Below, piece after piece: positions 1 to 64,000 of a stretch of DNA of 64,000 nt; position 1 is the first letter of the stretch; every line of letters begins with the position of its first letter. The DNA lies in the NCBI RefSeq assembly GCF_001425705.1, contig NZ_LMDC01000012.1:251402-315401 (forward strand), read 5' to 3'. The notes below the pieces were generated by a model. The model worked only from the letters and a program-made list of their open reading frames with translations, did no database searches and was not told where the DNA came from. A program made the translations under genes and the position numbers. The DNA is from Pelomonas sp. Root1217 (GTDB lineage: Bacteria > Pseudomonadota > Gammaproteobacteria > Burkholderiales > Burkholderiaceae_C).

Positions 1-1
1 G

Positions 2-730
2 CCCATGTTCAGCGAGCCGCCCGCCTGGTGGGCCGACGCGGTGCCAGAGCACAAGGGCCTGGACATGTGGGCGCCCAAGCTGTTCTCGCACCGCGGCCGC
101 TTCTGGGTGCTTTACTCCATCTCCACCTTCGGCAAGAACCGCTCGGCCATCGGCCTGGCCAGCAGCGACAGGCCCGACGGCGATTGGCGTGACGAGGGCC
201 TGGTCGTGCAAAGCCGCGCCGAGGACGATTTCAACGCCATCGACCCCGACTTCTTCGTCGACACCGACGCGCGCCTGTGGTTGAGCTATGGCTCCTTTTG
301 GGACGGCATCCGCCTGACCGAACTGGGTGCCGATACGCTGCGCCCCATCGGCCAGACGCGCTTCATCGCCCGCCGCAAGGGCGGCATCGAGGCGCCGACG
401 ATGGTTCGCCACGGCGACTGGGTCTATCTGTTTGCCTCCTACGACCTGTGCTGCCGGGGCGCCGCGAGCACCTACAACATCCGCGTCGGCCGCGCCCGCA
501 GCGTGACAGGCCCCTACCTCGACCGCGATGGCAAGGACCTGATGGATGCGGGCGGCACGGTGCTGCTCTCGGGCGGTGCGCGCTGGAAGGGCCCGGGCCA
601 CCAGGACGTCGTTGGCGACTGGCTGGTCCATCACGCCTACGACACCGAACGCGGCGGCAAGCCGCATCTGCGCATCAAGCGCCTGAGCTGGTCCGACGAT
701 GGCTGGCCCGTGATTGCCCAAGAAGAATGA
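2..730 (+). CDS. GH43 family arabinanase/arabinosidase, 5' end cut by window
   Basis: The reading frame is open from the first base, so the start lies outside the window; about 242 residues of the C-terminal part are visible. The protein has the blade-like repeats of glycoside hydrolase family 43 (for example DMWAPKLF, NAIDPDFFVD and the acidic GGIEAPTMV segment) and most resembles endo-arabinanase or arabinofuranosidase members. It would hydrolyse alpha-L-arabinosyl links in arabinan or arabinoxylan. The stop is 16 bases before the GTG start of the transporter ATPase, so it is the first visible gene of the arabinose-polysaccharide operon. Substrate within GH43 is not decided by what can be seen. 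Confidence 0.85.
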   Translation, partial: PMFSEPPAWWADAVPEHKGLDMWAPKLFSHRGRFWVLYSISTFGKNRSAIGLASSDRPDGDWRDEGLVVQSRAEDDFNAIDPDFFVDTDARLWLSYGSFWDGIRLTELGADTLRPIGQTRFIARRKGGIEAPTMVRHGDWVYLFASYDLCCRGAASTYNIRVGRARSVTGPYLDRDGKDLMDAGGTVLLSGGARWKGPGHQDVVGDWLVHHAYDTERGGKPHLRIKRLSWSDDGWPVIAQEE

Positions 731-746
731 ACCGGAGACACCCAAC

Positions 747-1834
<1,088 letters not shown>

Positions 1835-1838
<4 letters not shown>

Positions 1839-2725
1839 GCGCAAGCGCCGTCGGGCTGCGCGCCTCTCGCCCGGCCTATGCACTCTTCGTGCTGCCCTTC
1901 GTGGCGTGCTACGCACTGCTGCTGCTGTGGCCGCTGGCCAAGGGCGTATGGATCAGCTTGCACGACCACGACCTGCTGTCCAACGACAGCTTCTGGGTGG
2001 GCCTGGCCAACTACCAGGAACTCTGGGGCGACGAGGTCTTCCACCAGGTCGTCTGGAACACCATCCGCTTCGTGCTCATCAGCACGCCGATCTTCGTCGT
2101 GCTATCGCTGATGCTGGCGTTGGCGCTGAACCGCCAAGGCAAGCTCGCCACCTTGCTGCGCGCCACCTTCTTCTGCGCTTCCGTCTTCTCGGTCACGCTG
2201 ATCACCCTCGTGTGGAAGCTCGCACTGATGCCCGAACGCGGCCTCATCGCGCAGTTCTTCAACGCGCTGGGTCTCCCGGAACTCCCCCTGCTGACCAGCG
2301 ACAACCTCGCGCTGCTGACCGTGGCGCTGGTGACTGTCTGGTGGATCATCGGCCTGCCGATGATCATGTTCCTGTCGGCGCTGCAGCAGATCCCCTCGGA
2401 CATCTACGAGGCCGCCGCGCTGGACAACACGCCGCGCTGGCGCGTGCTGACTCACATCACGCTGCCCAGCCTCAAGCGCGCCATCATCCTGGTCGCGCTG
2501 ATCGAGGTGATCCGCCAGTTCCAGGTCTTCCCGCAGATCATGCTGATGACCAACGGCGGGCCCAACAACACGACGCGCTCGGTCGTGCAGTTCATCTACG
2601 AGCAGGCTTTCATGCAGCTCTCGCTGGGCTACGCTACGGCCGCCTCGCAGGTGCTGCTGGCCATCATGCTGGTGGGCGTGTCGACACAGCTCTGGCTCGA
2701 ACGCGACAAGGGAGGCCAGCGATGA
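1835..2725 (+). CDS. Sugar ABC transporter permease, MalF/UgpA type
   Basis: Inner-membrane permease of 296 residues with about six hydrophobic segments. The cytoplasmic EAA loop that docks on the ATPase is visible as YEAAALDNTPRWRVLTHITLP. It forms a heterodimer with the next gene product and moves an oligosaccharide or arabinose-containing sugar. Start and stop overlap the neighbours by four bases (ATGA on both sides), a sign of translational coupling. The substrate is inferred only from the surrounding arabinosidases. Confidence 0.9.
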
Positions 2726-3558
2726 ACCCTCTTCTGAGAAGAAGCTGGTTCGACCGCTTCGTGATGGCAGCCCTCACGCTGCTGGCCCTGGTCTGGATGG
2801 CGCCGCTGCTCTGGGTGCTGGCCCTCTCGTTCAAGCCCAACGAGTTCCTGCTGACGCGCACCGACGTCTTCCTCGCGCCGCCCTACACGTTGGCCAACTA
2901 CCTGGACATCCTGCAGACCTCGCAGGTGTTCCGCTGGCTGGGCAACAGCGCCCTCGTGGCGCTGCTGCAGACCATCGGCGTGCTGGTGTTGTCGTCGCTG
3001 GCGGGATACGGCTTTGCACGATGCGAGTTCCCGGGCCGCAAGTGGCTGTTCGCGCTGGTGATGTTCGGCCTGGCCGTGCCGGCGCAGTCGGTGTTCATCC
3101 CGCTGCACCGGCTGTTCTCGGACTGGAACCTGCAGAACACGATTGCCGGCCTGACGCTGCCTGGCCTGGCCGCGCCCTTCGGCGTCTACCTGATGACGCA
3201 GTACTTCAAGGCCATTCCGGCCGAGCTGGAAGAGGCCGCGCTGCTCGACAACGCCTCGCGCTTCAAGACCTTCCTGACCATCATCCTGCCGCTGACGCTG
3301 CCGGCGCAGGCGACGCTCGGCATCTTCACCTTCCTGGGCTGCTGGAACGACTACTTGTGGCCGCTCGTCATCGCGACGCAGCCGGACATGTACACGCTCA
3401 CGCGCGGCCTGGCGTCGACGCAGACCAACTTCGCGCAGTCGGAAGGTCTTGGCTTCCTGATGGCGCAAGCCGTGTTCGCGGGCATGCCGGCGCTGATGCT
3501 CTATCTCTTCTTCCAACGCCATCTGGTGACGGCCGTGGCAGGGACGGGCAAGTCATGA
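2722..3558 (+). CDS. Sugar ABC transporter permease, MalG/UgpE type
   Basis: Second permease of the importer, 278 residues, six predicted membrane spans, with the EAA loop LEEAALLDNASRFKTFLTIILP near the C-terminal third. It partners the MalF-type permease upstream. It overlaps both neighbours by ATGA junctions, giving one tightly coupled unit with the ATPase and the binding protein. Confidence 0.9.
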   Translation: MNPLLRRSWFDRFVMAALTLLALVWMAPLLWVLALSFKPNEFLLTRTDVFLAPPYTLANYLDILQTSQVFRWLGNSALVALLQTIGVLVLSSLAGYGFARCEFPGRKWLFALVMFGLAVPAQSVFIPLHRLFSDWNLQNTIAGLTLPGLAAPFGVYLMTQYFKAIPAELEEAALLDNASRFKTFLTIILPLTLPAQATLGIFTFLGCWNDYLWPLVIATQPDMYTLTRGLASTQTNFAQSEGLGFLMAQAVFAGMPALMLYLFFQRHLVTAVAGTGKS

Positions 3559-4886
3559 AGCGTCTGCTCATTTGCCTTTTCACCGCGCTGCTCGCCGCCT
3601 GCGGCGCCAGCAAGGACAACGCGGGCAAGACCGAGATCACGCTGATGCGTTTCTTCGGCAGCTGCGAGGCGCAATACGGCCAGGTCGTGAAGACGTCCGA
3701 AGGCGTCGGCGAATGCGGCATCGTCACGGCATTGGTCAACGAGTTCAATGCGACGAACACCGACGGCATCGTGGTGAAGACACAGATCGGCGAGTGGGGC
3801 CCGTACTACGACCAGCTCACCGCCCGCCTCGTCTCCAAGGACATCCCGACCGTCGCCGTCATGCACGAGTCGGCCCTGGGCGACTATGTGCGCCGCAAGC
3901 TGGTGCTGCCGCTGGACGAGGACTTCAAGCGCATTGGCGTGCCGGTGGACGACTTCACCGAGCACGCGCGCCGCGGCACTTCCTTCAACGGCCAGACCTA
4001 TGCGCTGCCCTTCGACACCTGGGCCTGGTTGTGGCACATCAACACCGGGCTGATGAAGAAGGCGGGGCTCGCTGGTGTGGACGGCCAGCCGACGCTGCCG
4101 CACTCGCCCGACGAGCTGCTGGCGCAAGCTCGGCAGTTCAAGCATCGCACCGGCAAGCCCTACTTCGCCTGGGCCGTGGCCAACGAGACAGCGGCGAACG
4201 ACCGCACCTTCCTGACGCTGGTGGCGCAGCAGAACGCCCAGCTGTTCTCGGCCGATGGCAAGACCATCAACATGCACCAGAGCGCCGTCGTCAACGCACT
4301 GACGTTGATGCAGACGCTGTACCGCGAAGGCCATGTGCGGCCCAACCTCGACTACGCCGCCGCCAACCAGGCTTTCCTGAACGGCGAGGCCGGCGTCGTC
4401 GTCGTCGGCACCTGGACCATCGACCAGTTCCTGCGCGAGTCGCAAAAACCCGAGTCCAAGCTCCAGGGCGCTTACACCGTCAGGCCCTTCCCGCAGCTCT
4501 ACGACAAGCCCGCCGTGTTCGCCGACGGCCATTCCTGGGCCCTGTTCAAGGGCGGCACCAAGGATGCCAAGGCGCACGAGGCCAGCGTCAAATTCCTGAA
4601 GTTCGTCTGGGACCACAGCGCCGAGTGGTCGCGCACGGGCCACCTGCCCGTCAGCAAGACCGTCGCGCAAAGCGACGCCTTCCGCGCACTGCCGCTGCGC
4701 GCGGCGCTGACCGAGATCACGCAGACCGGCGTCGGCATGCCTGGCAATGTGCCGACGCAGCGCGGCATCGAGCTGCTGATCGGCGAGGACGTGGCCAACG
4801 TGATGATCTCGGGCAAGCCGATTGACGAGGTGCAGGACAGCGTCGAAAGGCGCGTCAACAAGGCACTGAAAAAGGCGCGCCGCTGA
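3555..4886 (+). CDS. Sugar-binding lipoprotein of ABC transporter
   Basis: Extracellular solute-binding protein of family 1, 443 residues. The N-terminus is a lipoprotein signal with lipobox LLAAC (Cys16), so the mature protein is anchored by lipid in the periplasm. The body has the usual two-lobe pattern, with the hydrophobic GEAGVVVVGTWTIDQF segment found in maltose/glycerol-phosphate-type binding proteins. It captures the sugar released by the arabinosidases and delivers it to the two permeases encoded just upstream. The ligand is unknown. Confidence 0.9.
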   Translation: MKRLLICLFTALLAACGASKDNAGKTEITLMRFFGSCEAQYGQVVKTSEGVGECGIVTALVNEFNATNTDGIVVKTQIGEWGPYYDQLTARLVSKDIPTVAVMHESALGDYVRRKLVLPLDEDFKRIGVPVDDFTEHARRGTSFNGQTYALPFDTWAWLWHINTGLMKKAGLAGVDGQPTLPHSPDELLAQARQFKHRTGKPYFAWAVANETAANDRTFLTLVAQQNAQLFSADGKTINMHQSAVVNALTLMQTLYREGHVRPNLDYAAANQAFLNGEAGVVVVGTWTIDQFLRESQKPESKLQGAYTVRPFPQLYDKPAVFADGHSWALFKGGTKDAKAHEASVKFLKFVWDHSAEWSRTGHLPVSKTVAQSDAFRALPLRAALTEITQTGVGMPGNVPTQRGIELLIGEDVANVMISGKPIDEVQDSVERRVNKALKKARR

Positions 4887-4903
4887 AATGAAACGCGAAT
4901 ACG

Positions 4904-4973
4904 ACCACAGAGACACAGAGGCACAGAGGAATCACAGAGAAGGCCTTTCTCTGTGTCTCTGTGCCTCTGTGGT
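4904..4973. repeat. Inverted repeat of short CACAGAG units between binding protein and arabinofuranosidase genes
   Basis: Two arms of about 25 bases, at 4904-4928 and 4946-4973, are inverted copies with two mismatches. Each arm is itself built from the unit CACAGAG. Folded as RNA this makes a long hairpin just after the binding-protein stop. It could protect or attenuate the upstream message, as known for hairpins between binding-protein and downstream genes. It may instead be a spread repeat family, since the same unit is common in bacterial intergenic DNA. Confidence 0.6.
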
Positions 4974-4999
4974 TGCATTTCCGGTACGGGACCGCTGAC

Positions 5000-6523
5000 A
5001 TGTTCAACGCCTCACTCATCGTCGACCGCGACTTCAACCTCGCGCCGCTGGACCGCCGCCTGTTCGGCGTCTTCGTCGAGCACCTCGGTCGCTGTGTCTA
5101 CAACGGCATCCATGAGCCCGGCCATCCGACCGCCGACGAGCAGGGCTTTCGGGGTGACGTGGCCGAGCTGACGAAGGAGCTGGGCGCCACCATCGTTCGC
5201 TACCCCGGCGGCAACTTCATGTCGGGCTACAACTGGGAAGACGGCGTCGGGCCGAAGGACCAGCGCCCGCGCCGGCTGGACCTGGCCTGGTTCTCGACCG
5301 AGACCAACCAGGTCGGCACGCATGAGTTCATGGCCTGGTGCCGCAAGGTCGGCATCGAGCCGATGTTCGGCGTCAACCTCGGCACGCGTGGGCCGGACGA
5401 GGCGCGGCACTACCTCGAGTACTGCAACCACCCCGGCGGCACGGCGCTGTCGGACCTGCGCCGCAGCCATGGCGCCGAGGAACCGCTGGGCATCAAGTTC
5501 TGGTGCCTGGGCAACGAGATGGACGGCCCCTGGCAGATCTGCCAGAAGACACCCGACGAGTACGGCCGCATCGCCAAGGAGACCGCCAAGCTGATGCGCT
5601 GGGTGGACCCAAGCATCGAGCTGGCCGCCTGCGGCTCGTCGGCCTACGACATGCCGACCTACGGCATCTGGGAAGACCGCGTGCTGGAGCATTGCTTCGA
5701 GTTCGTCGACTACCTGTCGCTGCACAGCTACTTCGTCAAACCGCCGCTGGATACCAGCACGGAAAGCTTCTTCGCGCAGATCGAGACGAATGCGCGCTAC
5801 ATCGAGGACACGGTGGCCATCGCCGACTCGGTGGCCACGCGCAAGCGCTCGACCAAGCGGCTGAAGCTGTCCTTCGATGAATGGAACGTCTGGTACCGCG
5901 CCCGCCACGGCGAGCACCTGCGCCAAGCGGGCTGGCCCGAGGCGCCGCGGCTGCTGGAGGAGGTCTACACCGCCGAGGACGCGCTGCTGATCGGCGGCAT
6001 GTTGACGATGTTCATGAACCATGCGGACCGCCTCAAGGTCGCCTGCATGGCGCAGCTGTGCAACGTCATCGCGCCCATCATGACCGAGCCCGGCGGGCCG
6101 GCCTGGCGGCAGACCATCTTCCACCCCTTCGCCCAGGCTGCGCGCTGGGCCCATGGCCAGGTGCTGCGGCCCGTCATCCGCTCGCCCGGCTTTGCCAACC
6201 CGCGCCACGGCGAGCTGCCCTATCTGTGCGCCAGCGTCGTCGATGACGCCGCGACGGGGCAGACGGCCGTCTTCCTGCTCAACCGCAGCCTCACCGACGA
6301 GATGGACCTGTCCATCACGCTGCGCGGCCTGGGTCTTGAGCGCCGTCTCGTGCAGGCGGAGCAGCTTCACTGCGCCGACCTCAATGCCACGAACACCGTC
6401 GACGCGCCCGACCGCGTCACGCCTCAGGTCCTGGATGGCATCGCCATCGCCGGCGAGCAACTGCGCGTGAAGCTCAAGCCCGCCTCCTGGAACGTCATCG
6501 TCACGCAAGCCGTGCGCACATGA
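5000..6523 (+). CDS. abfA: Alpha-L-arabinofuranosidase, GH51
   Basis: 507-residue retaining glycosidase that removes terminal arabinofuranosyl groups from arabinan, arabinoxylan and their oligosaccharides. Family GH51 is shown by the N-terminal EHLGRCVYNGIHEP and RYPGGNFMSGYNW motifs, the acid/base GNEMDGPWQ (Glu173) and the nucleophile region LSFDEWNVWY. There is no signal peptide, so it probably acts in the cytoplasm on sugars imported by the ABC system upstream. The stop overlaps the following GH43 start. Confidence 0.93.
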   Translation: MFNASLIVDRDFNLAPLDRRLFGVFVEHLGRCVYNGIHEPGHPTADEQGFRGDVAELTKELGATIVRYPGGNFMSGYNWEDGVGPKDQRPRRLDLAWFSTETNQVGTHEFMAWCRKVGIEPMFGVNLGTRGPDEARHYLEYCNHPGGTALSDLRRSHGAEEPLGIKFWCLGNEMDGPWQICQKTPDEYGRIAKETAKLMRWVDPSIELAACGSSAYDMPTYGIWEDRVLEHCFEFVDYLSLHSYFVKPPLDTSTESFFAQIETNARYIEDTVAIADSVATRKRSTKRLKLSFDEWNVWYRARHGEHLRQAGWPEAPRLLEEVYTAEDALLIGGMLTMFMNHADRLKVACMAQLCNVIAPIMTEPGGPAWRQTIFHPFAQAARWAHGQVLRPVIRSPGFANPRHGELPYLCASVVDDAATGQTAVFLLNRSLTDEMDLSITLRGLGLERRLVQAEQLHCADLNATNTVDAPDRVTPQVLDGIAIAGEQLRVKLKPASWNVIVTQAVRT

Positions 6524-7458
6524 ACTGGAACAACCCCCTCATCGAACAGCGGGCCGACCCGCACCTGAGCTTGGTCAACGGCCGCTACTGGTTCACGGCG
6601 TCGGTGCCGAGCTATGACGCCATCGAGATCCGCGTTGCCGACAGCATCGCCGGACTGGCCACCGCACCCGCCAAGGTGATCTGGCGCGCGCACGACAGCG
6701 GCCCGATGAGCTTTCACGTCTGGGCGCCCGAGCTGCACCGCATCGATGGCCGCTGGTATGTCTACTTTGCCGCCAGCGAGCGTGACGACATCTGGAAGCT
6801 GCGCATGTACGTCCTCGAATGCGCAGGCGACGACCCGCTGGTCGACGCCTGGGTGGCGCGCGGCCAGATCGTCACGCCCGAGGAGGGCTTCTCGCTGGAC
6901 GCCACGCCCTTCGAGCACAACGGCCGCCGCTACCTCTGCTGGGCGCAGAAGAGCCCACCGACCGAGAGCAACCTCTATCTCGCCGAACTGGCCAACCCGT
7001 GGACGCTGGCCAGCGAGCCGGTCGTCATCACGCGGCCCGAGCTGGCCTGGGAGCGCATCGGCTTTCACGTCAACGAAGGCCCCGCCGTGCTCAAGCGCAA
7101 CGGCTGTGTCTTCATCGCCTACTCGGCGGCCGCGACCGACGCGAACTACTGCATGGGCCTGCTGTGGGCCGACGCAGGCGCCGACCTGCTGGACCCACCG
7201 AGCTGGCACAAAGCGCCCACGCCGGTGTTCTGCACCCACGCCGCCGCGAGCCAGTTCGGCCCCGGCCACAACAGCTTCACGACGACGCCCGACGGCAAGA
7301 CCGACCTGCTGGTCTATCACGCCCGCAACTACCGCGACATCGTCGGCGACGCGCTGAACGATCCCAACCGCCACACCCGCGTGCAGGCCTTCGGCTGGCG
7401 CGACGACGGCTTCCCCGACTTCGGCGTGCCGGTCGCCGACGGCCCTTATTCGATCTGA
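6520..7458 (+). CDS. GH43 family glycosidase (arabinosidase/xylosidase type)
   Basis: 312 residues, the full size of a one-domain GH43 enzyme. It has the N-terminal catalytic aspartate motif RADPHLSL, SFHVWAPELHRIDGRWYVYFAA, and the late NEGPAVL and GHNSFTTTPDG segments. No signal peptide is present, so a cytoplasmic role in finishing imported oligosaccharides is likely. Its ATG overlaps the GH51 stop, so the two are probably translated together. The exact linkage cut is not visible. Confidence 0.88.
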   Translation: MNWNNPLIEQRADPHLSLVNGRYWFTASVPSYDAIEIRVADSIAGLATAPAKVIWRAHDSGPMSFHVWAPELHRIDGRWYVYFAASERDDIWKLRMYVLECAGDDPLVDAWVARGQIVTPEEGFSLDATPFEHNGRRYLCWAQKSPPTESNLYLAELANPWTLASEPVVITRPELAWERIGFHVNEGPAVLKRNGCVFIAYSAAATDANYCMGLLWADAGADLLDPPSWHKAPTPVFCTHAAASQFGPGHNSFTTTPDGKTDLLVYHARNYRDIVGDALNDPNRHTRVQAFGWRDDGFPDFGVPVADGPYSI

Positions 7459-7462
7459 CGCC

Positions 7463-9358
7463 ATGAAACTCATTGCCTCGCTCCTGCTCGCGATTCCCGC
7501 CCTCGCTCAGGCCCTGAGCAGCCCCGACGGCCAACTCCAGGTCGACGTGTCGGTCAATGCCGAGCAGCAGCTCGTCTATACGGTGCAGCGCGCCGGTCAG
7601 CCGGTTCTGCTGGCTTCGAGACTGGGTCTGGTGCTTGAGGATGCGGACTTCGCGAGCGGGCTGAGCCTCGTCGGCGCATCTCCGGTCAAGCCGCATCGCG
7701 AGCAGTACACGCTCGCAGCCGGCAAGCGCAGCCGCGTGGACTATCGCGCCAATGAGCAAAGCTTCATGTTCGCCAACGCCAGGGGCAGGCAGTTCGTGCT
7801 GCAGCTGCGCGCCTCCAACGACGGCCTGGCCCTGCGCTACACGGTCGACGGCCCGGGGCGCAAGCAGTTCAAGGACGAGCTGACCAGCTTCGCCTTCGCG
7901 CCCGAGGCCCGCGCCTGGCTGCAACCCATGGCGACCGCCAAGTCGGGCTACAAGCGCGTGAACCCGTCCTATGAAGAGCACTACCAGATGGGCGTCGCCG
8001 TCGGAACGCCGTCGCCCATGCCGGCTGGCTGGGTCTTCCCGGCGCTGTTTCGCAGCGGCGCCAACTGGGTGGCGCTGACCGAAGCCGGCATGGACGGTCG
8101 CTTTCACGCGTCGCGCCTGCAAGCTGACTCGACCGGCGGCACCTACCGCATCGGCCTGCCCGATCCGAGCGAGGTCTTCACCGGCGGCCACCTGCTGGCG
8201 CAAGTCGATGGCCCACTGACCACGCCCTGGCGCGTGCTCGCCATCGGCCCGCTGAAGACGGTCATGGAGTCCACCCTCGGCACCGATCTCGCCGCCCCCG
8301 CCATACCCTTCGACAAGGCCAGGCTCAAGCCCGGCCATGCCTCCTGGAGCTGGGCGCTGCTCAAGGACGAGGCCACTGTCTTCGACGTGCAGAAGCGCTT
8401 CATCGACTACGCGGCCGACATGGGCTGGAACTACACGCTGGTGGACGCCGAGTGGGACCGCCAGATCGGCGACGCCAAGATGAAAGCACTGGCCGACTAC
8501 GGCCGGACGAAGGGTGTCGGCCTGCTGGCTTGGTACAACTCCGCGGGCGACTGGAACGACACGCCGCAGACGCCCCGCAGCGCGCTGCTGACCGCGGCCG
8601 ACCGGCAGCGCGAGTTCGCGCGCATGAAGGCCATCGGGGTGAAGGGCCTGAAGGTGGACTTCTTCGGTGGCGACGGCGCCTCCATGCAGGCCTACTACGT
8701 GGACTTGCTGAAGGAGTCCGCGGCGGCCGGCCTGCTGATGAACTTCCACGGCGCCACGCTGCCTCGCGGCTGGAGCCGCACCTATCCCCACCTGATGACG
8801 GTAGAGGCGGTGCGCGGCATGGAGTTCACGACCTTCACGCAGGAAGACCAGGACGCCGTCGCCACGCACGCTGCGATGCTGCCGTTCACGCGCAACCTCT
8901 TCGACCCCATGGACTTCACGCCCATGGTGTTCGGCGACGTCCCCAACATCAAGCGCGCCACGCGCAACGGTTTCGAGCTGGCCGAGAGCGTGCTGTTCCT
9001 GTCGGGCATCCAGCATTTCGCCGAGACGCCCGAGGGAATGGCCACCGTACCGGCCTCTGTGAAGGGCCTGCTGCGCGAGCTGCCGCGCCACTGGGACGAG
9101 GTGCGCTTCCTGGACGGCGAGCCGGGCAAGTTTGTAGTCATCGCCCGCCGCGCCGGCAAGCAGTGGTTCATCGCCGGCATCAACGCCGACGGCCAGCCGC
9201 GCGATGTGCAACTGGACCTGGCCTGGTTGGGCACCCGCGAGGGCCAGCTCATCACCGACGGCGCGGGCGAGCGTGAGTTCGCTGAAGGCAAGCTCACCGC
9301 ACCGACCGCCAAGGTGACGCTGGCGCCCCACGGCGGCTTTGTCGCCCGCTTTCGATAA
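7463..9358 (+). CDS. GH97 family alpha-glycosidase (galactosidase-like)
   Basis: 631 residues with an N-terminal signal peptide (MKLIASLLLAIPALAQA), so it is periplasmic or exported. It has the GH97 architecture: N-terminal beta-sandwich, central barrel (KPGHASWSWALLKDE, GWNYTLVDAEWD) and a C-terminal beta domain. The barrel strand with KVDFFGGDG resembles the aspartate-nucleophile retaining branch of GH97 (alpha-galactosidase or beta-L-arabinopyranosidase), not the inverting glucosidase branch. Given its neighbours, removal of galactose or arabinopyranose side chains is plausible. It starts 5 bases after the GH43 stop. Confidence 0.85.
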   Translation: MKLIASLLLAIPALAQALSSPDGQLQVDVSVNAEQQLVYTVQRAGQPVLLASRLGLVLEDADFASGLSLVGASPVKPHREQYTLAAGKRSRVDYRANEQSFMFANARGRQFVLQLRASNDGLALRYTVDGPGRKQFKDELTSFAFAPEARAWLQPMATAKSGYKRVNPSYEEHYQMGVAVGTPSPMPAGWVFPALFRSGANWVALTEAGMDGRFHASRLQADSTGGTYRIGLPDPSEVFTGGHLLAQVDGPLTTPWRVLAIGPLKTVMESTLGTDLAAPAIPFDKARLKPGHASWSWALLKDEATVFDVQKRFIDYAADMGWNYTLVDAEWDRQIGDAKMKALADYGRTKGVGLLAWYNSAGDWNDTPQTPRSALLTAADRQREFARMKAIGVKGLKVDFFGGDGASMQAYYVDLLKESAAAGLLMNFHGATLPRGWSRTYPHLMTVEAVRGMEFTTFTQEDQDAVATHAAMLPFTRNLFDPMDFTPMVFGDVPNIKRATRNGFELAESVLFLSGIQHFAETPEGMATVPASVKGLLRELPRHWDEVRFLDGEPGKFVVIARRAGKQWFIAGINADGQPRDVQLDLAWLGTREGQLITDGAGEREFAEGKLTAPTAKVTLAPHGGFVARFR

Positions 9359-10140
9359 TGAAGGCTTTTGCGGCTAGCCTCGCGCCCATGCGAACCCGAG
9401 CGGACCACTCCACCTACAGCGCTCAAACCGAGGGCAAGAGCCAGCACGGCCGCATCGTCAGCGAGCTGGGCCTGGCCATCGTGGGCGGCGAACTGCAGCC
9501 CGGCGACAAGCTGCCGTCCGAGGCCCAGCTGCTGGAGCGTTACGAGATCAGCCGTCCCGTGCTGCGCGAGGCGGTGCGCGTGCTCGTCGCCAAGGGCCTG
9601 GTGGTGTCGCGCCAGCGAGCCGGCGCCATCGTGCGGCCGCGCAACGAGTGGCATCTGCTGGACCCGGACGTGCTGTACTGGCTCATCCAGTCCCGTCCAC
9701 AACGCGACTTCGTGCAGACGCTGCTGGAAGTGCGCCAGATCTTTGAGCCCGCCGCCGCGGCGCTGGCCGCCCGCGCCGCGACGGACCAGCAGCTCAAGTC
9801 GATAGCCGCCGCCTACGAAGGCATGGCCGCTGCCAGGACCACCGAGGAGCTGCTGGAGCCTGATCTGGCGTTTCACCGCCGCATTGCCGAAGCCACCGGC
9901 AACGACTTGCTGGCCTACATCGGCAACATGCTGTCGCTGGCGCTGCGCGAATCCATCACGCTGTCCAGCCAGCTGCCCAACACGCACGAGCTTTCGCTGC
10001 CGCGCCACAAGGCCATCCTGACGGCGCTGCAGGCCCGCGACCCGCTCGGCGCCCGCCAGGCGACGCTGGTGCAGCTGGACGAGACGGGTGACGACATCAA
10101 CAGCGTCTTGGCCAACGATGGCCGGGTCAACCTTGCTTAA
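9358..10140 (+). CDS. GntR/FadR-type transcriptional regulator
   Basis: 260 residues: an N-terminal winged helix-turn-helix (GDKLPSEAQLLERYEISRPVLREAVRVL) followed by an all-helical FCD ligand domain with the acidic and histidine residues that bind metal or ligand (LEPDLAFHRRIAEATGN, RHKAILTAL). It probably represses the arabinan operon and responds to a sugar or sugar acid. The ATG at 9358 overlaps the GH97 stop (TAATG). ATG 9388 is an alternative start, and neither has a clear ribosome binding site. Confidence 0.85.
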   Translation: MKAFAASLAPMRTRADHSTYSAQTEGKSQHGRIVSELGLAIVGGELQPGDKLPSEAQLLERYEISRPVLREAVRVLVAKGLVVSRQRAGAIVRPRNEWHLLDPDVLYWLIQSRPQRDFVQTLLEVRQIFEPAAAALAARAATDQQLKSIAAAYEGMAAARTTEELLEPDLAFHRRIAEATGNDLLAYIGNMLSLALRESITLSSQLPNTHELSLPRHKAILTALQARDPLGARQATLVQLDETGDDINSVLANDGRVNLA

Positions 10141-10153
10141 GAAAGTCACCTCC

Positions 10154-11134
10154 ATGGCCCGCGACGACGACGATGACGCCAACGGCCTGACCGACGCCAG
10201 CCCCAATCCCAACTGGTTCCTGCGCGCGCGGCTGAAGACGCGCCAGCTGCTGCTGCTGATTGCGCTGGACGACGAGCGCAACATCCACCGCGCCGCCGAG
10301 GTGCTGTGCATGACCCAGCCGGCCGCATCCAAGCAGCTCAAGGACCTGGAGGACATGCTGGACGTGAAGCTCTTCGAGCGCCACCCGCGCGGCATGGAGC
10401 CCACGCTCTACGGCGAGACCATGATCCGCCACGCCCGCATGGCGCTCACGTCGCTGTCCGCCGCCCACGACGACATCGTGTCGCTGAAGAACGGACTGGC
10501 CGGCCAGGTCGAGGTGGGCGTCATCATGACGCCGGCCATGGGCCTGCTGCCGCGCGCCATCTCGCGCATCAAGCTGCAGGCACCCAAGCTGCGCATCGGC
10601 GTGCACATGGAATCGAGCAAGCACCTGGTGGACATGCTGCAGCGGGGCAAGCTGGACTTCGTGATCGGCCGCATCGTCGAAGAGCACAACGCCGCCGGCC
10701 TGCACTACGAGGAGCTGACGGTCGAGCCCGCCTGCGCCGTGGCGCGCGTGGGCCACCCGCTGCTCAAGGAAGACAACCTCAAGCTCGCCCACCTGGCCGA
10801 CCAGCCCTGGATCCTGCCGCCCACGGGCAGCGTGCTGCGCCACCGCTGGGAGCTGATGTTCCGCCGCGCCGAGCTGGAGCCGCCGGCCAACAACGTCGAT
10901 ACGACGGCGCTGCTGCTCATCACCGCGCTGCTGCAGCAGACCGACTCCCTGCACGTGATGCCCGTGGAGGTGGCGCGCTACTACGCGTCGCTGAACGTGC
11001 TGGCCATCCTGCCCATCGACCTGCCCTGCCACATGGACGCCTTCGGCATCATCACCCGCGAGGGGCATCTGATGTCGCCCGGCGCGCGGCAGCTGCTGCA
11101 TGAGGTCAGGTCGGCGGCGCGGGACCTGTACTGA
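10154..11134 (+). CDS. LysR-family regulator (GbpR-like)
   Basis: 326 residues, with an N-terminal LysR helix-turn-helix (RNIHRAAEVLCMTQPAASKQL) and a periplasmic-binding-fold effector domain. The style (KTRQLLLLIALDDE, ERHPRGMEPTLYGE) is close to regulators of sugar-binding protein genes such as GbpR. It lies 13 bases after the FadR-type gene and closes the arabinose-polysaccharide cluster, which would then have two regulators of different type. Target genes are inferred from position. Confidence 0.85.
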   Translation: MARDDDDDANGLTDASPNPNWFLRARLKTRQLLLLIALDDERNIHRAAEVLCMTQPAASKQLKDLEDMLDVKLFERHPRGMEPTLYGETMIRHARMALTSLSAAHDDIVSLKNGLAGQVEVGVIMTPAMGLLPRAISRIKLQAPKLRIGVHMESSKHLVDMLQRGKLDFVIGRIVEEHNAAGLHYEELTVEPACAVARVGHPLLKEDNLKLAHLADQPWILPPTGSVLRHRWELMFRRAELEPPANNVDTTALLLITALLQQTDSLHVMPVEVARYYASLNVLAILPIDLPCHMDAFGIITREGHLMSPGARQLLHEVRSAARDLY

Positions 11135-11330
11135 AGCACGCCGGGCTCGGTGGCAGGCAAATGGCCGGTTCACGGCCCATGGCGTGCGCGACACCGGCAT
11201 AGACTGCGCGACGAAGCAATTAACGCTGCGACGGGCCAGGCGCCTGGCCCTGGCCGCCGTGTCAAATTGGCGCCGTGAACTCGGCTAGGGATTCTGTTTG
11301 CCCCAACGCAGCCGCTCTCAATGCCACCCC

Positions 11331-11810
11331 ATGACCCGATTCATTCTGGCTCTGGCTTCCTCTGCTGCGTTCAGCGGCGCGGCGTCGGCTCAGACAGTGC
11401 ACGCCAGCATCCCAGACGCCGAGTTGCCCGAGATCATCGGCAAGCTGGATCAAAAGCACTTCGACGCGTTCAACAGCTGTGACGTCGACACGCTGTTTAC
11501 CCTCTTCGCGGAGGACGTGGAGTTCTTCCATGACCTCAATGGGCGAATCCTGAACCGCGAGCAGTTCATTCAGGCGGTCAGGAAGAACATCTGCGGCAAG
11601 GTGCACAGGCGAGCCCTCCCAGGGACCATGGAGGTCTTTCCGATGGCCAAGATTGGAGCCATCCAGATGGGCCAGCACTGCTTTGCGGAAACGGACAAGT
11701 CGGACTGCATCCAACGCGCCAGGTACTACATCCTTTGGCGCTTCGACGGCGCGAACTGGCGGATCGCGAAAGTCTTCAGCTACGACCACCGGCCGATGAC
11801 TGGCGGCTGA
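11331..11810 (+). CDS. Exported SnoaL/NTF2-like protein
   Basis: 159 residues with a signal peptide ending near ASAQ (residue 22). The rest fits the small cone-shaped NTF2/SnoaL (DUF4440) fold: a long first helix (KLDQKHFDAFNSCDVDTLFTLFAEDVEFFHD), a central NREQFI stretch, and the strand ending RYYILWRFDGANWRIAKVFSYDH. Members bind small ligands or act as small hydrolases; nothing here fixes a substrate. Four cysteines suggest disulphides in the periplasm. It lies alone between the sugar cluster and dnaN. Confidence 0.75.
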   Translation: MTRFILALASSAAFSGAASAQTVHASIPDAELPEIIGKLDQKHFDAFNSCDVDTLFTLFAEDVEFFHDLNGRILNREQFIQAVRKNICGKVHRRALPGTMEVFPMAKIGAIQMGQHCFAETDKSDCIQRARYYILWRFDGANWRIAKVFSYDHRPMTGG

Positions 11811-12038
11811 AGCGCCAAAAACAGGGAAGTGGCCCTCGGCGCGATCTCGGGCAGGAGCGCTAAAACCCCCAAAAGCCGGGCTTGGCGACGCCTTGGGCGT
11901 CTCCGGGTTGACCCGTAGCTCCCACAAGAGCCCCGCCCGCCGGCCGGGCACCGTTTCCGGGCGACAATCGCAGCTTCGCGCGCGCGTTGTGCATGGGCGC
12001 GCCCGAACTGCCCCCCAGAGATCCCCCAAGAGGCCTCC

Positions 12039-13154
12039 ATGATCGTTTTGAAAGCTCCCCAGGATCAGGTGCTCGGCGCGCTGCAAGCAGTGGCTGGCAT
12101 CGTCGAGCGGCGCCACACGCTGCCCATCCTGGCCAATGTGCTGATCCGCAAGACCGGCAACCAGGTGGAGCTCACGACCAGCGACCTCGAGATCCAGGTG
12201 CGCACCACCGTCCAGTTCGACGGCGACGCCGGCAACCTGCAAACCACGGTCGGCGCCCGCAAGCTGATCGACATCCTGCGCTCCATGCCGGCCGACCAGG
12301 TCGTCAGCCTGACCAGCAACGCCAACAAGATGACCCTGCAGGGCGGCAAGAGTCGCTTCACGCTGCAGACCCTGCCGGCCGACGATTTCCCCCTCGTGCA
12401 GGAAGCCGCCGACTTCGGCCCCGCCTTCAGCGTGCCGCAAAAGGCGCTCAAAGGCCTGATCAACCAGGTGCACTTCGCCATGGCGGTGCACGACATCCGC
12501 TACTACCTCAACGGCATCCTGTTCGTTGCCGAAGGCAAGAACCTGACGCTGGTGGCTACCGACGGCCACCGCCTGGCGCTGGCCCAGGTCGAGCTGGACA
12601 CCGACATCCCCAAGCAGGAAGTCATCCTGCCGCGCAAGACCGTGCTGGAGCTGCAGCGCCTCTTGAAGGACGGCAAGGACGACGCCGCTGCCATCGAGAT
12701 GCGCTTTGCCGGTAACCAGGCCAAGTTCTCTTTTAGCGGCATGGAGTTCGTCACCAAGCTGGTCGAGGGCAAGTTCCCCGACTACAACCGCGTCATCCCC
12801 AAGAGCCACAAGTTCCGCCTGACGCTGGGCCGTGCGCCGCTGCTGTCCAGCCTGCAGCGCGCCGCCATCCTGACCAGCGAGAAGTTCAAGGCCGTGCGCC
12901 TGACCTTCGAGCCGGGCCTGCTGTCCATCGCGTCCAGCAACGCCGAGCAGGAAGAGGCCAAGGAAGAGATCGAGATCGACTACGCCGGCGACAAGATCGA
13001 GACCGGCTTCAACGTCACCTACCTGATGGATGCCCTGGCCAACATGAGCCAGGACATGGTCTGCATCGACCTCAACGACAGCGCCAGCAGCGCGCTGCTG
13101 ACCATCCCCGACACCACCGGCTTCAAGTACGTCGTGATGCCGATGCGAATCTGA
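12039..13154 (+). CDS. dnaN: DNA polymerase III sliding clamp (beta subunit)
   Basis: 371 residues, normal length for the clamp that tethers polymerase III to DNA. The N-terminal MIVLKAPQDQVLGALQAVAGIVERRHTLPILANVL and the terminal KYVVMPMRI are typical. In most Burkholderiales dnaN follows dnaA directly; here the 228 bases upstream hold no gene and the next gene is the SnoaL-like one. gyrB follows 94 bases later, so the dnaN-gyrB part of the replication-origin order is kept. Confidence 0.97.
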   Translation: MIVLKAPQDQVLGALQAVAGIVERRHTLPILANVLIRKTGNQVELTTSDLEIQVRTTVQFDGDAGNLQTTVGARKLIDILRSMPADQVVSLTSNANKMTLQGGKSRFTLQTLPADDFPLVQEAADFGPAFSVPQKALKGLINQVHFAMAVHDIRYYLNGILFVAEGKNLTLVATDGHRLALAQVELDTDIPKQEVILPRKTVLELQRLLKDGKDDAAAIEMRFAGNQAKFSFSGMEFVTKLVEGKFPDYNRVIPKSHKFRLTLGRAPLLSSLQRAAILTSEKFKAVRLTFEPGLLSIASSNAEQEEAKEEIEIDYAGDKIETGFNVTYLMDALANMSQDMVCIDLNDSASSALLTIPDTTGFKYVVMPMRI

Positions 13155-13206
13155 GCCAGCACCTGGCTTGGACACAGCGGGCTTCGGCCCGCTTCAGTGC
13201 TTTTAA

Positions 13207-15798
<2,592 letters not shown>

Positions 15799-15835
15799 GG
15801 TTGACCCGGCCCCGCGCGGCAGTTTGAATCCGCTC

Positions 15836-16150
15836 ATGCAAGTACCGGCCCTTGTCACCGAGCGGAGCGAAGCCATCGCAGAGCTTTGCAAGCAAGCCCG
15901 CGCGCGCAGGCTGGATTTGTTCGGGTCCGCCGTCCGGGAGGACTTCGATGCCGGGTCCAGCGATCTCGACTTCCTCGTCGTATTCGAAGACCTGCCGCCC
16001 GTGCGTTATGCCGAGGCGTTCTTTGAGCTGAAGCGCGGCCTGGAACGGTTGTTCGCCCGGCCGGTCGACTTGGTCGTGGAGCGTGCGATTCGCAACCCGT
16101 ACTTCAAGCAACGGGTGAGCGCAGAGCGACAGCCGGTCTATGGCGCCTGA
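15836..16150 (+). CDS. MNT-type nucleotidyltransferase (antitoxin of MNT/HEPN pair)
   Basis: 104 residues, a minimal nucleotidyltransferase. The catalytic pattern is visible as LFGSAVREDFDAGSSDLDFLVVF (Gly-Ser followed by Asp-x-Asp). In MNT/HEPN pairs this protein modifies and silences the HEPN ribonuclease toxin by transferring a nucleotide. The partner gene overlaps its end (ATG at 16140) but is broken. It lies just after gyrB, the last conserved chromosomal gene before the accessory region. Confidence 0.85.
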   Translation: MQVPALVTERSEAIAELCKQARARRLDLFGSAVREDFDAGSSDLDFLVVFEDLPPVRYAEAFFELKRGLERLFARPVDLVVERAIRNPYFKQRVSAERQPVYGA

Positions 16151-16436
16151 CCTGCGCAAGTACATTTGGGATGCCAAGGAAGCCGCCGCGCGTACGCTGC
16201 GATTCACTGCCGGCAAATCCCTTGGCGACTACCTGGGAGACGAGTTGCTGCGCTCCGCCGTCGAGCGCCGTTACCGTGACGAGTCCGATTCGTCGGTGCG
16301 TCACTTCGCCAACTTCTATGGTGGTGCGTTGGTCGAAGCCGTGTGTAGGAGGCCTCCACCGGGTTGGCTACTACCTCAGACCCCACATGATTCCCTGGTT
16401 CTGCCTGGAGCAGTATGGGACGGCCACTGGGGGTAG
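16140..16436 (+). pseudogene. Truncated HEPN (DUF86-type) toxin gene
   Basis: The first 40-45 residues (LRKYIWDAKEAAARTLRFTAGKSLGDYLGDELLRSAVERR) match the first helices of HEPN toxins that pair with MNT nucleotidyltransferases. After about position 16275 the frame runs into unrelated residues and lacks the R-x4-6-H catalytic motif and the remaining helices. The overlap with the upstream gene is the normal arrangement for the pair. The break probably marks the place where island DNA joined the chromosome. The cut point is estimated by eye. Confidence 0.65.
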
Positions 16437-16655
16437 CAGGTCCCGGCCTCGCGGCCAGAGACGCTTTGAAGGAATCCGTGCCCCTGCGGGCACGTCGGCA
16501 ACTGGCTAATGACCTGCTTCTTCGGGCTGGATCTTTGTGGGGATCCTGTGGGGATTCAAAGTTAGAGCGCTTTTGTCAAAGTTGTTGCACCAGCTTTTGC
16601 AGAGTTGGTGTCGCCGGCCGTTGCGCTTGCCTAGTGTTGGCACGACCGTACTCTG

Positions 16656-19600
16656 CTAGCTGCAATAGATCTGCAAGGGGATCAGATAGGTCTCGTGAAG
16701 GAACTTCTCGGTGACGCCCAGCACCGCGAGCTGATGCTCAGCCGCCTGGACCTTGGACAGACCGGGTTGCACGATGAAAACGCGAATCGCGATCCTGCAG
16801 GTGCGACTTAGGTCTCTGATCTGGATCAGTCGTTCCCTGGTGCCCACCTCGAGGCGAGTAGCCCTGCCGCTCTCGATACGCAGCGCTTCGCGCTTTAGCA
16901 AGTGCGCGAAAAGATCCGTTCGACGGTCCTTGTTGTGCATCCAAAGCACACTTCGCTGCGCCTGACCGCAGACTTCGTACATGTCACCGATTCGCCCACC
17001 TGGCTCCGGCGCGCTTGAATACTTGCAGTGGTAAAGGTCGACCGTGATCAGCTTCGGCAGGGTCAGGCTGTCAAGGCTGATCCCGACAATGTCGGCCGCC
17101 TCACCCTTGCCATCGTCGTCGAAAAGGATCTCGTGGCGCGCTTCCGCCTTGACGTGTTCGATCATCCGGAACTGCACAGATTCGGCCCGACGCTCTTCAC
17201 GTTGAGACTCCTGCGTGAGGTCGATGTCGGTCCAATCCAAGGTGACAAGCCGGTCGCGCGAGTACAGGGCGGTATCTGTGCGCAATTGGATAAGCACGTT
17301 GCCGTCGAGCCTGGACCCATCCGCAAACCAGATCGTCGGCGGGTACTCCGTCAAGAAGTCGCACAAGTCGTACTCGGCGCCGCGTTTTATGGTGGCCCGG
17401 CCGTCACTTTCGTAGACGAATGCAAAGTCCGCGCTCTTGCCGCGCCCGACGAAGTTGAGGCGGACCTGCGCTTCCCGCTGATCACAGCTGACCCTCAGTA
17501 CGATGGGGCCGCTGTCGGTGTAGTCACGGGGCTCAATGCTGACGTAGGTCAGGTGCTGGTTGATCGTGGTTCCAAACGAGATCGTTGTCGCCGACTCCAC
17601 GAGATCGAGAATTTCGAGTGGCCAGTCCACGCCGACTGGAACCGCCATGGGCCGGCTGTCGATCAGCGTCGGAATGAGCGTGCCACGCAGCACCTGCTCT
17701 GGGTCAATGTTCGGGTCGTCGATCTTGGACCCGATGTTCTTGCACCAGGTGGCGAACTGATCGACGCGTAGTCGCAGGCTAGACCACACCCGTCCCCGCT
17801 TGCCTGCACCGACAGAAGCCGGTCCACCTTTCTCGAAACCGACCCCGGCCAACACAGCCTTGGTGGTGGTCGCCAGCGTGGCTTCTGCCAGCAGCGCCCC
17901 ACATCGGGGCCCATCCGGCCGGTGTAGCGAATCTGGCGACCCAATTGCTCGTCCAACCCGACGTTGGTGAGCATCAGCCGGTTGATGCCAGAGAAAACCC
18001 GGAAGACATCCGGCGCCTTGATGAGTTCGACGGTGTCGCCGCACAGCGCCTTGGCGAGATCCGAGTAGTTGCCATTGTTCGCCGAACCGTGGATGTAAAG
18101 CAGCGATTTGTCCTTGTCCCAGATCGCAATGCAGAGTTCCCAAGCAATGCCATCCACCGTGGCGATGTCCGTCCATGGAACACCTTGTCGGCGAGCAGCG
18201 ATGACGACCAGCATCCGCTCCGTTTCGTTGAGGATCGGGTGCACTTGCTCGGCGTCGCTGCCGCCCTTGAAAGCGGCCTTGTACTTGTCGGGCGTCCAAT
18301 TCCCGCACTGAGTGCGATAGACCACCATACTCGCGGCCGGCTGAATCTCGGTCAGCGGGATGTCATCCAGCTGACCCACGAATCCTCCGATGAAACGCTG
18401 CGCCTCCAGTTCCTGCCCAATTGCGCCTTCACTGAGGTGGGGAAGCAGCAGGTTCCAGTCCGGGTCCTGCGCGTACAGAGCACGCAGTTCCTCTTTGAGA
18501 TTGACGTCCGCCGTGTTCGCGATGAAGACGGGCTCGCCGAGGTCCTCCCGCGCTCGTGTGAAGCGACCGGCGAGCTGAAGCGTGACCGCCAAGCTCTTCC
18601 TCAGATCATGGAACGCCGCGATCTTGAGCTCGGGCATGTCGAAGCCTTCGCCCAGCATGTCGACACAGATGACGATCCGCGACTCACCGCTCTCAAGCTT
18701 TTTGCGGGCAGCATCGATCTCGGTTTCTTTGAGGCCACTGTGGATGGCGACCGGGTTGAATTGCCCCAGGGCCTCATAGATCGCATGAACTTCGGCCGCC
18801 CGCAGCTGGGTTGATACGCGCGCCATGGCGACGTGCAAGCCGGTGGTGTCGGCGTGCAACTCCTCAATCACCTTTGCCGCGATGTCCCGATCGGCACGAG
18901 CGCTGTTGAAGGCATAGACCGAACTGAACCGGATGGGCTTGAAGTAGCCCTCGCTCTGCGCTTGGCGCATCGGATACACGTAGATGATCTTGCCGTCCAG
19001 GGGCTGGCCATCCTCACGAAAAGGAGTGGCAGTGAACTGCAGGATCAGGCTTTGGCCTTTGAAGTGGGACTTGAATCGCTTCCACGTTGCCGCCTCTGCG
19101 TGGTGGGCCTCGTCAATGAACAGGTGCGAGCACAGCTCCGCCATGCGCGCCTGGACCTCTGGCGAGCATCTGCCAGCCAATGCGCTGGTTGTGACGACGA
19201 CATTGCACTGCCGAAAGAACTCTTCGACCTCCTCCGGATTCACCGGCTTCTTGGTCAGCATCCCCACGACGGGACGCACGACGCTTGGCTGTAGCAGGCT
19301 TGCGCTCGGGTCCTTCAAGATGCCCATCGTGAAGAACTTCTGGGCTATCTGGGTCCGCAGTGCGTCGGTCGGCACGAGCACCAGCACGCGTGTACAACTG
19401 GCGGATACCAAGGTGGCCAGCATCGTTTCAGTCTTGCCAGTGCCTGTTGGCATGACGACGGTGGCAACCTCCTTGCTCGTCGACCAATGCGCATGAATGG
19501 CATGGAGAGCGCCCAACTGAGGACGCCGCAGACCGATCCGACCATCACCAGCCTCGTCTTCGCCCACGTACCGGAAACCGTTCAACCAGGTCTCGCGAGC

Positions 19601-19924
19601 TCTCACGGCGCCCGCATCGGGACCTCCGACTGCAGGATGGGCCAGCCACTTGGATGCCCGGAGGTCGATATGTTCGGCCGCGCCATCAGGAATAGGCCCA
19701 ACCAGGACGCTACCGTCCGTAGGCACCTGATCGTCCTTGGGCGCCTTGGGGAAGGCGTAGAGGACCTCGCCGTCGGCCGGCGCGAGCCTCTGGCCGGTTG
19801 CTGACGGCAGGACAAATCGCGTCCACTCACCCTCGACCAACCGTTCCGCAACCATCAACTGGCCAATGAAGCCAGTTCGATGTTTGACATCGACGCCCTT
19901 CACGGGCGGCACGTTCAATCGCAT
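16656..19924 (-). pseudogene. DEAD/DEAH helicase with C-terminal nuclease-like region, one frameshift
   Basis: The minus-strand frame opens at ATG 19924 after a strong GGAGG. It encodes a superfamily 2 helicase: VVMPTGTGKTETMLA (Walker A), LFIDEAHHAEA (DEAH), LQFTATPFRED, and ICVDMLGEGFDMPELKIAAFHDLRKSLAVTLQLAGRFTR. At about 17897 the frame shifts by one base, in the GTGGGGCGC run read on the minus strand. The second frame then continues without a stop to 16656. Restored, the protein would be about 1089 residues. Its last third contains EILFDDDG...ITVDLYHCKYSS, which could be a PD-(D/E)xK nuclease core. It stands divergent from an Xre/ImmA pair, the arrangement of a regulated restriction-like helicase-nuclease. 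Confidence 0.7.
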
Positions 19925-20151
19925 CTTGTTCCCTCCCCAGGGACTCGGCCGCAGGCGCATCCGCGGCGCTTTTGGATCCATTCGATGGTAGCCGCGCCCA
20001 GCGCGCCTCCAGCCTGCTCTCTCCTCCGCAACCCGCCCTCCGTCATCACAAGAATGGAGATAGTTTCGCAAAATTGAGAATTCGTATACATTCGAAGGTA
20101 AGAAGGCGATGTACCCGCAGTACCTTGGCCGTTGCAACCAGAGGAGTCCCG

Positions 20152-20517
20152 ATGAAGCTCACCCCCTTCGGCGAAGCAGTTCGCCACCTACGAATGCGAT
20201 ATGACGCATCGCTCAAAGCGATGGCAGAAGCAATGGAGATCAGCTCGTCGTATCTGAGCGGGATCGAATACGGTGACCGCCGCCTGTCTCAGAGGCACAT
20301 CGACGGCGCGCTCGCCTTCTTCGACGGCGTCGCTACCGCTGACGAGCTGCACAAGCTGAGGGATGCCGCTGAGCAGTCCAAGGAGATGGTCAACATGAGT
20401 TCGCTGTCGCCTGATGCGCGGGGGCTTGTTGCGGCGTTTGCTAGACGGCTGCAAGAAGGCGCCGCTCCCACGCCGGAAATCGTGAGCTGGCTCGCTAAGA
20501 AAGGGGTCAAGAAATGA
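20152..20517 (+). CDS. Xre-family HTH regulator
   Basis: 121 residues with one Cro/C1-type helix-turn-helix (SLKAMAEAMEISSSYLSGIEYGDRRLS) in the first half and a helical tail. A good GAGGAG site precedes ATG 20152. The stop overlaps the start of the ImmA/IrrE-type protease by ATGA. The start is only about 227 bases from the start of the divergent helicase-nuclease gene, so it is well placed to repress both sides of the intergenic region. Confidence 0.85.
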   Translation: MKLTPFGEAVRHLRMRYDASLKAMAEAMEISSSYLSGIEYGDRRLSQRHIDGALAFFDGVATADELHKLRDAAEQSKEMVNMSSLSPDARGLVAAFARRLQEGAAPTPEIVSWLAKKGVKK

Positions 20518-21131
20518 CGACGATGGGAACCGCAGAAGGTGGCGCGCGCACTCCTTCCGGGATGAAGGTCGCGCCGATGAGCTACGAAAAGCTGGAGATC
20601 GTGGCCAATGATTTGCGCCCCCTGCTACCCAAGCTCTCCCAGGCCGGACGGTCGCCGTCTGCGATTGACTGTCTCCGAGTGCTGGAGCACATCCTTCCGA
20701 AGGCCGGCTACAACTACATGATCGTGGAAGCCGCCGAGCTTCAAGATTGCGCCGCTTTCACGATTCCCGAGGAACACATCGTGGTTCTGCGCGAGGACGT
20801 TTACGAAGGCCTGTTCAGCGATGGCGTTTTCTCGCGGAGCACGGTGGTTCATGAGCTGTCCCACATAGTGCTGAAGCACGCTGTGACGCTCCACCGCGGC
20901 GCCGTCCTGGGCCTGCATCAATTCTGCGAAGACTCCGAATGGCAGGCCAAAGCACTGACTGCGGCGGTCATGATGCCCGTGGACGTCTGCAGGGAAGCTC
21001 GATCAGCACATGAGCTTGCCCAGTTGTGCGGCACAAGCGCGCAGGCCGCTGGCTATCGCCTTGAGAACCTAGTCAAACGGGGCCTGATCCAGGCCAAGGT
21101 CGAAAGGGGACTTTTCGATGACCTGATCTAA
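20514..21131 (+). CDS. ImmA/IrrE-family metallopeptidase
   Basis: 205 residues. The zinc-peptidase motif HELSH lies in VVHELSHIVLKHA, with a following acidic stretch SEWQAKALTAAVMMP typical of ImmA/IrrE proteins. These proteases cleave partner Xre repressors after a trigger such as DNA damage or phage. It is translated with the Xre gene just upstream (overlap ATGA), so it most likely switches off that repressor and frees the divergent helicase-nuclease. It ends at a strong inverted repeat. Confidence 0.87.
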   Translation: MTTMGTAEGGARTPSGMKVAPMSYEKLEIVANDLRPLLPKLSQAGRSPSAIDCLRVLEHILPKAGYNYMIVEAAELQDCAAFTIPEEHIVVLREDVYEGLFSDGVFSRSTVVHELSHIVLKHAVTLHRGAVLGLHQFCEDSEWQAKALTAAVMMPVDVCREARSAHELAQLCGTSAQAAGYRLENLVKRGLIQAKVERGLFDDLI

Positions 21132-21136
21132 AAGAG

Positions 21137-21168
21137 AGCCCGCGAAACGGTTGCAACGTTTGCGGGCT
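21137..21168 (+). terminator. Strong hairpin after immA-like gene
   Basis: Six bases after the stop, AGCCCGC plus AAACG pair with CGTTT plus GCGGGCT around a 7-base loop, with one bulged G. The stem has twelve pairs. No T-run follows, so it may end transcription with Rho or protect the 3' end. Confidence 0.55.
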
Positions 21169-21305
21169 ATCCGGGTGAGGTGAATCAGGGTCTACCTCAT
21201 CCACCTGGGATCACCCAACGTCTTGGGGAAGACTTTGGAAGTGTATTCGTGCACTGGTCCCGGGCACAAGTCAAAACTCTGCGGCCTTCTTCACAGGAGG
21301 TAAGC

Positions 21306-21425
21306 ATGCCTTACGCACGAGTGAAGAGCGTCTTCGTGACGGCCTACCACCGCTTCCGCTTCGGAAAGCGGGAATCGGTATGCCAACACTGGCGCTCACA
21401 TCCGGGCCAGTTGACGCTGTTCTAG
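21306..21425 (+). CDS. Small conserved-looking 39-residue protein
   Basis: A 39-codon frame (starting MPYARVKSVFVTAYHRF, ending GQLTLF) preceded by an excellent ribosome binding site AGGAGGT 5 bases before ATG 21306. The protein is basic and aromatic-rich without a signal or membrane segment. I do not recognise the family. The strong start signal is the main reason to accept it. Confidence 0.5.
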   Translation: MPYARVKSVFVTAYHRFRFGKRESVCQHWRSHPGQLTLF

Positions 21426-21507
21426 CAGCGCCGCTGGTTCTCAAGCAGCGTGGTCGCTCATGGCGACCACGCCCTGCGGCACGACCGCGCTTTGACACTT
21501 CCACATC

Positions 21508-21807
21508 ATGTCTCTCATTTCCGCCAACGAACTTCTCTTCAAAGACTACAGCTGGACCAGCTACCGCGGCGACGACCCGCGGCTCACTGGCGCACCGGAC
21601 TCGACCCTCCTGAACCGTCACGAGGGGTACGAGATGCTGTACTTCATCAACAGGTTTTGCGAGCGCCACAGTTGGACACCGCCGCCGGCGACGAAGGCTA
21701 CCGCCCTGAAGGCGGAGCGATTGATCCGCCAACATCTCCCCGGTTCGGTCCGGTCACGGGCCAACATTGACCAGTGGCTGATTGAGAACTGGCGCCAGTA
21801 CCAATAG
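21508..21807 (+). CDS. Hypothetical 99-residue protein
   Basis: Frame MSLISANELLFKDYSWTSYRGDDPRLTG... ending in WLIENWRQYQ, 99 residues, soluble, rich in aromatic and charged residues. No family recognised. It lies in the accessory stretch between the Xre/ImmA unit and the LRAT-like gene, on the same strand, with no close operon partner. The ribosome binding site is weak. Confidence 0.5.
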   Translation: MSLISANELLFKDYSWTSYRGDDPRLTGAPDSTLLNRHEGYEMLYFINRFCERHSWTPPPATKATALKAERLIRQHLPGSVRSRANIDQWLIENWRQYQ

Positions 21808-21900
21808 GCAGAAGTCCGCTGCAATGCCGACGACCGGCCTAGACCGCGCCGATCGTCGGCACCTTCTACAGCTCAGCGGTCCAGAAAGGTGAGGTCCAAA

Positions 21901-22287
21901 ATGTTCCTTCAGCCAATGCCAAAAACCCGTTTTGTTGGGCGAATCTCGCGACCAAAACTCACAGGCACCGGACAGCATGCAGGCGTACTGCTTCCTGATG
22001 GCACCGTCGCGCATAAGACCCCAGACGGGGCGGCAATCGTCAGCTTCGAAGAGTTTTCTGCCGGAAGACCAGTGAAGGCTGAGAAGGCGGCAGCGCCCGA
22101 ATCACATCGTCAGCTTCTTCTACGGGCTCACGCGTCCATTGGTCGAGTCCCTCCATATCACCTTGGGCAGCGCAACTGCGAGCACTACGCCACATGGCTG
22201 ATGGGCGAAGCGCCGCGGAGCGAGCAGGTCGACGGCCTGGCCACGCTAGGACTGCTTGGCGTTGTGTTGCTGGCGTGCTCCTCTTAG
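21901..22287 (+). CDS. LRAT/NlpC-like papain-fold protein (small)
   Basis: 128 residues. The pattern TGQHAGVLLPDGTVAHKT (catalytic His candidate) and later HLGQRNCEHYATWLMG (catalytic Cys candidate in NCEH) matches the permuted papain-fold LRAT/NC-domain group, which forms or breaks acyl or amide bonds. A hydrophobic tail LATLGLLGVVLLACSS suggests membrane attachment, as in other LRAT-like proteins. GTGAGG at 21889 supports ATG 21901. Such proteins occur as effectors or accessory enzymes near conflict systems; its role here is unknown. Confidence 0.6.
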   Translation: MFLQPMPKTRFVGRISRPKLTGTGQHAGVLLPDGTVAHKTPDGAAIVSFEEFSAGRPVKAEKAAAPESHRQLLLRAHASIGRVPPYHLGQRNCEHYATWLMGEAPRSEQVDGLATLGLLGVVLLACSS

Positions 22288-22417
22288 GCAAGCTGATACG
22301 CCGAGGGCACGTTGTCTGACGAGGCATCGCGGATGCACGGCAGAGGGGCTTGCAGAACCTTAGCCGCAGCCCTATCATCCGTCCATAAACTTTATTGATC
22401 AACAAACTAGACGCATC

Positions 22418-23332
22418 GTGAGCGACGCCGAATCCAAGTCCGTTCCAAGCCGCTGGGGCCCCGAGCGACGTCGAGAGTTCATCGATTTCCGCCTCCAGTG
22501 GGAGGGGCGCATTAATCGCGCGGAAATTGTCGACTTCTTCGGCATTTCCACGCAGCAGGCCTCGGCCGATCTGGCGAACTATGCAGAACTTGCTCCCGAC
22601 AATTTGGAATACGACAAGAGCGCCAAGGTCTACCGAGCAACGTCGAACTTCAAGCCGGCGTTCCCGGTCAGCGATGCACGCCACTACCTCGGCCAGCTCG
22701 CCGATCTGCATCAAGGTACTGCTTCCCCAGCTAACACCTTTATCGGATGGGCGCCGCCCTGCGACGTGATTCACTACCCGGCGCGGCCTGTTCAGACGGG
22801 AACGCTGCTGCGCATGTTGGGCGCGATCCGCTACGGTGAAGAACTGCAGGTGACGTATCAGTCCATGCGACGCGCATCACCGTCGTCTTTGTGGATAGCT
22901 CCGCATGCCTTCGGAAGTGATGGTTTGCGTTGGCACGTCCGCGCGTGGAGCCAAGAGCACCAGGAATTCCGAGATTTCGTGCTTTCGCGGATCCATGCCA
23001 TCAAGGGCGGCCGCAAGCGTGAGATCGATCCTGCAGCAGACGTGCTGTGGCAGAGCTACGTGGACATGATCGTCGTGCCGCGCACTGGTCTGACAGACGA
23101 CCAACGCAAGGCTATCGAGATCGACTACGGCATGAAGCGTGGCCGGCTCGTCATCAACTGCAGGAAGGCACTGGTTTGGTACGCCTTGCGGCAGTTGCAG
23201 TTGGACCGCAGCGACGAAACGCCATTGCTCGAGCAACCGCTGGAGCTGGCCAACCAAGATGAACTTGGTGCCCTGATCGCTGCAGCCAAGAAACAGCCCA
23301 TCGCGGCTGAGGCAAGTCAACCCAATGTTTAG
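22418..23332 (+). CDS. WYL-domain regulator of the ubiquitin-like operon (CapW/BrxR type)
   Basis: 304 residues from a GTG start: N-terminal winged helix (RREFIDFRLQWEGRINRAEIVDFFGISTQQASADL), a central WYL domain (LQVTYQSMRRASPSSLWIAPHAFGSDGLRWHVRAWSQEH) and a C-terminal WCX-like extension. This is the layout of CapW and BrxR, repressors found at the front of CBASS, BREX and other defence operons that release DNA on a nucleic-acid or damage signal. It leads the Ubl-E2-E1/JAB operon with only 9 bases to the Ubl start. Autoregulation is likely. Confidence 0.82.
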   Translation: MSDAESKSVPSRWGPERRREFIDFRLQWEGRINRAEIVDFFGISTQQASADLANYAELAPDNLEYDKSAKVYRATSNFKPAFPVSDARHYLGQLADLHQGTASPANTFIGWAPPCDVIHYPARPVQTGTLLRMLGAIRYGEELQVTYQSMRRASPSSLWIAPHAFGSDGLRWHVRAWSQEHQEFRDFVLSRIHAIKGGRKREIDPAADVLWQSYVDMIVVPRTGLTDDQRKAIEIDYGMKRGRLVINCRKALVWYALRQLQLDRSDETPLLEQPLELANQDELGALIAAAKKQPIAAEASQPNV

Positions 23333-23341
23333 GAGAGAGCC

Positions 23342-23578
23342 ATGAGTGATATGAAACCTGTTCTCCACCACTTCTACGTGGACAACAAAGAGTACTCGAC
23401 CGACAAGAATTTCCTGACGGGCCTCGAGATCAAAAACATTGCGGGCGTGCCCGGCAACTACCAGCTGTTCCTCGAGGAAGAAGGAGACAAGCCAGACCGC
23501 GCCATCTCCGACGGCGACACAGTGCCGATCGGCCGCAAGGAGCACTTCTTCGCCGTGCCGCCCGCAACCTTCGGCTGA
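23342..23578 (+). CDS. Ubiquitin-like modifier (multiubiquitin-domain family)
   Basis: 78 residues making one ubiquitin-like domain: HHFYVDNKEYSTDKNFLTGLEIKNIAGVP, then YQLFLEEEGD, DGDTVPIG and a tail that ends VPPATFG. The pattern fits the bacterial multiubiquitin family, here with a single copy of the domain. The chain ends in glycine, so it could be activated directly by E1 without trimming. GGAGAG precedes the ATG. The genes for an E2-like protein, E1 and a JAB peptidase follow at once, so it is the modifier of this operon. Confidence 0.82.
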   Translation: MSDMKPVLHHFYVDNKEYSTDKNFLTGLEIKNIAGVPGNYQLFLEEEGDKPDRAISDGDTVPIGRKEHFFAVPPATFG

Positions 23579-23586
23579 GGTTCGAC

Positions 23587-23991
23587 ATGATCGAAGAACA
23601 ATTCAACCGGCTCAGGGAACGAATCGCCGCCAAGAACCCCAACTCGGTCGTCACAAAGACCGACATGGGCAACGGCGGCTTCCTTATCACCGTGACTGAG
23701 GTCAACCTCGGTCAGGGCTGGAATCGTCCCACCGCGACCGTCTTGTTCGTCGCTCCGCCCGGCTACCCGAGCGCCGCGCCAGACTGCTTCTGGGTCCAGC
23801 CGGGCGGTCTGCGGCTGGAAGGTGGTGGAACACCGAACGCGTCGAATGACGGAAATCCGATTCCGGGCGATCCGCAGCTGGGTCGCCACACAACGTGGTT
23901 CTCCTGGCACGTCCAGGCCTGGAACCCCAATTCGGACACGCTGCTGGGCTACTACCAGCGCATCCTGGACCGACTGCTGCCTGCGCGATGA
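23587..23991 (+). CDS. E2-like (UBC fold) protein without a catalytic cysteine in the usual place
   Basis: 134 residues with the E2 layout: N-terminal helix, beta sheet with PPGYPSAAPDCFWV at the YPxxPP position, then WNPNSDTLLGYYQRILDRLL at the WSP...L helix position. The only cysteine is Cys67, inside the strand and before the active-site loop. The loop region (residues 80-108) has none, although Ser106 and His108 (FSWH) are there. It resembles prokaryotic E2 family E. It starts 8 bases after the Ubl gene and overlaps the JAB-E1 gene (ATGA). Confidence 0.78.
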   Translation: MIEEQFNRLRERIAAKNPNSVVTKTDMGNGGFLITVTEVNLGQGWNRPTATVLFVAPPGYPSAAPDCFWVQPGGLRLEGGGTPNASNDGNPIPGDPQLGRHTTWFSWHVQAWNPNSDTLLGYYQRILDRLLPAR

Positions 23992-25325
23992 GAACCGAGC
24001 TCAGCATCGCTCAAGCCGATGTCGAAACGCTGCGCCAGCAGTTACTGGGCGTCGACTTCGAGCGCTGCGCCGTGCTGTTGGCAGCAAAGAGCACCCGCAG
24101 TGATGGCCGGACTCGCATGCTGGTGCGTGAGGTGATCTTTCCGGATCCGAAGGAGTACACCAGCCAGAGCGCGCTTGACGCCGAGCTTAGCCCGCTCTTC
24201 GTGGCCCAGGTGGCGAAGCGCGCGGCCAAGGACAAGCTCGCGCTGGTCTTTGTGCACACCCACCTTGACGACGGCGTGCCCGACTTTTCGCGCGTCGACG
24301 ACCGCGGCGAGCAGCCGCTACGGACGTTTCTCGAAAACCGCGGCATCGATGGGCCTCACGCCGCGCTGGTCATCAGCGAAGGTGGTATGCGCGCCCGCCT
24401 GCTGGGTGCGCAAGAAGAACTTCGCGTCGTCTCGGTCGGTTCCAAGCGTCGCATCGAGTTCGACCCCGACCTCGACGACTCGGCTACATCGGCGACGTTT
24501 GACCGTCAGGTCCGTGCCTTCGGTGTGGCTGGCCAGAAGCAGCTGGAAAAACTGACCGTCGCGATTGTGGGGCTTGGCGGCACGGGCTCGATCATGGCGC
24601 AGCAGTTGGTCCATCTCGGCATCCGAAACTTCATCTTGATCGACCACGACAGCATCGAGGAAACAAATCTGAACCGCGTGGTTGGGTCTGCTCGGTCAGA
24701 CCTGGGCGCCAATAAGGCCGAGGTCGCTGCGCGATACGTCAACGGATTCAGCAGCCAGGTCCGTGCCGACGTAGTTGCCGGCGACGTGTCCCGCGACTCT
24801 GTGGCTCGCCGCCTTGTCGAGGCTGACGTGATCATGTGCTGCACCGACTCGCATGGGAGCCGCTCTGTCATCCAGCAGGTGAGCTATCAGTATTTGATCC
24901 CGTGCATCGACATGGGCTCCACCATCATCCAGGAAAAGGGCGAGGTAACGGGCATCTTCGGGCGCGTGCAACTTCTCGCGCCTGGCCTGCCGTGCCTGTG
25001 GTGTAGCGGCCTGCTCGATGCCGCGGAAGTTCGCCGCGACATGATGAATGAAGCCGAGCGTAGGCTTGACCCGTACATCGTAGGCAGCCGTGAGCCAGCA
25101 CCCTCTGTCATTTCGCTGAACGGCACAGTCGTCTCGCTCGCCGTCACGATGCTCCTGGGTCTCACTGTCGGCGCACCGATCGACGCCACGCGGCTCATGT
25201 ACAACGCACGCATCCCCGCGCTCCGCGCCGTACATGGCGAGCCGAAGGTCGACTGCTTCATCTGCTCCAGGAAGGGTGCCTTGGCCTGGGGCGATCACCG
25301 CCGCTTGTTCACAAGACTGGACTGA
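23988..25325 (+). CDS. JAB metallopeptidase-E1 (ThiF) fusion
   Basis: 445 residues. Residues 1-165 form a JAB/JAMM domain with HTH at 90-92 and Ser101/Asp104 completing the zinc site (FVHTHLDDGVPDFSRVD). Residues 172-445 form an E1 of the ThiF/MoeB fold: FDRQVRAFG...GQKQLEKL, nucleotide loop GLGGTGS (195-201), IDHDSIEETNLNR, and two zinc pairs CLWC (336-339) and CFIC near the end. The E1 half would adenylate the Ubl tail and the JAB half would remove or mature it. Both activities in one chain is unlike the separate proteins of Bil operons. Confidence 0.86.
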   Translation: MRTELSIAQADVETLRQQLLGVDFERCAVLLAAKSTRSDGRTRMLVREVIFPDPKEYTSQSALDAELSPLFVAQVAKRAAKDKLALVFVHTHLDDGVPDFSRVDDRGEQPLRTFLENRGIDGPHAALVISEGGMRARLLGAQEELRVVSVGSKRRIEFDPDLDDSATSATFDRQVRAFGVAGQKQLEKLTVAIVGLGGTGSIMAQQLVHLGIRNFILIDHDSIEETNLNRVVGSARSDLGANKAEVAARYVNGFSSQVRADVVAGDVSRDSVARRLVEADVIMCCTDSHGSRSVIQQVSYQYLIPCIDMGSTIIQEKGEVTGIFGRVQLLAPGLPCLWCSGLLDAAEVRRDMMNEAERRLDPYIVGSREPAPSVISLNGTVVSLAVTMLLGLTVGAPIDATRLMYNARIPALRAVHGEPKVDCFICSRKGALAWGDHRRLFTRLD

Positions 25326-25326
25326 T

Positions 25327-26976
25327 ATGGCCATTCCACTGTTCGGGAAAGTGATCGATCGAAAGCGGGTCGGCTTCGTCGGTGAAATGCCGGTCGACGC
25401 CGTCAAAGCCCTCAAAGAACGTGGGTACGAGTCTTATGCCTTGATAGCCGAGGAGCTGCATGCCGATGGCGTTCTAGACACGACCGGATCCATCGTGCTC
25501 ACCCAATCGGCCACGGACCTGCAGGGGATCCGCAAATTACTGCTGAGGTTTGCCGACGCGTTGATCCATGACTGCCGGATCTACGTCAGGCACGCCGATG
25601 ACCCGGTCGCCGATGGCAAGACTGCGCTGCTGCATATTCTTGGCACGCTTGGGCTGCCTGCCTCGGGTTTTCGGGAAGATGAGCGAATCCATCTGCTTGA
25701 ACCGCCAGGAGATGAAAGCGTCCCTGTTTATGCGCCGTTTGTGCACATTGTGGAGGTGCCCGGCGACGGCGTCGCACTGGCGAACACTATCACCGCCAAC
25801 CCGCCAGGCCATCCGCCCAACAAGCACCTCAAGATCGAGGTCATCGATGAGGACGGGAAAGCTGAGACGCTAAGTTCTGAGCGAGAGCTGCTCGTGCAAC
25901 GAGCGTTCTGGAACTGCAAGCTCGTTCGGCTGTTCGCGAAAACCGATGGGTTATCCCCCGCAGCCGCGTACGAAGGCTTCGCATACCACGGCGAGAACAT
26001 CGTTGCGGGGGAATGGCCGTACCGTGTCATGGTGAAGATCGGACCTCGTCGTGATGTGGCGCGGGAGTACTACAAGTACCGGAACATCTTTCTTGAGAAC
26101 GTTCCTTTCCACCTCGGGCCGCGGCTCAGGGTTGACCGGTGTGTTCTCGGACGGTCGTGCGGCGTCATCGTCAGCGACTTTGTTGCGAACGCGCAGACAA
26201 TTCGCGACGTAGCGCGCAAAGGCCGAGGCGTCGCAGCCATCGCAAGCTTGTTCAACGTCACCCTGGTGGCATGGCGCAGAGCCGCAAAGCCCAATCGAGA
26301 CTTGAAGCTCAATGAGTTTCTCGCGGACACGGTGCTGGCAGAGAGAACTATCCCAGCGCACCGGCAAGCACGGATGGCAAATTTTGGTAGCAAGCTGCCG
26401 CTAAGCCACCTTGTGCAGGCGATTCGAGAGGCCGACATCGGTGACGAAGTGCTAACTGGCACGGTGCACGGCGACCTGCATGCGACGAACGTACTCGTGC
26501 GTATGCACGACGCTGTCATCATTGACCTCGAACGAATCGAGCAAGGTTGGCCGCTGCTGTTCGATACGGCCTCGCTCGAGGCCGGACTCTTTATCGATGG
26601 TTTCATCAAAGACAAGAGATCGCCGAAAGCAATTCTGACGTCCGTCACACGGTTGTTCGAGGCCCAAGCGTTTGATCACGACGATCACCACTGCGATCCA
26701 ACCGACCCGTCAGCATGGTTCTTTGAGTGCGCCCGCCAAATCCGTATGCAGGCGATTCAGATGGAGCGGTCGCAGTATCAGTACGCCTGGGTTCTGGCTG
26801 CACTCTTCATCAAGAAGGCGTGCCAAGAGAAGAACTTCGCGGAAGGCAAAAGGGTTGCCTTCCGCGCGGCACCGCGGAACGAAAGGGTCGGTCGTGAAGC
26901 GATCCGCCAGCTTGCGTATGTGATCGGCGAGAAGATCGTGTCCAGTTTGACAGCGTCGAAGGAGACTCTCCGGTGA
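25327..26976 (+). CDS. Kinase-fold (APH/choline-kinase-like) protein in Ubl operon
   Basis: 549 residues. The C-terminal half has aminoglycoside/choline-kinase motifs: candidate ATP lysine in YRVMVKIGP (near 237), catalytic loop HGDLHATN (381-388) and metal-binding IDLE (399-402). The first 105 residues look like a small alpha/beta domain, perhaps an inactive receiver-like fold; this is a weak guess. It starts one base after the E1 stop and overlaps the DUF6527-like gene, so it is a full member of the ubiquitin-like operon. It could phosphorylate a target or a small molecule, or act as an effector. Confidence 0.7.
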   Translation: MAIPLFGKVIDRKRVGFVGEMPVDAVKALKERGYESYALIAEELHADGVLDTTGSIVLTQSATDLQGIRKLLLRFADALIHDCRIYVRHADDPVADGKTALLHILGTLGLPASGFREDERIHLLEPPGDESVPVYAPFVHIVEVPGDGVALANTITANPPGHPPNKHLKIEVIDEDGKAETLSSERELLVQRAFWNCKLVRLFAKTDGLSPAAAYEGFAYHGENIVAGEWPYRVMVKIGPRRDVAREYYKYRNIFLENVPFHLGPRLRVDRCVLGRSCGVIVSDFVANAQTIRDVARKGRGVAAIASLFNVTLVAWRRAAKPNRDLKLNEFLADTVLAERTIPAHRQARMANFGSKLPLSHLVQAIREADIGDEVLTGTVHGDLHATNVLVRMHDAVIIDLERIEQGWPLLFDTASLEAGLFIDGFIKDKRSPKAILTSVTRLFEAQAFDHDDHHCDPTDPSAWFFECARQIRMQAIQMERSQYQYAWVLAALFIKKACQEKNFAEGKRVAFRAAPRNERVGREAIRQLAYVIGEKIVSSLTASKETLR

Positions 26977-27497
26977 GGCGAAGCAAGATTTCTCTGAAAG
27001 CGGAAGTGTCCTCGCGCGGCGGCGTCAGCGATTTGCTGAAGGAGCCTGGCGATGCAGTGCTGATACAGCGCGGGGTTCCCCGTTGGCTGATGCTTAAGTG
27101 CCCGTGCGGTTGCGGCGAGGAAATTCCAGTGAACCTCGACGCGCGGGCCGGCAAGGCTTGGCGTCTCTACCGCAGCAAGACCGGCCTGACCTTGTTCCCG
27201 TCCGTCTGGCGAGACACCGGCTGCGAAGCCCATTTCATCATCTGGCGCGACCAGATCGTGACCTTCGGTGGCGGCCAGGCATCGAACAACTCGCCAGCGC
27301 TAACACTCGACGTTAGCGATCTAGCCAGGAGGACCCTAGCCGCTTGGCCAGGGGGTGACTTCATCTCGTACGTTGATGTCGCCGACCAGCTTGGAGAGAT
27401 TCCCTGGGACGTACAGGAGGCCTGCTACCGCCTGGTTGAAAAGGGTCTGATGGTGGCAGGTAAGGGAAGCAACCGCGGCTCGTTCCGCAAGGTCTAG
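26973..27497 (+). CDS. DUF6527-like zinc-binding protein
   Basis: 174 residues from GTG 26973, overlapping the kinase-like stop (GTGA). CPCGCGE (Cys43, Cys45, Cys47) and TGCEAHFIIWRDQIV (Cys84, His87) look like a small zinc site of the treble-clef or RING-like kind. The C-terminal 70 residues look like a winged helix (DVADQLGEIPWDVQEACYRLVEKGLMVAGKG). This family is often found beside E1/E2/Ubl genes and could take the part of a target-binding or E3-like subunit. That role is inference from context. Confidence 0.68.
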   Translation: MRRSKISLKAEVSSRGGVSDLLKEPGDAVLIQRGVPRWLMLKCPCGCGEEIPVNLDARAGKAWRLYRSKTGLTLFPSVWRDTGCEAHFIIWRDQIVTFGGGQASNNSPALTLDVSDLARRTLAAWPGGDFISYVDVADQLGEIPWDVQEACYRLVEKGLMVAGKGSNRGSFRKV

Positions 27498-27517
27498 TCG
27501 CTATCAAGGAGCAGCAA

Positions 27518-28033
27518 ATGAACATCAAATCGATCGTCAACTACATGTGCGCGGCCATCCTTGCACTTTTGAGTGCGGCAGCCACGGCAAGCCCGCTGTA
27601 CAAGTTTGAGCTCAGTGGTTCTTACACGGCGACATGGGAAATGACGATGACCGTCGCGCCAAACGATTCGTTCGCCAGCCAGCAGTTCACGATTTGGAAC
27701 GTCGTTGGCGCCTTCGAGAACGCCAGCACGTCGAAGGTGGACCTCACGTTCTTCAATAGTGCTGAAGGTGGCGGCCTCAACATCTACGACTTTGCGGCGA
27801 ATGTGAATCTACTGTCGACCGACGGACCACAGCTCTACACCGGTACCGAAGGCTCCCCCGTCTTCACGACGGGCACATTCGCACTCACGCAGTTCCAGGG
27901 CATTGGGCAGTACGCACTGGTAGTGTCAGAAGTCGCATCTGTACCCGAACCGGCAAGCCTATCGCTGATGCTGTGCGGTTTGCTGGGGGCAGCAGGCGCG
28001 TCCTGCAGGAAGCGGCGCGACCCGATGGCCTAA
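27518..28033 (+). CDS. PEP-CTERM exported protein
   Basis: 171 residues: N-terminal signal peptide (to about residue 25, ATASP), a beta-rich middle without a recognised domain, and a C-terminal VPEPASLSLMLCGLLGAAGASCRKRR. The end is the PEP motif, a hydrophobic helix and a basic tail that exosortase/PEP-CTERM systems use for sorting. It begins 20 bases after the ubiquitin-like operon but its function is outside it. It is a typical surface or matrix protein of Burkholderiales. Confidence 0.82.
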   Translation: MNIKSIVNYMCAAILALLSAAATASPLYKFELSGSYTATWEMTMTVAPNDSFASQQFTIWNVVGAFENASTSKVDLTFFNSAEGGGLNIYDFAANVNLLSTDGPQLYTGTEGSPVFTTGTFALTQFQGIGQYALVVSEVASVPEPASLSLMLCGLLGAAGASCRKRRDPMA

Positions 28034-28056
28034 TTTGCGAGCCTTGACCCGAAGCG

Positions 28057-29337
28057 ATGGACTTGGTGGCAAAGCTGTTCACCATAACCAGTGCGCAAGA
28101 AGGAAACCAGAACTTGCAACAGCTGACGCTCAATGGCGAGCGCGGGAGAGGTCCGTGGGTGTGCCAGGATTGCCTGGCGGACTCGATCCTGAGGCAACTC
28201 TTCGCCGATCCGATGGAAGCCCATCAGTGCGACGTTTGCGGTTCCGAGAAAACGAACGTGCTGACCGTGGAGCGCATTGCCAGCTTTATCCGAAAAGGCC
28301 TGGAGGACCACTTCGAGCTCGACGAAGGTCTGTACCCGGGCTACGAGCTTTCGCTGCAGGCGGTGGTCCAGCAAGCGATCGGTTGTGAATCGGGCAGCAT
28401 CTGTCGAGCTATTGCCGACCAGTTGGAAGACGCGGATGCCGACGAGGACGATTTCTACTTCCCCGGACAGACCTACTTCCTGGCCGCCAGTCCTTTTGAC
28501 GACGAAGCGCATGAGCGGTGGTATGTCACGGGCGAGTGGCACCAGCTCGCGATGGAGTTAGGCCACGACCGCCGCTTCTTCAATGAGCGGGCGCGGCAGT
28601 TCTTTGAATCGTTGATCAACGAAGCCTTGGAGGCGCGCGACGAACAGCGGCAAGATGCTCCGGCCGTTGTCACGGCACTCCCGGCCGGAACATCCTTCTA
28701 CCGGGCCCGGCGCGCCGGTGGCCCCACGGAGGCCAAGAAGTTCGCGGCCAATCCCATTGAAGAGATGGGGGCGCCTCCCAAGGAAAGGGCTGCCAACAAC
28801 CGCATGAGCGCTTCAGGCGTTCCGCTGTTGTATGTCTCCGCCGGCGCTGATACGGCCATTGCAGAAATCCGGCCCGCCATCGGTGACACGGTTGCAGTGG
28901 GACGCTTCGTATCGACCGCGCCACTCCAGTTCTTTGATTTCACGGCGCTCAGCCGTCGTCTGCAACATACGCGGCTGAGCTTCTTTGACCCGCGGCACTT
29001 GGAACGTGAACAGCATCGCAAGCTGTTGCAATACCTCCACGATGAGATCGCGCGTCCCGTCGGCGCAACCGATGTGGAGTACGTGATGACGCAGGCTCTG
29101 GCCGAACTCATCCGCTACGACAAGCCGGGCGCGTTTGACGGCATCTCGTTCCGCTCTGTCCAGCACGAGGGGGGCGTGAATTTCGTGTTGTTTGGCAAGC
29201 AGGACCACCTCCTGCGCGCGATGCGCAGTCCCGAATGGCGGCCGGAGTTTGACGTTGCAATCGACAGCTCGGACGTCACGTTTCGCAAGATCGAGGGCGT
29301 CGCCTACCGCCACACGGTCGCGCCTCGTACGGATTGA
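28057..29337 (+). CDS. RES-domain protein with N-terminal zinc finger and HEPN/RES-type region
   Basis: 426 residues. An N-terminal zinc finger (Cys36, Cys39, Cys58, Cys61) is followed by an acidic helical region like the HEPN/RES N-terminal domain. The C-terminal RES domain starts near LPAGTSFYRARRAG and has its Arg, Tyr and Glu motif in RMSASGVPLLYVSAGADTAIAEIRP. RES enzymes of the RES-Xre toxins degrade NAD+ by phosphorolysis. This longer type has no antitoxin beside it and is seen in defence islands. NAD+ consumption is inferred from the family. Confidence 0.75.
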   Translation: MDLVAKLFTITSAQEGNQNLQQLTLNGERGRGPWVCQDCLADSILRQLFADPMEAHQCDVCGSEKTNVLTVERIASFIRKGLEDHFELDEGLYPGYELSLQAVVQQAIGCESGSICRAIADQLEDADADEDDFYFPGQTYFLAASPFDDEAHERWYVTGEWHQLAMELGHDRRFFNERARQFFESLINEALEARDEQRQDAPAVVTALPAGTSFYRARRAGGPTEAKKFAANPIEEMGAPPKERAANNRMSASGVPLLYVSAGADTAIAEIRPAIGDTVAVGRFVSTAPLQFFDFTALSRRLQHTRLSFFDPRHLEREQHRKLLQYLHDEIARPVGATDVEYVMTQALAELIRYDKPGAFDGISFRSVQHEGGVNFVLFGKQDHLLRAMRSPEWRPEFDVAIDSSDVTFRKIEGVAYRHTVAPRTD

Positions 29338-29359
29338 CGAGGTCGAAGGAGTCGGAGAA

Positions 29360-29567
29360 CAAAGTTTCGAACCCGTCAGCCAGTAGAGCCAAGGCCATCT
29401 GGCAAGCTATAAGTAGCGGCAATGTTTCGAACTCTTGACGCTCGGGACGGGTCGTCGCGGCGGATGTTGAAGGTCAATGTGTCGAACTGATGTTCCCGCA
29501 CAAAACACTTAGCGCCCTGTCGAGCCGGTGGAGCAGCTACAAGAGGGTGTGTATAAAGTGTCGAAAC
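29360..29567 (+). repeat. Four spaced copies of a 13-base motif, left side of Thoeris cassette
   Basis: CAAAGTTTCGAAC (29360), AATGTTTCGAACT (29421), AATGTGTCGAACT (29476) and AAAGTGTCGAAAC (29555) are direct copies spaced 55-79 bases apart. The last lies inside the end of the next minus-strand gene. Inverted copies occur at 32861-32994. Multi-site ends like this are typical of transposase-binding sites in Tn7/IS21-like elements. Confidence 0.5.
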
Positions 29568-30172
29568 CTACTGGAACCGGGCTGCTGCGGGCCGGAAATC
29601 TCGACCATGTAGGCCTTGCCTTTGGTGAGATAGACCTTGACGCCGAGGTCCTCAAAGACCACGGTCTTCGTGGCCGATTCCACTTTGACAACATGCGGCG
29701 TCCCGAGCCGAAGGACTTCCTCCTCAGTGGCGCCGCCTTCAATACCCGCAATTGCCTCCCAGCACTTCGCCGACGTGCAATAGACGCCGAGCGACTTCAC
29801 CTGGCCGTTTGCGCCGAACGTCACGGTGAGCCTAGCTGGATCGCCGGAGGCTTCGTAGGACCATTCCAGATAGTCTTCAATTCGCTTGCCAGCGGGCATG
29901 CGATTCACGTCATCGGGTTCTGCATTGACCGAATAAACAAGCTGGAAACGCTGAGCCTCTGGAGAGTCGAGCGTTTTCGGGTCAATGACGTGGCTTGGTG
30001 TGCCCAGGCGATAGAGAACCTCATCACGTGCGTCAGCGAGCTTGACTCCTCGAAGTTCAGTCAAGCTGCCTCGGAATTGCGTGTACCGGCTATCAAGGTA
30101 GACAAAGGCGGCGATGAACAAGCTGACCAAGAGCAGGACGGCGAAGGGCTTGATTCTGAAAGATCGCAACAC
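29537..30172 (-). CDS. Hypothetical membrane-anchored protein with two similar segments
   Basis: 211 residues. One N-terminal transmembrane segment (PFAVLLLVSLFIAAFVYL) is followed by a periplasmic part. Two segments are alike: GVKLADARDEVLYRLGTPSHV and GIEGGATEEEVLRLGTPHVVK. They resemble the LGTP turn of BamE/SmpA-like domains. No function can be given. It lies 3 bases after the DUF4124-like gene on the same strand, forming a two-gene unit divergent from Thoeris. Confidence 0.65.
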   Translation of the reverse strand: MLRSFRIKPFAVLLLVSLFIAAFVYLDSRYTQFRGSLTELRGVKLADARDEVLYRLGTPSHVIDPKTLDSPEAQRFQLVYSVNAEPDDVNRMPAGKRIEDYLEWSYEASGDPARLTVTFGANGQVKSLGVYCTSAKCWEAIAGIEGGATEEEVLRLGTPHVVKVESATKTVVFEDLGVKVYLTKGKAYMVEISGPQQPGSSRFRHFIHTLL

Positions 30173-30175
30173 CGC

Positions 30176-30622
30176 TCAGTCCTTGGCCACATGTACGTGG
30201 ATGATGGACTTCTCGCTCAGATCGAACTCACATACCGCCAGCTTGAAGCCCGTGTAGCCTCCATAGCTGTTCTTGCCGTTCACTTGCGCCGCATACCTGA
30301 TGACCGAGCTGCCATCCATCTTGAAGGACGTGCCCTGACCCAGCCGCACAACATCCTTGATTTGAATGCTGTCGGGGTCTTTCCACAGCACGCCGCCCTT
30401 CAGCATCTGGATGCACTGCTGCTTGCGTTTCTCCAGTTCCTCGCCTTTCGGCGCTGGACCGACTGATGCCACGCCCACATTGACCGCTTGTGCCGCCTTG
30501 GCCGTCCCAGGGCAAGCGGTCTCCTGATAGGTCACGGTGCCATTTGCGTCAACGCACTTGTTCACCGCGTACGCGTTCATGGCGAGCACAAATGCCGCGG
30601 TGCCGACAGCTATTTTCTTCAT
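30176..30622 (-). CDS. Exported DUF4124-like protein
   Basis: 148 residues. Signal peptide to about residue 19 (LAMNAYA), then VNKCVDANGTVTYQETACPG, which is the short DUF4124 segment (one strand pair with two cysteines) common in exported proteins of beta- and gamma-proteobacteria. The rest is unassigned. It is upstream partner of the membrane-anchored gene, and its start faces the Thoeris genes across about 200 bases. Confidence 0.72.
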   Translation of the reverse strand: MKKIAVGTAAFVLAMNAYAVNKCVDANGTVTYQETACPGTAKAAQAVNVGVASVGPAPKGEELEKRKQQCIQMLKGGVLWKDPDSIQIKDVVRLGQGTSFKMDGSSVIRYAAQVNGKNSYGGYTGFKLAVCEFDLSEKSIIHVHVAKD

Positions 30623-30830
30623 AAGCCTCTCTCCCTGGTCGAGATGGTAGCCATCCGCGGCCCGGACTTTCCGCGAGCCCTGTTGGTCGACAAAGAGCGG
30701 CATGCCGGAGTTGATCGCTCCCGGAATGCAGGAACAAGGCGAAACGGAGCCCGCTATGGGCGCCTACCTACAAGCGGTGGTTGCAGGGCTATGCCCGCAT
30801 GGCTGACACTGGCCGGTGGGGGGGCAGCGC

Positions 30831-32321
30831 GTGGCAAGTAGCAAGGGTCCGAAGAAGTTCACGCCGGATATCGAGGCGTTCATCGTCAGTTTCGCCGCGG
30901 ACATCCGCGATGGCGCGGCCGCAATCTTTGCCGGGGCGGGGCTATCGGTCGAAAGCGGCTTCGTGAACTGGTCAGCGTTGCTGCGCGACATTGCCCACGA
31001 GCTTGGGCTCGACGTCGATCGCGAAACCAACCTGGTCGCGGTGGCGCAGTACCACCTCAATGAGCGTCGCAACCGCAGCCGGATCAACCAGAAGATCGTC
31101 GACGAGTTCAGCGCCGGCCACTCCATCAATGAAAGCCACGAGATCCTGGCGAGGCTGCCGATCGCGACGTACTGGACCACCAACTACGACGCGATGCTTG
31201 AGACCGCGCTCGCGGCAACCGGCAAGATTGTCGACGTCAAACATTCCGTGCCGCAGCTGAAGACCGTCAAGCGCGGGCGTTCGGTCATCCTCTACAAGAT
31301 GCACGGTGACGCGTCGGACCCGGACAACGCGGTGCTGACGAAGGACGACTATGAAGGGTACTTTCGCGACCGGGAACCGTTCGTGGCGGCGCTGTCGGGC
31401 GACCTCGTCGCAAAAACGATGCTGTTCCTCGGCTTCAGCTTCACCGATCCGAACATCGACTATGTGCTGAGCCGCGTGCGAGTCGTGCTGCGCAGCGCCC
31501 CGAAGCAGCATTACTGCATCCTGAGGCGTGAGCAGCGCCGCACGGGCGAGAAGGTTGAGAACTTTCACTATCGTCAGCGCCAGCAGGACTATTTCGTGAA
31601 GGACCTGGCGCGTGTGGGCATTCACGCGCTGATGGTCGATGAGTATGGCGATGTGAAGCGCATCCTGCGGGCTGTCGAGGAGCGCTACCGCAACCGCAGC
31701 GTCTTCATCGCGGGCAGCGCCGCCGAATTTGATCCGTGGGACACGGACACGGCGAATCGCTTTCTCGAATCGCTTGCCAAGGCGCTCATCGGCAAGGGCA
31801 TGGACATAGTCACCGGCTTCGGCCTCGGCGTCGGTCCTCCGATCATCGCAGGCGCCTACGGCGAGATCCTGCTTCACCCCGGCGCGCGCAGCTTGTCGCA
31901 GCTGCAGGCGCATCCGTTTCCGGCGGACACCGGCACCGCCCCTGCCCGGCTCGCGCTCTACCAGCAGCACCGCGAGCGGATGATCGGCGCGGCGGGCGTC
32001 ATCGTCCTTGTCTTCGGCAACAAGCGGGACGGATCGGGTGCGCTGGTGCCGGCCGACGGCATGCGCGCCGAGCTGGAGATCGCGCGGGCGATGGGGCTGC
32101 ACGTGATCGCTGCTGGCGCTACAGGCTGGGTGGCGAAGGAGATCGCGGCGGCGCTGTCGCCGCCGCCCGGCGCCACCGAGAGCTACAGGAAGGCCTTCCT
32201 GGCCGCCAACGACCCGAAGAGCAAGCCCGACCAGATCGTGCGGGCTATCGTGTCGATGATTGAGGAGTTCGCGAAATCAACTACTGCGGGCGGCCGTCCG
32301 CCTGCTAAGCGAGGGAAGTGA
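30831..32321 (+). CDS. thsA: Thoeris effector ThsA: SIR2 NADase with SLOG sensor
   Basis: 496 residues from GTG 30831 (GTG 30816 is possible). The N-terminal SIR2 domain shows GAGLS (35-39), TTNYD (116-120), KMHGD with His158, and FLGFSF (209-214). From about residue 290 a SLOG domain follows (VFIAGSAAEFDPWD, GFGLGVGPPIIAGAY, MRAELEIARAMGLHVI). In Thoeris the SLOG domain binds a cyclic ADP-ribose signal from ThsB and the SIR2 domain then destroys NAD+, stopping phage growth. ThsB is encoded one base after the stop. Confidence 0.9.
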   Translation: MASSKGPKKFTPDIEAFIVSFAADIRDGAAAIFAGAGLSVESGFVNWSALLRDIAHELGLDVDRETNLVAVAQYHLNERRNRSRINQKIVDEFSAGHSINESHEILARLPIATYWTTNYDAMLETALAATGKIVDVKHSVPQLKTVKRGRSVILYKMHGDASDPDNAVLTKDDYEGYFRDREPFVAALSGDLVAKTMLFLGFSFTDPNIDYVLSRVRVVLRSAPKQHYCILRREQRRTGEKVENFHYRQRQQDYFVKDLARVGIHALMVDEYGDVKRILRAVEERYRNRSVFIAGSAAEFDPWDTDTANRFLESLAKALIGKGMDIVTGFGLGVGPPIIAGAYGEILLHPGARSLSQLQAHPFPADTGTAPARLALYQQHRERMIGAAGVIVLVFGNKRDGSGALVPADGMRAELEIARAMGLHVIAAGATGWVAKEIAAALSPPPGATESYRKAFLAANDPKSKPDQIVRAIVSMIEEFAKSTTAGGRPPAKRGK

Positions 32322-32322
32322 C

Positions 32323-32799
32323 ATGGCACGGAGAGTCTTCTTTAGTTTCCATTACGAGCGTGATGTGCGCCGCATCGTGCAGGTCCGTAATTCTTGGGTG
32401 GTCAGGCCCGGAGACGATGCGCAGCCCTTCTACGACAAGGCGGAGTTTGAGGAGGCGAAGAAACGCGCCGGCGGCATTGAGCAGTGGATCGAGGAGCAGT
32501 TGAAAGGCTGCTCCGTCACGGTGGTGCTCTTCGGGGCCGAGACCTACGAGCGCGACTGGGTCAAGCACGAGATCCTGCGCAGCTATCAACTCGGCAAGGG
32601 AATGCTTGCCATCGACCTCCAGGGCGTCAAGGACCCGCAGAAGGGAGTCGACGTACAGGGTCGCAATCCGCTTCTGCACTGGCAGGCCAACAATGTTCCG
32701 TTCACGCAGCTCTACAAGACCTATAGCTGGGTTCGCGACGACGGTTATCACAACATGCCGGCTTGGATTGAGGCTGCTGCCAAGACCGCAGGACGGTAG
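32323..32799 (+). CDS. thsB: Thoeris sensor ThsB: TIR-domain protein
   Basis: 158 residues forming a single TIR-like domain of the ThsB/DUF1863 type: RRVFFSFHYERDVRRIVQVRNSW, EEAKKRAGGIEQWIEEQLKGCSVTVVLFG and the candidate catalytic glutamate in WVKHEILRSYQ. On infection, ThsB proteins make a cyclic ADP-ribose isomer from NAD+ that turns on ThsA. A GAGGGAAG site lies just before ATG 32323. It forms one unit with thsA and no second ThsB is nearby. Confidence 0.9.
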   Translation: MARRVFFSFHYERDVRRIVQVRNSWVVRPGDDAQPFYDKAEFEEAKKRAGGIEQWIEEQLKGCSVTVVLFGAETYERDWVKHEILRSYQLGKGMLAIDLQGVKDPQKGVDVQGRNPLLHWQANNVPFTQLYKTYSWVRDDGYHNMPAWIEAAAKTAGR

Positions 32800-32860
32800 C
32801 GGTCGCCCTTGCCAACCGATTCGCGTCTGCTACACGGCAGAGCCGTGTTGAGCCGCCAGA

Positions 32861-32994
32861 TCGAAACTTTGACATCTAGCGTAGTCTTGGAGCGAAGCTC
32901 AGTTTCGAACTGAAGGTCAATGCACTCTGCCCCTCCGGCCACGCCATCTGCAACGTGGCGTGCAGAGCCAGCTTATCGGGCATGACACTTTGAC
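32861..32994 (-). repeat. Inverted copies of the TTTCGAA motif, right side of Thoeris cassette
   Basis: Read on the minus strand, TGTCAAAGTTTCGA (32874-32861) and TCAAAGTGT (near 32985-32993) match the left-side copies but point the opposite way. TTTCGAACTGAAGGTCAATG at 32903-32922 also shares GAAGGTCAATG with 29470-29480. Together they give inward-facing ends around 29358-32996. No transposase gene is within. Confidence 0.45.
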
Positions 32995-33035
32995 GATCAG
33001 CATGCTAGAGATAAGACTGCCGATAGGACTTTCTA

Positions 33036-33272
33036 TCAAGCAGTCCCGTGGTCTTCTCCGCTCCTGGCGTTGAACTGGGCGACTGTGTCCTGCCATTCTT
33101 CCCAACCGCTGTCTTTGACTTCGACAGCGCAGAGAAATTCCAGCTCGAACCGCTTGGCCAGAGCCTCGCGCCTGAGCCGGGCTCGCTCTTCGACACGCTC
33201 GGCTTGAGCCTTGAACCGTCGAGGCATCTTCTCCAGCAGAGCCGCGAAGCCAACAGGTTTGTTGGGCTTCAC
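33036..33272 (-). CDS. Hypothetical 78-residue charged helical protein
   Basis: Frame from GTG 33272, overlapping the stop of the upstream small gene (GTGA). It begins KPNKPVGFAALLEKMPRRF and is rich in Arg, Glu and Ala (AERVEERARLRREALAKRFELE), suggesting a long helix. No known family. Overlap with its partner is the best evidence that both are translated. Confidence 0.5.
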   Translation of the reverse strand: MKPNKPVGFAALLEKMPRRFKAQAERVEERARLRREALAKRFELEFLCAVEVKDSGWEEWQDTVAQFNARSGEDHGTA

Positions 33273-33454
33273 AGCACCATCCTGCGAGGATCCATTTCGG
33301 TGCCTTCCCAAACTTCCTCGTCGGGTTTCGGGACAATGATGCGTCGGGCAGCCTCAGCTTCCCAAGCTCTAAGCTGGCTGACGGTGACGTGCATCAGGCC
33401 GGCGCTGGCCAGGCGGAATGGATCGGTAGAGGGCGGGGTTGTTTGGGCTGTCAT
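33269..33454 (-). CDS. Hypothetical 61-residue protein
   Basis: Frame MTAQTTPPSTDPFRLASAG...RRMVL from ATG 33454, ending in a four-base overlap with the next gene. Soluble, no recognised domain. GGAGCC lies before the start. The pair is of the kind found as small cargo on integrative elements, but no homolog can be named. Confidence 0.45.
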   Translation of the reverse strand: MTAQTTPPSTDPFRLASAGLMHVTVSQLRAWEAEAARRIIVPKPDEEVWEGTEMDPRRMVL

Positions 33455-33669
33455 GGCGGCTCCTGTTTCGATGACGCCAGTCTCCAAGTCAGCCGGCCGA
33501 GGGGGTATCGCCCTTTGGGGGCATCGAGGGGGGATGAGCCGATGCCTATCCCCCTCGCATCCCCCAAAAGGGGGAGGCTCCTCGCACAAATCCCCATTCA
33601 GGGCGATGGTCTGAACTTGGTGCGATCGAGACACTGACGACCGTCGAAAGCAGTCAACCCGGAGCCACC

Positions 33670-33945
33670 ATGACAGCCATTGCCACCGTTGCCGCCCACC
33701 GCGCCATCCAGTTCCCTGGCCTCTTCACGCGCTCCGTCGACAAGATCCAACCGATCCAGCGCAATGTGCAGCGGACCTATGCCAACGAGGTCCGCGACAG
33801 CATCCTGCGCTGCACTCGCCAGATGGCCGGCGCGCACTCCCATAACCGGCGAGTGAAATTTCTTTCCGGCGTTGAGGTGCGCGAGATCAGCATGGCGGAC
33901 TGGGTCAAGGCCAACGAGGAGTACCAGCCCGTCTGGTTCGGCTGA
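33670..33945 (+). CDS. Hypothetical 91-residue protein
   Basis: Frame MTAIATVAAHRAIQFPGLFTRSVDKIQPIQRN..., with a CGGAGCC site 7 bases before ATG 33670. Soluble and basic in the first two thirds, ending WVKANEEYQPVWFG. No family recognised and no operon partner on this strand. Confidence 0.5.
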   Translation: MTAIATVAAHRAIQFPGLFTRSVDKIQPIQRNVQRTYANEVRDSILRCTRQMAGAHSHNRRVKFLSGVEVREISMADWVKANEEYQPVWFG

Positions 33946-33998
33946 ACTTCCGACGGCCGTAAACGCTCAGGAAACAGACAACGCCATGTCGCCAGAAG

Positions 33999-34199
33999 TC
34001 ACCCGTCGTTGGAGTGGTTCGCGGACTCCGTGTTCTCGTCAGAGGCAGGGTCATCCTTGGCTCCAGGCGCAGGCAGGTTCGGTTTCTTTTCAGACCGCTG
34101 AGCGCCTCCTTGCTTGTTGTCGCTTTGGCCTGCGGCATCCGAGTCCACCGGATAGACCTGGCGTCTGCCAGGCTGAGGTTGAATCGGCTCATTTGCCAT
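33999..34199 (-). CDS. Small disordered hydrophilic protein
   Basis: 66 residues from ATG 34199 (MANEPIQPQPGRRQVYPVD). Almost no hydrophobic residues and many Ser, Asn, Asp, Lys and Gly, so probably disordered. It follows two other minus-strand genes (34281-34984) and may be the last member of that SOS-controlled unit. Function unknown. Confidence 0.4.
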   Translation of the reverse strand: MANEPIQPQPGRRQVYPVDSDAAGQSDNKQGGAQRSEKKPNLPAPGAKDDPASDENTESANHSNDG

Positions 34200-34280
34200 G
34201 CGGCCTCCAAAAGGCAAGTGGAAGCCCGGTTCGGCAATCGGCGCTCCTCCTGGCGCACGCAACCAGCTGGACAGCCTGTC

Positions 34281-34538
34281 CTAGAAGGGTACGTCCAGCA
34301 GTTCCACACCCAAGGCGTCAAGCAGCCGCTGTGAAAGGCCAGGGGCGCCGCAGTCGGAGACGTGCACGACAAGCCGACGCCACAACTCCCGAGGCCTGTA
34401 AGGCACGCCCAACGGTGGACTGCTGTAGAGGTAGCGCATCGGCTTGCCCGACTCGTCGACCATCACCGCCAGGTCAAAGTCGCCCCCACGGACCACACTG
34501 AGCGCGGCCTCGTTCACGTGCGTGTCGTCGTATTTCAT
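34281..34538 (-). CDS. Hypothetical 85-residue protein in SOS-box-linked unit
   Basis: Frame from ATG 34538 (MKYDDTHVNEAALSVVRGGDFDLAVMVDESGKPMRYLYSSPP), overlapping the stop of the gene upstream by ATGA. It looks like a small alpha/beta domain and has no known family. The second half contains RRLVVHVSDCGAPGLSQRLLDALGVELL. Translational overlap makes it a partner of the 149-residue protein. Confidence 0.55.
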   Translation of the reverse strand: MKYDDTHVNEAALSVVRGGDFDLAVMVDESGKPMRYLYSSPPLGVPYRPRELWRRLVVHVSDCGAPGLSQRLLDALGVELLDVPF

Positions 34539-34984
34539 CTGAACTCCGGTGCGCCCTGGCTGACCCAAGCGGGCTCGACGTTTGATTGCTGCTGCGATGC
34601 CCGCCTGATCTTCCCTATAGACGGTGGGAACCGCGCCTTGGCTCGGGCCTCCTGTTCATCGACAGGATCCCGAACGGGGTCGCACCACCACACCTGAGGA
34701 ACAGGCTTGGGGCTCTTGGCGCAGAAGCCGTGGTCCTCGTAGCCCAACACCATGATTTGGCCGTCACGGATCTTGACCCGGGCCCGGTCGAGCTGGCGCC
34801 AACGCAGCTCAGGGCCGCCGCGGATGCCGAGCAGGGAGGCCGTCATGGGTCGGCGCTCGCCGTCCTCCGCCCAGCCGCGCATCACCGTCACCCACAGGCG
34901 TCCCCGCACAGGGTCGAGCGATTCAAGGTGTTGCTGTGGCAGCTTGCGCCCGTGCTGCCTCGTCTGAATTGCGTCCACCCACAT
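34535..34984 (-). CDS. Hypothetical 149-residue protein, first gene left of SOS box
   Basis: Frame from ATG 34984 (MWVDAIQTRQHGRKLPQQHLE). Contains a likely small beta-barrel (GRLWVTVMRGWAEDGERRPMTASLLGIRGGPELRWRQLDRARVKIRDGQIMVLGYEDHG) and a polar tail. The start lies 38 bases from a near-perfect LexA operator and is divergent from the 297-residue protein. It overlaps the next gene by ATGA. No family name can be given; SOS induction is inferred from the operator. Confidence 0.55.
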   Translation of the reverse strand: MWVDAIQTRQHGRKLPQQHLESLDPVRGRLWVTVMRGWAEDGERRPMTASLLGIRGGPELRWRQLDRARVKIRDGQIMVLGYEDHGFCAKSPKPVPQVWWCDPVRDPVDEQEARAKARFPPSIGKIRRASQQQSNVEPAWVSQGAPEFR

Positions 34985-35021
34985 GATGCCTGTTGCCCTC
35001 CTTCGGTTCGTGGCGGTTGAA

Positions 35022-35041
35022 GACTGTAGATATGTACAGTA
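35022..35041. promoter_or_regulatory. LexA SOS box between divergent genes
   Basis: GACTGTAGATATGTACAGTA matches the gamma/beta-proteobacterial LexA operator (CTG-N10-CAG with alternating AT core and flanking TA). It lies between the starts at 34984 (minus) and 35076 (plus), so it can control both. Confidence 0.8.
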
Positions 35042-35075
35042 TTCTGACACCTCGCAACCGCTCTTGGAGCCGCTC

Positions 35076-35969
35076 ATGGCAACCGACACATCCTGGCGCA
35101 CGCTGTGGGAAATCAGAGAGCACAGCAAGCCGCTTCCGACGGCGTGGCACCGCTGCGGCTGGTGCATTCAATTCGAGTACGACGCTATCGACAACGAAGG
35201 CACGCCGGGATGGGTGCTCGGCGACGCGGAGATCTCAGAGAGCCGCGTCCTTGAGTTGTCCGAGGAGATGGGCGAGGAGGCATTCCGCGCGTTTGGTGGC
35301 GAACTGCATCGGCAGGCCAAGGAACTTTGGGCCGAACTCGGCTACACCAATGAATCCTCGCGGCGTAGCGCCATCCTGAGCGTCGACGACTGGCGACGGC
35401 AGTGGGTTCTCGATGTTGAAGAAGGTGCGCTAGCCCAGGCGGTGCACTCCTCCGGCCTAGGCATCACGATCTTTCCGGCGAAGGAAGCGGAGGATCGACA
35501 TATCTGGCGTTCGATGGTTTCGGCTGACTATGAAGACGAGCGCCAACGGCTATTGTTTGAGCTTGGCCCCGAAGCCATGGCTGTGCTGGAAGCTCGGCTC
35601 TGCGAGGAGGCCTTGCGGCTTTGGCGCGAGTGTGGCCACGAGGATGATGGCCACTTTCAAGAAGGGCGGCTGTATGGCCCGCTGCCATGCAAGGTCGTGT
35701 CTTGGCGCTCGCAGTGGAAGGTGGGCGAGGACGAAGGCCTCGGGCTGCCGGATGCGTTGCACGCCAGCGGGCTCGCAATCAGCTACGTCTACACCGATGT
35801 CGATGAGGATCAAATGGGCTGGGTCGCCACGACGCCCAAGCCGTTCGCGGCTCGTGAGGCAGAGCTGCGCGCGGTGCTCGGTGACAGTGGAGTGAACCGG
35901 CTTTACAAGGAAGCTCGCCAGCTCTGGACTGAGCTGGGTTACCGCGATAACTCACCGGTGAAGCTGTAG
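35076..35969 (+). CDS. Hypothetical 297-residue protein of three similar repeats
   Basis: Frame from ATG 35076 (MATDTSWRTLWEIREHSK). Three related blocks of about 95 residues each begin with a W-R-x(3-4)-W/V-x-E segment (TLWEIREH, RRQWVLDVEEG, SQWKVGEDEG). They pass through an acidic helix with two glutamates and end in an LW.ELGY/ LWRECGH-like motif. I do not know the family. Its start lies 35 bases right of the SOS box, so DNA damage should induce it. Internal duplication suggests a scaffold or binding protein. Confidence 0.62.
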   Translation: MATDTSWRTLWEIREHSKPLPTAWHRCGWCIQFEYDAIDNEGTPGWVLGDAEISESRVLELSEEMGEEAFRAFGGELHRQAKELWAELGYTNESSRRSAILSVDDWRRQWVLDVEEGALAQAVHSSGLGITIFPAKEAEDRHIWRSMVSADYEDERQRLLFELGPEAMAVLEARLCEEALRLWRECGHEDDGHFQEGRLYGPLPCKVVSWRSQWKVGEDEGLGLPDALHASGLAISYVYTDVDEDQMGWVATTPKPFAAREAELRAVLGDSGVNRLYKEARQLWTELGYRDNSPVKL

Positions 35970-36016
35970 GTCTAGCAGGCTCATCCTGTGAGCTGCCGTC
36001 TGGCCAACATTGCGCC

Positions 36017-36316
36017 ATGACTGAAGCCTCCGAACACATCACCCCGCTCTCATCCACTCACGTCGATAACGGCATCCTGGGCCGCGTGCCTAGTGAGCAC
36101 GTCGGAAGGCCCCAATGCTCGTTGCCCGATGCGGCACTGGTTCCTGACAATGAGGTTCGCGTTGAGGTGGACGCCGGCTGGCTCGGCCGCGTGCGGCTGA
36201 CCTTCAGGAAGTACCGGTACACCCGCCCCAAGGGCAAGTTCTCGGCTGTGGCCTGGAGTTGCCGCCATGCGGAGCCGGTCGAACCCGACGCCCATGGCGC
36301 GGCTGAGGAAAACTGA
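36017..36316 (+). CDS. Hypothetical 99-residue protein
   Basis: Frame MTEASEHITPLSSTHVDNGILG... with a compact beta-rich C-terminal part (NEVRVEVDAGWLGRVRLTFRKYRYTRPKGKFSAVAWSCRHAE). No family recognised. It follows the repeat protein by 47 bases on the same strand and may be co-transcribed from the SOS-box promoter. Confidence 0.5.
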   Translation: MTEASEHITPLSSTHVDNGILGRVPSEHVGRPQCSLPDAALVPDNEVRVEVDAGWLGRVRLTFRKYRYTRPKGKFSAVAWSCRHAEPVEPDAHGAAEEN

Positions 36317-36374
36317 GGACTCTCCGTACTTGGATGTAGGCTCGGCCGCGTTGACCTAGCCCATCCGGACAACC

Positions 36375-36634
36375 ATGTGCTCCAACTACGAGCCCGTCAC
36401 CAGGACGACCGCCTGATGGCGCACTTCGGTGTGTCCAGGCCGTCCGACGTTGAGCCGCCCGAGTCAGCGTTCCCCGGGCTGAAGGCCTTCTTCATCCGCG
36501 CTGAGGACAAGGCGGATCCTGACCGCCGCCAACAAGGGGAAGCCGTCCAACCGGTGATCTTGCGTGCGCTGGTTAAGCCGGGAGCGCCTTATCAGGCTGG
36601 GATAATGCCCAGGTCGCGTCAAAGGCTCCCATGA
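36375..36634 (+). pseudogene. Relic of SRAP (SOS response-associated peptidase, YedK/HMCES type)
   Basis: ATG 36375 gives MCSNYEPVT, with the catalytic Cys2 and Asn4 context of SRAP proteins. It stops after 13 codons. A one-base shift restores DDRLMAHFGVSRPSDVEPPESAFPGLKAFFIRAED, the expected next part of the family. After about 36520 the similarity ends and the frame closes at 36634, just inside the methyltransferase start. The remaining two thirds of the enzyme, with its second active-site part, are missing. SRAP protects abasic sites in single-stranded DNA, so it fits the nearby SOS box. Confidence 0.6.
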
Positions 36635-38346
36635 CACCGTCCGAATTGCTGCTCGATCAACCGGCCCTCCCGGGAATGTGCCCCGTGACCGATGCGGTGG
36701 ACGCGCTGGCCCGTAAGTCGGGCATCGAGGAGCGAGGCGCAATTTTCACTCGCCCGGAAGTGGTTGAGTTCATCCTCGACTTGGTCGGCTACGCACCAAC
36801 CTCAGCCTTGTATCGCAAGACACTGTTGGAGCCGTCCTGCGGTCAGGGGGAATTCCTGATGGCCGCAGTTTCTCGTCTGCTGACTTCAGCGGCCGCGGCA
36901 CGCAAGCGCGGGGTCAAGGTTCCCCCGCTGGACGACTGCATTAGGGCCGTCGAGCTCCATGTCGACACGCTCAAGCGTACCCGGGCGGGGCTGCTGGCGT
37001 TGATGAGGGAACGCGGAGTTGACGAGGCCGAAGCGGCGCAGCTCGCGGGCAAGTGGCTGATCCAAGGTGACTTTCTTCTGGAGCCGCTGCCCAAGGGCTT
37101 CGACTTCGTGATCGGCAACCCGCCCTACGTGCGGCAGGAGCTTATTCCGGAAGCGCTGCTCCGCGAATACCGCCGCCGCTATGCGACCCTTTACGACCGC
37201 GCCGATCTCTATATCCCTTTTATCGAGCGCAGCCTTGGCCTCCTAAACGATGGCGGGAAGTTCTCGTTCATCTGCGCCGATCGCTGGACGAAGAACAGGT
37301 ATGGCGGCCCACTGCGCGCGATGGTGGCGCGCGACTTCCACTTGCAGGCCTACGTGGACATGGTCGACACGCCGGCATTCCACGTCGAGGTGGTCGCCTA
37401 CCCTTCCATCACCATGATTGAAAAGGCGGCGCCCGGCCCAACGCTGGTAGCCGCCAGACCGCAGGTGGAGCCCAGGTATCTTCGGGACTTGGCCAAGGCC
37501 CTACGCGGCGACGTGAACGAGCTGCCGGCGACAGTGCACAAGCTCGACGACGTCACGAAGGGCGATGAGCCGTGGGTGCTTCAATTCTCAGACGCCCGAG
37601 AGCTGATACGGCGTATCGAACGTGACTTCCCGGCCCTGGAGGAGACCGGCTGCAAGGTGGGCATCGGCGTGGCGACTGGAGCCGACCGCGTCTACGTCGC
37701 CAAGTTCGACGAACTCGACATCGAACCGAGCCGCAAGCTTCCGCTAGCGATGACGCGCGACATCCTCACTGGCTATGTGGCGTGGCGGGGTTATGGCGTC
37801 GTAAACCCGTTCACCGATGAGGGGCCGCTTGTCGATCTCAAAGACTTCCCCAAGCTCGCTGCCTATCTCCAAGCACACAAGCCCGCGATCGCTGGCCGGC
37901 ACGTGGCCAAGCGCGACGAGAAGCGTTGGTATCGCACGATCGACCGCATCACACCCTCGCTCGCCAGCCGACCGAAGCTGCTCATCCCGGACATTAAGGG
38001 CGAGGCCCAAGTCGTCTACGAAGAGGGGAAGCTTTATCCGCACCACAACCTCTACTACGTGGTTTCGGATACATGGGAATTGAAGGCGCTGCAAGGCGTC
38101 TTGCTGTCGAGCCTGACGCGGCTTTTTATCGCAACCTATTCGACGAAGATGCGAGGCGGCTTCCTACGGTTTCAGGCCCAGTATCTTCGTCGCATCAGGC
38201 TCCCCAGGTGGGAAAGCGTACCGAGCGCCCTGCGCTCGAAGCTCGCCAAGGCCGCGGAGGCGCTTGATGTCTTCGCGTGCGATGAGGCGGTGTCGGAGCT
38301 TTATGGGCTGACGCCGGACGAGAAGAAGATCATCACAGGGAGTTGA
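36631..38346 (+). CDS. Adenine-N6 DNA methyltransferase of XhoI/PaeR7I-type system
   Basis: 571 residues. SAM-binding motif [12 protein letters not shown] (66-76) and catalytic NPPY in [13 protein letters not shown] (163-166) define a gamma-class N6-adenine methyltransferase with a C-terminal target-recognition half, as in TaqI and PaeR7I enzymes. Followed after 3 bases by a PaeR7I/XhoI-family endonuclease, so the site should be CTCGAG, methylated on adenine. That sequence occurs in this window, for instance at 5414 and within the endonuclease gene at 38356, so protection is needed. Confidence 0.87.
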
Positions 38347-38349
38347 GCG

Positions 38350-39120
38350 ATGGCGCTCGAGTTGGCGAACTACAAAGAACAGGCACGCGACGCGGTCAAG
38401 GCATTCTGGGGAAACCGGGAGGCAGCGCGGCGCAAGCAAGCCGAGACGGGAAACATCGACGCCGGCACGCGCGGCGCCGTCACGGCGGGGAAGAACCTCG
38501 ACGGTTTCGTGGCGTTGATCCAAAGCCTCGTGAAGGCCAACGGCCTCGGACACGCGGAGATCCACATCAGCAAGGGCTTGGTGGTGCTACCAGGCTACTT
38601 CCGACCGACCAAGCAATGGGACTTGCTGGTGATGAACGGAAGACGCCTCGTCGCGGCGCTCGAGTTCAAGTCCATGGTGGGTAGCTTTGGCAACAACTAC
38701 AACAACCGCACTGAGGAGGCTATAGGCACGGCGCATTGCCTGTGGACGGCCTACCGCGATGGGGCGCTCGGCGCCGAGCCTCAGCCGTTCCTTGGCTGGC
38801 TGATGGTGGTCGAGGACGCACCGGGCTCGCGAGCGCCTGTGCGCAATGACGAGCCGCATTTCAAGGTCTTTCCCGAGTTCAAGGAGGCCTCCTACTTGAA
38901 GCGCTACGACTTGCTGTGCCAGAAGCTGGTCAAGGAGAAGCTTTACTCGGCGACGGCGCTACTGGCGACGCCGGCCTCAGCTGCGACGACAGGTGAGTAC
39001 CGAGATCTCTCGGCCCTCTCGAGCCTCGACAATTTCGTAACCTCGTTCGCTGGACACGTCGCCGCGGAAGCCGCGCGATCGCCAGCTCCGGTCAAGTCGG
39101 TGAACAGCAGTCTCTTCTAA
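38350..39120 (+). CDS. XhoI/PaeR7I-family restriction endonuclease, copy 1
   Basis: 256 residues, usual length for PaeR7I (about 246). Conserved core [48 protein letters not shown], with Asp91, Glu105 and Lys107 forming the PD-(D/E)xK site. The family cuts at CTCGAG. Start ATG 38350 is 4 bases after the methyltransferase stop, so both are made from one message. No controller gene is joined to the unit. Confidence 0.88.
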
Positions 39121-39267
39121 ATTGGTCGTTGGCCTCGACAAAGTGGTGATGCGCTGTGAACGGCGCCGCGAACTTGAGCGCGCATCATCAATTTTTCGCG
39201 TCCTTTGGATGCCTCCACAGAGTGTGGTGCAGGGCGCCGCATCTGCGCCACCTTGGAGCCGAGTAGC

Positions 39268-40263
39268 GTGACTGTCAACGTAGATGGATATGAGGACTGC
39301 GTGCGGCTGGCCGTCCGCGGATTTTGGACGGAGCGCGCCGAGGCAGCTGCGAAGGCCAAGGCAAAGAAGCAGGCGGCGGCGCTAGCTGCGGCGAATGGCG
39401 GCATGCCGACAACATCGCAGGAAGGTAAGCGAGCGACCGTGATCTCCGGCCAGCATCTGAGAGGGTTCGAGGAGCTGATTCGGCTGATCACGCGCACCAA
39501 CGGATTGCCGAACGCGGAGATCATGGTGGGCTCGCAGCTCGTCACCTTGCCGGGCTTCTTCCGCCCGACCAAGCGTTGGGATGTCCTGGTCATGAACGGC
39601 AACCGCCTCCTTGCGGCGTTCGAGTTCAAGTCGCAGGTGGGCAGTATTTCGAACAACTACAACAATCGAACCGAAGAGGCGATCGGCTCCGCTCACTGCC
39701 TCGCGACCGCCGCGTACAAAGGCGCCCTGGGCGCCGACCTCATGCCGCCGTTCCTTGGATGGCTGATGATCGTGGACGACTCGAACGAATCGAACCATGT
39801 TCCCGACATCGCCGAGACGGACTTCAATGTCTTTCCCGAATTCGAAGGCACCTCGTATCTCGATAGGTATGACCTGTTCTGCCAGCGGCTGATTTCGGAA
39901 AAGCTCTATGACGTCGCGGCTGTGATCGCAACTCCCGAGACCGGTGGCGGCATCGACGGCCGGTTCATCGACGTCGCGCAAGTCCGATGCGAAAGGGCGA
40001 GTCCGGGATCTAAGACGCACTTGGGGCTGTTGCACTTCGTGGCCGCTTTCGCTGGACGCGTAGCTATCGAAGCTGCTCAGAATCCGAGTCCGCCGCCTAG
40101 GCCTCCGCGCCAGTCCCAGATCAAGGCGGCGATGGAGAAGGCCGCGAAAGAAGCCGAGAAGGCCAAGAAGAAAGTCGATAGGGCAACCAAGAAGGCGGAG
40201 CAGGACATTGCCAAGGCGGCGAAGGCGGCTGTCGCAGCCCGATCACAGCCTGACCTATTTTGA
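39268..40263 (+). CDS. XhoI/PaeR7I-family restriction endonuclease, copy 2, with Lys/Ala-rich tail
   Basis: 331 residues from GTG 39268 (GGAG at 39252). The core is clearly homologous to copy 1: [49 protein letters not shown], with Asp105, Glu119 and Lys121 intact. It differs from copy 1 at many positions and carries a Lys/Ala/Glu-rich coiled tail of about 55 residues (QIKAAMEKAAKEAEKAKKK...) absent from copy 1. No second methyltransferase is present, so it must share the CTCGAG specificity, be regulated, or be inactive. The TTG at 39205 would lengthen it. Confidence 0.8.
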   Translation: MTVNVDGYEDCVRLAVRGFWTERAEAAAKAKAKKQAAALAAANGGMPTTSQEGKRATVISGQHLRGFEELIRLITRTNGLPNAEIMVGSQLVTLPGFFRPTKRWDVLVMNGNRLLAAFEFKSQVGSISNNYNNRTEEAIGSAHCLATAAYKGALGADLMPPFLGWLMIVDDSNESNHVPDIAETDFNVFPEFEGTSYLDRYDLFCQRLISEKLYDVAAVIATPETGGGIDGRFIDVAQVRCERASPGSKTHLGLLHFVAAFAGRVAIEAAQNPSPPPRPPRQSQIKAAMEKAAKEAEKAKKKVDRATKKAEQDIAKAAKAAVAARSQPDLF

Positions 40264-40920
40264 TTCGTATGCGTGGCGTCACGGCCCTCTGATGTGCCGA
40301 CGGCGTCATGACCACGATCGGCTGATTCTGCGCACCCGAGATGGGGCGCATCAGGCAGCGCTCATGTAGAGGCGTACCTGCTGATCGGTGATTCACGTAC
40401 CTGGCACTGGATCGACCTCTTCCCGAGGCATGAATCCGCCAGTCTGAATCCCTCCAACTCGGCACTGCCGGCGGATCGGAGCCGATCACGGCTACGCCGT
40501 CATCGGCTCCGATCCGCCGGCCATCATGAATGTCGTTCAACCGGACAAGATGATTGTCGTCACCCAGCAAAACCTACAAGTTGGCCGGGATAGCTCAACG
40601 CTGGCTAAATACGCCGCCGACGGCTGGACCAAGAGCCCGTCCCTGAAGCAAGCGAAATGGGGCCTTGAACTCGCGCATGAGTGGAGAAGCCAGCGCCGAC
40701 TGACCAGGTTCCCCTGGCAGGTGATCAATGGCAGCGCTTGCGGAGTGAGCGTCTAGCGACGCCTTCTTGACCCTGGCTCAGTCTTTTCGGTCGGCGCCAA
40801 CACTCCTGGGTCTGGTGCAGCGCCGGGACGGCGCCGCTGGTAATTCGACGGTACTGCGCAGCAACCTGGCGGTGCGCGAACGCAAGAAGGGTGCGGCGCC
40901 CGGTTGCCGAGCGCAACTGG
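40264..40920. other. Gene-poor stretch with decayed sequence
   Basis: No convincing gene in about 650 bases. A 76-codon plus-strand frame (40526-40756, beginning MNVVQPDKMIVVTQQ) has no start signal and no recognised motif. The main structure is the long hairpin at 40468-40520. Confidence 0.5.
40468..40520. repeat. Perfect 19-base inverted repeat with nested inner stem
   Basis: Arms at 40468-40486 and 40502-40520 are perfect inverted copies (CCGGCGGATCGGAGCCGAT). Inside, ACGGC (40488-40492) pairs with GCCGT (40496-40500) around TAC. No T-run follows on either strand, so it is not a standard terminator. It could be a recombination or transposon site or a palindromic insert. Confidence 0.75.
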
Positions 40921-41202
40921 CTACTTTGATACACGGCCGCGAGACGGTCTCGACAAAGGCTTGGCTCTTTTTGGCGCCATAAGCACGGGCTGCTCGAATA
41001 GCGCCGCAGGCGCAACGTCCAATGCGGCCGCCAGCACGAGCAAAGCATCGAAGGTGGGATTCGCCGCCCCGGTTTCAAGGCGAGACATGTAGGTTCGAAA
41101 AAATCCTGTGCGATCTGCCAACTCTTCTTGCGTCAAGTCGCGAGCAACGCGTAACTCTTTAAGGCGCAGTCCGAAGGCAACGCGGGGAGTAGGTTTTTTC
41201 AC
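40921..41202 (-). CDS. Xre-family HTH regulator
   Basis: 93 residues from GTG 41202, mostly one Cro/C1 helix-turn-helix (RLKELRVARDLTQEELADRTGFFRTYMSRLETGAANPTFDALLVLAAAL) with a basic tail. No ATG is available close to the domain start. It sits between the restriction genes and the transposase-like gene and faces the latter. It might act as a controller of the restriction system, but it is not joined to it. Confidence 0.75.
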   Translation of the reverse strand: MKKPTPRVAFGLRLKELRVARDLTQEELADRTGFFRTYMSRLETGAANPTFDALLVLAAALDVAPAALFEQPVLMAPKRAKPLSRPSRGRVSK

Positions 41203-41320
41203 AGCTTCATGCTGCTTTTTGTACACTAGCTCATACACACACCAATTCGTACATTTGAAGATGAGCGTTTGATGCTTAGAAACATGCAGCCGAGTCGGTG
41301 GCTGCTCACAGGAGCAAGCG

Positions 41321-41917
41321 ATGAACATCTCTCCGATCAACGCCGAATCCCAACGCGAGCCGCTCTGCCGCTCGTACGTCTGCGCTGTATTCGATGTGCT
41401 CAGGCTACAGATTCAGAGTGAAGCCGGTCCGCGTCCCGTGCAACTGCTCTGGGCCGTTGGTGTCCTGTCGGACCATCTGCCGCACTACCTGGGCACCTGG
41501 CTCCTGCACGATCCTGAAGGTGCGTGGCGCGCCATCGCCGACGATCTGCACGACCGCGGCATCGACCGACTCCGCATCGTGTTCGCACCCGACCCGGTCG
41601 AAGCCCAAGCCGATTTGGCGCGGCACTACCGCAACCTCACCGTACTGCCAACGCCCGTCGAAGCCGTGATCGACTCGACCTTGTCCGGCCATGGCCAGTA
41701 CATGAAGCGGGCGCTGGAAGTGGCGAACCCTCTGAGTCTTCGCCTGAAGCGAGCCGTGGCTCGCCACGGGCCCTTCGCCGAGGCGGCTGCCGCCGCAGAG
41801 CTTCTGCGTCGATCCGCCAGCAGCTACATCTACGCCAGCTGGACGGACCACCTTGAACCACCCATGCGCGTCCGGTGCGCGACGGCCTCCTGGCCGCCGG
41901 CTGCTACGGACGGCTGA
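41321..41917 (+). CDS. IS256/mutator-like transposase-derived protein, short
   Basis: 198 residues, half the normal length of IS256 transposases. The pattern LLWAVGVLSDHLPHYLGTWLLHDPEGAWRAIADDLHDRGIDRLRIVFAPD matches the IS256 sequence between its first and second catalytic Asp. The frame then differs and lacks the C-terminal Glu part. No inverted ends seen. It may be a relic or a domesticated fragment. Similarity was judged by eye. Confidence 0.45.
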   Translation: MNISPINAESQREPLCRSYVCAVFDVLRLQIQSEAGPRPVQLLWAVGVLSDHLPHYLGTWLLHDPEGAWRAIADDLHDRGIDRLRIVFAPDPVEAQADLARHYRNLTVLPTPVEAVIDSTLSGHGQYMKRALEVANPLSLRLKRAVARHGPFAEAAAAAELLRRSASSYIYASWTDHLEPPMRVRCATASWPPAATDG

Positions 41918-41944
41918 CCAGCCTCTCCGCGCGGTCTGAAACCC

Positions 41945-42418
41945 ATGAACATCAAGAAGACCCTGGCCAGCATCCGGGCTGCCCTGCTGCGCCGCGGGAA
42001 CTCGGCGCAGGACGCCGAGGACCTGATCCAGGAAGCCTGGGTGCGCCTGGCCGGATACCAGGGCGAACAGGTGGTGGAGCAGCCCGAGGCCTTCATGATG
42101 CGTACTGCGCTGAATCTCTCCATCGATGCTCACCGGGCCCGGATGACGCGGGGCGACGAAGTGCTCGTGGAGGAAGCGGTCATCATCGATCTCGCGCCCA
42201 CGGCCGAGGATGCGATGCTCGCCAAGGAGCGCCTCGCGCGGCTCAGCGAGGGCCTTAGCCGGTTGAGCGAGACAACCCGGGCCATCCTGCTGGCCCATCG
42301 CCTGGACGGCCTGACCTATGGCGAGATCGCTCGGGCACGAGGCGTGAGCATCACCACCGTGCATTCGCACATAGCCAAGGCCACTCTCCAGCTCACCAGT
42401 TGGATGCAAGGCTGGTAG
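41945..42418 (+). CDS. ECF sigma factor, FecI type
   Basis: 157 residues: sigma region 2 (DAEDLIQEAWVRLAGYQGEQVVEQPEAFMMRTALNLSIDAHRAR) and region 4 (GLSRLSETTRAILLAHRLDGLTYGEIARARGVSITTVHSHIAKATLQL). This is the FecI group, which normally obeys a FecR anti-sigma factor and a TonB-dependent receptor. The FecR gene follows after 2 bases but is broken, and no receptor is nearby, so its control is probably lost. Confidence 0.87.
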   Translation: MNIKKTLASIRAALLRRGNSAQDAEDLIQEAWVRLAGYQGEQVVEQPEAFMMRTALNLSIDAHRARMTRGDEVLVEEAVIIDLAPTAEDAMLAKERLARLSEGLSRLSETTRAILLAHRLDGLTYGEIARARGVSITTVHSHIAKATLQLTSWMQGW

Positions 42419-42420
42419 CG

Positions 42421-43422
42421 GTGCCAGCAGAGGGAGCGTCCGGGGTGCCGCGGACAGCGAGAACGACGCAACCGCAGCCGCTTGTCACGCCGGAGATCGC
42501 TGCCGAAGCTGCCGTCAGGGTGGCGCGCCTGCACGGGCCCGACCGGTCACCCGCCGTGGACCGCGCCTGCCTTGCGTGGCAGGTGCGCTCGGTGGTGCAC
42601 CGCCTGGCCTTCGAGCGCTGTACCGACACCTGGCAGGACGTCCGAGGCGTCACCCTCAGCGGGTACGCCGCAGCCGTCGGTGCGGCGCGCCGTGCTGGCC
42701 TGTGCGGCGCTGGCCAGCGTCGCCTTGGTGGTGTGGCGGCCTTGGTCGTCTGACGACGCTTTTGAGACGGGCGTCGGTGAGCAGCGCGCTGTCATGCTGC
42801 CGGATGGCACCGCGTGACGCTGAACACGGCGACGCTTGTGCGCGTGACTTTGACCCACGCGAAACGCACCGTCCAGGTGAGTCGCGGCGAAGCCTTGTTC
42901 GAGATCGCCAAGGACGCAACTCGGCCATTCGTCGTGCAGGTGGCCGACGCGAACGTGACAGCCACTGGTACGACGTTCCTGGTTCGAGGCACGCCGCAGG
43001 CTCGCGACGAGGCATTCGGCGTCACGCTGATTGAAGGCCAGGTGATCGTGCGCCGATCCGGCGGCGCTGCGAATGGCCGCCAGGACGAGCAATTCGTGAT
43101 GGCGCCGGGAGAGCGTCTGCCTGGCGGGAACGCAGGCAATCTGCCGGGCTTGCGGCTGGACCGGCCCAAGATCGAGAACCTCACCGCATGGAAGCGCGGG
43201 GAGGTGGTCCTTGACGACGTCCCGATGGCGGACGCGGTTGCAGAGATGAACCGCTACAGCAACCTGCCCGTCGGCATCGCCGACTTGGAAGTGATCGGCG
43301 CCTTGCGCGTCAGCGGCGTCATGCGCGCGGGTGACAGCGAGGCATTCGCGCACGCCGTTGCCAGCCTTCATGGCCTGAGCGTGCGAACAACTGGCGGCCG
43401 CATCGAGCTTCACGCCAAATAG
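42421..43422 (+). pseudogene. fecR-like anti-sigma regulator broken by two frameshifts
   Basis: Three frame segments together give a normal FecR. An N-terminal cytoplasmic part is in frame 1 (RVARLHGPDRSPAVDRACLAWQ). The membrane helix and start of the periplasmic domain are in frame 2 (RRAVLACAALASVALVVWRPW...TGVGEQRAVMLPDGT). The rest is in frame 1 again (VTLNTATLVRVTLTHAKRTVQVSRGEALFEIAKDATRPFVVQ, to 43422). The second shift is exactly at DGT/VTLN, near 42817; the first lies between about 42640 and 42690. Two separate base losses are needed, so this is decay or sequence error. Confidence 0.7.
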
Positions 43423-43435
43423 GCGGACGGCCTTG

Positions 43436-44620
43436 TCAGCACAGCCCCTCAGCTCTCTGGAGGTTTGCAACGCCGTCGGGCCAGGACTCCTGATCGACGC
43501 ATCGGTTCTTGTTTCGCAACGCCGGCAGCAGCACCTCGTCCGCGAACGGGCAGCCGGTGATGCCTGGATCCTGCTGCCGTTCCTTGCCGGCCTCGTCGGG
43601 CGCATGCCCTGAGTCGATCCTTGCTAGCAGCGCTTCGTAGCCCGGCCGCCATGCGGTGCAGGCAGGAAAACTCGCGCGCAGTTGCGCCAGGATGGCCAGG
43701 CCGGCGAAGTCAAGATCGCCGTAGAAGCTCACCGCGGGCGCGCCCAGTTGCCCATACAGCCAGTCCTCGAAGCGTTGGGCATCCGTGTCGGACACGCGAC
43801 CGCGCCAGTACAGCGATGAGCCTGTGTGCTCGCGCAAGCGACGTGCCCCACTGCGAAAGCCTGCCGCGTACAGCAATGCAGCGCGCGCCCAGGCCGGCTG
43901 GCGGTGCCCTGCCATGCGCTCGAAGCTCACGCCGTTCTCGATGAACAGGACTTCTTCGCCCGTCCAGTCCCTGGGCAGGTCGACAAGCAGCTGGATCGGT
44001 GCCTCCAGAAACCGCCCTTCGTCAGCGCCCAGCAGTCGCAGCAGTTCCTCCCGCGCATCCAGTACCTTGCTGTGCCCGCGGAAATGCCGGGCCGACAACT
44101 CGCGCAGGTAAGGCGTTGTCTGCGCCGGGTGCCCCGCCAGGTCAGCGGCAAGTGCGTTCAGGAGGGCGGCACAGTCTCCTGGCTCCCGCCCCTCGAGGGC
44201 GGGCAGCGGGTTGCGCAGCAGATAGTCCAGCAATGCAGGCGCATCGGGCACGGCCAGCAATGTCGGCTGCTCGCGCAGCGCCTGCACCAGCACACGGCTC
44301 CAGCGCGGCGCGGCGGGCTCGAAGCCGCTCCACTCGGCCAGCGCCTGTGCATCGAGCAGCAACAACGCCGGCCTGCGATCGGCCAGCGTCTGGAAAGCCC
44401 GCGCCTTGTCCGCCTTCAGCCGAACCCAGCCGGTCGCGCCGAGGTCGTCCAGCAGCAGTTCCAGGTGTGCCAGCGCCTCTGGCGACGCCGCGCTGTGAAG
44501 TTCCGGCAGCTCAGTTGCGTCAAGCGCCAGAGAGACAGCCCGTCCGCCCTCGCTGCGCTCGGCCTTGCGCAGCAACGCATGGGCCAGGCGCAACTGGAGT
44601 GGGTGCGGCGGCGGCTTCAT
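43436..44620 (-). CDS. jetD: Wadjet JetD: Toprim-fold nuclease
   Basis: 394 residues. C-terminal Toprim-like core: FIENGVSFE with Glu228, then SFYGDLDFAGLAIL with Asp302/Asp304, and a later DQE near residue 378. The N-terminal part is the DUF3322-type arm domain. JetD cuts plasmid DNA after the JetABC motor has extruded and sized a circular molecule. Start ATG 44620 overlaps the jetC stop, so it is last of four coupled genes. Confidence 0.92.
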   Translation of the reverse strand: MKPPPHPLQLRLAHALLRKAERSEGGRAVSLALDATELPELHSAASPEALAHLELLLDDLGATGWVRLKADKARAFQTLADRRPALLLLDAQALAEWSGFEPAAPRWSRVLVQALREQPTLLAVPDAPALLDYLLRNPLPALEGREPGDCAALLNALAADLAGHPAQTTPYLRELSARHFRGHSKVLDAREELLRLLGADEGRFLEAPIQLLVDLPRDWTGEEVLFIENGVSFERMAGHRQPAWARAALLYAAGFRSGARRLREHTGSSLYWRGRVSDTDAQRFEDWLYGQLGAPAVSFYGDLDFAGLAILAQLRASFPACTAWRPGYEALLARIDSGHAPDEAGKERQQDPGITGCPFADEVLLPALRNKNRCVDQESWPDGVANLQRAEGLC

Positions 44621-47600
44621 GCCGTCCGCTCTGCGTTCTGTTGGTCTTCGAAGGCCAGCGTCGCCTGGGCCCTGGCGGCCTGGGCATGCGCATCCCACAG
44701 CGCCGACAACGCCTCGCGCTTGAAGTCCTTCTCCTGGACCTCGCTGATGTGCACGACCTGACCGTCGGCTTCCGCTTCCAGCTTCGAGAAGGTGTATTCC
44801 TTGTCGAACTCGGGCTTGATCGCGCCGGACTTCGACGTGGGCATCGCCACGATCAGTTGCAGGCCCATGTTCTGCGCGAGAAAGCGCATCACGGCCCGCG
44901 AACGCGCCTCGTCCATCTTCGAGAAGGCCTCGTCGCTGAGCATCAGCCGCAGCGCCGGTGCGTTTGGCGCGCGGCCGAAATGCCCGAGCGCATGGGCCAG
45001 CACGGCGGCGCGGATCACGTAGAACGGCGTCTCCAGCTCGCCGCCGGAGCCGGTGCCCCAGGTGGACATCGGCGTGCGGTGGCCGCCGGCGATGCGGTGG
45101 ATGTCGTAGCGGCGGTAGTTGCGATAGTCGGCCAGCTCCTTGAGCGCGCGCTCGGCGGCGATCTGGTCCTGCGACAGCAGCAGCCGCTTGATCTCCTGGG
45201 CCGTGGCGCGGTGCTCGGGCGAGAGCTGGGGGGCGTCGAAGATGGCAGTGCGGTCCTTCTCCAACTGGTCGACCACGCCGTCCAGCGCCTCGAAGAAGTC
45301 GTAGTAGTCCTTGTAGCGCGGTACCCAGTCCTGCACCACGTCGTAGGAATCCACCCCGAACTGGATCGCCTTGAGCTCCTGGCTGAGCTTGCGCAGCGTG
45401 TTGGAACCATCCTTCACGTCGCGCCTGACCTTGAAGCAGAAGTCGCTGGTGAAGACATGGTTGAAGGTGCCCTCGGCCTTCTCCAGCCGCGCAACGTTCT
45501 CGGCCAAGCCGATGCCATCTTGCCTGCGCATCTGCTCGCGCGCGGCCTGCTGCACGGCCAGCACCGACTGCAACACGGCCTCGATCTGCTCGACACTGCG
45601 CGGCGGCTCGGTCCAGCCGAAACGCTCTTCATCGGTGCGCGCGCCCGCCAGGTAGGTGGCGATGTGGTTGCGCAGCGTCTTGAGGCGGTCCGGCAGGTTC
45701 TCCGAGGCATTCGTCGCATGGTTCTGCAAGGTGGCAGCGCTGGGCAGGTCGGCTTCTCCAAGCGAGCGGGCCTCGTCCAGCAGTTGCAACTCGCTGGCCA
45801 CCGCGCCGCCGGCGTCTGCAAAGCGGCTGATCCAGACCTGGGCCGTGACGATGTTCTGCGCCAGCTCGGGCAGCCGGCCCTCGAGGTCGCCAAGTGCCTT
45901 GAGCACCTGGCCGAGTTCCTTGTTCTGCACGCCGACCGCCTGCTGCTCGGCGTCCCACTGGGCCTGCTTTGCATCCAGGCGCTCGTGCAGCGCGTCGCGT
46001 CGCTGCTCCTGCGCCTCGATGCTGGAGGTGTCCAGCTGCTGCAGATGAAACTCGACGTCGACATGCCGCAGCCGTGTCTCCAGCGCCTCGCCCAGCGTTT
46101 GCGCCAGCGAGGCGGCGCTGCTCTGGCTGAACCAGCCCTGCACCGTCGTCAGCGACTGCGCCATGCTTTTGAGCCCCTGCAGCTCGGGCACCAGGGTATC
46201 GAGCCGCGCATTGACCCAGGCCAGCCGCCGCTTGCGGCTCTCGACGCCGAAGGCCAGCTCATGTTCGGCCGCCAGGCAAGCGAACATGCCGTAGGCACGG
46301 CTGCCCAGGCCCTGCTGCATCAGGCCTTGCGGCGTGCGGCGCAGTTCCGCTTCGCTGGCGACCTGGCGCACGCGCCCATACAGCGCCAGCAGGTAGGCCT
46401 TGGCCACCGGGTGCTCGCAGACCAGTTCACTGAGCAGGCTGCGCGGTGCAACGGCCATGCCACGCGTGTCCTCGATGGCCTTGGCGCCTTGCACGACCTT
46501 TGGCGAGCGGCGCGCGAAATGGCGCTTGACGAGCCGGATCGCGTCTTCCTCGAAGTCCGGTTCCACGATCAGCGCGAAGCGATCGCGTCCCATATAGCCT
46601 TCCACGGCAGCCTGCCAGGCGCTGCCCGGGCGCGGCTCGATCAACGCGGCCAGCAGGCGCGGCCGGCTCTCGGGCAGCTCAGCCTCCAGCAGCCTCAAGG
46701 CCCGCTGCACGTCGTCCGGCGCGGACGTGCGCCCCTCGAGCAGCTGCGCCTGCTCGGCGCGCAGGCCGGTCTGCTCGTCCAGCAGTTGGGACTGCTGCCT
46801 CAGCAGCTCGCTGCGCGCCGTCACCAGCGCGGACATCACGGTCGTCTCGTCGGCGCCGAGCAGCACCGCCTCCAGCGCCCGCAGCGCCTGATCCAGCGGC
46901 TCGAGCTCGAACGCGGCCAGCTCGTCCCCGAGCCGGGCATCGGTCAGCAGCGCCACGCGAGCCGGCTGCCACTGCTTCGTCGCCCGAAAGGCGGCCGAGC
47001 CCAGCCGCTGCACCGCTGCCTGCAGGGCCGGCAGCAGTGACAGGTCCAGCGCCAGCAGCTGGTTCACATGGTCCAGCACCTGATCCATCTGCCGGGCGGA
47101 CTGCTGCACCCGGCTCCAGTCCTTGCGGAACTGTTCGGCGTACTGCGCCTCCAGCGTCGTCAGACGCTGCTTTTCCTGGGCGATGCCGCTTTGCGCCAGT
47201 TCGCCCTGCACCAGCGCCAATTCATGGTCGAGCGTCTTGCGCTCGAGGGCGATCGCGTCCAGGCGCCGCTGCGACTCGGTGGCGTGGCCCTGGAGCTGCG
47301 CGCGGCGGCGTTCGGTGCGCTCCCGCTCGGCCAGGGTGTCAAGCTGCATGCGCAGCGCATGGGCATTGAGCATCACGACGTGGCGGCGCAGCAGCGCCAC
47401 AACATCGCCGGCCGCCTCGTCCACCAGTTTGAGCCGATCGATGTTCAGCTTCAGGCGCTCGGCGTCGGCCTTCAGCCGGGCGATCTCCTGCATGAGCTGG
47501 CGCATCTTGCCGACTTCCTGGCTGAAGTCGTGCGCGTCGAGAATCTCGTCGCGCACCAGTTCGTTGACGTTGCCGATCTCGCGGTAGGCCATGGCCTTGA

Positions 47601-48252
47601 CGATCGCGCGGGCGCAGCGTGTGGCATCCGCCTCGGGGACGAACTTGCGGCCGAGCAGGTGGCCGTACAGATGCTGCAGATAGCTGTCCTTGCCTTCGAA
47701 GCGCATCAGCTGCTCGGCCTGCAGGCCCAGCCTCAGCTGCAGCTGGGCGTAGGCTTCCTTCAGCGGCAGAGGCCGAACGCGCCCTGGCACGGATTCGCCC
47801 GAAGACAGATGCGACAGCGTCAGACTCGCCCCGCGCAGCAGGTAGAACAGCGGCTTGCCGCCTTCGGCGCGGCCGCCGTCCACATGGGCCTCGACACCCA
47901 GCAGCGCGCTGAACGGCACGGCGTCCTTTTCCTGGTCCGACGGTTCGAAGCACAGCCCCACGTAGCTGGTCGAGCGCTGGCGCAGGAAGACGTCGCTGCC
48001 GCACTGGCCCAGCGCGTAGGCATGCAGGGTTCGCGGCTCCTTGCCGCCGCGACGGCCCTGGGTCGACTCGTTCTGCCCGGCATTGAAGTGAAAGACCCCT
48101 TGGCGGGCCGCCGTGAGCACGGCCTGGATGGCATCCAGCAGCGTGGACTTGCCCGAGCCGGATTCGCCGGTCAGCAGCGTGGCGTCGGCCAGCGGCCAGT
48201 CACGCGTCTCCAGCGTGCCCCAGTTGACAGTGATCAGTCGTTGCAGCCGCAT
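44617..48252 (-). CDS. jetC: Wadjet JetC: SMC/MukB-like ATPase
   Basis: 1211 residues. Walker A GESGSGKST (29-37) opens the head, followed by two long coiled-coil halves around a hinge-like middle. The C-terminal head has LMLSDEAFSKMDEARSRAVMRFL (signature and Walker B region). This is the loop-extruding SMC-like motor of Wadjet, which forms a dimer with JetA (kleisin) and JetB (KITE). Start lies one base before the jetB stop on the minus strand, and its stop overlaps jetD. Confidence 0.93.
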   Translation of the reverse strand: MRLQRLITVNWGTLETRDWPLADATLLTGESGSGKSTLLDAIQAVLTAARQGVFHFNAGQNESTQGRRGGKEPRTLHAYALGQCGSDVFLRQRSTSYVGLCFEPSDQEKDAVPFSALLGVEAHVDGGRAEGGKPLFYLLRGASLTLSHLSSGESVPGRVRPLPLKEAYAQLQLRLGLQAEQLMRFEGKDSYLQHLYGHLLGRKFVPEADATRCARAIVKAMAYREIGNVNELVRDEILDAHDFSQEVGKMRQLMQEIARLKADAERLKLNIDRLKLVDEAAGDVVALLRRHVVMLNAHALRMQLDTLAERERTERRRAQLQGHATESQRRLDAIALERKTLDHELALVQGELAQSGIAQEKQRLTTLEAQYAEQFRKDWSRVQQSARQMDQVLDHVNQLLALDLSLLPALQAAVQRLGSAAFRATKQWQPARVALLTDARLGDELAAFELEPLDQALRALEAVLLGADETTVMSALVTARSELLRQQSQLLDEQTGLRAEQAQLLEGRTSAPDDVQRALRLLEAELPESRPRLLAALIEPRPGSAWQAAVEGYMGRDRFALIVEPDFEEDAIRLVKRHFARRSPKVVQGAKAIEDTRGMAVAPRSLLSELVCEHPVAKAYLLALYGRVRQVASEAELRRTPQGLMQQGLGSRAYGMFACLAAEHELAFGVESRKRRLAWVNARLDTLVPELQGLKSMAQSLTTVQGWFSQSSAASLAQTLGEALETRLRHVDVEFHLQQLDTSSIEAQEQRRDALHERLDAKQAQWDAEQQAVGVQNKELGQVLKALGDLEGRLPELAQNIVTAQVWISRFADAGGAVASELQLLDEARSLGEADLPSAATLQNHATNASENLPDRLKTLRNHIATYLAGARTDEERFGWTEPPRSVEQIEAVLQSVLAVQQAAREQMRRQDGIGLAENVARLEKAEGTFNHVFTSDFCFKVRRDVKDGSNTLRKLSQELKAIQFGVDSYDVVQDWVPRYKDYYDFFEALDGVVDQLEKDRTAIFDAPQLSPEHRATAQEIKRLLLSQDQIAAERALKELADYRNYRRYDIHRIAGGHRTPMSTWGTGSGGELETPFYVIRAAVLAHALGHFGRAPNAPALRLMLSDEAFSKMDEARSRAVMRFLAQNMGLQLIVAMPTSKSGAIKPEFDKEYTFSKLEAEADGQVVHISEVQEKDFKREALSALWDAHAQAARAQATLAFEDQQNAERTA

Positions 48253-48253
48253 G

Positions 48254-48937
48254 TCAGGCGTCCCCAGCGGCGACCGGCAAAGGCACGTCTTGCGCCTTGG
48301 TCTGCATCAGCTGGCGCACTTCAAGCAGCGCCTCGTCGCTGACGAAAGAAAGGATGGGCCGCAGCACGCCCAGCAGCATCTCCATCTGGCCGAACCCGGC
48401 ATCGGCTTCCCGAAAGCGCACCAGCCGGTGCTTGCGCAGCTCGCGCAGCAATTGACCGCGCTCTGCCGCCGAGCCCGGCAGCGTCGTGCCCAGCAGCGAC
48501 ACCAGCGTCTGCGACAGCTCCTCCAGGCTGATGGCCAGCTCCTGGTTGACCAGTTCGCGCTTTCCGGTCAGTCCCTCGGTGTAGAGAAAGCGCAGGCCCA
48601 GCGCGGCGGCGACCATGTCCTTGGACAGCCGCGCGCGCAGTCGCTTGACGCCGTCCTCGTCTTCCTGGTCGTCGCCCGGCGGGTAGAGCCGCATCAGGTT
48701 GGCATCGACGTCATGCGTGAGCGTGAACCCCAGCACGTCAAACCATTCGCGCAGCAGTTCCTCGGCCAGCGTGGCGTCGTCATAGAGCGCCTGCTCCGGT
48801 TTGGAATAGTCGCGCCAGAGGATGCCGGCCGCCAGCAGGCGGTTGCAGATCTCGGCGAAGCGCCGGCGCGAGACATTGCCAGCGGTACGGTCGGCAAGGC
48901 GAGTCTCGAGCAGGGCGTGGAAGGTATCGGTGGTCAT
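48254..48937 (-). CDS. jetB: Wadjet JetB: KITE-type subunit (DUF4194)
   Basis: 227 residues with the DUF4194 pattern (FAEICNRLLAAGILWRDYSKPEQALYDD, a winged-helix pair ending RFREADAGFGQMEMLLGVLRPILSFV). It corresponds to MukE-like KITE proteins that bind the kleisin JetA in the Wadjet complex. ATG 48937 overlaps the jetA stop by four bases and its stop is two bases before jetC. Confidence 0.9.
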   Translation of the reverse strand: MTTDTFHALLETRLADRTAGNVSRRRFAEICNRLLAAGILWRDYSKPEQALYDDATLAEELLREWFDVLGFTLTHDVDANLMRLYPPGDDQEDEDGVKRLRARLSKDMVAAALGLRFLYTEGLTGKRELVNQELAISLEELSQTLVSLLGTTLPGSAAERGQLLRELRKHRLVRFREADAGFGQMEMLLGVLRPILSFVSDEALLEVRQLMQTKAQDVPLPVAAGDA

Positions 48938-50361
48938 GTCTTTGGCAGGCGGCGCAGCTCGAAATCGTCTGCGATGAAGCTGGTTGTCTCGAAGCGTTCG
49001 TCGAGCTTCTTGACCTGCCAGCGCTGGCGTCCCTGCGCGGAGCGCGCCGCGCCCACGGCATGCAAGCTGGTCAGGACTTCGTCCGCGCGCCGCGCCGCGA
49101 GATCGGACAGGCGCAGCGACACGGCACCCGAGTGGCCCAGTTGCCGCAGCACCGCCTCCTCACTGATGACGAAAGCCTCGGCCTCGGCACGGCGCAGCGC
49201 CGCCTCGAGCCGGCTGTCCGCGCGGATCCGCCATTCGGTGTCGTCGCCCTCGAGCTGCTGGCGCTCGCGCTGCGTCCAGCGCAGGCCGCCGGCGGGCAAC
49301 AGGCGCAGCTCGGTCGTGGCCAGGCGCCGGCCCAGCAGTTCGAGCCAGGCTTGCTTGCCCGCGGCGTCAGCAGCCTTGATGCCGTCCAGCGTGAGGCCCA
49401 TCGGAGATTCCGCGCCGTAGTCCAGCGAGAGCGCCTGGCGCAGCAGGCTGGTGAAGCGGCGCACGTAGTTGTGCATCTCGCTGCGCAACATCGGCAGTTT
49501 CAGCTCGCAGGCCGCGTCGATCAGCTTTTCAATCCGCTGGCATAGCCACAGCGTGGCGCTGCGTCCGTTGCCGAGCACCGGCTCCAGCCAGTCGGCACGC
49601 TGGTGCAGTGCGGCGTCGGCGCGCTCGCGCTGCTCGGCGGGCCAGGCGCGAATCTGGTCCAGCAGCTCGATGATCTGGCCGCGGTGGCGGTCCACCGAAT
49701 CGGCCACCAGCCGCACGGACATTTCCTTGCCGAAACGGCGCTCCAGAAAATCGTTGAACTCGTCCCAGGCCAGCTTCTGCGTCAGCGCCTCGCGGGTGAG
49801 GCTCTGCATCAGCGCGCGGAAGTACTCGATGTCGTCCTGCAGGTCCTGCACGACGCGGCTGGCGTAGTCGTGTGCGTCCAGCAACTCGTCTTCGTCATGG
49901 TTGTCCAGGAACGCCAGCAGCGCCTTGCGGGCCGAGCGCATATTGCGCTGGCGGGTCTTGTGGCGGGCGTTGTCCAGCTCGGCGAAGGTCTCGGCGAAGG
50001 CTTTGCCAGCACGGGTCAGCTTGAGCACCGGTTGCAGGTCGATGGGATCCTTGTAATCCTCCAGCCAGCCGTGCTCCTTCAGCGCACGTAGCAAGTTCAG
50101 CGCGTAGCCGCGCTCGGCCTCGGCATTCACCGCCTGGGCGGCGGAGAGTGCTCCCTCGCGGTAGGCTGGTTGGGCGATCACGCCCAGGCAGATCTCCAGC
50201 ACCAGGTCCTTCGTCAGCGCCTGCGCGTAGTCGGCCTCCGGGCCATGCACGCGCTCGTGCAGGCCGCGCAAGACCGCAGCGCAGGCCTCGCGATCTGCCC
50301 AGGTCAGCGGGCGAAAAAAATGTTCACAAGCGCCGTGAAAGAAGATCGCCGACGCGGACAT
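48934..50361 (-). CDS. jetA: Wadjet JetA: kleisin subunit (DUF3375)
   Basis: 475 residues from ATG 50361, preceded by a strong GGGGAGGA. The DUF3375 body contains winged-helix and long helical parts (VQDLQDDIEYFRALMQSLTREAL, RRFGKEMSVRLVADSVDRHRGQIIELLDQIRAW). It is the MukF-like kleisin of Wadjet. First gene of the jetABCD operon, all four genes touching or overlapping. Three of the earlier codons (from 50376) are possible but poorer starts. Confidence 0.92.
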   Translation of the reverse strand: MSASAIFFHGACEHFFRPLTWADREACAAVLRGLHERVHGPEADYAQALTKDLVLEICLGVIAQPAYREGALSAAQAVNAEAERGYALNLLRALKEHGWLEDYKDPIDLQPVLKLTRAGKAFAETFAELDNARHKTRQRNMRSARKALLAFLDNHDEDELLDAHDYASRVVQDLQDDIEYFRALMQSLTREALTQKLAWDEFNDFLERRFGKEMSVRLVADSVDRHRGQIIELLDQIRAWPAEQRERADAALHQRADWLEPVLGNGRSATLWLCQRIEKLIDAACELKLPMLRSEMHNYVRRFTSLLRQALSLDYGAESPMGLTLDGIKAADAAGKQAWLELLGRRLATTELRLLPAGGLRWTQRERQQLEGDDTEWRIRADSRLEAALRRAEAEAFVISEEAVLRQLGHSGAVSLRLSDLAARRADEVLTSLHAVGAARSAQGRQRWQVKKLDERFETTSFIADDFELRRLPKT

Positions 50362-50752
50362 GGATGTCCTCCCCAATTCATGCGGCCTGCCGGATTGGCC
50401 TTTGTCCGGCGGCGCTGGTGCCGATTATCACGGCGAGGATGTTCCTGCCCCAGGGCGATACGCGGCGATACGCAGCCCAAGGAAAACTCCCTGCCGCGGC
50501 CCAATTGCAATGCTGCGAACTTGCGCACAAAGCGAACTTCGTGCTGCGACAAGAGCTTACGTCGCTCGGCCGATGCGAACTATTTCGACCGTCGAGGCCT
50601 CGCCAGCCCGTAGATCGTGGCGGGCCGACCTGGCCAAGCATGCGGCCTCGCCTGTGCCTCGACACGAACGTCTGCTGGTGCGTTGTCGATCCGAAGCGCT
50701 ATCGCCGCGGCGACGAGTGCAGCGGGCTGATGACGGCCAAAGCGGCCGGCTC
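50362..50752. other. 391-base gap between rtcR and jetA
   Basis: Holds no convincing gene. Both flanking genes are on the minus strand, so the jet promoter should be here, near the jetA side. I see no clear -10/-35 pair or strong terminator by eye. Confidence 0.5.
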
Positions 50753-52351
50753 TCAGGAACGCACCATCTCCCACGTGAGCCCAAACTTCAGCAGATATTT
50801 GCGCAGCCGGTCTGCGTCGTTGATGACAGCGCGCTGCTTTCGCGATCGATCAAACAGCCGGCGGCCAGCATCGGACAGGGTTTGCGCCTGCCGGCAAACA
50901 CTCACAACGGCCTCAAGCTGGAGACGATCAAAGAGATCCAGGTCCTCTGCCGTGCCTTCAGGCAGCAGTTCATCGAGCCGGACGTCCGACTGCCGAGAGT
51001 CGCCCGCGGGCTGCCACAGCCATTGAAGGCGCTGGATTTCGGCCTCGACCAGGCTGGTTGAAATTCGCCCACCATCCGCCAGCGTGGCCATCCGTGTCAC
51101 GCTGGCCATCAGGTCGCGGAAGTTGCCGCTCCAGAGTGCGCCCGCGGATTTGGCGAACCGCAGATAGTCGGCCTTGGCCTCGGCATTGAATCGCACCGCT
51201 CGACCTGACTCTGCCACGTAGCGGGCAAGCAGGTGGTCGACATTGGGCTCAATGTCCTCGGGCCGCTGCGCGAGACCAGGCAGCGTGTAGGCCCAGAGGT
51301 TGATACGGGCGAACAGGTCCTCGCGAAAACGCCCCTGCGCGACATCGACGCGCAAGTCCCGGTTGGTGCCGGCGATCAGTTGGAAGTCGCTGCTAACCTC
51401 ACGGTCGCTACCCATCGGGAAAAAGCGCTTCTCTTCCACCGCCTTGAGCAGCATGGCCTGCTCATCGAGGCCCAGCTCACCAATCTCATCGAGGAAGAGA
51501 ACGCCCTGATGCGCCGTGCGCAACAGGCCAGCCCGGTCCGCCGCAGCACCGGTGAACGCGCCCTTCTTGTGGCCGAACAGCGTTGACGCTGCGCCGTCAC
51601 CGCGCAGCGTGGCGCAGTTGACCTCGACGAAGTCGCCCTGGACCTGGTGACGCGATTTCTTGAGCTCGAACATGCGCCGCGCCAGGTGCGACTTGCCTGC
51701 GCCCGTCGGGCCGGTCAACAGGACGGGTGCCTGTGAGCGCACGGCCACTCGCTCGATTTCCTCGATGAGGGCATTGAAGCGCTTGTTGCGGGTGGGGATG
51801 CCACTTTTAAGGAACTCCAGCGCCTCCGCATGGGCTTGGCTGAAGCGCTGGGCCAGCACGTCGTACCGCGAAAGGTCCAGGTCGATCAGCGTGTAGCTGC
51901 CTGGGTTGTCCCGCTGCTGCTTCTTTGGCGGTGCCGTCTGCAAAAGCACGCCAGGGATGAAGCGCGACTCCACCATCAGGAACATGCAGATTTGCGCGAC
52001 GTGCGTGCCAGTGGTGATGTGGGCCCAGTACTGCTCGTGGGCCGGATCGAAGCGGTAGCTTCGCGCCCAGTCATAGAGGGCGGCGTACATCACGCCGAAA
52101 TCCCACGGGTCCCCTACGTCGAAGGGCACCAAATTGACGACCGTGTCTGGCGACACGTTGGCGATATCGCTCGCCAGGACATGGGCCAGCGCCTCGTGCT
52201 TCGTCGAGTAGAGGAGCTCCAGCCGGTCGATGACGGTGTCTTCGTGCTGCACCAGCGAGATCGTCGGACGCCATTTCTCCCAACGACCTGCACCCTGTCC
52301 CGAATCCAGCTGGGTGCCCATGAATCCGATGACGACGTTCTTCTTGGTCAT
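50753..52351 (-). CDS. rtcR: RtcR: sigma-54 activator with CARF-like sensor
   Basis: 532 residues. The N-terminal 180 residues form the RtcR CARF-like sensor (MTKKNVVIGFMGTQLDSG, YWAHITTGTHVAQICMFLMVES). The central AAA+ domain has LLTGPTGAGKSHLARRM (Walker A) and the sigma-54 contact loop GAFTGA. The C-terminal helix-turn-helix ends AGRRLFDRSRKQRAVINDADRLRKYLLKFGL. RtcR senses RNA ends with 2',3'-cyclic phosphate and turns on the rtc genes, which lie divergently from it. The intergenic region has its likely palindrome and a sigma-54 promoter. Confidence 0.92.
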   Translation of the reverse strand: MTKKNVVIGFMGTQLDSGQGAGRWEKWRPTISLVQHEDTVIDRLELLYSTKHEALAHVLASDIANVSPDTVVNLVPFDVGDPWDFGVMYAALYDWARSYRFDPAHEQYWAHITTGTHVAQICMFLMVESRFIPGVLLQTAPPKKQQRDNPGSYTLIDLDLSRYDVLAQRFSQAHAEALEFLKSGIPTRNKRFNALIEEIERVAVRSQAPVLLTGPTGAGKSHLARRMFELKKSRHQVQGDFVEVNCATLRGDGAASTLFGHKKGAFTGAAADRAGLLRTAHQGVLFLDEIGELGLDEQAMLLKAVEEKRFFPMGSDREVSSDFQLIAGTNRDLRVDVAQGRFREDLFARINLWAYTLPGLAQRPEDIEPNVDHLLARYVAESGRAVRFNAEAKADYLRFAKSAGALWSGNFRDLMASVTRMATLADGGRISTSLVEAEIQRLQWLWQPAGDSRQSDVRLDELLPEGTAEDLDLFDRLQLEAVVSVCRQAQTLSDAGRRLFDRSRKQRAVINDADRLRKYLLKFGLTWEMVRS

Positions 52352-52366
52352 ATCTAAATTGATACC

Positions 52367-52383
52367 AGACTAGCCAATAGTCT
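52367..52383. promoter_or_regulatory. Candidate RtcR binding palindrome
   Basis: AGACTA-GCCAA-TAGTCT, a 6-base perfect inverted repeat, 16 bases from the rtcR start and about 115 bases upstream of the sigma-54 promoter. This is the right range for an enhancer-type activator site. Binding is inferred. Confidence 0.5.
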
Positions 52384-52495
52384 AGTTCGTCTGGATTTCA
52401 TCGCGGTCCCCCATTGAGTCGTGAGCCCCGCGAAAAAGTACTTTTGTATTGCTAATCAATAGCTTGCAAGTTTTCACCTCGGACAGACGAGGAGC

Positions 52496-52511
52496 TGGCA
52501 CACCCGTTGCA
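52496..52511 (+). promoter_or_regulatory. Sigma-54 promoter of rsr-rtc operon
   Basis: TGGCACACCCGTTGCA matches the -24 GG / -12 GC consensus (TGGCAC-N5-TTGCA) with exact spacing. It lies 47 bases before the rsr ATG, divergent from rtcR. Confidence 0.88.
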
Positions 52512-52557
52512 ATAAGGAGAGCGCGAACAACAAGTTAAATGCAACGAGGAGAACCTC

Positions 52558-54132
52558 ATGGTCAACACGCAGCTCTTCCACACGATCAAAGGCGCCCTGC
52601 TGCCCGCAGCCACGGCGCGCAACGCTGAGCAGGCTCCGGCCTACGCCTTCAGCCCGCGTCATCAACTGGCGCAGCTGGCGGCCACGGGCTGCCTGAGCCA
52701 GACCTTCTACGCAAACGCCGAGGACCAACTCGACCAAGTTCTGGCGCTGACCCAGAAGCTCGAGCCCGTCTTCATTGCCAAGACCGCGATCTATGGTCGC
52801 CAGTCGGGCCACATGAAGGACATGCCGGCTTTGCTCGCGGCGAGCCTCGCCGTTCGCGACGTCGCGCTGCTGAGCCAGGTGTTCTCTCGCGTCGTCGACA
52901 ACGGCAAGATGCTGCGCAACTTCGTGCAGATCCTGCGCAGTGGTGCCGTGGGCCGCAAGTCGCTGGGTTCCCGCCCGAAGAAGCTGGTTCAGCACTGGCT
53001 GCTGACGGCCTCCGAGAAGCAACTGTTGAACGCCGCGGTGGGCAACACGCCCTCGCTGGCGGACGTGGTCAAGATGGTTCACCCCAAGCCCGCTGAGGCA
53101 TGGCGTGCCGCTTGGTTCGCATGGCTGATCGGCAAGCCGGTCGATGAAGCGGCACTGCCGCCCATCACCCAGGCGTTCGAACGCTTCAAGCGCGACATCG
53201 CCCAAGGCGTGGCCACCGAAGTGCCGGACGTGCCGTTCCAGATGCTGACCGCGCTGGAGCTGATCTCAGCGCAATGGGCGCAGATCGCTCGCTCGGGCTC
53301 GTGGCAGATGGTGCGTCAGAACCTGAACACCTTCGCCCGGCATGGCGTGTTCAACCTCCCCGGCATGGCCAACGCGGTGGCCGCCAAGCTGAGCGATGCG
53401 CAAGCCGTGGCCAAGGCACGGGTGATGCCGTACCAGCTGATGTCGGCCTTCATGGCGGCCGGCGAGTCGGTGCCTGCCCAGGTTCGCGATGCGTTGCAGG
53501 ATGCGATGGAACTGGCTCTGGTCAACGTGCCCAGCCTGGCGGGTCGTGTCGTGGTGTGCCCTGACGTGTCGGGCTCAATGAGCTCGTCCGTGACCGGTTA
53601 TCGCGGCTCGGCGACCTCCAGCGCGCGTTGCATCGACGTGGCTGCCCTGGTGGCTGCTGCGGTGCTGCGCAAGAACCCGCAGGCCCGTGTGCTGCCGTTC
53701 GAACAGGATGTGGTGAAGCTGTCGCTGAACGCTCGTGACTCGGTCATGACCAACGCCCAGGCGCTGGCCAAGATCGGTGGCGGCGGTACCAACTGCAGCG
53801 CGCCGCTGGCTCTGCTGAACCGCCAAGGTGCGGAGGTGGACCTGGTGATCCTGGTCTCGGACAACGAGTCCTGGGTCGACGCCAACCGGCGCGGTGCGAC
53901 GCAGACCATGCGCGAGTGGGAAGTGCTGAAGCAGCGCAACCCGAAAGCGCGCCTGGTGTGCATCGACATCCAGCCGACGGCGACCACGCAGGCGGCCGAG
54001 CGGCACGACATCCTGAATGTCGGCGGCTTCTCGGATGCGGTGTTCACGATGGTGGCGAATTTCGCCGCCGGCAACATGGACGCCGAGCACTGGGTCGGTG
54101 AAATCGAAAAGGTGTCGTTGGCCGCCCAGTAG
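52558..54132 (+). CDS. rsr: Rsr: Ro60-like ring protein (TROVE and von Willebrand A domains)
   Basis: 524 residues. An all-helical TROVE/HEAT ring (MLRNFVQILRSGAVGRKSLGSRPKKLVQHWLL, LISAQWAQIARSGSWQMVRQNLNTF) is followed by a von Willebrand A domain with the metal site CPDVSGSMSS (Asp-x-Ser-x-Ser). Ro proteins bind Y RNAs on the outside of the ring and the ends of misfolded or broken RNAs in its hole. In bacteria they guide nucleases such as PNPase. It lies after the sigma-54 promoter, GAGGAGAAC precedes ATG 52558, and the Y-RNA-like array follows directly. Confidence 0.92.
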   Translation: MVNTQLFHTIKGALLPAATARNAEQAPAYAFSPRHQLAQLAATGCLSQTFYANAEDQLDQVLALTQKLEPVFIAKTAIYGRQSGHMKDMPALLAASLAVRDVALLSQVFSRVVDNGKMLRNFVQILRSGAVGRKSLGSRPKKLVQHWLLTASEKQLLNAAVGNTPSLADVVKMVHPKPAEAWRAAWFAWLIGKPVDEAALPPITQAFERFKRDIAQGVATEVPDVPFQMLTALELISAQWAQIARSGSWQMVRQNLNTFARHGVFNLPGMANAVAAKLSDAQAVAKARVMPYQLMSAFMAAGESVPAQVRDALQDAMELALVNVPSLAGRVVVCPDVSGSMSSSVTGYRGSATSSARCIDVAALVAAAVLRKNPQARVLPFEQDVVKLSLNARDSVMTNAQALAKIGGGGTNCSAPLALLNRQGAEVDLVILVSDNESWVDANRRGATQTMREWEVLKQRNPKARLVCIDIQPTATTQAAERHDILNVGGFSDAVFTMVANFAAGNMDAEHWVGEIEKVSLAAQ

Positions 54133-54162
54133 GGCCGCGACACAGGAAGTTGGACGGTGTCC

Positions 54163-54260
54163 CAGGCGAATGCCTGCAGGAGTACAGCACCTTTGGCCGC
54201 GCGGGCATGCAAGCCCGCAACGGAGAACCGGTAGGCCGCTCTTGCAACTCTTGTCGCCTG
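54163..54260 (+). ncRNA. Y-RNA-like module A
   Basis: Outer stem CAGGCGA (54163-54169) pairs with TCGCCTG (54254-54260). The 5' inner-loop side begins ATGC. Upper stem GCAGGAG pairs with CTCTTGC. The tip is a GGCC-closed three-way junction with hairpins GCGGGC/GCCCGC and CGG/CCG. It starts about 30 bases after the rsr stop. No T-loop sequence is present in this copy, but the stem and TACA motif after it match the other four. Confidence 0.72.
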
Positions 54261-54293
54261 AGGCACCAACCTCACAACAGAACATGCGTCGTC

Positions 54294-54355
54294 GCGTGGC
54301 GAATGCAGGTGGGACTACATCCAAAACGTGTCTCACCGACTGTTTGTCGCCACGC
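54294..54355 (+). ncRNA. Y-RNA-like module B (minimal)
   Basis: Outer stem GCGTGGCGA (54294-54302) pairs perfectly with TCGCCACGC (54347-54355). Internal loop ATGCA opposite GACTGTTTG; upper stem GGTGGGAC pairs with GTCTCACC. The tip is only a short loop beginning TACA. About 62 nucleotides with no effector module: the bare Ro-binding stem. Confidence 0.75.
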
Positions 54356-54372
54356 GGGGGCCACCAGTTTTT

Positions 54373-54466
54373 GCGCGAATGCTGGCAGGACTACATCTGG
54401 AACGCCGGGGGTTCGAATCCTCAACCGGGAAACCGGTGTGGCAGTGTCTTGCCCCTCTTGTCGCGC
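54373..54466 (+). ncRNA. Y-RNA-like module C with T-arm-like tip
   Basis: Outer stem GCGCGA pairs with TCGCGC (54461-54466). Upper stem GGCAGGAC pairs with GTCTTGCC. The tip has a T-arm-like hairpin (GGGG-TTCGAAT-CCTC) followed by ACCGG-GAAA-CCGGT, a tetraloop hairpin in the place of an acceptor stem. The internal loop has ATGCT and CCTCTTG, as expected from the other copies. Confidence 0.75.
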
Positions 54467-54482
54467 TTTTTTGAGATGCCTT

Positions 54483-54609
54483 GCTGCGAATGCAGGTGGA
54501 ACTACAGATAACGACTCTCGTGGTCGCGGGTTCGAGTCCCGCCGGTCCCAAATCAGGGGGACCGTAGCTCAGTGGTAGAGCACGACGTTTCACCAATCCT
54601 TGTCGCAGC
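54483..54609 (+). ncRNA. Y-RNA-like module D (YrlA-like, permuted tRNA)
   Basis: Outer stem GCTGCGA (54483-54489) pairs with TCGCAGC (54603-54609). Upper stem GGTGGAAC pairs with GTTTCACC. The tip is a nearly complete tRNA body in permuted order. A small ACGA/TCGT hairpin comes first, then T-arm GCGGG-TTCGAGT-CCCGC, then a 7-pair acceptor-like stem CGGTCCC/GGGACCG closed by an 8-base loop, and a normal D-arm GCTC-AGTGGTA-GAGC. This is the architecture known for bacterial YrlA RNAs that mimic tRNA. Confidence 0.85.
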
Positions 54610-54629
54610 GGGGCATCACCCGCTTTTGC

Positions 54630-54765
54630 GGTGAATGCAGATGGAACTACAGGTAGACGCACGCGGCGAAAGCTGCGTGCTCTGTGAGTGATCACAGAGC
54701 GCCCGGGTTCAAGTCCCGGTCCAGCAATGGATGGCGGAGCAAATGTTTCATCAAACCTAGTCACC
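54630..54765 (+). ncRNA. Y-RNA-like module E with extra hairpins and T-arm
   Basis: Outer stem GGTGA (54630-54634) pairs with TCACC (54761-54765). Upper stem GATGGAAC pairs with GTTTCATC. The tip has hairpins GCACGC/GCGTGC and CTCTGTGA-GTGA-TCACAGAG, then a T-arm CCGGG-TTCAAGT-CCCGG and TCCA-GCAA-TGGA in place of an acceptor stem. A D-arm is not clear. The last module ends 25 bases before the next coding start. Confidence 0.8.
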
Positions 54766-54790
54766 CCTCTTCTTTGATCGACCAATCGTC

Positions 54791-55561
54791 ATGAGCCTCG
54801 CAGCAATTGACCCGCAATCCGTGGATGCCGTCATCGCCGACGCCTACAAGGTGTTCGGTCGATACCGGGCGCCCACCGTGCAGCTCGACGCATGTCTCTG
54901 CTGCATGTGCCCCACGCTGGAGGAGCAAATGCGCAAGCTGCCTTTGCGCAGGCTCACCCGAGAGCATTTCTATGAGTACAACACCGCCGCCAAAGGCGAG
55001 GTGCAGCCCGTATGGGAGGTCCTGTACTTTCTGCCGCGACTGCTCGAGCTGATCGCTCATGGGGAAGACGTGCACCACTCCACCGAGCTCTACCTGGACC
55101 GCGTCGGCCGCTGCCCGCCGCAAACCTTCAATGAAGCTGAACGCGAAGTGCTCAATCGGTTCGCGATCAACTACTTCGCCGGCCATCTGGCATCCCGTGA
55201 CCAGCGTCCGCTCGAAGACGCCTTGACCGTGCTGCTGATGTTCCATATCGGTGGGTTTGACCTGCCACCGCTACTGGACTATTGGCTGCATTGCCAGGAC
55301 CCGTGGTCGACGGTGCACTATGTCGAAGCCGGTTACTGGCACTTCTGGGAGGACCGAGAGGTCACCAACGCCTTTGCGCAAGATCGCATCGAGTTTCGGC
55401 AGAGCATCCGCCAATGGATGCTGGCACCGGCTCACCGCAACATCTTCGCTGACAAGCTGATGCGCCCCGACTTTCTGAACCTGGTTGAGAACCAGCCCGA
55501 CAGTGGACGCATGCCGTTCAAGCTCCTTGTCGATGCTGTCTTCGACAACCTGATCGAGTAA
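54791..55561 (+). CDS. Uncharacterised protein of the rsr-rtc operon
   Basis: 256 residues, ATG 54791, between the RNA array and rtcB, 13 bases before the latter. A Cys cluster LDACLCCMCPTLEEQ (near residue 35-39) could bind metal. The rest is helical with many aromatic residues (LLDYWLHCQDPWSTVHYVEAGYWHFWED). I do not recognise a family. Its position makes a role in RNA end sensing, repair or Ro function likely. No ribosome binding site of note is seen, so its translation may depend on the structure or processing of the RNAs before it. Confidence 0.7.
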   Translation: MSLAAIDPQSVDAVIADAYKVFGRYRAPTVQLDACLCCMCPTLEEQMRKLPLRRLTREHFYEYNTAAKGEVQPVWEVLYFLPRLLELIAHGEDVHHSTELYLDRVGRCPPQTFNEAEREVLNRFAINYFAGHLASRDQRPLEDALTVLLMFHIGGFDLPPLLDYWLHCQDPWSTVHYVEAGYWHFWEDREVTNAFAQDRIEFRQSIRQWMLAPAHRNIFADKLMRPDFLNLVENQPDSGRMPFKLLVDAVFDNLIE

Positions 55562-55574
55562 AGAGAACCAAACC

Positions 55575-56792
<1,218 letters not shown>

Positions 56793-56843
56793 ACGGATGG
56801 GGGCCCAGTGCCCTCACCCACATCAGAACAAGAAGAGAAGAAC

Positions 56844-57881
56844 ATGATCGAAATTGACGGCTCCGTCGGCGAGGGCGGAGGACAAATCCTGCGGACTTCG
56901 CTGGCCCTGTCCATGTGCACGGGCCAGCCCTTCGCGCTGAACAAGATCCGCGCTGGCCGCGCCAAGCCCGGCCTGATGCGCCAGCACCTGACCTGCGTGA
57001 ACGCCGCGGCTGAGATCTGCGGCGCCGAGGTCCAGGGAGCTGAGCTGAATTCGCAATCGCTGAGCTTCACACCAGGCCAAGTGCGCGCGGGCGACTACAC
57101 CTTCAATGTCGGCACGGCGGGCAGCTGCACGCTCGTGCTGCAGACCGTCTGGCCGGCATTGATGCTGGCCGATGAACCCAGCCAGTTGAAGCTCGGGGGC
57201 GGAACGCACAACCCCATGGCGCCACCCTTCCACTTCCTGGAGCGCAGCTATGCGCCGCTGCTGCGCAAGCTCGGCGCGGAGGTCGAACTCGAACTGCGTC
57301 GCCTGGGCTTCTACCCGGCCGGCGGAGGCGAGATCGAAGTCAAGATCTGGCCCGCCGGCGACCGGCTGCAGGCTTTCGATCTGAACGAACGGGGTGCCAG
57401 GCTTGAGGGCTACGCCGAATGCTTTGCGCCGGCGCTGCCGCGCTCGGTGGTCCGGCGCGAGCTGCAGCAACTGGGTGCGGACCTTGGCTGGAGTGACGAG
57501 CAGCTGCGCGAGGCAGCCAGCCGCCAGAACGAAGGGCCTGGCAATGCGCTTCTGGCGACGTTGGTGTACGAGAACGTCTGCGAGGTCGTCACCGGGTTTG
57601 GCGAGAAGGGCGTCAGCGCCGAGCAGGTCGCGCGCGACGTCGTGCGCGAGGTGCGGTCCTACCAAGTCAGTGACGCTGCGCTCGGGCCTCACCTGGCCGA
57701 CCAGTGGGCACTGCCGCTGGCGCTTGCCGTGTGGCGGCGCGGGGGAGCGGCGTCATATACCTGCACGGAGCTGACGCCTCACGCGCTGACCAACTTCGAG
57801 ACCATCAAGCTGTTCCTGCCGGTGAGGTTCTCGACGTCTGGATCAGGAAGCCGCTGGTCCGTCAGCGTCAAGGCTCGTTGA
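56844..57881 (+). CDS. rtcA: RtcA RNA 3'-phosphate cyclase
   Basis: 345 residues from ATG 56844. It converts RNA 3'-phosphate ends to 2',3'-cyclic phosphate with ATP. Family start MIEIDGSVGEGGGQILRTSLALS, the GTAGSCTLVLQTVWP segment, and the nucleotidylated histidine region ELTPHALTNFETIKLFLP near the end are all present. 51 bases after rtcB on the same strand, it completes the rtc operon. Confidence 0.94.
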   Translation: MIEIDGSVGEGGGQILRTSLALSMCTGQPFALNKIRAGRAKPGLMRQHLTCVNAAAEICGAEVQGAELNSQSLSFTPGQVRAGDYTFNVGTAGSCTLVLQTVWPALMLADEPSQLKLGGGTHNPMAPPFHFLERSYAPLLRKLGAEVELELRRLGFYPAGGGEIEVKIWPAGDRLQAFDLNERGARLEGYAECFAPALPRSVVRRELQQLGADLGWSDEQLREAASRQNEGPGNALLATLVYENVCEVVTGFGEKGVSAEQVARDVVREVRSYQVSDAALGPHLADQWALPLALAVWRRGGAASYTCTELTPHALTNFETIKLFLPVRFSTSGSGSRWSVSVKAR

Positions 57882-57922
57882 GAGCAGGCGGCGCGGCGGT
57901 CTTGAACCGCCCGTTGCACCGT

Positions 57923-58285
57923 TCAGCCAAAGCTCTTGAGCAACTGCTTCAGGCGCTTGCGGCCGTCGCTGTTCGTCTGGCGGTACGTGTTCAAGGCGAA
58001 TGACAGGAACTGCTGCTCACCCGGCGTCAGCCCCGCCGGCTCCCGTTCGTCGTCGAGCCAGCCGGCCTCCTTGCCGCAATGCCGCTCGATCTGCCTGGCC
58101 AGCTTGTCGCCAATTGGCCTGGCGCCGCTTTTGGCCATCGACCAGGTCGCGCCGCTGACCTCGATCTTCAGGGCCCAGGCGGACTCCAGCCCCTTGGGCG
58201 GATCGCCCGCGGCGATGCGCTCTTCCGCAAACAACTGGAAGAGTGCAAGCGCATTGAGTCGTCGAAAGGTCGAGAGGCTGGCCAC
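57923..58285 (-). CDS. Hypothetical regulator-like protein
   Basis: 120 residues on the strand opposite to rtcA, with stops converging. Residues 40-80 (LKIEVSGATWSMAKSGARPIGDKLARQIERHCGKEAGWLDDER) look like a Cro-like helix-turn-helix DNA-binding region with a helical tail. Direct repeats that could be its operator lie just before its start. Family not known. It may control the tRNA/HNH unit or itself. Confidence 0.6.
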   Translation of the reverse strand: MASLSTFRRLNALALFQLFAEERIAAGDPPKGLESAWALKIEVSGATWSMAKSGARPIGDKLARQIERHCGKEAGWLDDEREPAGLTPGEQQFLSFALNTYRQTNSDGRKRLKQLLKSFG

Positions 58286-58833
58286 GGCGGGTGTTGTTAA
58301 AACACTTCACATCCATTCTAGGTGTCGAATCGCGTTGACGCGCCTGTGAACACTCTTCACAATCCATGCATTCGTTGATTCACCCACACCAGACGGTTCA
58401 ATCATGCTTCGCACAGCCCACACCACCATCGCCAAGCGCCCCTACCCGGGCGAGATGGCCTTGTGCGTCGCTGCGCATCGCGATGAGGGCGCGCGCCACG
58501 ACCGATTCGGTGATTCAACGCAACCGGGGAAAGCTCCAGCCCACTGAAGCTTTCAGACTCAAGGGATCTCGCGATCCCATGAAGCCCGGTCTCCTGCAGG
58601 AACCGGGCTTTTTGCTTTGCTCCTGCTGTTCAGTCCGATTCATCAGCCCCGCAGGCCTTGCCTGCAGGACGACGTGAATCCCGATGGACCCATCTCGGGT
58701 GTGCCCGTGCACAAGCACCGGCTGGCCCGGTGTGCATGTGTGCCGAGCACGTTCTGCAGACGGAGCCGGCATGCAGCGGTGAAGGCAAGTCACCCTTGCT
58801 TTGGTCGCGTGCGGACACAGCCGAGATGGCATC
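58286..58833. other. Non-coding region with repeats, a doubtful small ORF and a terminator
   Basis: ACACTTCACATCC (about 58301) and ACACTCTTCACAATCC (about 58351) are near-direct repeats just before the start of the minus-strand regulator and may be its operator. A 47-codon plus-strand frame at 58404-58547 (MLRTAHTTIAKRPYPG) has no clear start signal. It or a small RNA would end at the terminator at 58582. 58620-58833 shows nothing I can name. Confidence 0.45.
58582..58613 (+). terminator. Rho-independent terminator upstream of tRNA cluster
   Basis: AAGCCCGGT pairs with ACCGGGCTT, with inner TCCTGCAGGA, followed by TTTTTGC on the plus strand. It ends a short plus-strand transcript that lies between rtcA and the tRNA genes. 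Confidence 0.8.
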
Positions 58834-58910
58834 GCCTCGTTAGCTCAGTGGAGAAGAGCGCCGGCCTACGAAGCCGGAGGCCGGAGGTTCGACTCCTTCA
58901 CGAGGCACCA
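58834..58910 (+). tRNA. tRNA-Arg (anticodon ACG)
   Basis: Acceptor GCCTCGT/ACGAGGC, D-arm GCTC/GAGC, anticodon stem CCGGC/GCCGG with loop CTACGAA, T-arm GGAGG-TTCGACT-CCTTC, and encoded CCA. All arms fold. First of five tRNA genes on one strand. Confidence 0.9.
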
Positions 58911-58918
58911 AGTTCTAT

Positions 58919-58993
58919 GTCCCGTTGGACTTCGGGTGAGGTCCTCGGCCCTTCAAGCCGAAGAGGCGGGTTCGACTCCCGCACGGGATGCCA
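58919..58993 (+). tRNA. tRNA-Glu-like (anticodon TTC), divergent
   Basis: Acceptor GTCCCGT/ACGGGAT, D-arm GACT/GGTC, anticodon stem TCGGC/GCCGA with loop CCTTCAA, T-arm GCGGG-TTCGACT-CCCGC and encoded CCA. The loop has C, not T, before the anticodon, which is unusual for a working tRNA. It starts 8 bases after the tRNA-Arg. Confidence 0.75.
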
Positions 58994-59102
58994 GACCAGA
59001 AGCCTGTCGTCGAGCTCACGCTTCGACAGGCGCAAACCGGCCGCAACGATTGGGCGGCGTCGGAACCCGTCACCGACAACCTTTCGGAGCATCGAGAAGA
59101 AG

Positions 59103-59179
59103 CCGTGCGTGGCGCAACCAGGGAGCGCAACTGCTTTGGGAGCAGAGGGTTGCAGGTTCAAGTCCTGCCGCACGGACCA
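59103..59179 (+). tRNA. tRNA-Pro (anticodon TGG)
   Basis: Acceptor CCGTGCG/CGCACGG, D-arm GCGC/GCGC, anticodon loop TTTGGGA between CTGC and GCAG (fifth pair is an A-A mismatch), T-arm with GTTCAAGTC, and encoded CCA. The core matches standard proline tRNAs. Confidence 0.85.
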
Positions 59180-59190
59180 GTTGAAAGCAC

Positions 59191-59266
59191 GTCGCCATAG
59201 CTCAGTTGGAAGAGCGCCGGTCTGTCGAACCGGAGGTCGCGGGATCGAGACCCGCTGGCGACGCCA
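59191..59266 (+). tRNA. tRNA-Asp (anticodon GTC)
   Basis: Acceptor GTCGCCA/TGGCGAC, D-arm GCTC/GAGC, anticodon stem CCGGT/ACCGG with loop CTGTCGA, T-loop ATCGAGA instead of the common TTCGA, and encoded CCA. The T-loop change is uncommon. Confidence 0.88.
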
Positions 59267-59297
59267 GAGAAAAGATTAGCGCAGCGTGCGTTTGGGT

Positions 59298-59370
59298 GTG
59301 GCCGTCGCCTAGCGGTCGAAGGCTCAAGGTTGTGATCCTTGCATCGCCGGTTCGAATCCGGCCGGCCACC
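59298..59370 (+). tRNA. tRNA-His-like (anticodon GTG)
   Basis: Acceptor GTGGCCG/CGGCCAC, anticodon stem CAAGG/CCTTG with loop TTGTGAT, T-arm GCCGG-TTCGAAT-CCGGC. A T, not G, is at position -1 and an extra C lies before CCA, so charging as a normal His tRNA is not certain. Confidence 0.8.
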
Positions 59371-59492
59371 CCCAAGCGCATGCCACCCCACCCGGGGGCG
59401 TCGCATACACAGCCGTTCGAAAGGCGCGCGCCTCGCGGCACGCGAGATCGAACCAGGGAATTCCATCGTGCCAAGTCGAAAGGGAGGACGCC

Positions 59493-60053
59493 ATGCACGA
59501 CGTATTGCAGTTGGACATCACCGGCCTGCCCCAGGCCTGGATCTCGATCGAACAGGCGGCCGGCTATGTGGCCACCCGCTCTGTCGCCTGGTCTCTGGGC
59601 GACACGCCGGTCGCCGTATTGCGCGGCGGCATGAACGTTCGCACCGGCCGGCAGTCGGTGCTGGAAGTACCGGCCATCCTGGCGCTGCGTGGCAACTCGC
59701 GCCTGAACCTTTTCGACGTGACGCCCTGCTTCAGCAAAGCCAAGGTGATCCGGCGTGACCGACTGACCTGCGCCTACTGTGGCCGCCAGCAGGAACTGCG
59801 AGAGCTCACGGTCGACCACATCCTGCCGGCGTCTCGAGGCGGAGCGCTCAGCTGGATGAACACGGTCGCGGCCTGCCGCGCCTGCAATGCGTTGAAAGCC
59901 GACCGCACGCCAGAAGAGGCGCGCACGCCGCTGCTGTTCGCGCCCTATGTGCCCAGCCGCTTCGAGGACTTCCTGCTCAAGGGCAGGCGCATCCGGGCGG
60001 ACGTGCATGAATGGCTGGCCGCACGACTGCCGAAGGAATCGCGCCTGAGCTGA
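59493..60053 (+). CDS. HNH-type nuclease
   Basis: 186 residues, AGGGAGGA before ATG 59493. The HNH zinc motif is complete: CAYCGRQQELRELTVDHILPASRGGALSWMNTVAACRACNALKADRTP, with two CxxC pairs, the catalytic His in TVDHI and the Asn. The N-terminal 90 residues carry no known domain. It follows directly after the tRNA cluster. It could cut DNA or RNA; as a product of the rtc region, RNA or tRNA processing is worth testing. Confidence 0.82.
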   Translation: MHDVLQLDITGLPQAWISIEQAAGYVATRSVAWSLGDTPVAVLRGGMNVRTGRQSVLEVPAILALRGNSRLNLFDVTPCFSKAKVIRRDRLTCAYCGRQQELRELTVDHILPASRGGALSWMNTVAACRACNALKADRTPEEARTPLLFAPYVPSRFEDFLLKGRRIRADVHEWLAARLPKESRLS

Positions 60054-60327
60054 CTGAAAGGTCGGCTCAGACTGCGACTTGTTTTTCAAGGTGGCGACGC
60101 ACGGTTGAGTGCGTCGCTCCCCATCATCGACACCTTGCCGAAGGCGCCTACGACAGCGCACGCAAGACGGAGATCACGCTTATGTCCTACCAGTCCATCT
60201 CGACGATCGACTGACCACGGTTCCCGAGCCCCGGCCGAGCCGTGTCCGTTCACAGATACGGCTTCGGCCCGCGCAGCGCTCGTCGCCCGCAGCCATGGAG
60301 CCGGGGCATCGCTTTTCGGAAACCGCA
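60054..60327. other. Gap between HNH and AAA+/protease unit
   Basis: About 270 bases without a gene I can support. It may hold a promoter for the next two genes. Confidence 0.4.
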
Positions 60328-60570
60328 ATGAGTGCACAACTCCGTTCCCGCGCCCTCCAGGAGGGGCGCGTCAAGGCCCTGCGCCGCATGAAACAGCCGA
60401 TGACGCTGGTGCTTGAAACCAGCCCTGGTGCCCGCGATCCTGTCGCTCGCGCCCTCGGTCAACGTGGCCTGCGTGGCGCAGGCCAACACATCCAAAGCCG
60501 CGGTGCCCAGCGCCGTGCCGACCGCATGGCGCTCCAGGCGCTGGTCCGAAGAAAGGATTGGGATGAGTGA
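60328..60570 (+). CDS. Small basic protein coupled to AAA+/M41 gene
   Basis: 80 residues from ATG 60328 (MSAQLRSRALQEGRVKALRRMKQPM...). Very rich in Arg and Gln (RALGQRGLRGAGQHIQSRGAQRRADRMALQALVRRKDWDE), so it may bind nucleic acid. The stop overlaps the start of the AAA+/protease gene (ATGAGTGA), which suggests translational coupling and a joint role. Confidence 0.55.
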   Translation: MSAQLRSRALQEGRVKALRRMKQPMTLVLETSPGARDPVARALGQRGLRGAGQHIQSRGAQRRADRMALQALVRRKDWDE

Positions 60571-62470
60571 GTCCCAGAATGAACTGCGCGCGCAGCTGGC
60601 GCTGAGAAACCAGCAGCTGCAAGAGATCGCCGCCCAGCTCAAGACCGAGCTGTTCGGCATCGACGCCATCATCGACCGCGTCATTGATTCGGTGCGCGCC
60701 TGGTACGTTCTGCCCGGGCTCGTCTCACGGCCTGTCATCGTCTGCCTGTGGGGCCTGACCGGCACGGGCAAGACCCAACTGGTGCGCCGCCTGGCGCAGC
60801 TGCTGGGGTTCTATGACCGCTTCGTCGAGGTGCAGATGGACGGCTTCTCCAATGGAGCGGGCTGGCGCGGTGCTCAGAGCATCTCGGGCATGCTGGCGCA
60901 ATCCGGCGTGCGAGAGGGCGAGCCGGGCATCCTGGCGCTTGACGAGTTCCAGCGTTTTCGCACCATCGACGGCAAGCGCAACGAGATGCGCGTCGAGCGT
61001 TACCAGGACGTCTGGGCACTGCTGTCCGACGGCCGCCTGCCGCCCGCGCTCTCGCTGCTGGGCGACATCGAGTCGTCCATCGCCGAGGCGGCGTTCGACG
61101 CCGAACGCGTCGATGCCGACGAAGCCAAGCACCGCTTCAAGCTGCGCAGCTGGGAGGCGCAGGAACTGCAGCGCAACCTCAAGCTCGACGAGCCGCTGCT
61201 GGAAATCATGGCCTGGACGCCTGAGCAGATCCAGCAGCGCCTGCATGCTTTCCGCGAAAGCGGCCAGCAGCAGTGGGACACCGACTACAGCCGCCTGCTC
61301 GTCTTCGTCTGCGGCAACCTCGACGAGATGTATGAGGACCTCGCCACCAGCGTGGACGACTGCGACAGTGATGCCGACACTTTCCACACCGTCACCGGCA
61401 AGCTGAGTGTCATCGACGTCAAGCAGGCGCTCAACAAGCGCTTCAAGCCCGAGCAGGTGGCACGCCTGGGCAACGAGCACGTGGTGTATCCATCGCTGTC
61501 GCGGCGGGCCTACGAGCAATTGATCGAACAGGGTTGCACTCGCTACGCCCGCGAGACCGGGGACCGCTGCGGCCTGCGCTTCGAGTTGGCCACCAGCGTG
61601 CGCGAGCAGATCTACGCCAACGCCGTCTTCCCGGCCCAAGGCACGCGGCCGCTCTTTTCGTCACTGCACGCCATCCTGGGCGCCGGCCTGGCCAAGGCGG
61701 CGCTGTGGGCCCTCGAACAGGGCGCAACCGCGGGCGACAGCGTCGGCCTGACGGCCGACGGCCGCAGTCTCATCGCGCACTGGCACGGTCAAACGCACGC
61801 CATCGCTGCGCCGTTCGAGATTAACCGTCTGCGCCAGCGCAGCAACGCCGACTTTCGTGCCCTGCTCGCTGTACACGAGGCCGGTCATGGCCTGGTCCAT
61901 GCCCTGCTGTTCGGTCGTGCCCCGAGCGAGATCAAGATCCACGTCGCCAGTTTCGAGGGCGGCTACAACGCCTACACCTCGAGAAAGGTCTGGTCGCGTC
62001 ACAACCTGCTGGATTCCATCTGCACCAGCCTCGCCGGCCGTGCTGCAGAGTTGCTCGTGTTCGGGCCGGAACTCAGCTCCAGTGGCGCCGAGAGCGACCT
62101 TCGCAAGGCGACCGAAACAGCCGCTCGCATGCTGCGCCACTTGGGCCATGGCTCACGCGTCGGTCGAAGCGACGTGTCCAGGGACAGTGACGACAACCTG
62201 TGCACGGACGTTGAGGCCACCAACGCGCCGATCGAGGCGCTGCTGCAGGCTGAGCATGACCGTGCGACGAGGCTGATGGAGGAGCACCGCGACGCGCTGC
62301 TGGCGCTGGTGGACGAGCTGATCAATCACGGTCAGGTCACGCCGGCACGGTTCGCCACCGTGGTCGGCCTGCCGTTGGGAATGCCCGAGGATGCATTGGA
62401 TCCCTATGCCGACAGGCTGGCGTCGTTTCGGGAGGCGGGTGTTGAAACGAGGGGGCGGATGCGGGCGTAG
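60563..62470 (+). CDS. Soluble AAA+ ATPase fused to M41 (FtsH-like) zinc protease
   Basis: 635 residues. The AAA+ core has GLTGTGKT (64-71), ILALDEFQRF (123-130) and sensor region LLVFVCGN. Its C-terminal half has the M41 zinc site HEAGH (438-442) in LLAVHEAGHGLVHALLFGRAPSEIKIH and the third-ligand region SGAESDLRKATETAARML, as in FtsH. There is no membrane segment at the N-terminus, unlike FtsH, and the AAA+ part is of a different type (close to HslU/ClpX) with a long insertion (residues 165-300). This makes a cytosolic unfolding protease. Target unknown; it lies after the tRNA/HNH group. Confidence 0.8.
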   Translation: MSESQNELRAQLALRNQQLQEIAAQLKTELFGIDAIIDRVIDSVRAWYVLPGLVSRPVIVCLWGLTGTGKTQLVRRLAQLLGFYDRFVEVQMDGFSNGAGWRGAQSISGMLAQSGVREGEPGILALDEFQRFRTIDGKRNEMRVERYQDVWALLSDGRLPPALSLLGDIESSIAEAAFDAERVDADEAKHRFKLRSWEAQELQRNLKLDEPLLEIMAWTPEQIQQRLHAFRESGQQQWDTDYSRLLVFVCGNLDEMYEDLATSVDDCDSDADTFHTVTGKLSVIDVKQALNKRFKPEQVARLGNEHVVYPSLSRRAYEQLIEQGCTRYARETGDRCGLRFELATSVREQIYANAVFPAQGTRPLFSSLHAILGAGLAKAALWALEQGATAGDSVGLTADGRSLIAHWHGQTHAIAAPFEINRLRQRSNADFRALLAVHEAGHGLVHALLFGRAPSEIKIHVASFEGGYNAYTSRKVWSRHNLLDSICTSLAGRAAELLVFGPELSSSGAESDLRKATETAARMLRHLGHGSRVGRSDVSRDSDDNLCTDVEATNAPIEALLQAEHDRATRLMEEHRDALLALVDELINHGQVTPARFATVVGLPLGMPEDALDPYADRLASFREAGVETRGRMRA

Positions 62471-62650
62471 AGCGACGACGCGCTTGCTGGCATTGATGCC
62501 GCCAAAGAGCTTCGCGCTGAGCGTTGACTGACGGCAAGCCGGCGTGCTCTGCGTGTTGCGTTGCCTACGTCTTCAAATGGGCGATGTGCGCGGCACAATT
62601 CCCGAACAACAAGCGGCCGCACAACGCAGGCGGCGCTCAGGGATGAAGAA

Positions 62651-62860
62651 ATGGGCTTCTGGGTCTTCATCGGCATCTGGGTGACGCTCAACGTCGCCGC
62701 TACACGCGCCTTGCTACGTGCCGCGGCGGTGGGTTTTGAGCGCCCTGGCAGTCGCCTCATCGAGCACTACTTTGGAAGCGGCATAGCCGGTACCCCCGTC
62801 CAGCTCGCGGCGAAGCGAGATTGGTTCGAGCCAGGCGCTGGTCACGGGCCTTGCTGCTAG
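62651..62860 (+). CDS. Doubtful 69-residue membrane protein
   Basis: Frame from ATG 62651 (MGFWVFIGIWVTLNVAATRALL): one hydrophobic stretch and a hydrophilic tail. GGGATGAAG before it could serve as a weak binding site. It ends on top of the stop of the minus-strand relic. No family recognised. Confidence 0.3.
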   Translation: MGFWVFIGIWVTLNVAATRALLRAAAVGFERPGSRLIEHYFGSGIAGTPVQLAAKRDWFEPGAGHGPCC

Positions 62861-63400
62861 GCAGTCTTCTCGTTCACAAGCCGGAGGAACTCGGTCACCA
62901 GGCCGCTGACCTCCCGCTGCGCGAGAGCCCGCTCGTCGGGATCCTCGAGGCCGTGGAACGACGCATATCGCCCAGGGCCACCTTTTTCATGGCCGGCCGT
63001 CGTGCCGTCGTCGCAGAACTTCATTTCCGGATTCGTCAACGCCCTTCGCATGGGCACCTCATGTTGGCCTGAGGTGAGCTTGGCGGCAAACTCGGCCGCA
63101 ATCGACCCTGGTGAGGCCTTGTAGTAGCGCAGGAGGTGGATGACGTCTGCGACGTCTTTTGTGCTCGTAGCGGTGCTCCATTGCCAGCGCTTTGAGGGTG
63201 ACGAACGCAACGGCGTCGGCATGACGAACGGTCTCGACCGAGATGCGATCGCCGTCCGGCCGTTCGACGCGGAGTTCCTGCTCCAGGTACCAGTCGCTGG
63301 CGATCCCGGCGTAGGGGACGCGGCAGGCCGAGATCTCCTCGCCGTCCAGGGACTCCGCGCCCTTGCCGGCTGGATCGTCGGTGTTGACCAGGAACTCCAC
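62857..63400 (-). pseudogene. Nucleotidyltransferase-like (AbiEii-related) gene, frameshifted and lacking its start
   Basis: Minus-strand frame 1 (from about 63400) reads VEFLVNTDDPAGKG...VPYAGIASDWYLEQELRVERPDGDRISVETVRHADAVAFVTLKALAMEHRYEHK. After one extra A in the AAAA run near 63165 the other frame continues KDVADVIHLLRYYKASPGSIAAEFAAKL and ends at 62857. The pattern (strand-helix, LLKALA, RxxxKDxxDVxxLLRYY) is that of the late part of AbiEii-like nucleotidyltransferases. A stop lies upstream of 63430 in this frame, so the 5' catalytic part is missing or broken. Confidence 0.55.
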
Positions 63401-63431
63401 AACGATCCGCTCATCGTGGATATCGCGCGCC

Positions 63432-64000
63432 CACTATCTTCCGGTCAGGCGGCTGCTTGGAGGGGCGCTCAATGTCGATGAGCCAGGTGCGGTAGCGGAA
63501 GAGGAGCGTGTCCGAAGAGGATTCAAAGTAGTTGGCTAACTTATCTGCCAGCCCTCATTTGCTGCACAGCAAATATGGCCTCAATAGCTAACATCAAAGC
63601 TTCTGATCACCATGGAGGTCACCAGCCTTTCGACGGGGCTGCACAGCAGCATGGTGAGCTTGCCGGCATAAGAGGACCGCCAAGGGCTTCAAGTGGCTGT
63701 ACCTGGACGGCCAGGGCCGCGTTGTCACGGCGACACGCTTCAACTTGCCTCGCCGCGGTGTCGTAAATAGACTGCGCGTCCTTCATTCACCTCCAGCCTT
63801 ACGGAGCCAATCGTGTCCTGCAGCATCGCCGCCCTCTAAGCCGTCGACCGCCATCCGTCTCATGCCCGCCATGAGCTCGGCCGCTGCAGCCGTTCTCCGC
63901 GTCCCGCCCGCCCACGCCATGCCGGCGGCGGACGCCTAGCCCGTCAGGCACCGCGCACGCCCAGTCGTCGGTTCGTTCCATCGAACCAGGAGACGACCAT
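63432..64000. other. Gene-poor end of window
   Basis: No supported gene in the last 570 bases. A short open frame near 63680 (KGFKWLYLDGQGRVVTATRFNLPRRG) could be a fragment of a longer gene, but no family is clear. Confidence 0.4.

Follow-up and report, generated by a model that had tools for sequence, protein, structure and literature searches.

What are five different Y RNAs doing beside one Ro60-type gene, and what do their dissimilar tips resemble? The question is raised by a 64,000-nucleotide stretch of Pelomonas sp. Root1217 DNA (referred to here as the window), in which a tandem array of five Y-RNA-like modules (A to E) lies among RNA repair genes. The gene order is rtcR, which is divergent on the minus strand, followed on the plus strand by rsr, the Y RNA array, orfX, rtcB, and rtcA. 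The first-pass annotation had placed the five modules at positions 54163 to 54765, and both their coordinates and their layout proved correct: A to E were found by a core descriptor consisting of an outer stem (5' strand ending in A), ATG, an inner stem, a variable tip, the inner stem again, 6 to 10 nt, and the outer stem beginning with T. The descriptor had exactly five matches at positions 54101 to 54800, compared with a mean of 0.1 and a maximum of 2 in 300 dinucleotide shuffles of this 700-base region. Because the whole window contained 18 matches on the plus strand (including the five of the array) and 6 on the minus strand, isolated matches are uninformative, and it is the cluster that counts. 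The coordinates of the modules, their parts, and the neighboring genes are presented in the table.

Features of the Y RNA array and its operon in the window (all positions are those of the window)
Feature	Positions	Strand	Evidence or remark
rtcR, sigma-54 activator with CARF-type domain	50753..52351	-	PF06956, E 1.5e-81
Candidate sigma-54 (-24/-12) promoter, TGGCACACCCGTTGCA	52496..52511	+	46 bases 5' of rsr; 1 mismatch to consensus
rsr, Ro60/TROVE-vWA protein, 524 aa	52558..54132	+	PF25045 vWA_Ro60, E 1.3e-20; TROVE, E 3.6e-6
Module A, core and three-way-junction tip	54163..54260	+	Hairpins 54201-54218 and 54221-54230
Module B, core and short loop, YrlB-like	54293..54356	+	Core descriptor
Module C, T-arm and acceptor-like GAAA hairpin	54373..54466	+	T-arm 54407-54422; hairpin 54424-54437
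Module D (YrlA), permuted tRNA opened in anticodon arm	54480..54612	+	RF02553
D: T-arm	54526..54542	+	
D: closed acceptor stem	54543..54564	+	
D: whole D-arm	54565..54581	+	
Module E, permuted tRNA opened in D-loop	54630..54765	+	Descriptor, alignment, rotation scan
E: 3' half of D-loop and D-stem, GGTAGACGC	54652..54660	+	Shared with tRNA-Leu(cag) of the same genome
E: anticodon-stem hairpin, 4-nt loop in place of 7-nt anticodon loop	54661..54678	+	
E: long variable arm, class II type	54679..54700	+	
E: T-arm, CCGGG-TTCAAGT-CCCGG	54703..54719	+	
E: short acceptor stem closed by GCAA loop, without CCA end	54720..54731	+	
E: 5' half of D-arm, TGGCGGA	54732..54738	+	Also found in tRNA-Leu(cag)
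orfX, 256 aa, between array and rtcB	54791..55561	+	No family match
rtcB, RNA ligase	55575..56792	+	PF01139, E 4.9e-127
rtcA, RNA 3'-phosphate cyclase	56808..57881	+	PF01137, E 1.1e-78; NF003246 above cut-off

Two other readings of the region were considered. ARAGORN detected no tRNA genes inside the array, and the possibility that it consists of true tRNA genes was rejected on this basis; a group of five conventional tRNA genes (Arg, Glu, Pro, Asp, and His; ARAGORN) lies downstream of the operon at 58834 to 59372. Open reading frames cross the array on both strands, and a coding function was set aside in view of tip insertions among relatives and covarying stems; the length of module E across relatives is 115 to 169 nt.

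The flanking genes identify the operon. The rtcR product scored 821.6 bits with NF038308 (cut-off, 650) and also matched the PADLOC RtcR CARF_AAA_HTH model. The rsr product aligned with the solved Rsr of D. radiodurans (2nvo; E 3.3e-20) over residues 21 to 506 and remained under the strict NCBIfam cut-off for Rsr (77 of 900 bits); the nearest rsr loci are 95 to 96% identical to that of the window. Scored against what we presume to be the sigma-54 consensus, sites with two or fewer mismatches occurred at chance level in the whole window (16 found; 15.2 expected), and the candidate promoter is thus argued from its position between rtcR and rsr. No sigma-70 promoter or terminator patterns were present in positions 52352 to 55600, which is consistent with a single transcript. 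With the thresholds used, orfX had no Pfam, NCBIfam, or PADLOC match; its relatives occupy the same place in three loci (L021, L064, and L071), and a 32% match lies elsewhere in L027.

The spacing between rtcB and rtcA is 15 bases in the window. In locus L023, these genes flank RlaP, a member of the RNA repair polymerase-beta family (7670 to 8524; E 1.4e-95). The 31 linked proteins between rtcB and rtcA that cluster with it include a HEAT-repeat-like protein (L041), so not all of them are RlaP. A metallo-beta-lactamase-fold protein was located between the two genes in five loci (L054, L056, L057, L069, and L072; two of the five Pfam-tested); we take it to be RNase Z-like and thus a possible tRNA 3'-end enzyme in the operon. 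Inspection by eye revealed no link between E modules and the accessory genes of the operon. A complete Wadjet type I set (JetD, JetC, JetB, and JetA; PADLOC models) adjoins rtcR at 43436 to 50376 on the minus strand.

Regarding Rfam, only module D exceeded a cut-off (RF02553, YrlA; 74.6 bits versus 69, matching 54483 to 54612). Modules E (31.1 bits) and C (26.7 bits) were YrlA-like below the same cut-off, and module B was YrlB-like (RF02565; 21.9 bits versus 97). With D over the YrlA cut-off and a Ro60/Rsr-like protein encoded next to the array, the earlier identification of the modules as bacterial Y RNAs of an Rsr operon stands. In a broad sense, all count as Y RNAs by structure and position, as they share a stem core with a conserved internal loop and lie beside a Ro60/Rsr gene; as such, they would be predicted to be stable and bound by Rsr. 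Module D and YrlA (RF02553; structure 6CU1) have in common the core stem, the ATGC loop, TACA, the T-arm, a closed acceptor stem, and the D-arm; the D-arm is missing from A, B, and C, and B shares the YrlB core without a large tip.

The tips had been read as different in each module, and they are: A carries a three-way junction, B is almost tipless, and D is a permuted tRNA. The first-pass annotation had further grouped C and E as T-arm types. For C, an acceptor-like hairpin has to be added to the T-arm; for E, the grouping was wrong, as this module is a permuted tRNA opened in the D-loop. Nothing in the analysis suggests base-pairing guidance by the modules, which had also been called guides.

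To place the array among its relatives, we compiled 95 rsr loci (94 fetched loci and the window) and scanned the region 3' of rsr as far as rtcB if it lay within 3.5 kb or, otherwise, over 2.5 kb or to the end of the locus. The scan gave 319 descriptor matches (mean, 3.36 per locus, versus 0.23 in shuffled sequence), which were reduced to 313 and then 311 modules by discarding weak matches (score, <25) and matches inside genes (L063 8718 and L084 9442). Sorting E from D by simple motifs was abandoned, as it misplaced modules with TCCGA T-loops and class II D-stems; three modules (L048, L025, and L078) were assigned to E manually. The 311 modules belong to 85 of the 95 loci. Among matches scoring at least 30 in the fetched loci L021 to L099 that have rsr followed by rtcB (three duplicates omitted), 245 were on the plus strand and none on the minus strand of the gap between these genes (47,892 bases), compared with 66 on both strands of the 847,654 bases elsewhere. 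The relatives therefore exclude chance more strongly than do the shuffles of the window array.

After omission of three loci with identical arrays (L024, L042, and L093; other near-duplicates were kept), 82 arrays remained, of which 78 contained two or more modules, 48 four or more, and 21 five or more. D was present in 77 of them, E in 42, and neither in three. The longest array observed lies in locus L130 (genome G032; 5355 to 6936, minus strand), where ten descriptor matches (score, 34 to 41) separate rsr from rtcB; L010, of which L130 is the extended version, has an additional short B module (score, 27).

The types follow a loose order of A-B-C-D-E. D preceded E in 42 pairs and followed it in 2; for B and D, the counts were 74 and 2; for C and D, 59 and 14; and for A and B, 20 and 10. 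In our opinion, most of the A/B reversals arose because degenerate C modules were filed as A, a class that is defined as having no canonical T-arm and takes in some degenerate C modules (Variovorax-type BADE arrays, L027, and L030). The nearest core in another locus was of the same type for 26 of 38 A, 49 of 64 B, 47 of 55 C, 86 of 100 D, and 32 of 42 E modules, with type frequencies of 0.13 to 0.33 and with neighbors of at least 0.93 similarity skipped and other close relatives kept. The modules thus have the appearance of ancient paralogues and not of recent duplicates.

Covariation within types points in the same direction as the earlier claim that the stems differ between copies and still pair, and it was seen in the E, A, and C alignments, for which core pairing was partly a selection criterion. 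The alignments took in 33 of 41 distinct E, 24 of 37 A, and 39 of 53 C modules. With core stems counted, both sides had changed in 15 of 32 pairs of A, whose tip stems were not a criterion, and in 14 of 22 pairs of C. These results bear on the proposal that several Y RNA copies just raise dosage while their tips drift. The number of modules in downstream arrays as counted varies from 1 to 8 (the ten matches of L130 aside), and some tips are degenerate, as this proposal would predict; however, the types keep their order and identity across loci and the tip stems covary, and we consider simple redundancy unlikely.

Module E represents another kind of permuted tRNA besides D. Its opening lies in the D-loop, and in the window it has D-arm halves of Leu type together with a long variable arm. 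Read 5' to 3', it starts with the 3' half of the D-arm (GG-TAG..C) and an anticodon-stem hairpin; the variable arm and the T-arm follow, and after an acceptor hairpin it ends in the 5' half of the D-arm. The GCG of TGGCGGA pairs with the CGC at 54658 to 54660, and the unconstrained minimum-energy fold of the window sequence forms the junction, including these three D-stem pairs. One relative (L021) has the same E sequence. After one rotation, the D-arm, T-arm, and acceptor stems of E stand in tRNA order, as in a tRNA mimic; E differs from a tRNA in its loop at the anticodon position, which is 3 to 6 nt long in all 41 distinct modules, and in its acceptor stem, which, in the 33-module alignment, ends in a loop.

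In that alignment, 95.1% of the cells were paired, compared with 28 to 47% when the partners were slid. Both sides had changed in 22 of 30 pairs (core stems counted), and the covariation score was 0.457 versus 0.183 when shuffled; given that E modules had been preselected by their D-stem halves and T-stem, this covariation is partly selected. One D-stem pair is CG in 17 sequences and AU in 15. Pairing is lost at the outermost D-stem position in 18 of 32 sequences, presumably through the G-A that is customary in class II, and at the innermost acceptor position in 20 of 33. The acceptor hairpin, which was not a criterion, had 86% of its cells paired, and all five of its pairs had changed on both sides.

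The opening point was located by a rotation scan against 38 tRNA sequences of one genome (ARAGORN readings from the loci of 56 Rfam matches, covering part of the 56, with some entries being one gene with and without CCA). The junction fell in the D-loop in 38 of 41 E tips (D-stem, 2; variable region, 1) and wholly inside the anticodon arm in 91 of 98 D tips, and rotation improved the score by at least 5 in 40 of the E tips and 97 of the D tips. A label-free scan of the 153 tips of at least 60 nt answers in part the preclassification of E by D-stem halves and T-stem: 134 tips were above the 99th percentile of the shuffled set (one shuffled version of each tip, with a coarser scanning step than for the real tips). 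Of these 134, 87 had the junction in the anticodon arm, 43 in the D-arm, and 4 elsewhere; the junctions of the shuffled tips were spread over all arms.

When unpermuted, the E tips outscored their as-is form in 33 of 33 cases and exceeded 20 shuffles in 32; the exception was the tip of L005. Their best tRNA match was Leu in 14 cases, Asn in 9, and others in 10. Because Leu is the best match in 14 of the 33, we apply the term Leu-like to class II E tips only. For the window's E, tRNA-Ser(gga) matches one point better than tRNA-Leu(taa), and the Leu label is given because both D-arm halves occur in tRNA-Leu(cag).

A 7-nt anticodon loop was absent from the folds of all 41 E tips. Between the D-half and the T-arm, the hairpin that comes first had a loop of 4 nt in 33 distinct E modules, 3 nt in 4, 5 nt in 3, and 6 nt in 1, including the first hairpin loops of three segments cut overlong between these arms (L036, L037, and L071). 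The tips therefore offer neither an anticodon loop nor a CCA end, as D is open at that place, E has a tetraloop, C lacks the arm, and loops cap the acceptor stems. This observation makes simple decoys of anticodon nucleases less likely and favors partners that recognize the elbow or the T-arm and acceptor. A decoy role, in which tRNA-like tips would absorb tRNA-cleaving toxins or nucleases and shield tRNAs upon induction of the operon, is nonetheless suggested by the response of the operon to cleaved tRNAs and by the competitive inhibition by YrlA that the available part of one report raises as a possibility (PMC7790460). The same text describes fragments of YrlA as undetected, and the site at which anticodon nucleases cut is missing from D and E; the cut-site argument covers anticodon nucleases and not those that bind the tRNA body only. 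On balance, we judge decoys to be improbable.

The closed acceptor stem bears on a further possibility, namely that the tRNA-like folds recruit tRNA maturation enzymes that free the Y RNAs from the rsr-rtcB transcript. The modules are arranged in tandem with linkers of 13 to 32 bases and without an internal promoter or terminator pattern, and the metallo-beta-lactamase-fold protein of the five Variovorax-type loci, if RNase Z-like as we presume, would fit such processing. However, the tRNA-like part lies inside a hairpin and its acceptor is loop closed; a cut at this place would therefore divide the Y RNA in two instead of releasing it, and modules A and B have no tRNA-like tip. Processing as the main role of the tips therefore appears quite unlikely.

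Feedback on RtcR is a third possibility. In the accessible part of one report, RtcR is activated by 5' halves of tRNAs with cyclic phosphate ends, which are bound by its CARF domain (PMC7790460); rtcR adjoins the array, and Y RNA tips resembling these halves could titrate the regulator. This same source ties the formation of RtcR oligomers to a 2',3'-cyclic phosphate end. The tip of an intact Y RNA has no such end to offer, and the D-arm is split in E, whereas a 5' half holds it in one piece. We regard feedback as very unlikely.

The distribution of E was examined with a covariance model built from the 33 E modules; it also recognizes D and further modules, and a match therefore does not prove an E. 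Among 399 genomes of the order, 15 matched, of which 13 were rsr positive. The two matching genomes without rsr (G073 and G344) gave weak matches (E 4.7e-4 and 9.2e-4), and their fetched stretches contained neither rsr nor a module. There were 17 genomes of the order with an rsr match (that of G140 being doubtful), four of them without a match to the E model. Among 398 genomes of the phylum, 10 matched, all beside rsr. The ten rsr loci without downstream modules (Neisseria and Cardiobacterium type) all had E model matches upstream of rsr (10 of 10, in which two pairs are apparently the same sequence). In Cardiobacterium hominis, a single chromosome has two rsr copies (L084 and L087), and each copy is preceded by several Y RNA model matches.

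The rotation scan identified E-form tips in four loci (L201, L202, L203, and L204) of two other families of the phylum and no clear ones in L206, L207, and L208. Other tip forms were also noted. Class II (Leu-like) tips opened at the anticodon occur in L130 and L213. A further type sharing CGCTCTCTGGCACGAGCGGG, neither D nor E, was found in L201 (4377), L202 (3904; both in reverse-complement coordinates), and L204 (4320). L213 (genome G279; 2909 to 3334, minus strand) has three Y-like modules, two tRNA-like and one of the three-way-junction type; rsr is absent from the 6.5 kb examined there and sits on another contig of G279.

E is unrecognized by Rfam, as are some D modules. In 13 further loci, eight matches passed the YrlA cut-off; all were D (8 of 14 D modules), and none of the E modules passed (0 of 13). 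Part of the E module of L034 (8092 to 8150) scored 31.7 bits with the Rfam tRNA model (cut-off, 29), and annotation may mistake modules of this kind for tRNAs.

The operon, YrlA, and permuted tRNA mimicry are already known. In circularly permuted tRNA genes, the tRNA halves stand in reversed order and are joined at the acceptor end, which is their likeness to E. Such genes have been described (PMC3978253, in the part available); E, in contrast, is no tRNA gene, lacks an anticodon loop and CCA, and is embedded in a Y RNA stem. The structure of YrlA (6CU1) superposes on tRNA through a circular permutation, according to the available text of PMC11472068. E departs from YrlA through its junction in the D-loop, its anticodon-stem hairpin, and a variable arm that is often long. 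The rsr-yrlBA-rtcBA operon of Salmonella, as described in the portions available of PMC7790460 and PMC9879122, has the same gene set, the same order of rsr, Y RNAs, rtcB, and rtcA, and a divergent rtcR; it contains two Y RNAs, whereas the window has five and an extra orfX, and L130 has ten descriptor matches. No report of a five-type ordered array or of a D-loop-opened form without an anticodon was found among the titles, opening parts of abstracts, and text passages searched. The novelty of the D-loop-opened Y RNA form is thus provisional.

We consider it somewhat probable that the array comprises five Y RNAs acting as Rsr adapters with tRNA-body tips, which tether tRNA-reading enzymes in an RtcR-controlled repair operon. 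Against this reading stand the variation of tip number and type among relatives, the E pairs that fail in many sequences, the tip of L005, the Ser match of the window's E, and the four genomes of the order with an rsr match but no E-model match. The array would be made as part of this operon. The common stem core is the presumed Rsr handle, with a different tip on each module, and the larger tips are tRNA bodies joined to the core via the anticodon arm (D), via the D-loop (E), or as a T-arm/acceptor minihelix (C). Such tips keep the elbow features of tRNA that enzymes read and lack those on which the ribosome, synthetases, and anticodon nucleases depend. They may tether Rsr to several readers of the tRNA body. 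According to the available part of PMC8394870, YrlA undergoes modification by DusA and TruB and connects Rsr with PNPase; enzymes of modification, trimming, and repair are candidates for similar partners. The ribonucleoprotein could in this way handle tRNAs broken in the anticodon loop, the signal inducing the operon. The analysis shows the modules themselves, how they are conserved, how their tips are built, and that they are linked to rsr; expression of the array in this organism, binding by Rsr, the existence of partners, and a division of labor between the tips are inferred.

The presence of at least two tRNA-like tips opened at different points suggests one RNA-handling protein with a kit of tRNA-shaped adapters. 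The different grafting points could turn the elbow in other directions, with other arms, and could suit different enzymes. A more specific version, that the array is an ordered kit of tRNA mimics lacking the anticodon, with one Ro60 handle placed on different tRNA sites (anticodon arm and D-loop) and classes (class I, Leu-like class II, and minihelix) as adapters for different enzymes when broken tRNAs are repaired, is possible, and we hold it with somewhat less than even confidence.

The D-loop-opened permutation would be a second natural route from a Y RNA to a tRNA mimic. The missing anticodon loop tells what the partner does not read. Given a conserved and loosely ordered set of tips, the partner or substrate of each tip would be testable by its removal.
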